A stretch of 64,000 nucleotides of DNA from Sinohyriopsis cumingii (lineage: Eukaryota; Mollusca; Bivalvia; Unionida; Unionidae): positions 1 to 64,000 of the forward strand of contig JAPYKE020000568.1 of the NCBI GenBank assembly GCA_028554795.2, read 5' to 3'. The notes under the pieces are model-generated. The model did no database searches and was not told where the DNA came from. It saw only the letters and a list, made by a program, of their open reading frames with translations. A program made the position numbers and the translations under genes. Positions 1-64,000 of this stretch are shown one piece after another; position 1 is the first letter of the stretch, and every line of letters starts with the position of its first letter.

Positions 1-654
1 TAAACTTTAAAGACAATTGACACGCCTCTATCTACTCATTTGTATAGAAACATCTTAAGAACTGAAAATTTACTATCAAAGTTTGCAAGACCACTGCCAT
101 AGAAATGCAGTCATCGCTTAGCTAAATGACACAACTTGGTACTCAATGGAGATTTATTGCAAGATAAATATATATTTACCGAGAACTGTTGTAGTACCAG
201 GTTGGAAACCTATGCACAATATACACGAACCGGCATAGAGATAAGTGATATGGTCTAACATTCGTTGTGGAATGACCATCAGTATTAATGGAAAGATCAA
301 GGGTGATCCCTTCTTTGACATCCCTCGACCCGGTGATTAGTTGAGAAAAAATGTTTTGCTAGGCTATAAATGTTTTCCTTGATGGCTGGGGAACAAATTA
401 TTCAGCAGTGCTAGCATCTGGTCAAACAGTGGACCTTTCTTATTTCTTATCTAAACGTGACTCTCAAAATTTATTTAAACTATTTTCGGTTGTTAAGTGC
501 ATTTTTCCCCTTAAAGTTCGATGTTTGAAAATGGTCGGTCTCTAGAAACAGTTAGGTAATATTAACTAGATATGATTGGTAAAGTTACGGTAACTAAGTT
601 ACATAATTTTATTAAAAAATTAAAGATGCAAATCACACAACACAGAATAATAAA

Positions 655-770
655 TGTATATGTGCACTGATTACGAGGCCAATTAAACCCCCTCTGTATC
701 TGATTAACATTGACAGTTGGTCAATAAGGTCTTTAAGCTTCAATTGCCAATCACCATGATAGGTAACGCT
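655..770 (-). other. Strongly conserved ~100-nt patch of block X, copy A
   Basis: Read on the - strand this gives a short open stretch beginning around GDWQLKLKDLIDQL, also present at 11341-11450 (+), 33008-33120 (+) and 50390-50500 (-). In this copy the frame closes with TGA at about residue 55, whereas it stays open for 72 codons at 32988 and 50513. The four copies differ here by only one or a few bases per 100, clearly less than the flanking block. No family is recognised. Confidence 0.4.
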
Positions 771-2034
771 GATATGTAACATTCATTTGGTAAGAAAGAT
801 ATGATTTCAATAAATGTATAACAGGAACAATATTCACTCCGCATGATACACTAGTATCGATGTATTTCATGAAAATGACCTGGTGTATGCACGTAGTGAA
901 AATTGGACAATGGAATCTTTGGAATAGACACAAACAGCAAAGTGTTACAGATGTTTGTCGAACCTGAATCACTGAACATATTTCATAAGGTTTCAAGGAG
1001 ACATGAAAACGAAAGAGTCAAATGCACATATTCATGAATTGCCTGTGTCCTAAGTATTAACAGAACAATTAAATCAGATATACTCAGATTGTCAGCAGTT
1101 GTAGGGCCAGTAATGTGTGACCGTAGTTATGCTCATTGTTGTTGTAAATATAATAATTTACAGAAACTTTGTATACATCAGTTTGTCATATAGGCTTTCT
1201 CTTTTTTCACTCCTCGAGTGATGGTTATAAAGAAAAATTAACAACATTATCCTCATACATCAAGACAACTATGGACGAACTGAACAACTGATGAACATGG
1301 TGCTTAACTAATTTAAAGAATACAGACAAATGCTGAAGATTATAGAGAGATTAATTATACATTTTGAAATACTAATATAAATAAATATACAAACATTCAA
1401 ACTGTTCCAACAACAGAGATTAATTCTATAGATTATGCTAACTATTTAATCAAGAGTTTGTGGAAACCATTTAGATATTTACTGATGAGAAAAACATATA
1501 TATCCGACTTTGAATCGTCTATCTTTCTTGGTGATAGTCAACATAGACAATCGGACAGTGTAGAGTTCTCTGCATTGATAGATGCAAGTCTGTATTACCA
1601 TAGTTAGACTGTCTGCGATAGAAAGCATTATTATTTCCCCGCATCAGGTCCCTGATACAGATATGGATGTGTGACTGGTACCTTTTCTAGAACAGTTTCT
1701 TTTTTAATCGTTTCCTTCATTTGCATAAATAAAGGTGCGTGCATTACGAAAAGAACTTGCTACGATGACGTAAATTAGGCTGATCTGCTAACGGAGATGA
1801 ATACTTTTCCAAAACTGTATTAGATCTTGCTTGAAGGTAGATACCACTCACGCCACATAATATGGCTAACCTTGAATGCATCTTAATGCATGGAAACAGT
1901 GATTTGTGCTTATTTGCCAATTAAATTCCTATGCTAAATAAACGTTCAAAGAATCGAGATTATTTCTTTAGATCATGTTAATTAACTTAATTGAAGAGTG
2001 TGTTAAAATGATTGAGCTATTTTCTTAAACTTGT

Positions 2035-2500
2035 CTTCGACCATGGCAAAAAGCAATATATCAACAAAGAAAAGTGGGTTAGATACAGATGTAAGGTGCA
2101 TTTGAGTACAAACAATGTGACAGAAAAGACGAATATCTGATTTAAAAATTCTGAAGTATGACACAAAAACATCAGCTAAACTTTCATACTATGTGCTTTG
2201 TTTAACGATTTGGCGTATGCAGACAATATGGAAAAGACAATAGCGATTTTTAGATTTAACCGATAACATACATAGGTTTTAGAAAAGAGTCAAGTTTTGC
2301 TTAACATTACTCATGTTATGCTGACAAAGCTGTAAAGAAGATGACTTGGGATAAACTTCTTTCCAATGCATGCAATGTCTGTTTCAAAGAAGGGAACATG
2401 CACGTTTATCAGATGACAGAAATACGAATACACAAACAAAATGCAACAATTATTATCTAAAATCTGATAATGTTTTTTACGTTTTGAAACTGTCTCTTGA
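2035..2500 (+). pseudogene. Decayed unknown ORF fragment, copy A
   Basis: This is the counterpart of the 122-codon open frame at 51777-52145. It starts at the same 'accatggcaaaaagcaat' and keeps the DLTDNI and MLTKL stretches, but frameshifts and stops break it here. Further copies lie reversed at 9250-9575 and 31380-31700, with a more diverged one at 54130-54490. The protein family is not recognised. It is probably a piece of an old mobile element carried inside the duplicated block. Confidence 0.4.
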
Positions 2501-2945
2501 GTTCCTAAAATATTTGCTTTTAAATTTCGTATAATTAAACAATGCATTTTAAGAAAAAACATCACGATTCATTGTCTTCAGAAGAATCAGAAAATGGAAT
2601 CTGTTTATTGCCCAACGGTTTGTATATTATATTGTTATTCTTGTTTTTGGGGGTTTATCGCCAGTTTGTAGTACATGAGAGGCTCTAAATCGCGGCCACA
2701 CACATTGAAAACAGCATGGCTTTTAAAGTGTTGGCATAAAGCAATTTGAAATACCAATACTATTGGTGTATGAAATTGTGATCCGCCCATGGCGCAATAA
2801 TACGCATATATGTAAACAATTTTTCAAGCCTATAAATCAATGATGAATTTCCACTCACTAATCATTAATGACGTATGAAAATAACGATAAAAAGTAAAAA
2901 CAGTCCCTTTTTTCTAAACAAAATTAACATGGTAATCAATTTTAC

Positions 2946-4064
2946 ATAAAAATTACAGAAGGCTGATAACTATTTACTGTTTGGAAAAGAAGTAAACGAA
3001 TTAAAATAAGTGTAGTTAACACCTTCTCAAAAGTCAGCACGTCAGAGGGAGTTTAAATGCATGTCGCCGTCTTCATGATGACTAGATGATTATTGCTAAG
3101 CAAATGGATAAGCCAGTGTTCTCAAATCACTTAGTTTAAGAAGAAAATATTATTCCATAAAGTCTAGCTTTCATTACAGTACATGTTGATCTGGTAGCAT
3201 ATCTAGGCGTAGAAAAGTAAATTTAATAACGGTTCCAAAAGCAAATCAGATGAACCCTTTAGAAGATTTAAATTAAAATATGTGCATATGATTTTAAGGC
3301 AGAAACAAAATAAAAATGAACTGTTAAACGAATGGAACTCAATGTCCTTAAATTCCCGTTTTAGTCTGCCTAATATTTAAACTTTAGTTTTGATATATTG
3401 TTATATAATGAGTCAAACGCAGATTTCCCAAAGGCAACTTTAGTTCCAGTGAATCTGCATTGGGCAAACTGACTAATGACATGTGTGTTGCTTTGGTGTC
3501 AACATAAATTTTTAGAGATGACATTCTTTTTTTTCACTACCTAGACCTGATGCATATTTCTGCTATAATGCTTTTTCAAATTACCCAACTGGATGGTAAT
3601 TTTTTACTGGATTAATAAAAGAGGTTACAAAGTTGCAAAACAGTGCCTGAGGTTTTGTTTTTGGCAAAATAACTTAAACTTATATTTTCATAATATTTGA
3701 ATATTTAAGCTCTTGTATCTGTCTGTCTATAGTTTTAATTGCAGATAAATTAGTTCCAAAGCATTTAAACAAATGTCTTCTCATGTTTTTGCAGGACAGG
3801 CGCAATAAGAAAAAAATATTCAGGTTCTCAGGTTGATGGTAGTCTTTGATTGTGTGTAATTAGTCCTCACAATGACGTCCTCACAATGATGGTAAACTAA
3901 GAGTAGTCCTCATAATGTTTAAAGAAGTATACGGCAAAAATGAAGTGATACAGATATTGCTTGGCTTACAGTTAAGCTTACTTTCAAATTTTTAACATAT
4001 GCTTTCATTCCTTCTTATGGTCCTCGAAATGTAGTCATATGTCAAGGTCCTCACAAGTATATGA
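2946..4064. other. Unpartnered intergenic stretch
   Basis: I found no counterpart of this ~1.1 kb elsewhere in the window, and no ORF, RNA gene or repeat of note. It separates copy A of block X from the oppositely oriented block that begins at the (TG)n array, so it forms part of the spacer of a local inverted repeat. Confidence 0.5.
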
Positions 4065-4075
4065 ATACACGTATA

Positions 4076-4078
<3 letters not shown>

Positions 4079-4114
<36 letters not shown>
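4079..4114 (+). repeat. (TG)n microsatellite
   Basis: Eighteen TG units lie directly before 'ttgtgatatctta'. The same array/flank junction recurs at 28122-28180 and, reversed, near 56031-56069, so it marks one end of block X. Confidence 0.95.
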
Positions 4115-4115
<1 letters not shown>

Positions 4116-5011
4116 GTGATATCTTACTACGATATCTCGGGTTCTTCGGTATCGCGGTGTTCCAAGTTTTCGTTATATTTTACATAGCGCCAGCTATCGT
4201 GTACTTATATATACTAGATGACCATCATCCGTTACTAGTTCAGCATGACGAGCTGATTTCCGGAAAAAGTCGGAATTAGTCACGAGTACACTTTTTTAAA
4301 AAAAATACACCTATACATATAGCTCTTTCTAAATAATGGCTGTTCCCCATGTTCTCCAATAGAATCTATATCCTCTTAAGATTGTTATTACTGTAATAAG
4401 CCAGTCAAAGGTTTGCCATCTGGGAATGTCAACAAACGTTAAGCAAGAGTCAGATCATATGATTACCGTATTGCTCAAGAACCAAGAGATCGAATTTATA
4501 GAAGCAATACTAGTCGAAATGTGATGTATGGACGGCTGATGTTTATTGGTGGCTTTGCAATTATTATGTGTTGACTTTAAACCTTGTTTTTACACCATAT
4601 ATTACTTTTCACTGGAACATAGCCGACATGTACTTTCATGTTCATGCTGGAGGTCCATTACTATTAAGAATCACGGCGCTAGTACAACTTCACAGGTGGT
4701 TATAGATACATTTCTTTAATAATCTCCGATAATATTTTGGTGGACGGCACGAGTGTCAGAATGAGTGCCATGAAAGAAGAGTACATTTTAAAGTTGATTT
4801 ACACGTTGTGCAACATAGACATCAAGTTCCCAAAATTAGTACAAGTATATGTCATCGCAAAAGTATTCTTGCTATAGTACCGCGATATCAGAGTAACTAT
4901 TCCTGAATAACTCTACGATTCTACACGTCGTCTGTCTGTGGACCGTTACCCGCAGTCATCTGATTGAAATTAGAAACTGCATGCATTTTACCATAGAGCA
5001 AAGTGCAACTA

Positions 5012-5012
5012 T

Positions 5013-5099
<87 letters not shown>
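5012..5099. repeat. Compound (AC)n(AT)n(AC)n microsatellite
   Basis: About 17 AC units run into about 22 AT units and end with a short AC run. The reverse-complement counterpart near 55150 has no such array, so it expanded in this copy only. Confidence 0.95.
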
Positions 5100-6770
5100 A
5101 ATTAATCTAGAGCATATGATGAAGATATTTTGAGCATTACATGCAATGTGTATCATAATGAATATCATGTACGAAATATTTGGCAAACAGAGTGCATTGT
5201 CTGCTTTCTCGAAAGACAATGCAATGAATCATGTTTGTATGTTTCATTTTCTTGTATTACCAGGTTTGAATAAAAGAAATTAACAGCAAATATTTCAGTA
5301 ACTCAACAGAAAGTATCAAAGCGAAACGAGCACAGTCAGATGTTATATAATAAATATTGTCTAACGTTTGTGCATTGGTATTTATGCCATTTGGTAAACA
5401 AACTCGTATGTTTGCCTAATGTCTTGATAAATGATCACATGACTACTGGTAATTACGAAGCTTTTATTCTTACATCTTTGATTTTTTCTTTTCTATCCAA
5501 CAACGATTATTACACAGTCTAGGCTCTATCATGCTGTGTAAATTGGAAACTAAATGCATTTAGCAAGGACAAGCCAAAGGTAGACAACTCAGGATGGCTT
5601 GATATAACGGCTTACATCAGCAAAGTAAGTGTTGTTTGAAGCCGCGTGTAATACATTTAACGGCACATCATTATAAGTCTGACTAAATTCTGCAAAACGA
5701 AACTAGAGTTCCAAAAAGAAGCCTTCTTTTCATTATTATCGCAGTCATCTTCTTAATAGTTTTGTCAGCATACCTTGAAAAACTTTAATCGAATTTGACT
5801 CTTTTCCAAATACTTGTGTTATCGGAGTAATCTAAACATCGCTATTGTTTTCTCTATATTGCCTATGTACGCTTAATGGTTAAAAAAGATTCAAATATTT
5901 TGAAATTTCAGCGAATGCATTTGTTTCAACCGCGAGCATTTTTAAATCAGATATCCGTCTTTTCTGACACATTGTTTCAACTCAAAAACACCTTACATCT
6001 GTATTTAGCACGTGCTACTGTACTGTGAGATGCAGTTATCTTCTATGCAAACTTGTATAAGATTTTTCGCTTCATGATATATCGGTTTCTCAGATGGTCG
6101 AAAGTACGATTACGAACTGTTTGAATCATTTTAACACACTCTTCAGTTAAAATAATTAACATCATCTACAGAAATAATTTGGATGTTTTTGAACGCTTTA
6201 TTAGCATAATATTTCAAAATATGGTATTATGTTCTCTATATTTGACAGCATTGTTTTCTTGTTGTTTTCCTTACAAATAAGGAAACAGCAACATCTTCCT
6301 GTTGTAAGATGTGTCCATGGCTATGTTTTTGTAGGTGGTGTGAGTCGTATCTACACACAGGCAAGATTTAATACAGTATTAGCAAAAACGTTCATCTTCG
6401 TTAACAGCTCGTCTTAATTTACGGGAATAAGTGAAAGATAAAAATAAAGAGATTGAGTCAGAAACACAACTACTCATTTTATTTTTCAGGGATGAGTTGC
6501 AGGGAAATAATTATGCTTACGATATCACATTGTCTAACTGCAGTCAACAAACCACGGATATAATACTTAAGAGAGTTTTACTATGTCCGAATGATTGTGT
6601 AAACTAATAACGAGGAAGATAGTTACGTTGAATCACTTGCTCGCCCTATATAATTTATTGCAGTAATAATATCGGACTACATCATATCTTCTCGAGTTTA
6701 TGGTAGTTTCTTATCTATAGAATGGAACGTTTGAAACAATTAGAACATATGCTTTTAAAATACTAACGTG

Positions 6771-6772
<2 letters not shown>

Positions 6773-6856
<84 letters not shown>
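6773..6856. repeat. (AT)n microsatellite
   Basis: A pure AT run of about 84 bases, followed by 'cggtctgaatcttgatt'. The same flank follows AT arrays at 29169 and, reversed, at 53350, so this array predates the duplication of block X. Confidence 0.95.
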
Positions 6857-6860
<4 letters not shown>

Positions 6861-7529
6861 CTGAATCTTGATTATTATCATGAAAGTTGCTTCTTATGGA
6901 ACAAATTTACAATGAAATGACACCATGTTTTCAGAATAATCATCTACATTAATGTCAAAAACAGACAGAACTGGACAATCCCATCCCATATAGCTCCTTA
7001 TTACACAAAACCTATTCAAAGCACAAGGTTATTAAATGATTTTGATTGTTTCTCACTCCTACGTTACATTAAATGCAAACATAACGTATAGTGATTTTTC
7101 TTGCATAAAATCTTTCAAAGCATGATGCTTTATGTCTCCTCCAAAACATTAATACAGGAAAAAAAATCAAGTGTTAGTTTTCCTGTTGTCTTCATGAAGA
7201 AATGATATCGTGACTACTGGCAATCATGAGACTTTGATGTTTGTTGATACGATTCTTTCCGATGGCTTAAAATAACAGTAACTAAACAGTACAGGTTCTA
7301 TCGTGCTGTTGAAATCTGAGCTAAGTGCCTTATCCAAGGTCTCCCTCAGGCGCACAACTCGGGATGGAATAATATAGACGATTACATCATTATAGTAAAT
7401 GGTTCTGTGAAGCAGCGTGCAATTAGTTTAAAGGCAAATCATCATAAGTCTGACTATATTCTGGAAACTGAAACTAGAGTTCCAAAAAGAAGCCTTTTTC
7501 ATTATTATGTAACGCACACACAAGAGGAC

Positions 7530-7531
<2 letters not shown>

Positions 7532-7616
<85 letters not shown>
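7532..7616. repeat. (AT)n microsatellite
   Basis: An AT run of about 85 bases follows 'caagaggacatt'. At the homologous site near 29815 the sequence is only 'ggacactttatatttatat', so the long array is particular to this copy. Confidence 0.95.
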
Positions 7617-7620
<4 letters not shown>

Positions 7621-8177
7621 ACGAGGCTTGCGGAGTTTCCTCTTAATTAAAAGGCTATACCACGAGCGGTATAGCATTGATACAGTGTACATACGATACA
7701 TATATTTTATTTATGTCACATACAAATACACATATTTGCCATTTGAGCGGATTTATATGCTCCGGCAACTGTGTATTGACTAAGAGAATTAACTCCGCAC
7801 ATTCCTGCCGAGTGTGTCCGCCACAAAATTTAGTTCTATACATTTACTTGTTGTTGAGAATCACCTTTGCAAATTGATAAGATAATGCTTTTTTTCTGAG
7901 TGTCTGTCTTTATTCACATTGATTAAACCAATATAAGACACACTTATGACTTAAACATGAAAGATGTTTTTGATGTAGAAAGCAGAGCACTGCATCACGG
8001 TTAGGTTTTTGTACACTGAACGATTAGCAATTCACGAACTGGTGTATGGAAATTAGTGTGAATAGAATCTAAGCGAAACGACGAAACCAACAAGAGTAAT
8101 TACAAAATTTAACATATTTGTGGTTGCTCTAAGTCGTAATTCTGCTTTAATTAACATTACTACCGACCATTCAGTTC

Positions 8178-8178
8178 A

Positions 8179-8212
<34 letters not shown>
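8178..8212. repeat. (TC)n microsatellite
   Basis: An imperfect TC run of about 34 bases. The homologous site at 30255-30275 has a shorter run. Confidence 0.9.
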
Positions 8213-9249
8213 CTTTCATTTTGTACGGTTTGGCTTAACTTTACCATCATTCATAGGTCCAGGGACATCGTCGTAAGACACGAGCGAAACTCCCCTATGC
8301 TCATATTCTCATGGATTTTCGACCATATCTAGAGAGAAAGTAGCCTTTTGGACATTTTCATATTTAAGTAATAATAATCGATTTTAAGAACATTATAATA
8401 GGTTTGAAAAGCAACAACAACAACAACACCAACAAAGTATTCAATACGTTACGGTACGTGTGTCTCGTAGCTGGGAAATTTAAAGTATTGCGTCGACAGG
8501 TTATGGCAAATTTGCATCATTGATATTCTGAACAATGTATACAGATCCCAAGGAAAGTGTAAACATACCGTTTGTTAGGACGAACGATATCCTTGTAGGT
8601 TGTTTGGTGCAAGTTCAGTTTTAACGGGTTCATCCAGCCCAAATTGCTTTTCTCTCTCATTTCAGATTTCTGCCTTTTGTGTTTGTTATGCATGATAGAA
8701 GAGAGAGGAACGGAAATAAGAAAGAATTACGTTGAAATTGATTACCATGTTAAATTTGTTTAGAAAACGGGGACTGTTTATACTTTTTAACGTTATTTTC
8801 ATACGTCATTAATGATTAATGAGTGGAAATTCATCACTGATTTATAGGCCTGAAAAAAGCTTTATATATATTCGTATTATTGCGCCATGGGCGGATCACA
8901 ATTTGATACACCAATAGTATTGGTATTTCAAATTGCTTCATGCCAACACTTTAAAAGCCATGTTGTTTTTAATACGTGTGGCCGCGATTAGAGCCTCTCA
9001 TGTACTACAAACTGGCGATAAACCCCACAAAGAACAAGAATAACAATACAATATACAAACCGTTGGGCAATAAACAGATTCCATTTTCTGATTCTTCTGA
9101 GGACAATGAGACAGTTTCAAAACGTAAAAAACATTATCAGATTTTAGATAATAATTGTTTTGTTTGTGTATCCATATTTCTGTCATCTGATAAATGTGCA
9201 TGTTCCCTTCTTTGAAACAGTCATTGCATGCATTGGAAAGAGGTTTATC

Positions 9250-9575
9250 CCAAGTCATCTTCTTGACAGCTTTGTCAGCATAACTTGAATAATGTTAAGC
9301 AAAACTTGACTCTTTTCTAAAGACCTATGTATGTTATCAGTTAAATCTAAAAATCGCTATTGTATTTTCCATATTGTCTGCATACGCCAAATCGTTAAAC
9401 AAAATCACATAGTTTGAAAGTTTAGCTGATGTTTTTGTGTCATACTTCAGAATTTTTAAATCAGATATTCATCTTTTCTGTCACATTGTTTCTACTCAAA
9501 TGCACCTTACATCTGTATTTAGCCCACTTTTCTTTGTTGATATATTGCTTTTTGCCATGGTCGAAGACAAGTTTA
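9250..9575 (-). pseudogene. Decayed unknown ORF fragment, copy B
   Basis: On the - strand this is the counterpart of the frame at 51777-52145, cut at its 5' end by the LINE that begins near 9579. Matching elements include the AKYRCKVHLSRNNV stretch and the DKPLSNACN tail just downstream. It is broken by stops. The family is not recognised. Confidence 0.4.
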
Positions 9576-9578
9576 AGA

Positions 9579-10531
9579 AAAGTCATGTGAACTTGATCCA
9601 ATTCCAACATCACTGCTGCTTGAGTGCTTAGATCCAGTATTGCCTTCATTAACTGATGTTATTAATACCTCTCTCTCATCCGGGGAATTCCCATCATTTT
9701 TCAAAACTGCCATTGTAAAGCCTCTGCTGAAGAAACCAACACTAGACCATAACAATTTAAAGAACTACCGCCCAGTTTCTAATCCCCCATTCATATCAAA
9801 AATCTTAGAAAATGTTCTTCTATCCCAGCTTGTATCTCATCTAAATACAAACAGTCTTTTTTAGCAATGTACAATCTGCATATCGCCCTTACCACAGTAC
9901 TGAAACTACTCTTCTGAAAGTAGTTAATGACATTCTCTCTGCTTTGGATAGTGGAAAGATAACAGTCCTCACCCTGCTTGATTTATCTGCAGCATTTGAC
10001 ACAATACACCATGATATATTACTTCACCGTCTCCAGCATGTATTTGGCATTCATGATACAACCTTACTGTGGTTCAAGTCCTACTTGGTCAACAGGACAC
10101 AAATTGTGTCTTCAAATGGAATACACTCCAGCCCAGTTGATCTATGTTGTGGTGTTCCACAGGGGTCTGTTATTGGACCTGTTCTCTTCATTCTATACAC
10201 TCAGCCGCTCTCAAGTGTCATAGATCATCATCCAGTGTCTCACCAATTGTACCCTGATGACACCCAAATATACAAATCTAGCCACCCAACTGAAGTTGAT
10301 GCTACCATCCAAGGTGTAGACAGGTGCATTTCTGATGTGAAATCAAGGATGACATGTAACAAGCTGCAGATGAATGATGATAAAACTGAGGCCATTCTGA
10401 TCACAACACAAAGACTTTCTCATTCACATCCTTTACCTCAAACAATAAATATCAGCAACACCAACATTAAATTCACACAATCAGTACGAAACCTAGGTGT
10501 TGCTCTGGACAGTACTCTCACATTGCACTAA
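9579..10531 (+). pseudogene. Reverse transcriptase of CR1/L2-type LINE (broken)
   Basis: RT signatures appear in order: a LLKKPTLDHNNLKNYRPVS region at ~9725-9780, LLDLSAAFDTIHHDIL (motif A, catalytic Asp) near 9977, GVPQGSVIGPVLF (motif B) near 10150, and YPDDTQIY near 10245, where the usual YADD has a Pro. A stop at 9862-9864 and a change of frame separate the N-terminal part from the 195-codon frame starting at 9944. After TAA at 10529 the C-terminal region continues in pieces up to about 11100. The endonuclease part is absent through 5' truncation. The element is dead. Confidence 0.85.
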
Positions 10532-11274
10532 CATGTTATGAACATATGCAAGGCTGCATATCTTGAGGTGAGACGCATCAGCTCAATTCGCAAATAACTT
10601 TCAGTTGATGCCACTAAAACACTTGTGTGTTCATTAGTACTTTCAAGACTAGACTATTGTAACTCAATTCTGTCTGGTTCATCTCAATATCTACTCCAGA
10701 AACTTCAAAAAGTTCAAAAACACAGCTGCTCGGATCATACTTAGAGTACCACGATCAGAGCACACCTCCCCGCTGCTCTGTACCCTACACTGGTTATCCA
10801 TTCGATTCAGAATCAAACACAAAATTTGTTCTCTGTGTTACGTTTCTCTGTCGGACTCTAGTCCAACATACCTATCCGACCTCACCCATGTGTATAAACC
10901 AGCAAGATACTTACGCTCCTCTTCTGACAATCGTATACTCATTATTGCCACTATGAAAACAAAGTCATATGGACAGTGTTCTTTTGCATAACAGGGCCCA
11001 GCAACGTGGAATGAATTGCCCACTGAACTTAGACACAAAGAGACAGTGATCACATTCAAGAGGGCTCTCAAAACTCACTTATTTCGACTGCAAGAACAAA
11101 CTTAAAGACCTAATAATGTTTCCTACCTTAAATATTCTCAGCATGTTTTTTAATGTTTTCTAATTTCATGTTGTTTGTTTTGTAATCATATCATTATATG
11201 TTTTTTATCTTACAGGTTTTGTCTAATGTTGTAAAGCGCTTAGAGCTTCTAAAGATTAGGCGCTATACAAAGTC

Positions 11275-11275
<1 letters not shown>

Positions 11276-11328
<53 letters not shown>

Positions 11329-11340
11329 ATTATTATTATT
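11276..11340 (+). repeat. (ATT)n tail of the CR1/L2-type LINE
   Basis: About 20 ATT units with one ATA interruption close the LINE. Block X resumes directly after them with 'acctatcttggtgattgg'. Confidence 0.9.
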
Positions 11341-12238
11341 ACCTATCTTGGTGATTGGCAATTGAAGCTTAAAGACGTTATTGACCAACTGTCATTGTTA
11401 ATCAGATACAGAGGGGGTTTAATTGGCCTCGTAATAAGTGCACATATAGAATTATTATTCTGTGTTGTGTGATTTGCACCTTTAATTGTTTGACAAAATT
11501 ATGTAATTTAGTTACCGTAACTTTATCAATCATATCTTGTTAATTTTATCTAACTGTTTCTAGAGATCGACCATTTTGAAACATCGAACTTTAAAGGAAA
11601 AAAAAAATCAAGTTAACAACCGAAAATAGTTTAAATAAATTTTGATAAGAATTAAGAAAAGTCCAATGTTTGTCTCAACTGATCCCCGGGTGAAGGGATG
11701 TCAAAAAAGGGGTTACCCTTGATCTTGTCACTAATACTGATGGTCATTCCCCAAAGAATGTTAAACTATATCACTTATCTCTATGCCGGTTCGTGCATAT
11801 TGTACATGGGTTTCTAAACTGGCATTACAATAGTTCTCGGTACATATATATTTATTTTGCTATGAATCTACATTGAGTACCAAGTTGTGCCATTTTGCTA
11901 AGCGATGAATTTGCATTCCTATGACAGTGGTCTTGCAAACTTTGATAGTAACTTTCCAGTTCTTAAGATGTATCTATACAAATGAGTAGGTAGAGGCATG
12001 TCAATTGTCTTTCAGGCTTATAAGCTCAAAACAGACTTGTATGTTACAAGCAATAACATCGGTTTGGTCGGTAGTTATCTTAGATCAACCCAATAAGGAA
12101 GTAGGAACTGTATATATTGGGATGTTTCAAACAGTGTCACAAAGCATCGAGAGGAGGGAAAGAGGAAACGTGAAAGAATCATTTGTAATTCTGGTAAAGG
12201 CGAAGTTATTATGGTATGTGATACAATGTTGTTTTCAT
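11341..12238 (+). repeat. Block X, copy B continued (proximal part, upstream of gene 1)
   Basis: This matches 33005-33208 plus 36502-37228 directly, and 1-770 and 49450-50500 as reverse complement. It includes the conserved GDWQLKLKD patch at its start. The frame at 12005-12337 is a chance frame running into the AT array. No gene is recognised. Confidence 0.75.
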
Positions 12239-12263
12239 CTATATATATATATATATATATATA

Positions 12264-12319
<56 letters not shown>
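12239..12319. repeat. (AT)n microsatellite
   Basis: An AT run of about 80 bases with one 'ctat' interruption. The homologous site near gene 2 (37231-37360) is a compound AT/GT array, and near gene 3 (49403-49450) it is AC with a short AT run. Confidence 0.95.
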
Positions 12320-12322
<3 letters not shown>

Positions 12323-12711
12323 CCTCAAAAGAATTAATATTTGGATGATTTTACCTTATTCTTTGATATCAAACTTTATTATTATTTTTAGACATTTTTT
12401 AATTTTGCAATTCTGGAAAGGAAGAACCACGTTAACCACATTCCCTGTCAATACTGTATGAATATGGTCGTGTTATTCAGGAATAATTGTATATTCTAGC
12501 TATGCTAAATGACGAACGTTCTGTGTACGTCTAATTCATGCATGTTTTCACTGACTTCTGTTTGTATAGATAAAGGTTACCATCACATTTATTTAGTTAT
12601 TCTCTTTCATAAAAAATTAAGTGTGTGGGTGTCTAAGATAATTACTAATTTTGGTTCATCTCATTAACATGATTGTTTTGTCATTCCCTGACTTCTGTGA
12701 TGATCTCTAGC

Positions 12712-12721
12712 ACTTAAATAG
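12712..12721 (+). promoter_or_regulatory. TATA-like element upstream of gene 1
   Basis: The sequence 'acttaaatag' is preserved exactly at 37761-37770 upstream of gene 2. About 25-35 bases downstream in both copies comes 'cacagtcagcacacagaac', a plausible initiator region. This is inferred from position and conservation only. Confidence 0.35.
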
Positions 12722-12779
12722 CCTCATCACTAGATCACAGTCAGCACACAGAACGACGTTTCGTGCGCCTGAAGCCCTT

Positions 12780-12923
12780 ATGGACGAGCGTATTGCGCAG
12801 AGAATTCGGGCGCGGGAAAGCCAACCGACATGTTCCGTTCCTGGAGATGCGGGATTGATACCAGTCCGAGACGGATTCATGCTCCCCTTCTCTTTGATTA
12901 AATTGGTCTCATCTCAGACATAA
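12780..12923 (+). CDS. Conserved 47-codon ORF in GC-rich block upstream of gene 1 (uORF or first exon candidate)
   Basis: ATG at 12780 opens a 47-codon frame beginning MDERIAQRIRARESQP and ending in TAA at 12921-12923. An ORF of identical length stands at 37829-37972 upstream of gene 2. Over the first 27 codons the two copies differ only at silent positions; later codons show Arg/Gly, Met/Leu, Ser/Cys and Leu/Phe changes. The block is clearly richer in G+C than its surroundings and follows a conserved TATA-like motif by about 60 bases. It has no signal peptide and no domain I recognise. It could be a regulatory uORF in the leader of the BRICHOS mRNA, an alternative N-terminal exon (BRICHOS proteins in other animals are often type II membrane proteins), or a remnant of another gene. 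Confidence 0.4.
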   Translation: MDERIAQRIRARESQPTCSVPGDAGLIPVRDGFMLPFSLIKLVSSQT

Positions 12924-13299
12924 ATATTCTCAGCTCAGTAGATACACTTGAAAAAGGCTCATTATGCACTGACAACAAAAACAAGAATCAATAAACGCTG
13001 ATCATTTTCACAGATGTATCATTTTTTTTACCAAAATTCAACTTGTTGTGAAAATTTTATAAGCTAACTTGCGTTTTACTTTTTACTCTGAAATTGAAAA
13101 TGAAATTGAAATTATGAATGGCAATTAAAATAAATTTCATTTGACAGGAAATGTTGTGAGTGTATGAATAAAATTTCAGATTTTGAAAGAGCGATGCTCT
13201 ACAATCTTGAGTCAGTACGACTGGCAAAACAGCTCCACAAGCCAATATGTGTGTTAAACTTTTGTCTTAGTCATGTGTATGGTATTAATTACTTTTCAG

Positions 13300-13473
13300 A
13301 TGGCCTCTATCATGGTTCTTCTGACTATGGTTGCTTGCGGTTTACTCATGTCCTTTGCTATGGGTGGTCCAATCGACGAAGGCAGAGATATTGAACAAAT
13401 TAACCTGGAAGATTACCTTGAGGAAAGACTTCTGGCCCGACTTGAGGAGGCTCAGAGGGAGACTGCACCACAG
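13300..13473 (+). other. Gene 1 coding exon 1: signal sequence and acidic linker
   Basis: This exon has 58 codons. Residues 2-20 are hydrophobic (MVLLTMVACGLLMSF core), followed by GGPIDEGRD, a likely signal-peptidase area near residues 20-23. The rest is charged and helix-prone (EDYLEERLLARLEEAQ). The acceptor-like 'acttttcag' just before ATG suggests a 5' untranslated exon upstream. The donor is CAG|gtaggt. Confidence 0.75.
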
Positions 13474-16400
13474 GTAGGTATCAAGGCACATCCAATATAT
13501 CTCCAAGGTTTCGGATTTCGGTGGCAAATTAATTTAGGTATGAGAATTACAATGTCGTCTAATCTTGGTCGTGGCTTCTATGTTATCTCAGAAGACTGTT
13601 CAAATTCGATTGTAAAACAGCAATAGTAATATTCTTCTTATTCTTGCTGAGATTGGAGAATTGAATAACAAATAACAATGAAATGAGATTAATGAGATTA
13701 CTTTTAACCTCTTTATCTGTATCAGCCTCATCGACATCATCATCATCATCGTCAATATTGTTATTATTGGTTAATAGAATGCAAATAAATGATGATTATA
13801 TTTAAATTAAGAGTATGTGTTATCTATTTATTTGACCAGAAGTTCTTCATAGAGCTCCGTTTTAGCAAGCAGTTTCTATTCGCCATAAGGTTTTCGGAAC
13901 CTCATATTCAGTTTGTCATTTCAATAAACGTATGTCTATGAAATATTTCGTCCCACTACTGCATCAATATGTGTTAGAAGACATGTTTATGTTAGTGTGT
14001 TGTTATTCTTTTAAATAATATCATGATGAATGTTTACATGCAGTAGAATATGAAATCTTCTCTTACATCACGAAACGCCATTCATTTAGGACGATTGAAT
14101 ACAATAGTACTAAGTTTAAAGCCACCTTGTGCATTGGTATTAACCATCAATGAACTTGCACAGTTTGGCAGTCTGAAGCTAATCGGCTTTATGTACGTTT
14201 TATTTCTAATCAATTTAAGATATTATTTATTCCACGACTTTATTAATATTATATTATTATTAGTTATTTAACAACAAACATCAAAATCTAGAAAAGGACT
14301 ATAATAGGTGCATGACTGCCGCAATCATATAACGAATAATCTTAAACTTGTGGGTGAGAATTAACCACTTGTGTATAAGAGGGACTCTGACACTCACTTT
14401 TTCCTTACAGAATTTTACACTATGTAATACTGAGTGCCACAGTTAGCTATTTATCTCACACCTTATACTTTTATCATATATATGTACGAGGAAAATTGTT
14501 TTTCGATAGAGTGCTGTTACTGCTTTTGAAATAAAATGATGATGAAAGTTCACATAGAGTAGAATATGAAATCTCCTCTTACATCAAGGAACCTCTTTGA
14601 TCTGGGAATATTGAATGTAATAGTAGAACCTTTAAAACCAGCTTGTCCTTTGGTTTAAACTGTCAATGTAATTGTAAAATGTTTAGGATGGTAGTGTGAC
14701 GCTAGTCGGCTTTATGTACTTTCTTTTCTTTCTTTTCTTAAAGCTTTCAGTAAGAATCAAACACTTATATACAATAATGCATGTAAGACTCGCTTTTTCT
14801 TAAGAGCACTTTATACTATGTAATACTGAGTACCAGATTTAGCTATTTAGCTCATATCTTATTATTTTTTCAACAGAAACTGGAGGATTCTGACACAAAT
14901 GGAGACGAAAAACAGACCGTTCAAAAACTGAATTCTGGCATAACCAAGATCGACATCACTTTGGACAATAAACTGATTGAACAGCGTATTCTAGACTGTG
15001 AAAAGGTATAAATATTGACTCAACACTGTGATAATATTAAAAACGTTCCTAGAGGTATCTATCTTTCTAGAACCTAAATGTGAATGTCATAAATGTTTAG
15101 ATAAATGCAACCAACATGATGAATTCGGTCTATTTGAAACGATTCTAGACTTGTAATACTCTATTATATGTTATATTTGATGATGTTGTTCAATCCGAAG
15201 GACTCTAACCATAATTGAAAAAGATAATAACTAAATTTGAATTAATATAGAGAGACACTGGAAACTAGATGTAATGCAACAACAGTGCTAGCAAACATCT
15301 TATCAATAAAAGCGTATTATGCATATGAATTTACTTTTTATATTTTAAGATAAATAAAATTGTCTTGTAGTCTTGCACAGTTCTATACATAATCTGTAAG
15401 TAATTTCATGTGGGCATAATTAAAGGGGTAATCCTTGTTTTAATATTTTCAGTAGTAGTCGGTCAACATTAGAGGTCATGCTAAATAGTATACCATTGTG
15501 AATTTCGATAATTTCCATCGCATATGTGAACTCTAGTAGTTATGTAAAACTTTTCAAAATTTCTATACAATATCAATTGTTTTCCAATCCCTGTTGACAG
15601 CTGTATTATTGTCTCGGGTAAAAATTCATAATTTGATCCATTGTTTGCGAAGCCAGACCTTTCATTTTACCGGATTTTTTAGAGTATGATGATACAAGCA
15701 AATCTGTACAATACAAGCTCAGAGACGTCAACTTAATGGAATTAGAATGTCTCTATTTAACATGTCTCATGTTATAGGTCTTCGCTGACAATTTTTCACA
15801 TTCACCGAATCTAAAGCTAAATTGAGATTATATCTCAACCATATTAACTGATCGAACAATGTTTGTTGGAAATAATAATTATCATAAATAGTTGATATAC
15901 CAACTTTAGATATTATATATATGATATAGAAAAGCCTACGTGAATTCGCATTCGAAATTTTCTATGTGTTATTGCTTTCTTGATTCTGATATTTGGTCAT
16001 CAAATTTTAGATAATATGATTCTATTGTCGCTTTTTACATGGTTTAAATGTTCTACGTTTGTAGTTTAGGAATCGGATATTTATTCTAGCTTATATTAAG
16101 AATTATCACAATATTATTTTGGAAATGATTTTGCAATTGTTACCAAATATCTTCTTGTGATCATTATAAACATGTTTGGACTGTTATGGGACCATTAATC
16201 TGGCTTCCTATTTTGTATACGCAACATACTCAACATACAGGGGTACGAGATGATCATCACCAATGGCAGTGGTAGAAGTAAGAGAACTGAAGCTTGTTAC
16301 CTGCACAAAATGGATCAAGACCTCCTTGATTCTCTCTGCAGGGAAAAGGGAGAAAGGGTATGAATCTAACGTTACTATAATTTTAGCCTTGCTGAAAACA

Positions 16401-18221
16401 CATACAAACATATTTGCCTACAATTCAAATTATATTCATATGGCATACACTGCTAACTTTAATGCAGAAACTCTCAAACTTCAGTTATTTATGTTCGAAT
16501 GCAACATTTTCAACAAATTGCAATGTATACTTGATATTTAATGTTTCTTTTAAAATTCACCATAGCTAATATAATTAATTATCCATTGACATTTACATAA
16601 TCTAGAAAACTAAACTCAGAAAAGTTTTGTTGTCCAAAGATTTTTAGTGTAATAATGCATTATCACCAAAAGCACGTTGTTATTCAACGAGAGATTAAAC
16701 ATTCTTCCAAAGAGGGGATTTAAAGTCTAGTAAACCTTGTGTGTTTTATATTTCAGGATATTATAGTCTACAAGATACAGCAGGAGATAAAGGACAAAGA
16801 TTTCCTATCCGAAGACGGCCCTGACAGCGTCTGCAAGAATCGGCCGATGTTTATTATTGTGCCTATAGATAAACTAAGCGCAACAGGTATATGTATATTA
16901 ACATGTTTTATTAGATACCTTAAGATCCTTTATAGCATAATAAGGATTTGTGTCATCGAATACAATTCCAATTAAAACACTAACACTAGTATTACTCAGA
17001 TTGATACTTTTTTGCGTTGAGTGCCATTAACTTACACTCGATCCGAATTTAAAAGTAAATACTATCTAAGAGTCATGGAAAATGCGATTAGTTACCTTCG
17101 AACATATTTGAAAACGACTAATTGTGATAATCAAATGATATATCAGAAATAACGAAACGCACCATTTGAAATCTTTGACGCGTGCGAAATTGTTAGGTTT
17201 TATTTGCCTATGTTGACATTTGTCAATTGGTTGGTTTTGTTATCATCTACAAAACTAAGATAAAATATATTAGAAAATGGTTGGACTCAATGTAGACAGA
17301 ATTTAATTATTGTCTGAGTTTAATAAAGAAATCTTTATTCAGTCATAGAAAGACCACGTTGCACATGCGTGCTATATGTTGACATTCTTCGGTTTTATGG
17401 TCTTTATGTACGGGAACTATCGCAAATCAATCACGAAGTCATATAAATCTAAATTTTAATATTCATATTTAGTTTGGTCATTTGTGCCCGAGGATAGTGG
17501 ATTCTTTTCCATTGAATCTTTTCGTGAAATTATTTCACAGACACATAGTAGAGCTGTTCCCGTATATTTTCTCTTTAGACCTTCTCATGTACCATTACAA
17601 TAGCAGTAGAATTTTAGACTCTTGGTCGTGTTTGAGCAGAAAAGTGTTTCTTCTAACCCATATCTTTAGTTGTGTACCCTCCATCTGGTACATATCGATA
17701 ACGAAAAAAGTAATCTCTAGTTCTCTTTTCATCACTTGTAACCGCAAATGAGCATTATTGAAAAATAATTCTACAAATTTAGATGGAAACGAAACAAATT
17801 TTTACAACGTAAGATAGTATGACTATCAGTCCCGTTTATATTTCCCATCATGCTCATAATGCTTAGACATGATTAGATTTGTAGTCTTAATTTTCAACAT
17901 ACTACCACCATTGCACTTACATGAAGATAAAAAGCTAACATCCTCACAAAATTATGTAATTATATTGTTGTGTTTCAAGCAATGTACATGTATCAGCTTA
18001 TATATATTTTCTACAGTCACAAAACCAGTTGTTCAGCAGTTAAATCAATTTTTCCTTGTTCGTAAATCAAATGACAAATGACATTATATTTTATATTTAT
18101 TCCAGACGCATCCAAGGATAAAAGATCATGTTCTAGTTATTGCTGCGAATATGGCTGGTGGTGGGGCCGAAATACTTGCAAAAAGCAGTGCATGCAATGC
18201 GGAATGACTGAACAAAAGTGA
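13300..18221 (+). CDS. BRICHOS-domain precursor of a secreted six-cysteine peptide (gene 1, intact, five coding exons)
   Basis: Coding exons are 13300-13473, 14877-15005, 16241-16357, 16757-16886 and 18106-18221 (666 nt, 221 residues plus stop). Every intron is GT-AG, and intron phases are 0, 0, 0 and 1. Domains in order: hydrophobic signal sequence (residues 1-22), acidic Glu/Leu-rich linker (23-~77), BRICHOS-like region (~78-177), dibasic site Lys189-Arg190, and a C-terminal peptide (191-221) with six Cys. The BRICHOS call rests on the ILDCEKG segment holding the conserved Asp (Asp98), the ACYLHKM segment (Cys120) and VCKNRPMFIIVP (Cys166). These match the family pattern of one Asp and two paired Cys, usually 'CY' and 'C..p.y'. 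In this family the domain chaperones an aggregation-prone C-terminal segment. The product is inferred to pass through the secretory pathway and be cut at Lys-Arg. Polychaete antimicrobial precursors share this layout, so a host-defence peptide is the first guess; a venom-type peptide is possible. The start at 13300 directly follows a tttcag acceptor; in-frame ATGs at 13273 and 13279 are alternatives. Confidence 0.8.
13474..14876 (+). other. Gene 1 intron 1 with an internal tandem duplication
   Basis: This GT-AG intron holds a short (CAT)n run near 13738-13752. Its 3' part occurs twice: 14036-14470 and 14545-14870 share 'agtagaatatgaaatct', 'cggctttatgtac' and 'ctatgtaatactgagt' in the same order. 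The homologous intron of gene 2 has one copy only. No ORF of interest is present; the frame at 14050-14271 is intronic. Confidence 0.7.
14877..15005 (+). other. Gene 1 coding exon 2: linker to first BRICHOS strands
   Basis: This exon has 43 codons in phase 0 on both sides, so skipping it would keep the frame. It ends with ILDCEK, which carries the expected BRICHOS Asp (98) and an extra Cys (99). The acceptor is ttcaacag and the donor AAG|gtataa. Confidence 0.75.
15006..16240 (+). other. Gene 1 intron 2
   Basis: This is a GT-AG intron of 1.2 kb, AT-rich, with no nested gene or repeat of note. The counterpart in gene 2 (39161-40072) is shorter, lacking about 180 bases around 15590-15895. Confidence 0.7.
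16241..16357 (+). other. Gene 1 coding exon 3: BRICHOS core with first conserved Cys
   Basis: This exon has 39 codons in phase 0. It contains TEACYLHKMDQDLLDSLC: Cys120 in the 'CY' motif and a further Cys at 134. The donor is AGG|gtatga. The frames at 16208-16411 (-) and 16263-16541 (+) that overlap it are shadows. Confidence 0.8.
16757..16886 (+). other. Gene 1 coding exon 4: BRICHOS C-terminal part with second conserved Cys
   Basis: This exon is 130 nt and ends in phase 1. It encodes a charged helix-like stretch (IQQEIKDKDFLSEDG), then SVCKNRPMFIIVP with Cys166, the expected disulfide partner of Cys120. The acceptor is tatttcag and the donor ACAG|gtatat. This is the only exon kept in all three gene copies. 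Confidence 0.8.
16887..18105 (+). other. Gene 1 intron 4
   Basis: This is a GT-AG intron (gtatat ... ttccag) of 1.2 kb without nested features. Its body (16960-17820) is the part best preserved in the inverted gene 3 remnant, where homology stops near 47890, before exon 5 would be reached. Confidence 0.7.
18106..18221 (+). other. Gene 1 coding exon 5: cleavage site and mature six-cysteine peptide
   Basis: After the Lys-Arg site this exon encodes 31 residues with Cys at mature positions 2, 6, 7, 18, 22 and 25. The pattern is C-x3-CC-x10-C-x3-C-x2-C, with Trp11-Trp12-Trp13 and net charge about +2. Two C-x3-C pairs could pin two short helices, but the fold is not known to me. TGA is at 18219-18221. 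Confidence 0.8.
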
Positions 18222-18292
18222 ACGTTCACTTTGCATGCCTCATTCCAACAAATCTATTGTAAGAAAATGAAAATCATTGTATATCCAAGGAA

Positions 18293-18298
18293 AATAAA
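18293..18298 (+). terminator. Poly(A) signal of gene 1
   Basis: AATAAA lies about 72 bases after the stop codon, within 'ggaaaataaaag', followed by a T-rich stretch. The gene 2 copy reads 'aaaattaaag' at 42151-42160, the weaker ATTAAA variant. Confidence 0.6.
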
Positions 18299-18639
18299 AG
18301 TTTTTTAGATTTGAGTATTGTGTATTTTATTATGCTAATATATCTACTTAGTAGAACACTTCCGAATAGATACAAGAATACACATCAGTGGACGTACATT
18401 ATTGTATGATACATGCTAAAAAAATTACATACAAAATGAAACCACTTGTCAAAATTGAATCTGCTGTTTGATTAGAATGCTCATAGTGAGCTAATATGTT
18501 TTCACCTGAAATTTGTGAGATACATCAAAGAATATTATTTCATTATAGCAAATAAAACCACGACGCCGTCATACATGCACCTACTAGCAGGAACACGAAT
18601 AGGTTTTCGACATAAAATGTGAGGACTGCTACTTACATA

Positions 18640-19990
18640 TACTTCACCGAGTATATTAAAGGTTAGTTTGACAAATAAATACCAGCTGATATATAAAATA
18701 GTAGAGTAGAGAATGGGTGGGAAAACGTGGGAAAACGTGGAGTTAAGTACACATATGGCAGTTGTCAGCATACAACATATGGACTTTTTAGAACTAAACG
18801 AATACCATCAATGATGACAGGATCAAATTTGATAAAATGGAAAACTTCCTCCATAAATTTCCACCAAAAATATATTAAAGATATACGGTATAAAACTTGA
18901 ACGCAATAGAAGATACAATTCAAAATTACAAATATAAGCAAAACGAGAGAAACAAGTTAAATAGGAATTACCGAAACGATTGCAAGAGAGAAAAAGAAAC
19001 TAAGAAGCGAGCGAGAAACAAAATACTGAATGCCTTATAGTTTATAATTTAGTTAAAATCAAAGGTATGCTTGACAATTAGTGATGGACTTAAGATTTTA
19101 AAGACATATTAACAATCGTTTCACTTGATCCAACTCCAACAACTCAGTATAATAATTTAATGATACGAAATATTTAAGAGAATTTTAAAAGTCTGCTACA
19201 CAGGAAACAACTAGTCCATATGCAAGACGCTAAACAGCTTTGACAACTACACTTTAAGACCTTTTTAGTGATTACTCGATTATCAGGTTGGAGACCAGGC
19301 GGTCATATGAAATAATGTAAGAATTAACTAAATTTGGCAGTATGAAAATAACTGGATGCCGAATGTTTTATTCGAATGTGAAAGTACACAGGCTATCCAA
19401 GTTAATAATGTGTGCATAGTCCTCATATCTACCTGAAATTACGAAAATCTTTGTCTGAACGTGCAACTACGAAGTTCAGTGTGAAACAATGTAACATACT
19501 GTGCAATAACAATATAATTCCACAATATATAACTTTTTGTTTGATAATGGACATAAATTACAATCAAAGGTACATTGAGGTTTTGTACACCTGCACCATA
19601 CAATACGTTAAAGGCTTTTAAACGCTAAAATAGATGTGAAGCTGTAACCTATGAGTACTGGAGACAACTTGAGTCTGAGAGGAAGCAAATCTTGAGAACA
19701 TGATACTATTATAGCCCTAACCCTAATCGAAATATCGGTCACATGATAAATTTATTTTCGGAACTCGAGTCAAAAACAAAACCCCCTTGACACAGTCCTT
19801 TCGACTCTTCGTTGTTTCAAAGTTATTTGAGAATAAAAGATTTGTCGAACTAGGTTATTGCTTAGATAGCACATTGTGACAAGATTCAAGCAATATAATT
19901 CTGTCAGCTGTTAAGCAGCCAATCGTAACTCGTCAATAGATAGGAACATGATTACACATTATCTAGACATGAAGGATACAAATAGGGGTC
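18640..19990 (+). repeat. Block Y, left part (downstream of gene 1)
   Basis: From about 19030 this is the reverse complement of 64000-63040. It also shares motifs with its own neighbour 21880-22600 ('gtagagaatgg', 'gaaaaacgtgg', 'gatggacttatgattt'), so Y contains a diverged internal tandem duplication. No gene is recognised. Confidence 0.7.
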
Positions 19991-20026
19991 AACTCTTTAA
20001 TCGTATGTATTTAACGCCCCAACCCA

Positions 20027-20028
<2 letters not shown>

Positions 20029-20110
<82 letters not shown>
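20029..20110. repeat. (AT)n microsatellite
   Basis: An AT run of about 82 bases. The right arm carries a compound AC/AT array at the corresponding place (62890-63033). Confidence 0.95.
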
Positions 20111-20112
<2 letters not shown>

Positions 20113-20147
20113 CCAAAAATGGGATCCCTTGGTCGATATACGATCAA

Positions 20148-20175
20148 CCTTTAGGGGACCGAGGTCGCCTAAAGG
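20148..20175. other. Hairpin-forming sequence
   Basis: 'cctttagg' and 'cctaaagg' are perfect inverted repeats 12 bases apart, and the loop adds a further gac/gtc pairing. The hairpin sits in a GC-rich patch between two AT arrays. Its role is unknown; it may belong to a short insertion, as the right arm lacks it. Confidence 0.5.
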
Positions 20176-20340
20176 GTGTAGCTAGTGTCGCCCGAAGGTC
20201 AAACGAGATTTTCTACTGTTTCTGTGAAAATAAAAGTGTATTAGCCACTTGAGATATGCATATATAAATGACATAGTAATAAGGTTCAAACTTATGTTTA
20301 AGTCAACATTATTCCAAAGGATGCGTGGATGTTTACATTT

Positions 20341-20552
<212 letters not shown>

Positions 20553-21307
20553 GTGCAACCTTTCTGCGACATCATGTATATTACGTATATCTTTGTTAAT
20601 AGCGTGTATGTTTATATCACTAAAATAGATTTTAAGGTCATTTTTGATTATCATCATTCTTAAATATCGAAACGTTAGCATAGATAATGAAATACCATAG
20701 CCATACATATTAGCTAGATATTTTGCCCACTTGTAGGTTTAACCTCCGAAGTGATACCTTCGAGCGTGATGTGCATGCTTATATATCGGCCTAGTCAGCT
20801 TCCGAAGAAGCCGTCTCGATATTCTGAAAATAATCGCGGGTTTGCATTTACGTTACAGAAAGCGCGTTGTAATTACTGTGAATGTAATGCATGGATTTGT
20901 AGATGTAACAGGAATATATCAGTGTAACCAACAGGAGGAATATTCCAAAGTATGGAAGAGATTGATTGATCCTGAAATTTGACTGACTATGTGACTGCTG
21001 CTTATGCCGGAATATTCTGTCCTTAACTCCTGTTGCAACCTGGGCCAAAGTAGGTCACAGTGACTTGCATCATTCTCAGAGTGCATACTGTAGACTAAAG
21101 ACTGGATGTTTGATTTGATCTACATGAAATTGAAATGCCGGAAATACTGCAAAATGCTACATCACTATATTAGTGGAGGTGACTCTCGTCTCGTTGTTTA
21201 GGGCAATTTACCTATAAATATTATCGGGTAAGATAAAATACCCGTGAAAACAACCACCTCCAACCCCCTAAAGAAAAAAGGACATAATTCCTTCCCCAGT
21301 ATAAGTT

Positions 21308-21508
<201 letters not shown>

Positions 21509-23104
21509 TACTCCACGTCGATAATCATTCATCATTCGGGCTTAAATAGTGACGCATTGATGTTGGCTCGTATTTCTAGGTACAAGAGGTGTTATATATT
21601 CACTGGAGAAAAAAAGATTCTAAACTGACCGATAAAGGAACGAAACACAGCAAATAAATTCTTGCAGTAGTAAGATTTATGATGATTTAACCTTTACACA
21701 TACACAAGCACAAACGCACACAGGCACTTTCAGCTATTGAAGACTTAAACGTACCCTCTATCCGTTACGGAAGATTACGTTAAGACCGGGACTATACCAT
21801 AAAAGTATGAATTTGAACGTATGTTAGAAGAAAGTGACTGGTCACATGGACCATCTTACCACTACTTGCTTATACTAATATAAAGGTTACTATGACAAAT
21901 AGATACAAGTTGATATGCAAAATAAAAGAGTAGAGAATGGATGGAAAAACGTGGAATGAAGAATACAAATGGCAACTGTCAGCATATAACATATGGATTT
22001 ATTAGAATTAAAAGAATCCGATCAATAAATGTGTGATAAGACGATAAATTTCATGTCCAGCAAAAAGAGTATATTAAACATACTTTATAACACGTTTTTC
22101 ATAATTACAAATATGTACAACAAGAGAGAAGAGAAACTAAGAAGCAAGCGATAAACAAAATATATGTATGTCTGTTAGCTCATAATTTTGTTAAAGTCTG
22201 AGGAATGCTTGACAATTAAATGATGGACTTATGATTTGATTTTAAAGACAAATTAACAACCATTTCACTTGATCCCACTCCGGCAATTCAGTGTAAGAAT
22301 TTAGTGATCCGAAATATTTAACAGAATTTTTTAAATCTACTGCACAGGAAACAACTATGTAACATGCAAGACGGCAAAAAGTTTTGACAACTACACTTAA
22401 AGATCTGATAGTGATTATTCTATTGTCAGGTTGATGTCCATGGTATCATATGAAATTCTGTAAGGATTAAATACATTTGGCAAGATGACAATAACTAGTT
22501 GCTTATTATCTTATTCGAATGTCAAGAATTACAGGCTATCAACGTTAATAAAGTGTGAATACAACTCTCATTTTTACCTGAAATTCGAAAAATATTTGTC
22601 TGAACTTGCAGAAGCATTGTTTTACCTGAAGATCAGGACTTTAAGACAGCCACGAAGACATATCTGAAACACGATAACATAATGTGCAGTAGCTTTACGA
22701 TTCTACAAGACGTAACTGCTTCTTTTATAATAGACATGAAGAGCAATATAAAGTTCACTGAAGTTTTGAGCAGCCTCGACCAAACTATAAATTCAAGACA
22801 TATACACGCTTATAGAGCTTTGCACCAGTAGCATATTAATACTGGTAACGATTTGCGTCCCAGCGGAAGCTAATTCTGAAACCCCGATACTAGTATAGAC
22901 CTAACAGAATAGACTGAATCAAATATGTGTCTCATGACATATTAATCTTGGGTGCTTGGGTCAAGAACAATGTTTTTAACGAATGTATTATAAGCACACA
23001 AAAAAAAGTTGTTATAAGTGCCGTAATAATCTTGTTAATTATCGCAACTTTCTCTTTAAACGTTTCTATTTGAAAAGTTGATTGTATGTTATAGTAGCTC
23101 TTTT
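21509..23104 (+). repeat. Block Y, right part
   Basis: This is the reverse complement of 62745-61150 in the right arm, and the direct counterpart of 43100-44335 downstream of gene 2. Shared landmarks are 'gtggaatgaag', 'cttgatcccactccggcaatt' and 'gttgttataagtgccgtaat'. No gene is seen; the frame at 22485-22667 has a right-arm copy but no recognisable domain. Confidence 0.75.
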
Positions 23105-23345
23105 TTAAACCGCTCTGGTGGCCAAGTGGTGAGAGCGTCCTCCTCGGATGCGGGAGGTTGTGTGTTCGATCCCCGGCCGAGTCATTCCAATGACTTGTAA
23201 AAATGGTACTAACATCTGACTCGCTTGGCTCTCAGCATTAATATGTTAGTGTTATGACTGGTCGGCCTGGTGTCGGGATAATGTGACTGGGTGGGACATC
23301 ATGCTTCATGTCTGCTTCATGATGCCCCAGTGTTAGACATCACTA
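23105..23345 (+). mobile_element. tRNA-derived SINE
   Basis: The head shows pol III promoter motifs: box A 'tggccaagtgg' and, about 45 bases on, box B 'gttcgatcc'. A tRNA-unrelated body follows ('ggtcggcctggtgtcggg', 'gtgactgggtgggacatcat'). It is longer than a tRNA and lacks a clean cloverleaf, so it is a SINE and not a tRNA gene. The inverted copy is at 60890-61145. Confidence 0.8.
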
Positions 23346-24449
23346 TAAACTGGCACACTGCAGACATCGTAGTTATATAACTGAAAAATTGTTAAAGCTT
23401 CGTTAAAAATCCAAATCAAACACTCTTCTTTAACTTTAGAATCTTTTTTAATATTATTTTTAAAGTTATGTTTTAGAGCTGTTGAATGCCTTCTACCTGA
23501 TGTTTTTGTTTTAGCCAGTTTACCCATTGAGATGTAGTTTGTGGTGATTATATAACGTTGTGTCGACATCTGTTTATTCCTTGTGAATGGCTCCATTGGT
23601 TTCGTTGGTTTCATTTTTGTTCTCGGAAGCTTTCGTTTATTTGATATTGTACAACAATAGTTTCTAAAGTTTTTTAAGTCCTGCAGATAGGATTATTTCA
23701 TGTTTGTTCCTGATCATATACATCTGAAATTCAATTACCACAGTAGTGGCTGCAGAGTTTTGCGACAACAGTTTTTTTGGCCCACCGTTTTGGAACATTG
23801 CTTTGGGTTTTGCCTGTTTATTAGTACTACAATGTGCTTAGTCGGCTTTTGAATAAATCTTAATTAATACCGGCTTCAATTTGATGTAGGAATTATGAAA
23901 GTTGTACATCGGTCACTTACTCAAAACTACTAGAGTGAAGTAGCCAGAAAGAAAGGATCTCATACATTTCTTTCAAGTTATAAAAGATTACAATATATCT
24001 TTAAGGTGCTTTATTTGTCTTGCACGGCCCTTCGCAGTTTATTTTTAATTCCGAATGACAAATAAAGCAGAAGAAAATGATGTGACATTATTACAATAGT
24101 TCAGCTATGGATTAAAATTAACTACAAAGTGCATTATAAATTAGCCAATCCGTTACAAATAAATTGAAGCATTTAGTAACCAAATAATGAAAAATAATCG
24201 TATTTCAACTGTGACTAACCCATCAAATGTTCTTATTTCTAAGAGGTCAAGGGCTCGGTCACGTACAGAAAGTTATCCATTTCTTCCTTCAAACAAACGC
24301 CTGTTTTATATTATCATGGAGAATAATGAACCATTCCTGTCGACAGGTTCTATATCACATATTAATCGTTCTGCCAAATATATATATCTATTAAAGGTTT
24401 AAGGGACACGAGAGCTTCTTCGAGTTTTTTTTTAATACCCTTTCCTCCT
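23346..24449. other. SINE-to-gypsy interval with two frames kept in both arms
   Basis: On the - strand a frame starting MKPTKPMEPFTRNKQ (23333-23614) recurs, shortened, at 60651-60836. On the + strand a 71-codon frame starting MKNNRISTVTNPSNV (24187-24402) recurs at full length at 59867-60082. Neither is recognised. The second precedes the gypsy protease fragment and may be part of that element. The rest shows no features. Confidence 0.45.
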
Positions 24450-24529
24450 TCCTTTTATGAGAAGACTTCTTTTCATCGTTCTTTTTCGAGGAGTATAGCG
24501 CAGTTTTTATGTTCCTCTCCATTGTGTAA

Positions 24530-24715
24530 AGTTTGTTGTCATCAGACTTACTCTCAGACCTCGTGACAATTGGAACAATGAAATTTCTGCCCATCGAAGG
24601 TATTCATTTATTACTAGACACTGACCTAGCTTCAAAAACATTTCTGGTTAATACACTCGTTACTGACAAGCCTTGTTTGGATCAAAAAGCCAATCCAATT
24701 GGAAAAAATCCCTGA
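24530..24715 (+). pseudogene. Gypsy protease-region fragment
   Basis: The LPIEGIHLLLDTDLAS and VTDKPCLDQ segments resemble the protease region of gypsy polyproteins of the mollusc SCAN-gag type, where 'LPVEGVxLLLGNDLAG' is typical. The Asp-containing catalytic loop is not complete. A stop follows at 24713-24715. Confidence 0.65.
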
Positions 24716-25074
24716 GAAATACACAGCTTGTGCAGTTACAGTTTAACGAAAGATCTTAAGGATGATGTTGGTCACAAAAGTATTCCTTTAGATGACATAT
24801 TTATAGGTCAGGCTTTTCATGAGGTCATTTCGCACATTGAATTGGTCAGTCAATAGGTATTGGTCTCTCCGATCCTCTTTTTAATACTCATTCTTTTTAT
24901 TCAATTCAGGGTGACTAACGATAATGACTCATTGTCGAACGGGGCAATATTCTGAGATTTTCTGTTTGTTTCCATGGGTCATTAGAGAAACGTACCTATG
25001 TTTGTTTTGGTTAACATAGAGCCTTATGCGAAAATATAGACCACCTCAGGTGACGCCTAGAAAAGTGAGCTGTT

Positions 25075-25290
25075 AAATTGTTGTCCCTAAGTCGTATCGA
25101 CATGAAATTCTTAGTCTAGCCCATGAAAGTCCATTGACTAGTAAATCATTTGATAAAGTCTTTTATTAATGTTTCTAATACAATTTGGCTTCCTCATATC
25201 TGACCAATCTAATCAAGGGTCAATTATTACGTAAGGAATTTTCCAACAGATTATGCATGTAGTAGGCATCAAGAATTTACATCTTCTGCG
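25075..25290 (+). pseudogene. Gypsy integrase fragments (zinc-binding start and core piece)
   Basis: VVPKSYRHEILSLAHESPL matches the usual start of the H2C2 integrase zinc-binding domain. About 100 bases on, after a frameshift, an NQGSIIT stretch, a stop and GIFQQIMHVVGIK match the 'SDQGSNF...FQQ...LGI' integrase core. The part between is lost. Confidence 0.65.
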
Positions 25291-25329
25291 TATCAACACT
25301 TTACTGTCTGTACAGCAACATGCTGATTA

Positions 25330-25650
25330 CGATGTAGTTAAGGAATGTATCTTGAGCTGCTATGAGATGGTACCTTTGGCATATCGACAAGGGTTTAGGA
25401 ACTGTAGAAAATAAAGTGGACATACCCTTGTCGAATTTGCAAGAGAAAAAGATCAATGTGATAGGTGGTGCTGAGCCGAGAAAGTTTTTTCAAGCGTAAG
25501 ATAACCTCAGACAGTTAATGCTAGTTAAAGAGGCATGCATTGCCTACATTGTGACCGAGACACTTAACTTGATGAGCAAGGGATCGAAACGGTAGAAAAG
25601 GTTGCTCATAATGATGATGATGATTTCCTAAGTCGCAAAGATTCATTTGT
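25330..25650 (+). pseudogene. Gypsy SCAN-like gag fragment
   Basis: The CYEMVPLAYRQGF and LVEFAREKDQCDRWC segments match the 'YELVPEAYRQRFR...YVEFARE' pattern of SCAN-like gag in mollusc gypsy elements. Further on comes LDEQGIETVEKVAHNDDDDF, resembling the C-terminal helix region. A stop sits between AYRQ and VEFA, and a frameshift follows. The related - strand copies are at 47450-47690 and 58620-58990. Confidence 0.7.
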
Positions 25651-25849
25651 GAGTACGTCCTCCTCTTACCGAAGGTTTGGTACAAATCTATGTCTCATAT
25701 TAGAACCTCCAAATCTCGATCTAGGACAACGTTTAGATGTAAATAATAAGACTATATACAAATGCTTATCTCTTTCTGCGCTCTCTTCTCTCCATTATGT
25801 TCCGCTCCATTCTGATACTTTGTCATCAGACGTAGTCTCACGACTTATC

Positions 25850-25975
25850 TGCAGATTGAAGGCTTTCATTTATTAAGCAATGCCCAATCTGGAGATAAGG
25901 TTGTGTTTAATCCACTTGTAACTGATAAGCCTTGCTTGGATCAAATTGTTGATGCTAATAAAATTTAGGTCTCTG
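25850..25975 (+). pseudogene. Second gypsy protease-region fragment
   Basis: 'ttgaaggctttcat...ctggagataaggttgtg...gataagccttgcttggatcaa' encodes, with a frameshift, the same IEGFHLL / GDKVV / TDKPCLDQ elements as at 24530-24715. It is therefore a second, independently diverged copy of the same protease segment. Confidence 0.6.
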
Positions 25976-26097
25976 ATTTATCCCGTGTTTTTGCAGTTGC
26001 GTTAACAATGGCAAAAATTTTTTTTGGGAAAGATGGTGGTCAGGAAATTACTTCTTTACTTAGCGCATTTAATGGCCAGTCTTTTACATACAAACAA

Positions 26098-26171
26098 ACA
26101 TACATATATACATGCATACATACATACATACATACATACATACATACATACATACATACATACATACATAG
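26098..26171. repeat. (CATA)n microsatellite
   Basis: About 15 CATA units. Counterparts are at 46139-46254 (as TGTA) and, short, at 58120-58160. Confidence 0.95.
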
Positions 26172-26179
26172 ACAGTCAG

Positions 26180-27050
26180 ACAGTCAGATGGAAAGATAGA
26201 TGTTAATTTCTATAAAACGTTTTATGCTAACATTTGTTCATTTTTTCTCAATGTCTCTATCTCTTTATCGTAGAATTCTCCAAAGTTTTAGGAGTATGGG
26301 TAAGGACATTTTTCTGCACAAAATTTTTATTAGCAGCATCAGATTTTTTTATCCAATCTGCTCAATTTATAGAACGACTGCTGTTCCAATTTAAGACATT
26401 ACTTAGTGTCTGTCTTAGTACATCGCCTTTCTTACATTTTCATCTTTCTCCAATATTTAGAACTAAACACTGGGGACTCTTAAAGGTATTTCAGTCACTT
26501 TTTCAACGTAAATTTCCTTTATATATTTTAATGTGCAATTAGTAATTGTCATATCCAGTATTACGGTCGCAAAGGATTATGAAGGCAAGATAAAAAAGTA
26601 GTTTAATCAATATGAAGTCTAAAATGGAGAGAGAGAGAGACGGACAGAGTAATTGCAATATCTTTTTGTACTGTTCCGCTGATCAGTGAGACTTTGCAAT
26701 TTAATCCTGTTCAAACCAACTCTGATTTAGTAAGTGTATTTACATATCCCACAATATTAAAATTGGGCCCAGTGGTCTGACTGGTCTCAAGCACTCACCT
26801 CCTCGAATCACTGCCATCTCACCTCTATCCACGCGGGTTCGTGTCGGACAGTCTTGATATGTGTGAAAGCTTGCCAGTAGCATCCTTTAAGTCGGTTGTT
26901 CTTACGGAGGTTTCTCAGGATCTTCCTCCACCAGTTGAAGTGAATATGAATACAGTTATACGATCCTGTGTCTAATAATATATACAATCATCAAATATCA
27001 GAATTTGAGACGCAAAAAGATACCAGTGTGAAACAGTTTCCATGTATCTA
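26180..27050 (+). repeat. Block Z, left part
   Basis: This is the reverse complement of 57200-58120 and of 45230-46090. Shared landmarks are 'ctccaaagttttaggagtatggg', 'aagcactcacctcc' (diverged) and 'ggatcttcctccaccagttgaag'. No gene is recognised; frames at 26200-26542 are not shared as proteins. Confidence 0.7.
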
Positions 27051-27055
27051 TGTAT

Positions 27056-27064
27056 TTATGTATG

Positions 27065-27098
<34 letters not shown>

Positions 27099-27219
27099 TG
27101 TACGTATGTATGTATGTATGTATGTATGTATGTATGTATGTATGTATGTATGTATGTATGTATGTATGTATGTATGTATGTATGTATGTATGTATGTATG
27201 TATGTATGCATGTATGTAT
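27056..27219. repeat. (TATG)n microsatellite
   Basis: About 40 units of TATG with rare variants. Counterparts are at 44949-45215 and 56967-57180. Frames across it (Met-Tyr-Val-Cys or Thr-Tyr-Ile-His repeats) are artefacts. Confidence 0.97.
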
Positions 27220-28115
27220 GACTTTATTCCTCTTCAAACTAGATTTCATTTAGTTATTTTCATTATTATGTAATAGTAACCGGAACATCAAAGTGACATT
27301 AATGAATATGCAACACACAAGACATGTAATATATGTACACAAGTACACTGATTGAACGCATCTCTGTATATTACACGATTTTAATTCATCTTGACCATAG
27401 TCTGCCTTAATTTGAGATAATACAAACGACTTTGTTTTGGTGCTCCTCTTCACTCCACTGAAAGTCATTTCGTTGATTCGTACTAGTATTTGGTATAAAT
27501 CGAAAATATGTGGCAATTTGTGAGATGTTTTGCCGGTGAAATTTATGTTAACCAATAGCTGGTTTTGAAATGCTGTCTCTTAGTTGTTTTCTCTTCACAT
27601 GTTTTCTCTTTTTCTTATGTTTGTATTACACTTTATTTTGTAGTGCTTTTGAAATTTGATGTCGTAGATTGCAGAATGTCTGCAGTTCGAATATGTGATG
27701 CCAGAAGTTGATTAATTATAGAATAAGTAGCTGATTAATAACATTCTAAAGCAAGTTGTACAAACAAATGTACACATATTACCTTTGGTAAGCTTTGAAA
27801 CTCGTCGACCATTACAATGCAAGTTCAAGATGGTGTCATCAATGGCGACACTGTAAAGCGAAGATTCAACGTCATTTATCAGATGAAGAAATTCGCGCGA
27901 TGAAAGAAATAGATTTGAAGTTCACACAAAAAAATTAATAAGGTTTACGTCAGTAAAGTATAAGATGTTAGGTAGCTGTATGTATTTAGGTTAACGGCAC
28001 ATCAACACAAGTCTGGCTATATTCTGCTAACTGAATTTAACAATTAAAGCTCACAAAGAAGCCTTCCTTTCATCAATATATAACGCCCACACAGTTACAC
28101 ATACATACATATATA
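27220..28115 (+). repeat. Block Z, right part
   Basis: This is the reverse complement of 56070-56950 and, for 27230-27840, of 44336-44940. A frame of about 100 codons is partly kept: 27250-27555 (-) and 56646-56939 (+) share RINEMTFSGVKRSTKTKSF. The family is not recognised; at 44640-44900 it is broken. Confidence 0.7.
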
Positions 28116-28119
28116 TGAG

Positions 28120-28121
<2 letters not shown>

Positions 28122-28180
<59 letters not shown>
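28122..28180 (+). repeat. (TG)n microsatellite
   Basis: Twenty-nine TG units before 'ttgtgatatcttg', the same junction as at 4114. Confidence 0.95.
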
Positions 28181-28182
<2 letters not shown>

Positions 28183-29076
28183 GTGATATCTTGTTACAAT
28201 ATCTCGGGTTTTTCGGTTTCGCGGTGTACCAATTTTCGTTATATTTTGCAGAGCGCCAGCTATCGTGTACTTATATATACTAGATGACCATCTTTTACTA
28301 GTTCTGCATTACGAGAGCTGATTTCCGGAAAAGGTCGGAATTAGTCAAGAGTACACTATTTTATAAAAAATACACCGATATATATCACTCTTTCTAAATA
28401 ATGGCTGTCCCCTATGTTCTCCAATAGAATCTATATCCTCTTAAGATTGTTATTACTGTAATAAGTCAGTCAAAGGTTTGCCATCTGGGAATGTCAACAA
28501 ACGTTAAGCAAGAGTCAGATCATATGATTACCGTATTGCTCAAGAACCAAGAGATCGAATTTATAGAAGCAAATAATAGTCGAAATGTGATGAATGGGCG
28601 GTTGTTTTTTTTTTCTGCTGGCTTTGCAATTGTCAGGTGTTGACTTTAAAACTTTGATATACACCATACATTATTTTTCACTGGAACATAGCCGACATGT
28701 ACTTTCATGTTCATGTTGGAGGTCCACTACCATTAAGAATCACGGCGCTAGTACAACTTCACAGGTGGTTATAGATACATTTCATGATTAATCTCCGATA
28801 ATATTTTGGTGGACGGCACGAGTGTCAGAATGAGTGCCATGAAAGAAGAGTACATTTCAAAGTTGATTTACACGTTGTGTAACATAGACATCAAGTTCCC
28901 AACATTAGGACAAGTATATGCCATTGTAAAAGTATTTTTCCTCTATTACCGAGATATCAGAGTAACTGCATAACTAGGAATCTATATTGGGTCTGTTTGT
29001 GGATCGTTACCCGCAGTGATCTGATGGAAACTAGAAATTATATGCACTTAAACATGGTGCAAAGTACAACTATATA

Positions 29077-29096
29077 TCTGTCTATCTATCTATCTA

Positions 29097-29169
<73 letters not shown>
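29077..29169. repeat. Compound (TCTA)n(TC)n(TA)n microsatellite
   Basis: Six TCTA units, about 15 TC units and about 18 TA units in a row, followed by the block X flank 'tcggtctcaatcttgatt'. Confidence 0.95.
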
Positions 29170-29173
<4 letters not shown>

Positions 29174-31379
29174 CTCAATCTTGATTATTTTCATGAACGT
29201 TGTTTCTACAGTTCCACATTAACAGAATAATCATCTACATTAATTTCAAAAACAGACAAAACTGGACAATACCATTCCATATAGCTCCTTATTGCACAAA
29301 AAGTGTTCAAAGCACAAGGTTATTAAATGATTTTGATTGTTTCTCACTCCTACGTAATAACAAATGCAAATATAGATTATCGTGATTTTTCTTGGATAAA
29401 ATCTTTCAAAGCATGATGTTTTATGTTTAGTCCAAATCATTAATAGAAGAAAAAAATCAAATGTTAGTTTTCCTGTTGTCTTCATGAAGAAATGATATCG
29501 TGCCTACTGGCAATCATGAAACTTTGAGGTATGTTGATATGATTCTTTCTGATGGCTTAAACAACAGTTATCAAACAGTACAGGTTCTATCGTGCTGTGG
29601 AAATCTGAGCTAAGTGCCTTATCCAAGGTCTCCCTCAGGCACACAACTCGGGATGGCATAATATAGACGATTACATCATTATAGTAAAAGGTTCTGTGAA
29701 ACAGCGTGCAATTAGTTTAAAGGCAAATCATCATAAGTCTGACTATATTCTGGTAACTGAAACTAGAGTTCCAAAACGAAGCCTTTTTCGTTATTTTTTA
29801 ACACACACACATGCGGACACTTTATATTTATATGCCCAGGGCAACTGTCTATTGACCTAGTGAATTAAAGCCTCACATCCTGCCGAGTGTGTCCGGTACA
29901 AAATTAAGATTTGTGTCTTTTCTTGTTGTTGACAATCACTTTTGCAAATTGATACGTTGATTGTTTTCTTTATTATTGTCTATCTTTATTCACATTGATT
30001 AAACCAATATAAGACACACTTATGACTTAAGCATAAAAGATGTTTTCCATGTAGAAAGTAGAACACTACAAACACGGTTACCTTTTTGTACTCTGAACGA
30101 TTAGGCATTCACGAACTGGTGTATGGAAATTAGTGTGAATAGAATCTAAGCGAAACGGCGAACCAACAAGAGGTAATTAAAATATTTTGACATCTTTACG
30201 GTTGATCTAAGACATAATTCTGTTTTAAACAACAATACTACCGACCTTACAATTCATCTTTCTCTCTCTCTTTCTTATGAACCGTTTTGCTTAACTTTAC
30301 TGTCATTCATAGGTCCAGGGACATCGTCGTAAGACAGAAGCGAAAATAATCGACGCTCATATTCTCATGGATTTTCGACCATATTTAGAGAGAAGGCGGC
30401 CTTTTGGACATTTTCATATTTAAGTAATAATAATCGATTTTAAGAACATCATAATAGGATTTAAAAGCAACGACAACAACAACAACAAAGCATTCAATAC
30501 GTTACGGTACGTGTGTCTCGTAGCTGGTAAATTTAAGGTATAGTGTCGACAGGTTATTCCAACTTTGTATCATTGACATTCTGTACACTGTTGACAGATC
30601 CCAAGGAAAGTGTAAACATACCGTTTGTTAGGATGAACCATATCCTTGTAGGCAGTTTGGTGCAAGTTCATTTTTAATGGTTTCATCCAGCCCAAACTGA
30701 TTTTCTCTCTCTTTCCAGATTTCTGCGTATTATGTTCCTTATGCATGAGAGAGGAGAGGGGAACATAAATAAGAAAAGATTGCTTTGAAAGCGATTACCA
30801 TGTTAAATTTGTTTAGAAAACGGGGACTGTTTTATACATTTTATCGTTATTTTCATACGTCATTAATGATTATTGAGTGGAAATTCATTATTGATTTTTA
30901 AGCCTGAAAGAATCTTTATATATTCGTATCATTGCGCCATGGGCGATTCACAATTTGATACACCAGTAGTATTGGTATTTCAAACTGCTTTATGCCAACG
31001 CTTTAAAAACCATGTTATTTTTAATGTGTGTGGCCGCGATTAGAGCCTCTCATTTACTAAAACCTGGCGATATACCCCACAAAAAACAAGAATAACAACA
31101 TGATATACAAACCGTTGGACAATAACCAGATTCCATTTTCCTATTCTTCTGAGGTCAATGAATCGTGTGGATGAAGTACATTGCTTAATCATACGAAATT
31201 TGTAAGCAATTATTTTAGGAACTCAAGAGATCGATTCAAAATGTTAAAAACATTATCAGATTTTAGATAATAATTCTTGCATTTTGTTTGTATATTCGTT
31301 TTTCTGTCGTCTGATAAATGTGCATGTTCCCTTCTTTTGAAACAGTCATTGCATGCATTGGAAAGAGGCTTATCCCAAG

Positions 31380-31700
31380 TCATCTTCTTGACAGCTTTGT
31401 CAGCATAACTTTAACAATGTTAAACAAAACTTGACTCTTTTCTAAAGCTCTGTATATGTTATCGGTTAAATCTAAACATCGCATATGTCTTTTCCATATT
31501 GTCTGCATACGCAAAATTGTTAAACAGAATCACATAGTTTGAAAATTTAGGCAATGTTTTTGTGTCAATCTTCCCAATTTTTAAATCAGATATTCGTTTT
31601 TTTCTGACACATTGTTTCTACTCAGAAGCACCTTACGTCCTTTTCAGCACACATAATTATTGCTGTGTGCTGCAGATATTTTCTGTGCAAACTTGTATAA
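31380..31700 (-). pseudogene. Decayed unknown ORF fragment, copy C
   Basis: Reverse-complement counterpart of the frame at 51777-52145, with shared stretches around the start, the RNNVSEK region and the MLTKL end. It is broken by frameshifts. The family is not recognised. Confidence 0.4.
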
Positions 31701-32987
31701 GAACTTTCAAGAAAATTCCTCAATCATTTTAACACAATATTCAAATAAATTAATTCACATGACCAAAAGAAAAAAATCTGGATTCTTTGAACGTTTATTT
31801 AGCCGAGGAATTTAATTGGCAGCATTTTATTATATTTGTTTTCTTTACAAGTAAGCACAAATAACTGTTTCCTTGCATTAAGATGGGTTCAAGGTTAGCA
31901 TTATGTATGTGGCGTGAGTCGTATCTACCTTCAAGCAAGATCTAATACAGTTTTAGAAAAGTACTCATCTCCGTTAATAGATCAGCCTAATTTACGTCAT
32001 CGTAGCAAGTTCTTTTTGTAAGGTACGCACCTTTATTTATGCAAGTGAAGGGAGAGAGGAAAAGAGAAACTGTTCTAGAAATGGTACTAGTCACACATCC
32101 ATATCTGTATCAGGGACTTGATGCGTGGAAATAATAATGCTTTCTATCGCAGACCGTCTAACTACGATAATACAGACTTGCATCTATCAATGCAGAGAAG
32201 TCTAGACTGTCGTGATTGCATATGTTGACTAACCACAAGAAAGACGAGTAAAAGGCGGATATATATGTTTTTCTTATCGTCGGAACCAAGTTTCAGTAAA
32301 CGTATAAATAGTTTCCACAAACTCTTGATTAATTAGTTGGCATGATCTATATAATTAATCTCTGTTGTTGGAACAATTTGAATGTTTGTACATTTATTTA
32401 TTATAGTGTTTCAAAATATATAATTAATTTCTTTAAAATCTTCAGCATTTGTTTGTATTCTTTAAAATCGTGAAGCACCATGTTCAATTGTTAAGTTCGT
32501 CCATAGTTGTCTTGATGTATGAGGCATAATGTTGTTAATATTTCTTTATGAACATCACTCAAAGAGTGAAAAAAGAGAAACCTTATATGACAAACTGATG
32601 TATACAAAGTTTATGTAAATTATTATCTTTACAACAACACAGAGTCAAACTACGGTCACCCATTACTGGTCCTACAAGTGCTGACAATCTGAGTATGTCT
32701 GATTTAATTGTTCTATAAATACTTAGGACACGGGCAATTCATGATAATGTGCATTTGACTCTTTTTCATGTCTCCTTGACACCATATGAAATATTTTCAG
32801 TGATTCAGGTTCAGCAAAAATCTGTAGCACTTTCCTGTTTGTATCTATTCCAAGATTACATTCCTAATTTTCACTACGTGGATACACCAGGTCATTTTCA
32901 TGAAATACATCGATACTAGTGTATCATGCGGAGTGAATATTGTTCCTGTTACACATGTATTGAAATCATATCAATCTTACCAAATGA

Positions 32988-33206
32988 ATGTTACACATCA
33001 GCGTTACCTATCTTGGTGATTGGCAGTTGAAGCTTAAAGACCTTATTGACCAACTGTCATTGTTAATCAGATACAGAGGGGGTTTAATTGGCCTCGTATT
33101 CAGTGCACATATACATTTATTATTCTGTTTGGTGATTTGCACCTTGAATTGTTTGATAAAGTTATGTAAATTAGGTGCCGTAACTTTACCAATCATATCT
33201 AGTTAA
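32988..33206 (+). other. 72-codon conserved open frame at the end of block X, copy C
   Basis: It begins MLHISVTYLGDWQLKLKDL. The same-length frame at 50295-50513 (-) shares nearly all residues. The central ~100 bases are the best-conserved part of block X in all four copies. I cannot say whether it is coding, regulatory or an old element end. The RTE-type LINE begins three bases after its stop. Confidence 0.35.
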
Positions 33207-33208
33207 TT
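33197..33208 (+). repeat. Target-site duplication, left copy
   Basis: 'atctagttaatt' directly precedes the LINE and is repeated exactly at 36490-36501 after its (ATG)n tail. Confidence 0.85.
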
Positions 33209-33559
33209 GTGGGCAGTGGCAGATGCTTTATCTGCTCGGGAAATGGACGCACCCGCCCATGCACGAGTCTCCTGCTGCCTTGCAGGTCGGCTTTGGTTAG
33301 CCAAAGGCTAAGGGAGTAAACCCTAAAAGAAAATCCGGAGTGGAGACCCTAAGGCAGCTGGACGATGTACTATATCCCCTTCTGGCAACTCCTTGGTCTG
33401 GAGAGGGATGGGATCCGCCAGACGACTTTTGCCCAAGACACACTGATAATGCTGGACAAATGGGAGCTTACAATACCGGATCGGTCGTCGCCTGGGTCAA
33501 CAAGGACCGCGCCTGCCGTTGTCCACGAGGACGGAGGTGACAAGTGTGCTACTGGTACT

Positions 33560-34585
33560 ATGCATACATTCAGAATGAGAGACATCATTGCCATCGTCAC
33601 CTGGAACATTAGAACTCTGGCGCAAATTGGAAGACTCCAAGAGTTGACACATGAGCTGGAACACTACACATGGCACATTCTGGAACTCTGTGAAGTTAGA
33701 TGGAAATCCCTAGGAGAACACCGAACCGAAGATGGGCATATATTATACTATAGTGGAGAGTGTGACAAGTCCATAAATGGAGTAGGCTTCCTTGTAAACA
33801 AAGCCATCAAGGGATCTGTGCTTGAATGCTGCCCCATATCTAGCAGAATCATTTCCATTCGTCTGAAAGCATCTCCCTTTAACATCACAATTATCCAAGT
33901 CTATGCTCCAACTACCGGTCATGATGATGAAGAAATAGATGAGTTTTACAACAAACTACAGGGTATTCTAAACATGGTCAGTAAGAAAGATATCCTCATT
34001 GTCCAAGTCCACTAGAACGCCAAAGTTGGCAAAGATGCTCTAAAAGACTGGGAAGTACATTGTGGACCTTCTTGCAATGAGCTTACTAATGAAAGAGGGA
34101 GACGGCTGCTAGAGTTCACAAGCTACAACAACTTGGTACTTGCCAACACCCTGGGACAACATAAAGCTTCACGATGCTGGACATGGCACTCACCAAATGG
34201 AACCCATCACAACCAGATCGACTACATACTGGTTCAAAACCGTTACCGATCTGGCATCAATAGAGCAAAAACAAGGACATTCCCAGGTGCTGATGTTGGG
34301 AGTGATCACGACGTCGTGATTATGAACTTCCGAGTGAGGCTGAAGAAAATTAACAAGCCAAAGAACGTCAGGTTCAAATTCAACCTTGAACAACTGAAGG
34401 ACCCTAACAGCTGCAAGTCATTCCAAGCCACAATTGGAGGAAAATTTGCTATACTCCTTGTGATGGATGGTGATGCCAAAGAGATGACAGACACCTTCAA
34501 CACAGTCATGACAGCAGCTGCCAAGGACATCATTGGCCTCCATCGCCCGAAGAAAAAACCCTGGGTTACAGAAGAAGTTGTGTGA
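33560..34585 (+). pseudogene. RTE-type endonuclease domain (interrupted)
   Basis: The open part begins MRDIIAIVTWNIRTLAQIGR (near 33578), the N-terminal strand of AP-type endonucleases. A LCEVRWKSLGEH segment carries the metal-binding Glu, and an IQVYAPTTGHDDEEID segment follows. TAG at 34013 interrupts where the family has 'GDWNA', removing a catalytic position. The frame resumes through NQIDYILV and ends with the catalytic GSDHDVVI near 34300. The frame is lost again at 34583. Confidence 0.85.
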
Positions 34586-34760
34586 TGCCCGAAGAGAACT
34601 CAAAAACACCAGACTCACAACAGGTGCATTGAAGTACCGAGAAATAAACAAGAATATCAGAAAAAACTTGAGCAAAGCAAAAGAAAATTGGATTGGACAA
34701 AAGTGCATATAAATGGAGAACAGTCTGATAAAGAATAACAGCTAAAAGACATTCCAAATT

Positions 34761-35960
34761 GTGAAAGACCTCACCAGACAGAAACAACCAAGAGTCAGTA
34801 CCATTCAAGACAAAAATGGAAAATGCCTCACAGAAGCGAGTGACACTGCAGAAAGATGGACTGATTATTTCAAAGAACTCTACAACCATCAGTCCACAGG
34901 AGACCCAGAGGTGCTTGAAGTTCAAAACTCCTCAAATGATGATGACTTCCCCATTCTCAAAGAAGAGGTGGAGTCAGCAATAAGAGCACTGCAGAATGGG
35001 AAGGCAGCTGGAGTAGACAACATCCCAGCTGAACTTATCAAGAATGGGGGAGAATCAGTGAAAGAGTTACTAACAAAAATCTGCAACAAGATCTGGCAGA
35101 CAGGTGAATGGCCAACACAATGGACCCAGTCACTGATTATAACACTTCCCAAAAAAGGCAATCTCCAGCTGTGCCAAAATTACAGAACTATCTGTTTGAT
35201 GAGCCATGCTAGTAAGGTAATGCTGAAGATCATCTTGAACAGACTGAAACCACAAGCAGAAGAAATAATCGCTGAAGTACAGGCTGGGTTCCGGAGTGGA
35301 AGAAGCACAACAGAACAAATATTCAATCTCAGGGTTCTGTGCGAAAAGTACTCGCAACACCAGAAAGACATCTATCATGTGTTCATAGATTTCGAAAAGG
35401 CCTTTGACAGAGTGTGGCATGAGGAATTGTGGGCCACAATGAAGAAGTATAACATGGGTCAAAAGTTAACCAGTACCATCAAGCAGTTGTACGCCAAGGC
35501 TACCAGTGCAGTAATTGTCCAAGGTTCTCTGGGGGACTGGTTCCAGACAAAAGTGGGAGTGCGTCAAGGCTGTCTCCTATCACCCACGCTTTTCAACATC
35601 TACTTAGAGCGCATCATGAGCGAAGCCCTGGAAAACCACTGTGGGACAGTCAACATTGGAGGGCGTAACATAACCAACATCCGCTTTGCAGACGACATTG
35701 ATGGGCTGGCAGGCAGTGAAGACGAGCTTGCCACCTTAGTGAAGAAACTGGATGAAACATCTTCCAGATTTGACATGGAGATAAGCGCTGAGAAGACAAA
35801 ACTGATGACAAATAGTGGCAAACAAATCTCAGCCAAGACTAAAGTCAGAGGACATGAACTGGAAACAGTGAGCCAGTTCAAATATCTTGGTTCCATAATC
35901 ACTGAAGAGCAGAAATTTTGTCAAGAGCAGCACAAACAATGGCAGCTATGTCAAAGCTAA
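34761..35960 (+). pseudogene. RTE-type reverse transcriptase (399-codon frame of a broken element)
   Basis: RT blocks in order: KAAGVDNIPAELIKNGG, LPKKGNLQLCQNYRTICLM, EVQAGFRSGRSTTEQIF, VFIDFEKAFDRVWHEELW (motif A Asp), VGVRQGCLLSPTLFNIYLE (motif B), IRFADDIDGLAG (motif C, both Asp kept), and KYLGSIIT. The RT catalytic residues are intact, but the frame is separated from the endonuclease by frameshifts near 34585-34760. A frameshift near 35920 breaks it from the C-terminal part. Confidence 0.9.
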
Positions 35961-36489
35961 GATCCATCTGGAGAGACAAGAATATCTGTCTGAAAACTAA
36001 AATCAGACTATTGCAAGCTCTAGTCATCTCAGTCTTTTTGTACTCATGTGAGGCATGGATCCTGACAGCAGAATTACAACGAAGAATCCAGTCACTTGAA
36101 ATGAGATGCTACAGAACAATCCTTGGCATCTCTTACATGGACCACATCACAAATGAAGAAGTACGTAACAACATTAGGCGCGAAGTAGGCCAATAAGAGG
36201 ACCTCCTCACCATCGTCAAAAAGAGAAAGCTGAAATGGTATGGCCATGTCACTAGAGCCAACAGTCTATCCACAACAGTCCTGCAGGGCAGCGTCCATGG
36301 TGGCAGAAGGAGAGGTAGACAGAGAAAAAAGTGGACTGACAACATCACAGAATGGACCAGGAAAAGTTTTACGGAGACACAGGCATTGGCACATGATCGA
36401 GACAAGTGGAGGGAACTGGTCAGATGTTCAGCAGCACAGTGCCTCAACGACCACACTAGGTCATGAGACTAATGATGATGATGATGATG
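35918..36489 (+). pseudogene. RTE-type C-terminal region and (ATG)n tail
   Basis: The frame starting at 35918 gives KTKIRLLQALVISVFLYSCE and LEMRCYRTILGISYMDHITN. After a stop at 36194 come RKLKWYGHV and GGRRRGRQRKKWTDNI, all standard for the RTE C-terminus. The element ends with six ATG-like units. Confidence 0.85.
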
Positions 36490-36501
36490 ATCTAGTTAAT
36501 T
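36490..36501 (+). repeat. Target-site duplication, right copy
   Basis: Exact repeat of 33197-33208; block X resumes directly after it. Confidence 0.85.
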
Positions 36502-37360
<859 letters not shown>

Positions 37361-37760
37361 ATTATTACATCTCAAAATTAGGAATATTCGGATGATTTTA
37401 CCTTATTCTTTGAGATCAAACTTATTATTTTTGTTTAATATTTTTCAGTTTTGTAGTTCTGTAATGGAAGTACCACGTTAACCACATTCCCTATAAATAC
37501 AGTATGAATATGGTTGAGTTTTTCAGAAATAATTGTATACTCTAGCTATGCTAAATGACGAACGTTCTTTGTACTTCTAATACATGCATGTTTTCACTGA
37601 CAGCTTTTTTCGTAGATATAGATTACCATCACATTTATTTAGTTATTCTTTCTCCAAAGACAATTAAGTGTATGGGTGTCTAAGATGATTACTAATTTTG
37701 GTTCACACCATTACAAGGATTTTTTTTTGTCATTCCCTGACTTCTGTGATAATCTCTAGT

Positions 37761-37770
37761 ACTTAAATAG
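37761..37770 (+). promoter_or_regulatory. TATA-like element upstream of gene 2
   Basis: 'acttaaatag', identical to 12712-12721, with the same downstream 'cacagtcagcacacagaac'. Confidence 0.35.
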
Positions 37771-37828
37771 TCTCATCACTAGACCACAGTCAGCACACAG
37801 AACGAATTCTCGTGCGCCTGAAGCCCTT

Positions 37829-37972
37829 ATGGACGAACGTATTGCGCAGAGAATTCGGGCGCGGGAAAGCCAACCGACATGTTCCGTTCCTGGCGATGCG
37901 GGCTTGATTCCAGTAGGAGACGGATTCTTGCTCCCCTTCTGTTTTATTAAATTGGTCTCATCCCAGACATAA
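37829..37972 (+). CDS. Conserved 47-codon ORF upstream of gene 2
   Basis: This is the same-length counterpart of 12780-12923, starting MDERIAQRIRARESQP with only silent differences through codon 27. It includes GDAGLIPVGDGF where gene 1 has VRDGF. That it stays open although the downstream gene is broken could reflect recent decay or an independent role. Same alternatives as for the gene 1 copy; no domain is recognised. Confidence 0.35.
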   Translation: MDERIAQRIRARESQPTCSVPGDAGLIPVGDGFLLPFCFIKLVSSQT

Positions 37973-38340
37973 AGATTCTCAACTCAGTAGATACAGCTTT
38001 AAAAGGCTCATTATATACACTGACAACAAAAACAAGAATCAATAAACGATAATCATTTTCACCTATGTACCATTTGTTTACCAAATTCAACTTGTTGTGA
38101 AAATTTTCCAAGCTAACTTGCTTTTTACATTTTCCTCTCAAATTGAAAATGAAATTGTTAAAAAATAAAGAATGGCAATTAAGATAAATTGCATTTGACA
38201 GGAAATGTGAAAGTATGAATAAAATTTCAGATTTTGAAAGAGCGATGCTCTACAATCTTTATTGGCAAAACAGATCCACCGCCCAATCTGTGTGTTAAAC
38301 TTTTGTCTTAGTTATGTGTATGGTATTATTTATTTATCAG

Positions 38341-38511
38341 ATGACCTCTATCATGGTTCATCTGACTATGGTTGTTTGCGGTTTACTCTTGACTTTTGCC
38401 ATGGATGGTCCAATCGACGAAGGCAGATATATTGGACAAACTAACCTGGAAGATCACCTTGAGGAAAGACTTCTGGACCGACTTGAGGAGACTCAGAGAA
38501 AGACTGCACAG
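38341..38511 (+). other. Gene 2 exon 1 (signal exon, intact)
   Basis: 57 codons with a cag|gtaggt donor and the same acceptor-like 'tatcag' before ATG. It is one codon shorter than in gene 1, because a Pro codon near the donor is missing. Confidence 0.7.
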
Positions 38512-40586
38512 GTAGGTATCAAGGCACATACAATATAATTCCAAGCTTTCGGATTTCGGTGCCAAATTAATTTAGTGATGGGAATTACAATGTCGTCTAA
38601 TCTTGGTCATGGCTTCTATGTTATCTCAGAAGACTGTTCAAATTCGATTGTAGAACAGCAACAACAATATTCATCTTATTCTTGATGAGATTGGAGAATT
38701 GAATAACAAATAACAATGAAATGAGATTACTTAGAGTACTATTGAATATAATAGTATTAAGTCTGAAGCCACCTTGTGTATTGGAATTAACCATCAATGT
38801 ATTTGCAAACTGCACAGCTTGGCAGTCTGAGGCTATTCGGTTGTATGTACTTTTTTATTTATAATTAATTTAAGATATTATTTATCCCACGACTTTATTA
38901 ATATTATAGTATTAATAGTTATTTGACAATACACGTCAAACTTTAGAAAAGGACTATAATAGATGCATGACTACCGAAATCATATAACAAATAATCTTAA
39001 AATTGTGGTTGAGAATTAACCACGTGTGTATAGTAAGGACTGCGACACTCACTTTTGCCTTAGAGAATTTTGCACTATGTAAACTGAATTCTGACATGAC
39101 CAAGATCCATATCACTTTGGATAACAAACGATTGAGCATCGTATTCTAGACTGTGAAAAGATATAAATATTGACTCCACATTGTCTTAAAAGTAAAAATG
39201 TTCCTAGAGTGAACTATCTTTCCAGAACCTAAATGTGAATGTCATAGATCTTTAGATAAATGCAACCAACATGATGAATTTCGTCGATTTAAAATGATTC
39301 TGGAGTTGTAATACTCTAATATATGTTATATTTGATGATGTTGTTCAATCTGAAGGACTCTAACCATAACTGATAAGGATAATAACTAAAGTTGAATTAA
39401 TATAGAGAGACACTGGAAACTAGATGTAATGCAACAACAGTGCTAGCAAACATCTTATCATTAAAAGTGCATTTCGCATTTTAATTCACTTTTTACATCT
39501 TAAGGCAAATAAAATTTTCTTGCATGCTTGCACAGTTCTATGCCTAATCTATGAATAATTTCATGTTGGCATAATTAAAGGGGATAATCCTTGTTTTAAT
39601 ATTTTCAGTAGTAGTCGGACAACTTTAATGGTCATGCAAAATAGCATACCATAGTGAATTTCGATAATTTTCATCGCATATGTGAACTCTAGTAGTTATG
39701 TAAAACTTTTCAAAATTTCTTTACAATATCAACCAACGTTAGATATTATATATATGAAATACATAAGCCTACGTGAATTCGAATTCGTTATCTTCTACAT
39801 GTCATTGCTTTATTGATTCTGATATTTTGTCATCAAATTTTAGATAATATGATTCCATTGTGGCTTGTTACGTGGTTTTAATGTTCCACATTTGTAGTTT
39901 AGGAATCTATTATTGACTCTACCTTATATTAAGAATTATCACATATTATTTTGCAACTGATTTTGCAATTGTTACCAAATATCTTCTTGTGATCATTATA
40001 AACATGTTTGGACCGTTATGGGACCATTAATCTGGCTTCCTATTTTGCATACTCAACATAATCAACATACAGGAGTACGAGATGATCATCACCATTGACA
40101 ACGGTAGAAGGCAGAGAACTGAAGCTTGTTACCTGCACAAAATGGATCAAGACCTCCTTGATTCTGTCTGTAAGGAAACTGAAGAAAGGCTATGAATCGA
40201 AGATTACTATAATTTTAGTCCTGCTGAGAACACATACAAACATATTTGCCTACAATTCAGATGATATTCATATTGGCACACACTGCTAACTTTAATGCAG
40301 AAACTCTCCAACTTCAGTTATTTATGTTCGAATGCAACATTTCCATCAAATTGCAATGTATACCTGATATTTAATGTTTCTTTTAAAATTCACGATACCT
40401 AATATAAGTATCCATTATCATCTACATAATCTAGAAAACTAAACTCAGAAAAGTTTGTGTTGTCGAAGGATTTTTAGTGTAATAAAGCATTATCACCGAA
40501 AACACGTTGTTATTCAACGAGAAATTAAACATTGTTCCAAAGGGGAGATTTAAAGGCTAGTACACCTTATATGTTTTATATTACAG

Positions 40587-40716
40587 GATATTAAAGTCTA
40601 CAAGATATAGCATGAGATAAAGGACAAAGAGTTCTTATCCCAAGACGGCCCTGACAGCGTCTGCAAGAATCGGCCGATGTTTATGATTGTGCCTGTAGAA
40701 AAACGAAACCCAACAG
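40587..40716 (+). other. Gene 2 exon 4 with in-frame TAG
   Basis: Same length as the gene 1 exon, with SVCKNRPMFMIVPV retained. TAG at 40608 replaces a Gln codon; the gene 3 remnant has the same TAG. Confidence 0.8.
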
Positions 40717-41964
40717 GTACATGTATATTTACAGCAAGAATATTAACATGTTTTATTAGATACCTCAAGATCCTCTATAGCAAGATCAGGATTTGTGTCA
40801 TCGGATACAAATCCAATCTAAACGGTAAAGGTAGTAGTGCTCAGGCTGATTATTTCTTGCGTTGAGTGCCATAAACTTTCACTCGCTATGAATTTAAAAG
40901 TAAATACTATCTAAGAGTCATGGAACATGCGATTAATTACCTTCGAACGTATCTGAAAATGACTAATTGTAGCAAACAAATGATATCTCAGAAATATCGA
41001 AACGCACCATTAGAAATTTTTTTATACGTACGAAATTGTAACGTTTTATCAGCCCATGTTGACATTTGTCAATTCGTTGGTTTTGTTATCATCTACAAAA
41101 CTAAGATAAAATATATTAGAAAATGGTTGGACTCAATGTAGAAAGAATTTAATTATTGTCTGAGTTTAATAAATAAATCTATACACAATTTGGTGCCATC
41201 ATAGAAAGACCACGTTGCACATGCGTACTATATGTTAACATTCATCGGTTTTACGGTTTTTATATACGGGAACTATCTCAAATCAACCACGAAATTATAT
41301 AGATGTAAATTTTAATATTCATATTTAGTTTGGTCATTTGTGCCCGAGGATAGTGGATTCTTTTCCATTGAATCTTTTCTTGAAATTATTTCACAGAAAC
41401 ATAGCAGACTTGTTCCCGTATATTTTCTCTTTAGACCTCCTCATGTACCATTACAATAGCACTAGAATTTGAGGCTCTTGGTCGTGTTTGAACAGAAAAG
41501 TGTTCCTTCTAACCCATATCTTTAGTTGTGTACCCTCCATCTGGTGCATATCGATAGCGAAAAAAGTAATCTCTAGTTCTCCTTTCATCTCTTGTAACTG
41601 CATATGAGCATTATTAAAAAAAAGTTGTACAAATTTAAATGTAAATGAAACATATTTTTACAACGTAAGGTTGTATGACTATCAGTCCCGTTTATATTTC
41701 CCATCATACTCATGATGCTTATACATGATTAGGTTTTGAATCATTTTAACTTGCCACTTCTTACCACGATTGCACTTACATGGAGATAAAAAGCTTACAC
41801 CCTCACAAAATTATATGATTATATTGTTGCGTTTCAAGCAATGTTCATGTATCAGCTTATGTATATTTTATACTATCACGTGACCAGTTGTCCATCAGTG
41901 AAATAAACTTTTGCTTGTTGGTAAATCAAATGACAAATGACATTATATTTTGTATTTATTCCAG

Positions 41965-42071
41965 ACGCATCCAAGGATAAAAGATCTTGTTCTCAGTATT
42001 GCTGCTCATGGGGCTGGTGGTGGGTGCCGAAATATTTGCAAAGCTCAGTGCATGCAATGCTGAATAACTAA
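41965..42071 (+). other. Gene 2 exon 5, frameshifted peptide exon
   Basis: The 'ccag' acceptor, the Lys-Arg site and the first Cys residues with the Trp triplet are recognisable. A one-base insertion after the Trp codons then puts the last three Cys codons out of frame, ending at TAA 42069-42071. Confidence 0.75.
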
Positions 42072-42179
42072 ACAAAAGTGAACATTCACTTTGCATGCCT
42101 AATTTCAACAAATCTACTGTAAGAAAATGAAAATCATTGTATATCCAAAGAAAATTAAAGTCTTTTAGATTTGAGTATA

Positions 42180-42500
42180 GAGTATTTTTTATGCTACCGT
42201 ATATACTTAGGAAAATATGTCCGAATAGTTATTAGAATACACATTTCATCAGTGGATGTACATTATATAATGATAGATACTGATCAAAATTACTTACAAA
42301 ATGAAGCCACTTGTGAAAATTTAATCTGCTATTTGGTTATAATGTTCATAGTGAGCTAGTATGTTCTCTCCTGAACTTTGTGAGATACATCAAAGAATAT
42401 TATTCGGTCGGTAAATTTATTATAGCAAATACAGCCACTACATCCTCATACAAGCAACTACTAGCAGGAGCACGAATAGGTTTACGACATAAAATGTGAG
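42180..42500 (+). repeat. Gene 2 downstream flank
   Basis: Direct match to 18310-18620 downstream of gene 1, ending at 'cataaaatgtgaggac'. No gene is seen. Confidence 0.7.
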
Positions 42501-43099
42501 GACGAAAAACCAGAACAAATTATAAAAGATATAGAAAAGTCTATCACTTTAGACCCACTTAGCTTAAGACAGATATACTTTAATAAAAGCCAATATTTCT
42601 ATATAATTTGTTACGGAACAAATCTTTCCATTGCAATATATTATTATGGTTCATTTTATTCCTGGACAGTTGCAGCCATTCGCAAAATACTATAAAGATT
42701 CTAAAGGAAATGAAATGAGTACACGTTAGAGTTAAAATGGTCAAGACAAAAAAAAAAATATTGCTAGTCATGAGTAAAACTGTTTTTAGTAGCTTTGAGT
42801 CTAATAATGGTAATGGATGAAGATAGTGAAACCTTTTATATTCCAATACGAATAAATTCTTAATTTCAGAATCTATTTGACGGAAAGTAATAAATAAATA
42901 TACATATGCATAACGTCATTTGTTATGATTTCGTACGACGTAGACAATATGCCATTGAATTTAGCAATAAACACACACACACATACACACACACACAGGG
43001 GAAACGTCAGCTATTGAAAACTTTAATGTACCCTCTATCATCTACTGAAGGCTATGTCAAGACGAAGAATATACCTTCAAAATGTAAATTAAGACGTTT
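42501..43099. other. Unpartnered stretch
   Basis: I see no counterpart elsewhere in the window. It holds a short (CA)n run (42970-42998) and a 9-A run near 42750. The 88-codon frame at 42580-42846 (-) has no recognisable domain. Confidence 0.4.
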
Positions 43100-44335
43100 G
43101 TTCGAAGATATGGATTGGTCGTATGTACCTACAAATAGATAAAAGCTGATATTTAAAATAGAAGATAAGAGAATGGATGGAAAAACGTGGAATGAAGTAT
43201 ACAAATGGCAATTGTCAGCATGCAACATGTGGACTTTCCAGAACTAAACGAATCCCATCAATGATGACATGATTAACAGTGTGATAAGATGATACATTTT
43301 TTCAATTTATTTCCAGCCAAAAAGGTATAGTAAAGATATAATTTATAAAAATGTTTATCATAATTACAAATATGTACATCAAGATAGAAACAAGGTAAAA
43401 GGAATTATGAAAACAATTGCAAGAGAGAAACAGAAACTAAGAAGCAAGCGAGAAGCAAAATGCATGTATGTCTTTTAGCTCATAAGTTTGTTAAAGTCTG
43501 AGGAATGCTTGACAATTAAATAATGGACTTATGATTTGATGTTAAAGTCAAATTAACAATCATTTCACCTGATCCCACTCCGGCAATTGAGTGTAAGAAT
43601 TTAGTGATCCGAAACATTTAACAGAATTTTTTAATCTACTGCACAGGAAACAGCGATTTAACATGCAAGACGGTAAACAGCTTTGACAACTACACTTAAA
43701 GATCTGATAATGATTATTCTATTGTCGGGTGGAAGACCCGAATGTCATATAAAATTCTGTAAGAATTACCTATATTTGGCAATATGTCAATAACTAGTTG
43801 TTTAATATCTTATTCGAATGTCAAGGATTACAGGCTATCAACGTTAATAAAGTTTGAATACAATTCTCTTTTTTTACCTGAAATTAGAAAAGTAGTTTTC
43901 TGAACTTGCAGCTGTATTGTTTTACCTGACGATCAGGCCTTTAAGACAACCACGAAGACATATCTGAAACAATATAACATAATTTGCAGTAGTTTTACGA
44001 TTCCATAAGACGTAACTGCTTCTTTTATAATAGACATAAAGAGTAATATAAAGTTCACTGAGGTTTTGAACAGCCTCGACCAAACCATACGTTCAAGACA
44101 TATACACGCTTATAGAGCTTTGCAGCAGTAACTATGGATACTGGTAACGATTTACGTCTCACTGGAAGATAATTCTGAAAGCCCGATACTAGTATCGACA
44201 TAACATAATAGACTCAATCAAATATGAGTCTCATGACATATTTATTTTGGGTGTTCGGGTCAAGAACATTCGTTTTATCGAATGTATTATAAACACAAAA
44301 AACAAGTTGTTATAAGTGCCGTAATAATCAGCGTC
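43100..44335 (+). repeat. Block Y copy downstream of gene 2
   Basis: Direct match to 21880-23050, and inverted to 62370-61200, with many point changes. It breaks off at 'ataagtgccgtaataatcagcg' and continues directly into an inverted copy of block Z, so 44335 is a rearrangement junction. Confidence 0.75.
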
Positions 44336-44940
44336 GTTATTGATTCCATCTTCTTCAACTTGCATTGTAATGGTCGACGAGTTTCCAAGCTAATCATTGG
44401 CAATATATGTGCGTTTTCCTCTACAGCGTCCTTTAGAATCTCGTTAATCTGCTACTTATTCTATAATTAATCAACTTCTGGCATCACAGACATTCTGCAA
44501 TCACCGGCATCAAATGTCAAAAGCACTACAAAACAAAGTGTAATACGAACATCAAAAAAGGGAAAACGTGTCAAGAGAAGATAAATGAGAGATAACATAT
44601 CAAAACCAGCTGTTGTTCACCAGAAATGCCACCGGCAAAACATGTCACAAAATTACTACATATTTTGTATCTATCCAAATACAAGTACGAATCAACGAAA
44701 TGACTTTTAGTGGAGTGAAGAGAAGCATCTAAACAAAATCGTTTTTGTTATCTCATATTAAGGCAGACTATGGTCGAGAAGAGTTAAGATCATGTAATAT
44801 AGAGAGATACGTTCTATCATTGTACTTGTGTACATATATTACATGTTTTGTGTGTGGTATATTCATTAATGTCACTTTGATGTTCCTGTTACTATTACAT
44901 AATAATGAAAATAATTAAATGAAATCTCGTTTGAAGAGGA
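44336..44940 (+). repeat. Block Z, inverted copy near the palindrome centre
   Basis: It matches 56340-56950 in the same orientation and 27840-27240 reversed ('catcttcaacttgc', 'ggtcgacgagtttcc', 'aaccagctgttg'). Confidence 0.75.
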
Positions 44941-44948
44941 ATAAAGTC

Positions 44949-45215
44949 AAACATACATACATACATACTACATTGTATACATACATACGTACGAAGGTAC
45001 ATACATACATATATACATGCATGCATGCATGCATATATACATACATACATACATACATACATACATACATACATACATACATACATACATACATACATAC
45101 ATGCATGCATGCATGCATGCATACATACATACATACATACATACATACATACATACATACCACATTGTATACATACATACATGCGTACAAAGGTACATAC
45201 ATACATACATACAGC
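44949..45215. repeat. (ATAC)n/(ATGC)n microsatellite with internal duplication
   Basis: Tetranucleotide units of ATAC and ATGC. The interrupting motif 'cattgtatacatacatac' followed by 'gtac..aggtac' occurs at both ends of the array, so the array has been duplicated internally. Confidence 0.95.
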
Positions 45216-46138
45216 CATCGAGCCATACATGGAATCTGTTTCATACTGTTATCTTTTCGTCTCAAAATAAGACATTCGATGATTTTATATATTCATAGAC
45301 ACAGGATCGTGTAACTGTTTTTACACTCTCTTCAACTGGAAGAGTAAGATCATGGGAAACGTCGGTAAAAACAACCGACCTAACGGAAGCTACTGGCAAG
45401 CTTTCACACATATCAAGACTGTCCGATCGCAAGACACAAACCCGCGTAGACAGAGGTGAGATGGCAACGATCCGAGGATTGGAGTGCTTGAGGCCACTCA
45501 GTCCCACTGGGCAATATTTTAATATTGTGGGATATGTAAATACACTTACTGAATCAGAGTCGGTTAAGAGAGCATTAAATTGCAATGTTTCCCTCATCAG
45601 CGGAACAGTACAAAGAGATATTACAATGTCTCTCTCTCTCTCTTTCTTTCTCTGTCTCTACATTTTAGACTTCATATCGATTAAACTAGTTTTTCTCTAG
45701 ACTTCATAAATTAACTATGATGTTAATACTGGATATAACAATAACAAATTGCATATTAAAATATATAAAGCAAATTTACTTTGCCTATGCACGTTGAATA
45801 AGTGTTAGAAATACCTTTAAGATTCCCCAGTGATTAGTTCTAAATATTAGAGAAACATGAAAATATAAGAGAGACGATGTATTAAGACAGGCACTAAGCA
45901 ATGCCTTAAACTGGAACAGCAGTCGTGTTATAAACTGAGCAGATTCGATAGAAAAGCTGTTGCATCTAATAAAGGTTTTGTGCAGAAACGTGTCCTTCCC
46001 TATACTCCTATGACTTTGGGGAATTATATATTAAAATACATAGAGACAGGGAGAGAAAGTGAACAAATGCCAGCATAAAACGTTTTATAGGCATTAATAT
46101 CTGTCTTTCGATCTGTCTGTCTCTCTGTCTATGCATGC
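45216..46138 (+). repeat. Block Z, inverted copy continued
   Basis: Same orientation as 57200-58120. Shared landmarks are 'ctactggcaagctttcacac' and 'cacttactgaatcagag'. It includes a (TC)n run (45628-45658). Frames at 45262-45700 are partly shared with the other copies but no domain is recognised. Confidence 0.7.
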
Positions 46139-46159
46139 ATCTGTGTATGTATGTATGTA

Positions 46160-46195
<36 letters not shown>

Positions 46196-46254
46196 TGTAT
46201 GTATGTATGTATGTATGTATGTATGTATGTGTTTATGTTTGTATGTATGTATGT
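46139..46254. repeat. (TGTA)n microsatellite
   Basis: About 27 TGTA units with a short AT interruption; the counterpart of 26098-26171. Confidence 0.95.
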
Positions 46255-46859
46255 CTCTACCTAATGTTAATAATATTGATAAGGTGGAATGAAGCATTGA
46301 CTAATCGGACAATAGTAAAACTTTTAAAGAGAGTTACATAATAAAACAAATCGTAAACAGTAGAAACATTCGATGTTATAACAAAACATTTGAAATTATA
46401 AAAAGATAATGAAATGGATAAAATGAATGCAACATTAGTTCAAAGAATTGTTTGAACATAGTAAGTTAATGGGAGCAATTAGTATTTATATTGATGTTAG
46501 TATTGAAAGGTTGGATGATCAAAATAGTTGGATCGACGATCACAATACAGGGTTGCACAAAATTTGTCCATGAATTAGAGATTTGATCTTCATTATAAAC
46601 CAAAATGTATTGTGCTGATCAGAAGATAGTAAATTTGTCAAACATAGAAATGAAACATTTAAAATATATATTCTCTGCTTTCTTAAACCCAAGAACTGCA
46701 GCCACAACCTCTATGTACATTTGATTTGACATTTAATATCGTTGTGGTATAAAATTAAGCAAGATTATTGCGACTCTACGGACTAAACCTACGTAAAAAA
46801 GTAGCAAAATCCAACAAGGTTATCAAATGAACACCATTGTTTCAATCCCTTCTTTATCA
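46255..46859. other. AT-rich stretch without recognised features
   Basis: This lies between the TGTA array and the gypsy integrase remnant. I found no convincing match, ORF or RNA gene. Confidence 0.4.
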
Positions 46860-47320
46860 AAGCGAAATAAACAAAACATATTCGTTAAAGTGTGTGTCAT
46901 AATCGATCCCACGTCCATTGACTTTCAGGGTGATAGGCAGTTGATTTAAGCTGTTGGAAGCCTAATTCTTGCAATACTTGGTAAACAATTCCAGAAAGTG
47001 GTCAGATTCAATTGATTTAGGAAAGCAACGATCTGTTTAAAAACTTTATCAACGCTTTTACTATGGTTCTAACTGTAGTAATCCTCAATGGAATTTCCTC
47101 TGGAAATCTTGTAGAAACACACATTAAGAACAAACGCAGTCTGCTATTTCTTGCTAAATGGTTTGTTCAGTGCAGGAATAGATTACAAATGAGCCTTAGG
47201 TATCTCCTGATTGTGTTTTTCTACCATCTGACAAGTGTAAAAAGATTTACGAATATCACTTTTAAGTTTCGGCCAATACAAATTATTGGTGATACTTGGA
47301 TCAGTCTTTTATATCCATAA
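46860..47320 (-). pseudogene. Gypsy integrase remnant (zinc-binding to core)
   Basis: NNLYWPKLKSDIRKSFYTCQ and KHNQEIPKAHL match the second half of the H2C2 zinc-binding domain and its linker. After frameshifts come MCVSTRFPEEIPLR (core start), VYQVLQELGFQQLKSTAYHP and PESQ, all canonical for gypsy integrase. A stop follows KAHL. Confidence 0.75.
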
Positions 47321-47449
47321 ATTGCTAGCCATCGGAATAAGATGATCTAGCCAAAGAATTTCCTATCGATTTGACTTATGTGGAGGTCACAATGGACTCA
47401 ATTTGTGGACTCTTTAACTTATCAGAGCTGTCTGAGATTACCATAATCT

Positions 47450-47690
47450 TGATAAACATTGTTTGCTGAGCACTAACTATCACATAATTCTTTTTCCCTA
47501 GCAAAATTGACAAAGGTCTGTCCAGTTGATTTTCTATAATTCTTACACCCTTGTCGATATGCCACAGGTACCAGCTCATAACCCTTTAAAATACATTCGT
47601 TAACCACTTTGTCGCCAGCAGTGTGATGTGCTGACTTGTCTGTGAACTTCACGACCTTTGAAGTAGATGGACACAATATTTAAATTGTTG
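47450..47690 (-). pseudogene. Gypsy SCAN-like gag fragment, older copy
   Basis: The NECILKGYELVPVAYRQ and TGQTFVNFAREKELCD segments align with the gag at 25330-25650. It has no stop between these two segments, unlike that copy. Confidence 0.7.
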
Positions 47691-48897
47691 GATGCCTAAC
47701 ATGTTTGAAAATTCACGACATAATATTTGACCCTTGATCTGATTGTACAGATTTGGGAAGGCCATTTTATGATACAATAGTTATCAAAGCATTTTCTAGT
47801 TAAAGGAATATCGTTGGCAGGAGTAAGAATTCCCTGTCAATACGAGTTAGGAATACCAATTATTTGATAGCACACTGAGTACGCCTTACTCGAAACGTAT
47901 GATGAGAAATACAAACGGGACTGATAGTCATACAACCTTACGTTGTAAAAATATGTTTCATTTACTTTTGAATTTGTGCAACTATTTTTCAATAATGCTC
48001 ATATGCGGTTACAAGCGATGAAAGGAGAACCGGCGATTACTTTTTTCGTTATCGATATCCACCAGATGGAGGGTACACAACTAAAGATATGGGTTAGAAG
48101 AAACACTTTTCTGTTCAAACACGACCACGAGCCTAAAATTCTAGATCTGTTGTAATGGTACATGAGGAGGTCAAAGAGAAAATATACGGGAACAACTCTG
48201 CTATGTTTCTGTGAAATAATTTCAAGAAAAGACTCAGTGGAAAAGAATCCACTATCCTCGGGCACAAAATGACCAAACTAAATATGAATATTAAAATTTG
48301 GATCTATATGATTTCGTGATTGATTTGCGATAGTTCCCGTATATAAAAACCATAAAACCGATGAATGTTAACATATAGCACGCATGTGCAACGTGGTCTT
48401 TCTATGATGGCACCAAATTGTGTAAAGATTTCTTTATTAAACTCAGACAATAATTAAATTCTTTCTACATTGAGTCCAACCATTTTCTAATATATTTTAT
48501 CTTAGTTTTGTAGATGATAACGAAACCAACGTATTGGCAAATGTTAACATGGGCTCATAAAAGTCACAATTTCTAAAGCGTAAAAGATTTCCAATTGTGC
48601 GTTTCGATATTTTTGAGATATCATTTGATTGTCACAATTACTCATTTTCAAGTACGTTCGAATGCGTTCGAAGGTAATTAATCGCATTTTCCTTGACTCT
48701 TAGATGGTATTTACTATTAAATTCATAGCGAGTGAAAGTTAATGACACTCAACGCAAGAAAGAATCAACCTGAGCAATGCTACTTTTAGCGTTTAGATTG
48801 GATTTGTATCCGATGACACAAATCCTGATCTTGCTATAGAGGATCTTGAGGTATCTAATAAAACATGCTAATATTCTTGCCGTAAGTATACACGAAC

Positions 48898-49027
48898 CTG
48901 TTGGGTTTCGTTTTTCTACAGGCACAATCATAAACATCGGCCGATTCTTGCAGACGCTGTCAGGGCCGTCTTGGGATAGGAAATCTTTGTCCTTTATCTC
49001 CTGCTATATCTTGTATACTATGATATC
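48898..49027 (-). other. Gene 3 remnant exon 4 with in-frame TAG
   Basis: 130 nt with acceptor ttacag and donor ACAG|gttcgt. SVCKNRPMFMIVPV is kept, and TAG is at 49006-49004. It is closer to gene 2 than to gene 1 (shared VEKRNPT ending). Confidence 0.85.
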
Positions 49028-49065
49028 CTGTAATATAAAACATATAAGGTTTAATAGACTTTAAA

Positions 49066-49076
49066 CCCCCCCCCCC
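49066..49076 (-). repeat. Homopolymer of 11 C (G on the gene strand)
   Basis: An unusual C tract in AT-rich sequence, in intron 3 of the gene 3 remnant. The homologous sites in genes 1 and 2 have only 'gaggggat' and 'aggggag'. Confidence 0.8.
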
Positions 49077-49402
49077 TTTGGAAGAATGTTTAATTTCTCG
49101 TTGAATAACAACGTGCTTTCGGTGATAATGCTTTATTACACTAAAAATCTTTGGACAACACAAACTTTAGTTTTCTCGATTATATAGATGATAATGGATA
49201 ATTATATTAGGCATGGTGAATTTTAAAAGAAACATTAGATTTCAGGTATACATTGCAATTTGATGGAAATGTTGCATTCGAACATAAATAACTGAAGTTT
49301 GAGAGTTTCTGCATTAAAGAAAAATATCTAAAAAAATAATAAAGTTTGATCTCAAAGAATAAGGTAAAATCATCCGAATATTCCAATTTTTGAGATGTAA
49401 TA

Positions 49403-49450
49403 ACACACACACACACACACACAAACAAACACATACACACACATATATAT
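49403..49450. repeat. (CA)n microsatellite
   Basis: Imperfect CA run with 'aaacaaac' interruptions, ending in a short AT run. Confidence 0.9.
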
Positions 49451-49826
49451 ATTACCAGATACCATATTAACTTCGCCTTTACCAGAAATACAAATGATTC
49501 TTTCACGTGTCCTCTTTCCCTCCACCCAATGCTTTCTGACACCGTTTGAAACATCCCAATATATACAGTTCCTACTCCCTTATTGCGTTGATCTAAATTA
49601 ACTAGCGACCAATACGATCAAACCGATGTTATTGCTTTTAAAATAATGTCTGTTTTGATCTTGTAACCTTAAAGACAATTGACATGCCTATATAAACGCA
49701 TTTGTAGAGAAACATCTTGAGAATTGAAAATTTTCTATCAAAGTTTGCAAGATCAATGTCATAGAAATGCAAAGTCATCGCTTTAGCTAAATGACACAAC
49801 TTGGCACTCAATGGAGGTTTATTGCA

Positions 49827-49827
<1 letters not shown>

Positions 49828-49910
<83 letters not shown>
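49828..49910. repeat. (AT)n microsatellite
   Basis: An AT run of about 82 bases. Copy A has only 'gataaatatatattt' at the homologous site (~160-178). Confidence 0.95.
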
Positions 49911-49913
<3 letters not shown>

Positions 49914-50294
49914 GAGAACTGTTGTAGTGCCAGGTTAGAAACTTATGTACAATATGCACGAACCGGCATAGAGATAACAGGTTTAGTCTAACATTCGGTG
50001 TGGTATGACCATCAGTATTAGTGACATGATCAAGGGTGATTCCTCCTTTGATATCCCTCGACTCAGTGATCAGCTGAGAAAAAATGTTTTGCGAGGCTAT
50101 AAATGTTTTCCTTGATGGCTGGGGAACAAAGCATTCAGCAGTGCTAGCATCTAGTCAAACATTGGACCTTTCTTAATTCTTATCTTAACCTTACTCTCGA
50201 AATTTATTTAAACTATTTTCGGTTGTTAACTGGAATTTTTTCCTATAAGTTCGATGTTTGAAAATAGTCGGTCTCTAGAAAGAGTTAGGTAAAA

Positions 50295-50513
50295 TTAGCT
50301 AGATATGATTGGTAAAGTTACGTTACCTAAGTTACATAACTTTATCAAACAGTTCAAGGTGCAAATCACACAAGAGAATAATAATTTTATATGTGCACTG
50401 ATTACGAGGCCAATTAAACCCCCTCTGTATCTGATTAACAATGACAGTTGGTCAATAAGGTCTTTAAGCTTCAATTGCCAATCACCATAATCGGTAACGC
50501 TGATGTGTAACAT
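50295..50513 (-). other. 72-codon conserved open frame, copy D
   Basis: Counterpart of 32988-33206, beginning MLHISVTDYGDWQLKLKDL and ending at the same stop, with about nine differing residues. It is a conserved patch of unknown role. Confidence 0.35.
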
Positions 50514-51776
50514 TCATTTGGTAAGATTGATATGATTTCAATAAAAGTGTAATAGGAATACTGTTCACTCCGCATAATACAATAGTATCGATGTATTTCA
50601 TGAAAATGACCTGGTGTATGCACGTAGTGAAAATTGGACAATGGAATCTTTGGAATAGATACAAACAGCAAAGTATTAAAGATTTTTGTCGAATCTGAAT
50701 CACTGAAAATATTTCATATGGTGTCAAGGAGACATGAAAAATGTTAAATGCACATTATCATGAATTGCCCGTGTCCTAAGTATTTATAGAACAATTAAAT
50801 CAGACATACTCAGATTGTCAGCACTTGTAGGGCCAGTAATGGGTGACTGTAGTTTGACTCTGTGTTGTTGGAAAGATGATAATTAGCATAAACTTTGTAT
50901 ACATCAGTTTGTCATATAATCTTTCTCTTTTTTCACTCTTCGAGTGATGTTCATAAAGAAAAATAACATTATGCCGCATACATCAAGACATCTATGGACT
51001 AACTTAACATTTGAACATGGTGCTTCACGATTTTAAAGAATACAAACAGATGCTGAAGATTATAGAGAGATTAATTATATATTTTGAAATACTAATATAA
51101 ATAAATATACAAACATTCAAATTGTTCCAACAACAGAGATTAAATCTATAGATCGTGCGAGCTAATGAATCAGAGTTTGTGGAAACTATTTAGATATTTA
51201 CTGATGAGAAAAACATATATCCGACTTTGAATCGTCTATCTTTCTTGGTGATAGTCAACATAGACAATCGGACAGTGTAGAGTTCTCTGCATTGATAGAT
51301 GCAAGTCTGTATTACCATAGTTAGACTGTCTGCGATAGAAAGCATTGTTAATTCCACGCATCAAGTCCCTGACATAGATATGGTTGTGTGACTAGTACCA
51401 TTTCTAGAACAGTTTCTCTTTTCCTCTTTTCCTTCACTTGCATAAATAAAGGTGCGTGCATTACGAAAAGAACTTGGTACGATGACGTAAATTAGGCTGA
51501 TCTATTAACGGAGATGAGTACTTTTCTAAAACTGTATTAGATCTTGTTTGAAGGTAGATACGACCCAAGCCACATACATAAGGCTAACATTGAACGCATC
51601 TTAATGCAAGGAAACAGTTATTTGTGCTTACTTGTAAAGAAAACAAATATAACAAAATGCTAGCAATTAAATTTCTACGCTAAATAAACGTTCAAAGAAT
51701 CCAGATTTTTTGTAGTGGTCATGTTAATTAACTTATTTGAATAGTGTGTTAAAATGATTGAGGAATTTTCTTAAAC

Positions 51777-52145
51777 TTGTTTTCGACCATGGCAAAAAGC
51801 AATATATCAAAAAAGGAAAGTTCTTATACAAGTTTGCACAGAAAATATCTGCAGCACACAACAATAATTTTTTGTGCTAAATACAGATGTAAGGTGCTTT
51901 TGAGTAGAAACAATGTGTCAGAAAAAAAACGAATATCTGATTTAAAAATTCGGAAGGTTGACACAAAATTATTAGCTAAACTTTCAAACTATGTGATTTT
52001 GTTTAACGATTTGGAGTTTGCAGACAATATGGAAAGACATATGCGATGTTTAGATTTAACCGATAACATACACAGGTCTTTAGAAAAGAGTCAAGGTTTG
52101 CTGAACATTGTTAAAATTATGCTGACAAAGCTGTCAAGAAGATGA
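51777..52145 (+). pseudogene. Unknown 122-codon open frame, best copy of a repeated fragment
   Basis: The frame contains CAKYRCKVLLSRNNVSEKKR, then KIRKVDTKLLAKLSNYV and DLTDNIHRSLEKSQG, and ends MLTKLSRR. It is basic and Leu/Lys-rich, without signal peptide or Cys motif in frame. Downstream, in another frame, is a 'NTCNECF' Cys-containing stretch. Four further copies in the window (2035, 9575 reversed, 31700 reversed, 54130) are broken. The first part seems shifted relative to the 54130 copy, so even this one may be frameshifted. I do not recognise the family; a decayed mobile-element protein is the best guess. Confidence 0.4.
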
Positions 52146-53346
52146 GGTGGGATAAACCTCTTTCCAATACGTGCAATGAGTGTTTCAAATGAACGGAACA
52201 TGCACATTTATCAGACGACAGAAATACGAATACACAAACAAAATGCAACAATTATTATCTAAAATCTGATAATGTCTTTTTACATTTTGAATCGGTCTCT
52301 TGAGTTCCTAAAATATTTGCTTTTAAATTTGGTATGATTAAACAAAGTACTTCAACCTCACGATTCATTATCCTCAGACGAATAGGAAAATGGAATCTTT
52401 TATTGTCCAACGGTTTGTATATCATATTGTTATTCTTGATTTTTGTGGGGTATATCGCCAGGTTTTAGTACATGAGAGGCTCTAATCGCGGCCACACATA
52501 TTAAAAATAGCACGGCTGTTAAAGTTTTGGCATAAAGGAATTTGAAATACCAACACTATTCATGTATCAAATTGTGAATCGCCCATGTCGCAATAATACG
52601 TATATATAAAGATTCTTTCATGTTTAAAAATCAATGATGAATTTCCACTCATTAATCATTAATGACGTATGAAAATAACGATAAAAAATATAAGACAGTC
52701 CCCATTTTCTAAACAAATTTAACATGGTAATCTCTTTCAACGCAGTCTTTTCTTATTCATGTTCCCCTCTCCTCTCTCATGCATAAGGAACATAATACGC
52801 AGAAATCTGGAATGAGAGAGAAAAGCAGTTCGAGCTGGATGAAACCATTAAAACTGAACTTGCACCAAACTGCCTACAAGGATATGGTTCGTCCTAACAA
52901 ACGGTATGTTTACACTTTCCTTGGGATCTGTCTACACTGTATAGAATATCAATGATGCAAAAATGTAATAACCTGTCGACTCTATACCTTAAATATTCCA
53001 GCTACGAGACACACGTACCGTAACGTATTGAATGCTTTGTTGTTGTTGTTGTCGTTGCTTTTAAATCCTATTATAACGTTCTTAAAATCGATTATTATTA
53101 CTTAAATATGAAAATGTCCAAAAGGCCGCCTTCTCTCTAGATATGGTCGAAAATCCATGAGAATATGAGCGTCGATTATTTTCGTTTTGAATAGGTTTTG
53201 TGCAATAAGGAGCTATATGGAATGGTATTGTCCCGTTTTGTCTGTTTTTGACATTAATGTACATGATTATTATGAAAATGTTGTTGCCATTTCACTGTAA
53301 ATTTGTTCCATGACAAGCAACTTTTATGATAATATTCAAGATTGAG

Positions 53347-53349
<3 letters not shown>

Positions 53350-53416
<67 letters not shown>
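53350..53416. repeat. (AT)n microsatellite
   Basis: AT run next to 'attgagaccgat', the inverted counterpart of the arrays at 6773-6856 and 29150-29169. Confidence 0.95.
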
Positions 53417-53418
<2 letters not shown>

Positions 53419-56030
53419 TTTACATTAGTATTTAAAAATTATATGTTTCTAATTGTTTTAAACGTTCCATTCTACAGTTAAATACAACCATAAACTCGAG
53501 AAGATATGACGTAGTCCGATATTATTACTGAAATAAAGGATAGAGAGCGAGCAATGCGTTTAACGTAACTATCTTCCTCCTTATTAGTTAACAGAATCAA
53601 TCGGACATAGTAAAACTCTCTTAAGTGATATATCCGTGTATAATTGACTGCAATTAGAGAGTCTGCGATTGTAAGCGTAATTATTTCCCTGCAACTGATC
53701 CCTGAAAGAAAAAATATATGAGTACTTGTGTTTCTGACTCAATCTCTCCACTTTTATCTTCCCCGTATCCCCATAATCAAAGTGCGCACATTAAAAAATT
53801 AGGTTTACTGATATGTTGTAAATTAGGATGATCTGTTAACGAAGATGAACGTTTTTGCTATACTGTATTAGATCTTGACTGTAGGTAGATACGACTCACA
53901 CCACATACAAAAATATAAACAGGGGCACATCTTACAATAAGAAAATGTTGATGCTTTGTTTTTTGTAAGTAAAACAACAAGAAAACAATTTTGTCAAATG
54001 TAGAGAATATAATACCATATTTTGAAATTTTATGCAAATAAAACGTTAAAAAAAATCCAGATTATTTCCGTAGATGATGTTAAATATTTTAACTGAAGAG
54101 TGTGTTAAAATGATTCAAACAGTTCGTGATCGTACTTTCGACCATGTGAGAAAGCGATATATCATGAAACGGAAATTCTTATACAAGTTTCCATAAAAAA
54201 AATCTGCAGCTCACATAATGATATTACGTGCTAAGTACAGATGTAAGGTGTTTTTGAGTAGAAACAATGTGTCAGAAAAGACGGATATTTGATTTAAAAA
54301 TTCTCGCGGCTGAAAGAAATGCATTCATTCAAATTTCAAAATATATGAATCTTTTTAACCATTAAGCGTACGTAGACAATATAGAGGAAACAAAAGCGAT
54401 GTTTAGATTAAACCGATAACACCAGTATTTAGAAAAGAGTCAAATTCGCTTAACATTATTCAAGGTATGCTGACAAGAACATGACTTGCAATAATAATGA
54501 AAAAAGGTTTCTTTTTGGAACTCTCGTTTCATTTAGCAGAATTTAGTCAGACTTATATTGATGTGTCATTAAATGTATTACGCGCGGCTACAAAGCATCA
54601 CTTACTTTACTGCTGTAAGCCGTTATATCAAGCCATCCTGAGTCGTCTGCCTTGGGTTGTCCTTGGTAAAGGCATTTAGTTTCCATTTTACACAGAATGA
54701 TAGGGCCTATACTGTGTAATAATCGTTGTTGTGTAGAAACAAAACAATCAAATATGTAAGAATACAAGTTTCATGATTACCCGTAGTCATGAGATCATTT
54801 TTCAAGACATTCGGCAAACATACAAGTTTGTTTTCCAAATGGCATAAATACCATTACACAAACGTGATGCAATATTTATTATCTAACTTCTATGTTCGTT
54901 TCGCTTTGATACCGTTTGTTCAGTTACTGAAATATTTGCTGTCAAATTTGTGTATTCAGACTTGGTATTGCAAGAAAATGAAACAAACAAATGTGATTCA
55001 TTGCATCGTCTTTCGAGAAAGCAGAAAATTCACTCTGTTTGCCAATTGTGTCGTACATGATATTCATTATGATACCCATTGCATGTAATGCACAAAATAT
55101 CTTCATCATATGCTCAAGAATGATTGTTATATGGTTGTTCTTTGCTCCATGTTCAAATGCATATAATTTCTAGTTTCAATCAGATGACTGCGGGTAACGA
55201 CCCACAAACAGACGCCATGTAGATTCCTAGTTATGCAGTTACTCTGATATCTCGGTAATAGAGGAAAAATAATTTTACAATGGCATATACTTGTGCTAAT
55301 GTTCGGAACTTGATGTCTATGTTACACAACGTGTAAATTAACTTTAAAATGGACTCTTCTTTCATGGCAATCATTCTGACACTCGTGCCGTCCAACAAAA
55401 TATTATCGGAGATTATTAAAGAAATATATCTATAATCACCTGTGAAGTTGTGCTAGCGCCGTGATTATTAATGGTAGTGGACCTCCAACATGAACATGAA
55501 AGTACATGTCAGCTATGTTTCAGTGAAAAATAATGTATGGTGTATATCAAAGTTTTAAAGTCAACACCTGACAATTGCAAAGCCACCAGAAAAAAACAAC
55601 CGTCTATACATCACATTTCGACTATGATTTGCTTCTATACATTCGATCTATTGGCTCTTGAGCAATACGGTAATCATATGATCTGACTCTTGCTTAACGT
55701 TTGTTGACATTCCCAGATGGCAAACCTTTGACTGACTTATTACAGTAATACCAATCTTAAGAGGATATAGATTCCATTGGAGAACATGGGGGACAGCCAT
55801 TATTTAGAAAGAGTGATATATATATATGAGTGTACTTTTTATAAAATAGTGTACTCTTTGACTAATTCCGACCTTTTCCGGAAATCAGCTCGTGATGCAG
55901 AACTAGTAACGGATGGTCATCTAGTATATATAAGTACACGATAGCAAAATATAACGAGAATTTGGTACACCGCGAAACTGAAAAACCCGAGATATTGTAG
56001 TAAGATATCACAACAAACACACACATACAA
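53417..56030 (+). repeat. Block X, copy D continued (distal part)
   Basis: 53440-55150 is the reverse complement of 5100-6770. 55150-56030 is the reverse complement of 4115-5000 and 28181-29050. Frames at 54497-54679 and 54789-55088 have no recognised domain. Confidence 0.75.
54130..54490 (+). pseudogene. Decayed unknown ORF fragment, diverged copy
   Basis: It shares 'aggtg', 'gagtagaaacaatgtgtcag' and 'ttagaaaagagtcaa' with 51777-52145 at the same spacing, but with many stops. Because it lies only 2 kb from that copy in the same orientation, block X itself contains an old tandem duplication. Confidence 0.45.
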
Positions 56031-56036
56031 AACACA

Positions 56037-56067
<31 letters not shown>

Positions 56068-56069
56068 CA
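56031..56069. repeat. (AC)n(GC)n microsatellite
   Basis: AC run ending in about seven CG units, then 'ccacatatatatg'. It is the inverted counterpart of the TG arrays at 4079 and 28122; the CG units occur only here. Confidence 0.9.
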
Positions 56070-56966
56070 CATATATATGAATGTATGTGTAACTGTGTGG
56101 GCGTTAAATATTGATGAAAGGAAGGTTTCTTTGGGAGCTTTAATTGTTAATTTCAGTTAGCAGAATATAGCCAGACTTGTGTTGATCTGCCGTTAACCTA
56201 AATACATACAGCTACCTAACATCTTATACTTTACTGACGTAAACCTTATTAATTTATTTTTCTTTGTGTTAACATTCATCACGCGAATTTCTTCGTCCGA
56301 TAAAAAACGTTGAAGCTTCGCTTTACAGAATCGTCATTGATGACATCATCTTCAACTTGCTTTGTAATGGTCGACGAATTTCCAAGCTTGCCAAAGACAA
56401 TATGTGTGCATTTTTTTCTACAACTTGCTTTAGAATGTTATTAATCAGCTACTTATTCTATAATTAATCAACTTCTGGCATCACCGAGGGGAAAATCAAG
56501 ATAATCGAATTGCAGACATTCTCCGACATCAAATATCAAAAGCACTACAAAACAAAATGTAATACAAACATCAGAAAAAGAGAAAACATGTGAAGAGAAA
56601 ACAACTAAGAGACAGCATTTCAAAACCAGCTATTGGTTAACAGAAATGCCACCGGCAAAACATCGCACAAAATTAACACATATTTTGAATTTATGCCAAA
56701 TACTAGTACGAATCAACGAAATGACTTTCAGTGGAGTGAAGAGGAGCACCAAAACAAAATCGTTTGTGTTATCTCATATTAAGGCAGACTATGGTCGAGA
56801 AGAGTTAAAATCATGTAATATAGAGAGATACGTTCTATCATTGTACTTGTGTACATATATTACATGTCTTGTGTGTTGTATATTCATTAATGACACTTTG
56901 ATGTTCCGGTTACTATTACATAATAATGAAAATAACTAAATGAATTCTAGTTTGAAGAGGAATAAA
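56070..56966 (+). repeat. Block Z, right arm, first part
   Basis: Reverse complement of 27220-28115, and direct counterpart of 44336-44940 from 56340 on. The frame at 56646-56939 (RINEMTFSGVKRSTKTKSF) is shared with 27250-27555 (-); no family is recognised. Confidence 0.7.
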
Positions 56967-57180
56967 GTCATACATACATGCATACATACATACATACATA
57001 CATACATACATACATACATACATACATACATACATACATAGATACATACATACATACATACATACATACATACATACTTACTTACTTACTTACGCAGGTA
57101 CTTACTTACGTAAATACATACTTAGATACCCACATACATACATACATACAACATTATATACATACGTACATACATATAGC
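56967..57180. repeat. (CATA)n microsatellite
   Basis: CATA units with a CTTA-rich middle (57076-57125). Confidence 0.95.
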
Positions 57181-57604
57181 CATCCATCCATACATTCATG
57201 GAAACTGTTTCACATTGATATCTTTTTGCGTCTCAAATTCTGATATTTGATGATTACATATATTATTAGACACAGGATCGTATAACTATTTATAGTCACT
57301 TCAACTGGTGGAGGAAGATCCTGAGAAACCTCCGTAAGAACAACCGACTTAAAGGATGCTACTGGCAAGCTTTCACACATATCAAGACTGTCCCATCGCG
57401 AGACACGAACCCGCGTGGATAGAGGTGAGATGGCAGTGATTCGAAGAGGGGAGTGCTTTAATCAGTCAGACCAATGGGCCCAATTTTAATATTGTGAGAT
57501 ATGTAAATACACTTATAAATCAGAGTCGCTTTAAACAGGATTAAATTGCAAAGTCTCACTGATCAGCGGAACAGTACAAAAAGATATTGCAATTACTCTG
57601 TCCG

Positions 57605-57655
<51 letters not shown>

Positions 57656-58119
57656 TAGACTTGATATCGATTAAACTACTTTTTTTTATCTTGCCTTCAT
57701 AAATCCTTTGCGACGGTAATACTGGATATAACAATTACAAATTGCACATTAAAATATATAAAGCAGATTTACTTTGCCTATGCATGTTGAATAAGTGACA
57801 GAAATACCTTTAAGAGTCCCCAGTGTTTTGTTCTAAATATTATAGAAAGATGAAAATGCAAGAAAGGCGATGTACTAAGACAAGCACTAAGTAATGCCTT
57901 AAACTGGAACAGCAGTCGTTCTATAAATTGAGCAGAGTGGATAGAAAATCTGATGAAGCTAATAAAAGTTTTGTGCAGAAAAATGTCCTTCCCCATACTC
58001 CTACAACTTTGGAGAATTATACGTTAAAGATATAGAGACATTGAGAGAAAGTGAACAAATGTTAGCATAAAACGTTTTATAGACATTAATATATATCTTT
58101 CCATCTGATTGTCTGACTG
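57181..58119 (+). repeat. Block Z, right arm, second part
   Basis: Reverse complement of 26180-27050, containing a (CT)n run (57604-57650). No gene is seen. Confidence 0.7.
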
Positions 58120-58189
58120 TCTATGTATGTATGTATGTACGTATGCATGTATATATGTATGTTTCTTTGTATGTAAAAGACTGGCCATT

Positions 58190-59870
58190 AAATGCTCTAA
58201 GTAAAGAAGTAATTTCCTGACAACCATCTTTCTCAAAATTTCTTTTTGCCATAGTTAACGCAACTGCAAAAACACGGAATAAATCAAAGACCTAAATTTT
58301 ATTGGCATCAAGATTTTGATCCAAGCAAGGCTTGTCAGCTACAAGTGGATTAAACACAACCTTATCTCCAGTTTGGGCATTGCTTAATAAATGAAAGCCC
58401 TCAATGTGCAGATAAGTCGTGAGACTACGTCTGATGACAAAGTATCAGAATGGAGCGGAACATAATGGAGATAAGACAGCGCAAAATGAGATAAGCATTT
58501 GTGCATATTATTGACATCTAAATGTTGTCCTAGATTGAGATTTGGAGGTTCTAATATAAGACAGACGGATTTGTACCAAACCTTTGATAAGAGGAGGACG
58601 TACTCACAAATGAAGCTTTGTGAGTTAGGGAATCATCATCATCATTATGAGCAACTTTTTCTACCGTTTCGATCCCTTGCTCATCAAGGTAAGTGTCTTG
58701 GTCACAATGTAAGCAGTTCATGCCTCTTTAACTAACATTAGCTGTCTGAGGTTATCATAAGCTTGAAACAACTTTCTCAGCTCAGCACCACCTATCACAT
58801 TGATCTTTTTCTCTTGCAAATTCGACAAGGGTATGTTCACTTTATTTTCTACAGTTCCGAAACCCTTGTCGATATGCCAATGGTACCAGCTCATAGCAGC
58901 TCAAGATACATTCCTTAACTACATCGTGATCAGCATGTTGCTGTACAGACAGGAAAGTGTTGATACGCAGAAGTTGTAAATTCTTGATGCCTACTACATG
59001 CATAACCTGTTGGAAAATTCCTTACATAATAATTGACCCTTGATCAGATTGGAAAGATTTGGGAAAGCCAAATTGTATAGGAAAAAAATAAAAATCAGAC
59101 TTTATCAAATGTTTTACTAGTCAATGGACTTTCATGGGCTAGACTAAGAATTTCATGTCGATACGACTTAGGGACAACAATTTAATAGCTCACTTTTCCA
59201 GGCATCACCTGAGGTGGTCTACATTTTCGCATAAGGCTCTATGTTAACAAAATCAAAAATAGGCACCTGTGTGGTTTATGTTTCCCTAATGACCCTTGGA
59301 AACAAACAGAAAATCTCAGAATATTGCCTCTGTTCGACAATAAGTCATTATCGTTTGTCATCCTGAATTGAATAAAAAGAATGAGTATTAAAAAGAGGAT
59401 CGGAGAGACCAATACCTATTGACTGACCAATTCAACGTGCGAAATGACCTCATGAAAAGCCTGACTTATAAATATGTCATCTAAAGGAATAATTTTCTAA
59501 CCAACATCATCCTTAAGGTCTTTCGTTGAACTGTAACTGCACAGGCGGTGTATTTATCAGGGATTTTTTTTCCAGTTGATTGGCTTTCTGATCCAAGCAA
59601 GGCTTGTCAGTAACGAGTGTATTAAACAGAAACATTTTTGAAGCCAGGTCAGTGTCTAGTAATAAATGAATACCCTCGATGGGCAGAAATTTCATTGTTC
59701 CAATTGTCATGAGGCCAGAGAGTAAGTCTGATGACAAAAAATGTACACAGTGGAGATGAAAATAAAACTGAACCATACACCCCGAATAAGAACGCTTAAA
59801 AGAAGACTTCTCATAAAAGGAAGGAGGAAAGGATAATAAAAAATCTCTAAGAAGCTCTCGTGTTCCTTAA
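58190..59870 (-). mobile_element. Degraded Ty3/gypsy remnant, right-arm copy
   Basis: Inverted duplicate of 24450-26050 with the same order on its own strand: protease (59776-59513, with LPIEGIHLLLDTDLAS), integrase pieces (~59215-59040), gag (~58990-58620), second protease piece (~58420-58310). The identical fragment order shows that the odd arrangement predates the palindrome. Confidence 0.75.
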
Positions 59871-60082
59871 ACCTTAAATAGATATATATAATTGGCAGAA
59901 CGATTAATATGTGATATAGGACCTGTCGACATGAATGGTTCATTATTCTCCATAATAATATAAAACTGGGGTTTGTTTGAACGAAGAAATGGATAACATT
60001 CTATACGTGATCGAGCCCTTGACCTCTTAGAAATAAGAACATTTGATGGGTTAGTCACAGTTGAAATATGATTATTTTTCAT
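59867..60082 (-). other. 71-codon frame shared by both arms
   Basis: It begins MKNNHISTVTNPSNVLIS, with a basic SKRSRARSR stretch. The left-arm copy at 24187-24402 has the same length with about nine differing residues. It lies just upstream of the protease fragment and is probably the N-terminal neighbour within the gypsy remnant. Unrecognised. Confidence 0.35.
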
Positions 60083-60889
60083 TATTTGGTTACTAACTGC
60101 TTCAGTTTATTTGTAACGGGATTGTCTAATTTATAATGCACTTTGTAGTTAAGTTTAAATCATAGCGGAACTATTGTAATAATGTCACATCATTTTCCTC
60201 TTCTGTATTTGTCATTCTGAATTAAAAATAAACTGCGAAGGGCCGTGCAAGACAATTAAAGCACCTTAAAGATATATTGTAATCTTTTATAACTTGAAAG
60301 AAATGTGTGAGATCCTTTCTTTCTGGCTACTTCACTCTAGTAGTTTTGAGTAAGTGACCGATGTACAATTTTCATAATTCCTACGTCAAATTGAAGCCGG
60401 TATTAATTAAGATTTATTCAAAAACCAAATAAACACAATGTAGTACTAATAAACAGGCAACACCCAAAGCAATGTTCCAAAACGGTGGGTCCAAATAAAC
60501 TGTTGGCGCATAACTCTGCAGCCACTACTTTGGTAATTGAATTTATATGATCAGGAACAAACATGAAATAATCCAATCTGCAGGACGTAAAAAAACTTTA
60601 GAAACTATTGTTGTACAAAATCAAATAAAGGAAAGCTTCCGAGAACAAAAATGAAACCAACGAAACCAATGGAGCCATTCACAAGGAATAAACAGAAGTC
60701 GACACAACATTATATAATTACCACAAACTACATCTCCATGGGTAACTTGGCTAAAACAAAAACTTCTACAACAGCTCTAAAACATAACTTTAAAGATAAT
60801 ATTAAAATGATTCTAAAGTTAAAGAAGAGTGTGTGATTTGGGATTTTAACGAGTTTTCAGTTATATCGCTACGATGTCTGCAGTGTGCC
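60083..60889. other. Interval between gypsy remnant and SINE, right arm
   Basis: Reverse complement of 23346-24180. It contains the shortened frame MKPTKPMEPFTRNKQ (60651-60836). Nothing else is recognised. Confidence 0.5.
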
Positions 60890-61145
60890 AGTTTATAGTG
60901 ATGTCTAGCACTGGGGCATCCTGCATCAGACATGAAGCATGATGTCCCACCCAGTCACATTATCCTGACACCAGGTCGACCAGTCCTAACACTAACCTAT
61001 AAATGCTGAGAGCCAAGCGAGGCAGTTGTTAGTACCTTTTTGCAAGTCATTGGTATGACTCGGCCGGGGATCGAACACACGACCTCCCGCATCCGAGGAG
61101 GACGCTCTCAGCATTTGGCGACCTGAGCCGTTTAAAGAAGAGCAA
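60890..61145 (-). mobile_element. tRNA-derived SINE, inverted copy
   Basis: Inverted duplicate of 23105-23345. Box B is kept (as 'ggatcgaac' on the + strand), while box A is altered ('catttggcga'), so this copy probably lacks a working pol III promoter. Confidence 0.8.
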
Positions 61146-62745
61146 CTATAACATACAATCAACTTCTCAAATAGAAATGTTTAAAGAGAAAGTTGCGATA
61201 ATTAACAAGATTATTACGGCACTTATAACAACTTTTTTTTGTGTGCTTATAATACATTCGTTAAAAGCATTGTTCTTGACCCAAGCACCCAAGATTAATA
61301 TGTCATGAGACTCATATTTGATTCAGTCTATTCTGTTAGGTCTATACTAGTATCGGGGTTTCAGAATTAGCTTCTGCTGGGACGCAAATCGTTACTAGTA
61401 TCCATATGTTACTACTGTAAAGCTCTATAAGCGTGTATATGTCATGAATTTATAGTTTGGTCTATGCTGCTCAAAACCTCAGTGTACTTTATATTGCTCT
61501 TCCTGTCTATTATAAAAGAAGCAGTTACTTCTTGTGGAATCGTAATGCTACTGCACATTATGTTATATTGTTTCAGATATGTCTTTGTGTCTGTCTTAAA
61601 GTCCTGATCTTCCGATAAAACAATGCTGCTGCAAGTTCAGACAAATATTTTTCTAATTTCATGTAAAAATTAAAATTGTATTCACACTTTAGTAACGTTG
61701 ATAGCCTGTAATTCTTGACATTCGAATAAGATATTAAGCAACTAGTTATTGTCATATTGCCAAATTTAGTTAATTCTTACAGAATTTCATATGATACCAT
61801 GGACATCAACCTGACAATAGAATAATCAGATCTTTAAGTGTAGTTGTCAAAGCTTTATACCGTCTTGCATGTTAAATATTTGTTTCCTGTGCAGTAGATT
61901 TAAAAAATTCTGTTAAATGTTTCGGATCAATAAATTCTTACACTCAATTGTCGGAGTGGGATCAGGTGAAATGATTGTTAATTTGTCTTTAAAATCAAAT
62001 CATAAGTCCATCATTTAATTATCAAGCATTCTTCAGACTTTAACAAAATTATGAGCTAACAGACATACATATATTTTGTTTATCGCTTGCTTCTTAGATC
62101 CTTCTTCTCTCATGCAATTGTTTTCATAATTCATCTTAGGATGTATGTCTCTATTTTGTTGTACATATTTGTAATTATGAAAAATGTTTTATAAAGTATG
62201 TCTTTAATATACTTTTCTTTTGCTGGAAATGTATTGATGAAATTTATCGTTTAATTCTAACAAATCCACAAGTTGTATGCTGACAGTTGCCATTGGTGGA
62301 CTTCATTCCACGTTTTTCAATCCATTCTCTGCTCTTCTATTTTATATATCAGCTTGTATCTATTTGTCATAGTAACCTTTAAATTAGTGTAAGTAAGTAG
62401 TGGTAAGATGGTCCATGTGAACAGTCACTTTCTTCTAACATACGTTCAAATTGATACTTTTATGGTATTGTCCCGGTCTTAACGTAATCATCAGTAACGG
62501 ATAGAGGGTACGTTTAAGTCTTCAATAGCTGAAAGTGCCTGTGTGCATATGCGCTTGTGTATGTGTAAAGGTTAAATCATCATAAATCTTATTACTGTAA
62601 GAATTTAGTTGCTGTGTTTCGTTCCTTTATCGGTCAGTTTAGAATCTTTTCTTCTCCAGTGAATATCTAACACCTCTTGTACCTAGAGTTGCTAGCCAAC
62701 ATCAATGCGTCACTATTTAAGCCCAATGATGAATGATTCCTAACG
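61146..62745 (-). repeat. Block Y, right arm, first part
   Basis: Reverse complement of 21509-23104. No gene is seen; the frame at 61573-61755 (-) is the counterpart of 22485-22667 and has no recognised domain. Confidence 0.75.
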
Positions 62746-62758
62746 TGGAGTACACGCA

Positions 62759-64000
<1,242 letters not shown>

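Follow-up and report, generated by a model that had tools for sequence, protein, structure and literature searches.

A BRICHOS-like candidate precursor of a six-cysteine peptide and its homologues in freshwater mussels

The window, i.e. the whole stretch of 64,000 nucleotides analysed here, carries a gene whose five coding exons join into 221 codons and a stop, with all four introns bordered by GT-AG and lying in phases 0, 0, 0 and 1. A first-pass annotation had proposed this frame with consistent phases and had placed in it Asp98, Cys120, Cys166, a Lys-Arg site and a cysteine-rich tail of 31 residues. The frame was reproduced, each of these elements was located as claimed and the product was found to match a mussel protein over its full length. 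The gene very probably encodes a secreted peptide precursor, and its parts are as follows.

12745-12905, plus strand: stretch of some 160 bases richer in GC, sharing 92.5% identity with 37794-37954 upstream of a second gene copy
13280-13299, plus strand: possible 3′ splice acceptor with the sequence TGGTATTAATTACTTTTCAG, its TTTTCAG abutting the ATG
13300-13473, plus strand: coding exon 1, residues 1-58, a hydrophobic signal-like start followed by an acidic linker, called from its translation and GT donor
14877-15005, plus strand: coding exon 2, residues 59-101, in which the BRICHOS-like domain begins; Asp98 and Cys99 are codons 14994-14999
16241-16357, plus strand: coding exon 3, residues 102-140, with Cys120 (16295-16297) and Cys134 (16337-16339); the Pfam stretch starts at residue 116
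16757-16886, plus strand: coding exon 4, residues 141-184, ending in phase 1, with Cys166 (16832-16834) and the conserved stretch DKDFLSEDGPDSVC
18106-18221, plus strand: coding exon 5, with the end of the proregion, the Lys-Arg site (18120-18125), the six-cysteine tail and the TGA stop
18126-18218, plus strand: putative mature peptide, 31 residues after Lys189-Arg190, net charge +2, C-x3-CC-x10-C-x3-C-x2-C
18293-18298, plus strand: AATAAA polyadenylation signal, 72 bases 3′ of the stop

The acceptor-like TTTTCAG abutting the ATG suggests that a 5′-UTR exon may exist further upstream, and the GC-richer stretch is a possible promoter or 5′-UTR. One frame is open both in this stretch and in its counterpart at 37794-37954. 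The N-terminus of the protein is hydrophobic (peak 12-mer hydropathy of 2.61 in the exon 1 translation), was judged a signal sequence by this property and aligns to the N-termini of mussel homologues. The proregion (residues 23-190) has a net charge of -11 and the tail cysteines are residues 192, 196, 197, 208, 212 and 215. The protein has the layout of annelid BRICHOS-AMP precursors, with a signal, an acidic proregion containing a domain and a C-terminal peptide after a basic site, the domain being in this case BRICHOS-like.

When mussel proteins were compared by tblastn with the unspliced window (E up to 0.01), exons 2, 3 and 4 were matched and the matches ended mostly at or near exon borders; exons 1 and 5 gave no match in the same search. 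As the matches were obtained on raw window DNA, they support the exon calls independently of the splicing made in the first-pass annotation. A chance joining of open frames was ruled out by the full-length mussel homology together with the exon-wise matches of exons 2-4.

Searches of 5.77 billion proteins returned ten homologues, all from two freshwater mussels and all named 'hypothetical protein', without a functional name.

Potamilus streckersoni: P0001, P0002, P0006 and P0009 (CHS0354_024317-024319, CHS0354_035049)
Sinanodonta woodiana: P0003-P0005, P0007, P0008 and P0010 (ACJMK2_010978, 010981-010983, 011137, 012920)

P0001 (214 amino acids) is 37% identical over 97% of the query, from signal to tail, with an E value of 4.5e-30 for the 5.77 billion sequences and of 2e-41 in a pairwise BLASTP. 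Eight of the ten homologues share 35-38% identity with the window protein over 76-97% of the query; the partial P0007 shares 48% over 48% and P0010 27% over 65%. Within the mussel homologues identity to P0001 is 28-73%, as against 26-39% for those sequences compared with the window protein, which makes an origin of the window in a close relative improbable; the homologues point to a mollusc as its source. A tree of 11 domains gave the window protein no resolved position. No protein from any other organism was found at E up to 1 or 10 by the word-based searches of the 5.77 billion proteins, and there was no annelid protein among the matches of these searches, which require shared 5-residue words. 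The consecutive or near locus tags (024317-024319; 010978 and 010981-010983) and the equal reported contig size make tandem arrays likely in the mussels.

The window itself holds two further copies of the gene as well as several repeated elements.

37000-42503, plus strand: second, broken copy with its upstream region, showing lesions on sequence comparison
47899-49682, minus strand: third, partial copy, the upstream region joined directly to the intron 3-exon 4-intron 4 part
9845-10531 and 34746-35960, plus strand: frames matching the reverse transcriptase family RVT_1 of Pfam (E 3e-24 and 1.8e-43)
18640-19470, 21881-22610, 43131-43913, 61630-62382 and 63578-64000: copies of a dispersed repeat, at most about 0.8 kb long

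The two reverse transcriptase frames probably derive from two non-LTR elements; a further frame (34016-34585) weakly resembles an endonuclease, scoring under the cut-off. The other copies of the dispersed repeat are 70-93% identical to the one immediately downstream of the gene. Long TA, TG and TGTA-like microsatellites (12240-12320, 20340-20600, 26950-27270, 44900-45250 and 62740-63070) translate as IYIYIY and YVCMYVCM frames. Scans for tRNA genes and Rfam families gave no match, and a cephalopod SINE motif had 0 matches in the window.

In the second copy the beginning of exon 2 and its acceptor are gone, the reading frame shifts in exons 2 and 5, the donors following exons 2 and 3 are changed and exon 4 contains a stop; exon 4 of the third copy carries an identical in-frame TAG. 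Copies one and two are 0.87-0.91 identical in exons and 0.89-0.91 in introns, with pS of 0.105 (12.3 of 117.0), pN of 0.108 (51.7 of 477.0) and a pN/pS ratio of 1.03. Such a ratio against a broken copy indicates that the window copy may be drifting; it gives no sign of constraint on the intact copy and is compatible with neutral drift in one or both copies, constraint on one branch masked by the small number of synonymous changes, or adaptive change. A rival reading takes the window copy for a duplicate that was disabled recently or was never expressed, intact by chance in a decaying array, as might be read from the broken state of both sister copies, from an exon divergence equal to that of the introns and from a frame running six codons past the last cysteine, where all seven six-cysteine mussel tails end. 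We consider this improbable, given that the 221 codons, the borders of the four introns and the polyadenylation signal are intact while copy two has several lesions, that none of the 11 cysteines differs between the two copies and that constraint on a single branch could escape notice with as few as some 12 synonymous changes. In the broken second copy a stop stands where the six additional residues begin. The extension of the window tail may stem from loss of this stop, the direction of the change being unproven. A possible stop-codon loss in the tail (18126-18221) recalls the peptides generated by stop loss in Bri2 in familial dementia.

According to the available text of PMC9627735, the BRICHOS domain is marked by a conserved Asp and a conserved pair of Cys, the Asp being conserved in 97% of single BRICHOS domains. 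Asp98, Cys120 and Cys166 are invariant in all 11 sequences (the window protein and its ten homologues), and so are Cys99 and Cys134, two extra domain cysteines that the first-pass annotation had not mentioned. In the Pfam scan BRICHOS (PF04089) was the sole family matched by the window protein, at residues 116-172 with 14.2 bits (E 0.052), below the curated cut-off of 25 bits; for this reason the domain is called here BRICHOS-like and membership of Pfam BRICHOS is not claimed, even though the cut-off is a matter of detection and describes no biological property. None of the ten homologues had a BRICHOS match in the Pfam scan. The sub-cut-off matches of the homologues (MamL-1, AcetDehyd-dimer, GeBP-like_DBD, DUF7776, Cytochrom_NNT and DUF1547) concern unrelated families and were taken as noise.

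An E value of 0.052 divided by 24736 models amounts to about 2e-6 for one family named beforehand, although the name came from a reader of these very residues. In ten shuffles with every cysteine, Asp98 and the N-terminus left in place BRICHOS never appeared, while three of them matched some family at E ≤0.25, one at 0.016, so that the Pfam value taken alone is unimpressive. The NCBIfam scan of three of the 11 proteins matched neither the window protein nor P0001 and gave P0010 a single match below the cut-off (ETRAMP, 15.9 bits versus 32.75); phmmer and hmmsearch against PDB sequences found no BRICHOS chain. Pairwise scores against proSP-C were barely above those of shuffles. The hhalign comparison with human proSP-C and Bri2 sequences was negative and does not discriminate, since its positive control, proSP-C versus Bri2, failed too.

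The BRICHOS fold comprises a beta-sheet and two helices, one of which is tied to a strand by a conserved disulfide. Structure prediction, proposed as a check in the first-pass annotation, gave for P0001 strands and helices in a BRICHOS-like order, and comparison of structures placed the BRICHOS proteins 2yad and 8rnu among the 50 matches listed, with a score tied with unrelated folds. The proregion might instead contain a separate lophotrochozoan pro-domain that came to resemble BRICHOS by convergence in an Asp, a Cys pair and a small beta sheet while still exporting a cysteine-rich peptide. With this would agree the tie with unrelated folds, a Pfam score that stayed below threshold in the window protein and was absent in the ten homologues, the four invariant domain cysteines in place of two in BRICHOS, and the negative profile comparisons by hhalign, whose positive control failed. 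On the other hand, the family predicted beforehand was the sole Pfam match, two different BRICHOS proteins stand among the 50 structural matches listed, and the element order, cysteine placement and intron phases fit the descriptions of BRICHOS and alvinellacin in the available texts. We regard convergence as rather unlikely and the proregion domain as probably related to BRICHOS.

A six-cysteine tail is present in seven of the ten homologues (P0001-P0006 and P0009), the tail of P0010 has eight cysteines, and P0008 and the partial P0007 have no six-cysteine tail. The cysteine spacings are 2-3-5-3-2 in P0001-P0005, 3-3-4-3-3 in P0006, 3-0-6-3-1 in P0009 and 3-0-10-3-2 in the window protein. Five homologues thus share the symmetric frame C-x2-C-x3-C-x5-C-x3-C-x2-C and, like all seven mussel six-cysteine tails, terminate at the last cysteine, whereas the window tail has six residues more. 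P0009 (C-x3-CC-x6-C-x3-C-x1-C) is the sole mussel tail with a window-like C-x3-CC start. The pattern common to P0001-P0005 and that of P0006 are exactly symmetric, as expected of nested hairpin disulfides (0.009 of random placements in each case); the symmetry of the window (0.19) and P0009 (0.31) tails is not significant against random placements. A helical hairpin, suggested by the cysteine spacing, was discarded as the P0001 model shows strands instead. In the divergent P0010 (ACJMK2_012920) residues 198-246, following Lys-Arg, contain the eight cysteines and Val/Tyr-rich stretches around SGWWWGRR, perhaps forming a long beta-hairpin. The motif GWWWGR is common to this tail and that of the window protein.

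The window protein has a dibasic site a short distance ahead of the tail, as do seven of the eight homologues with multi-cysteine tails (P0001-P0005, P0009 and P0010). Its position varies: in P0001-P0005 a KR or RR stands 7-8 residues before the first tail cysteine with a KK nearer, and P0006 has no dibasic site before the tail within its last 80 residues. This variation would suit a protein that stays uncut, its cysteine-rich tail remaining on a secreted protein that is linked by disulfides and belongs to a matrix or mucus, but the recurrence of the site and the fact that BRICHOS precursors are usually cleaved by convertases make such a fate very unlikely.

Released tails could serve some purpose other than antimicrobial defence, as an enzyme inhibitor, a signalling or adhesive peptide or a toxin. 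The weak net charge (+2) and compact cysteine-rich frame of the window tail would be compatible with these roles, as would the absence of a functional name for any of the ten homologues. Some tails of the family, however, are more cationic (P0010 +4; P0009 +4 as counted, or +3 if cut after Lys-Arg; P0006 +5 from a start chosen by the analyst) and, in the available text of PMC9756803, the reviewed annelid BRICHOS-AMPs except nicomicin-2 are broad antimicrobials acting on membranes. A different role is in our opinion unlikely, and by analogy with the annelids we are inclined to see in the released tail a defence peptide. Its use as venom, raised in the first-pass annotation, found no support.

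On balance, the locus is best explained by a precursor with a BRICHOS-like domain that would yield a disulfide-rich peptide for defence. The sequences establish the gene anatomy, the homology with a mussel family, the invariant residues and the repeated occurrence of six-cysteine tails; the subsequent steps, including BRICHOS homology, chaperoning, disulfide pairing, cleavage and defence, we infer from annelid and human precedents. The signal sequence, recognized by hydropathy, would direct the prepropeptide into the secretory pathway. The BRICHOS-like domain, at about residues 70-177 within the acidic proregion, would be locked by a Cys120-Cys166 bond and a likely family-specific Cys99-Cys134 bond, and may hold the sticky, aromatic, cysteine-rich C-terminal peptide soluble during the formation of three disulfides. 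Convertase cleavage after Lys189-Arg190 would free the weakly cationic peptide of 31 residues, which most likely would act in host defence as the annelid BRICHOS-related peptides do. The earlier suggestion of a related peptide-export system in another lineage is supported in part: it agrees with the precursor anatomy, the BRICHOS-like region, whose score lies below the Pfam cut-off, and the phase rule of alvinellacin.

Polychaetes were stated to be the only animals known to have BRICHOS-AMPs in 2019 (PMC6780910) and 2022 (PMC9756803), as far as the available text of both reviews goes, and the proposed reading extends the system to molluscs. More tentatively, molluscs might possess an undescribed multigene arsenal in which one conserved domain, a BRICHOS-like chaperone having an additional disulfide, carries interchangeable hairpins of three to four disulfides, and which predates the annelid-mollusc split. 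If so, the tail frameworks (C-x3-CC, symmetric 2-3-5-3-2, 3-3-4-3-3 and eight-cysteine) diversify on a fixed carrier. Homologous precursors shared by mussels and the animal of the window would push the origin of the export system back to early lophotrochozoans. Natural tails with differing cysteine frames on one carrier would help in studying what a domain of BRICHOS type requires of its cargo. Should the domain be BRICHOS, all ten mussel homologues escape the Pfam model, and surveys based on the model undercount such precursors.

ProSP-C and Bri2-type precursors are membrane proteins carrying other cargo, and the window protein has no significant sequence similarity to them in pairwise comparisons or by hhalign, the control of which failed. 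The anatomy is that of the annelid preproalvinellacin, capitellacin, arenicin, nicomicin and HfBRI as described in the available texts: a signal, an acidic proregion with one domain and a C-terminal peptide. The gene of alvinellacin consists of 6 exons, as does that of capitellacin, and in alvinellacin the last intron is in phase 1 and all others in phase 0 (PMC4002450, available text); the window gene obeys the same rule, on which the comparison is based, with four introns in the coding sequence instead of five. Set against descriptions of annelid BRICHOS-AMP domains, that of the window protein differs in its score below the Pfam cut-off and in the extra invariant Cys pair. Annelid tails typically form beta-hairpins that contain one or two disulfides according to the accessible part of PMC6780910, in contrast to the six cysteines of the window tail.

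In the accessible literature on BRICHOS together with molluscs or bivalves, no described molluscan BRICHOS peptide precursor was found. A 'BRICHOS domain-containing protein' is listed among upregulated transcripts of a Mytilus transcriptome (PMC4203926), and the available text of PMC12466427 mentions BRICHOS-domain peptides, without an example, in a sentence covering several phyla including molluscs; BRICHOS proteins are therefore not claimed as new to bivalves. The statement in the first-pass annotation that no described family has this combination was too strong, since annelid BRICHOS precursors with cysteine-rich tails appear in the accessible texts. In one worm the BRICHOS-related peptides fall into nine families, of which one has 11 cysteines (HfBRI-75 and HfBRI-91 of Heteromastus filiformis have 11; PMC10745061), and AmBRI-44a of Arenicola marina has four disulfides, as cited in PMC11767717. 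These resemble the window protein in having a cysteine-rich C-terminal peptide after a BRICHOS domain and differ, by their descriptions, in cysteine number and annelid origin. What is new here, as set apart by those descriptions, is a BRICHOS-like carrier of cysteine-rich peptides outside annelids, with an extra invariant pair of cysteines in its domain.
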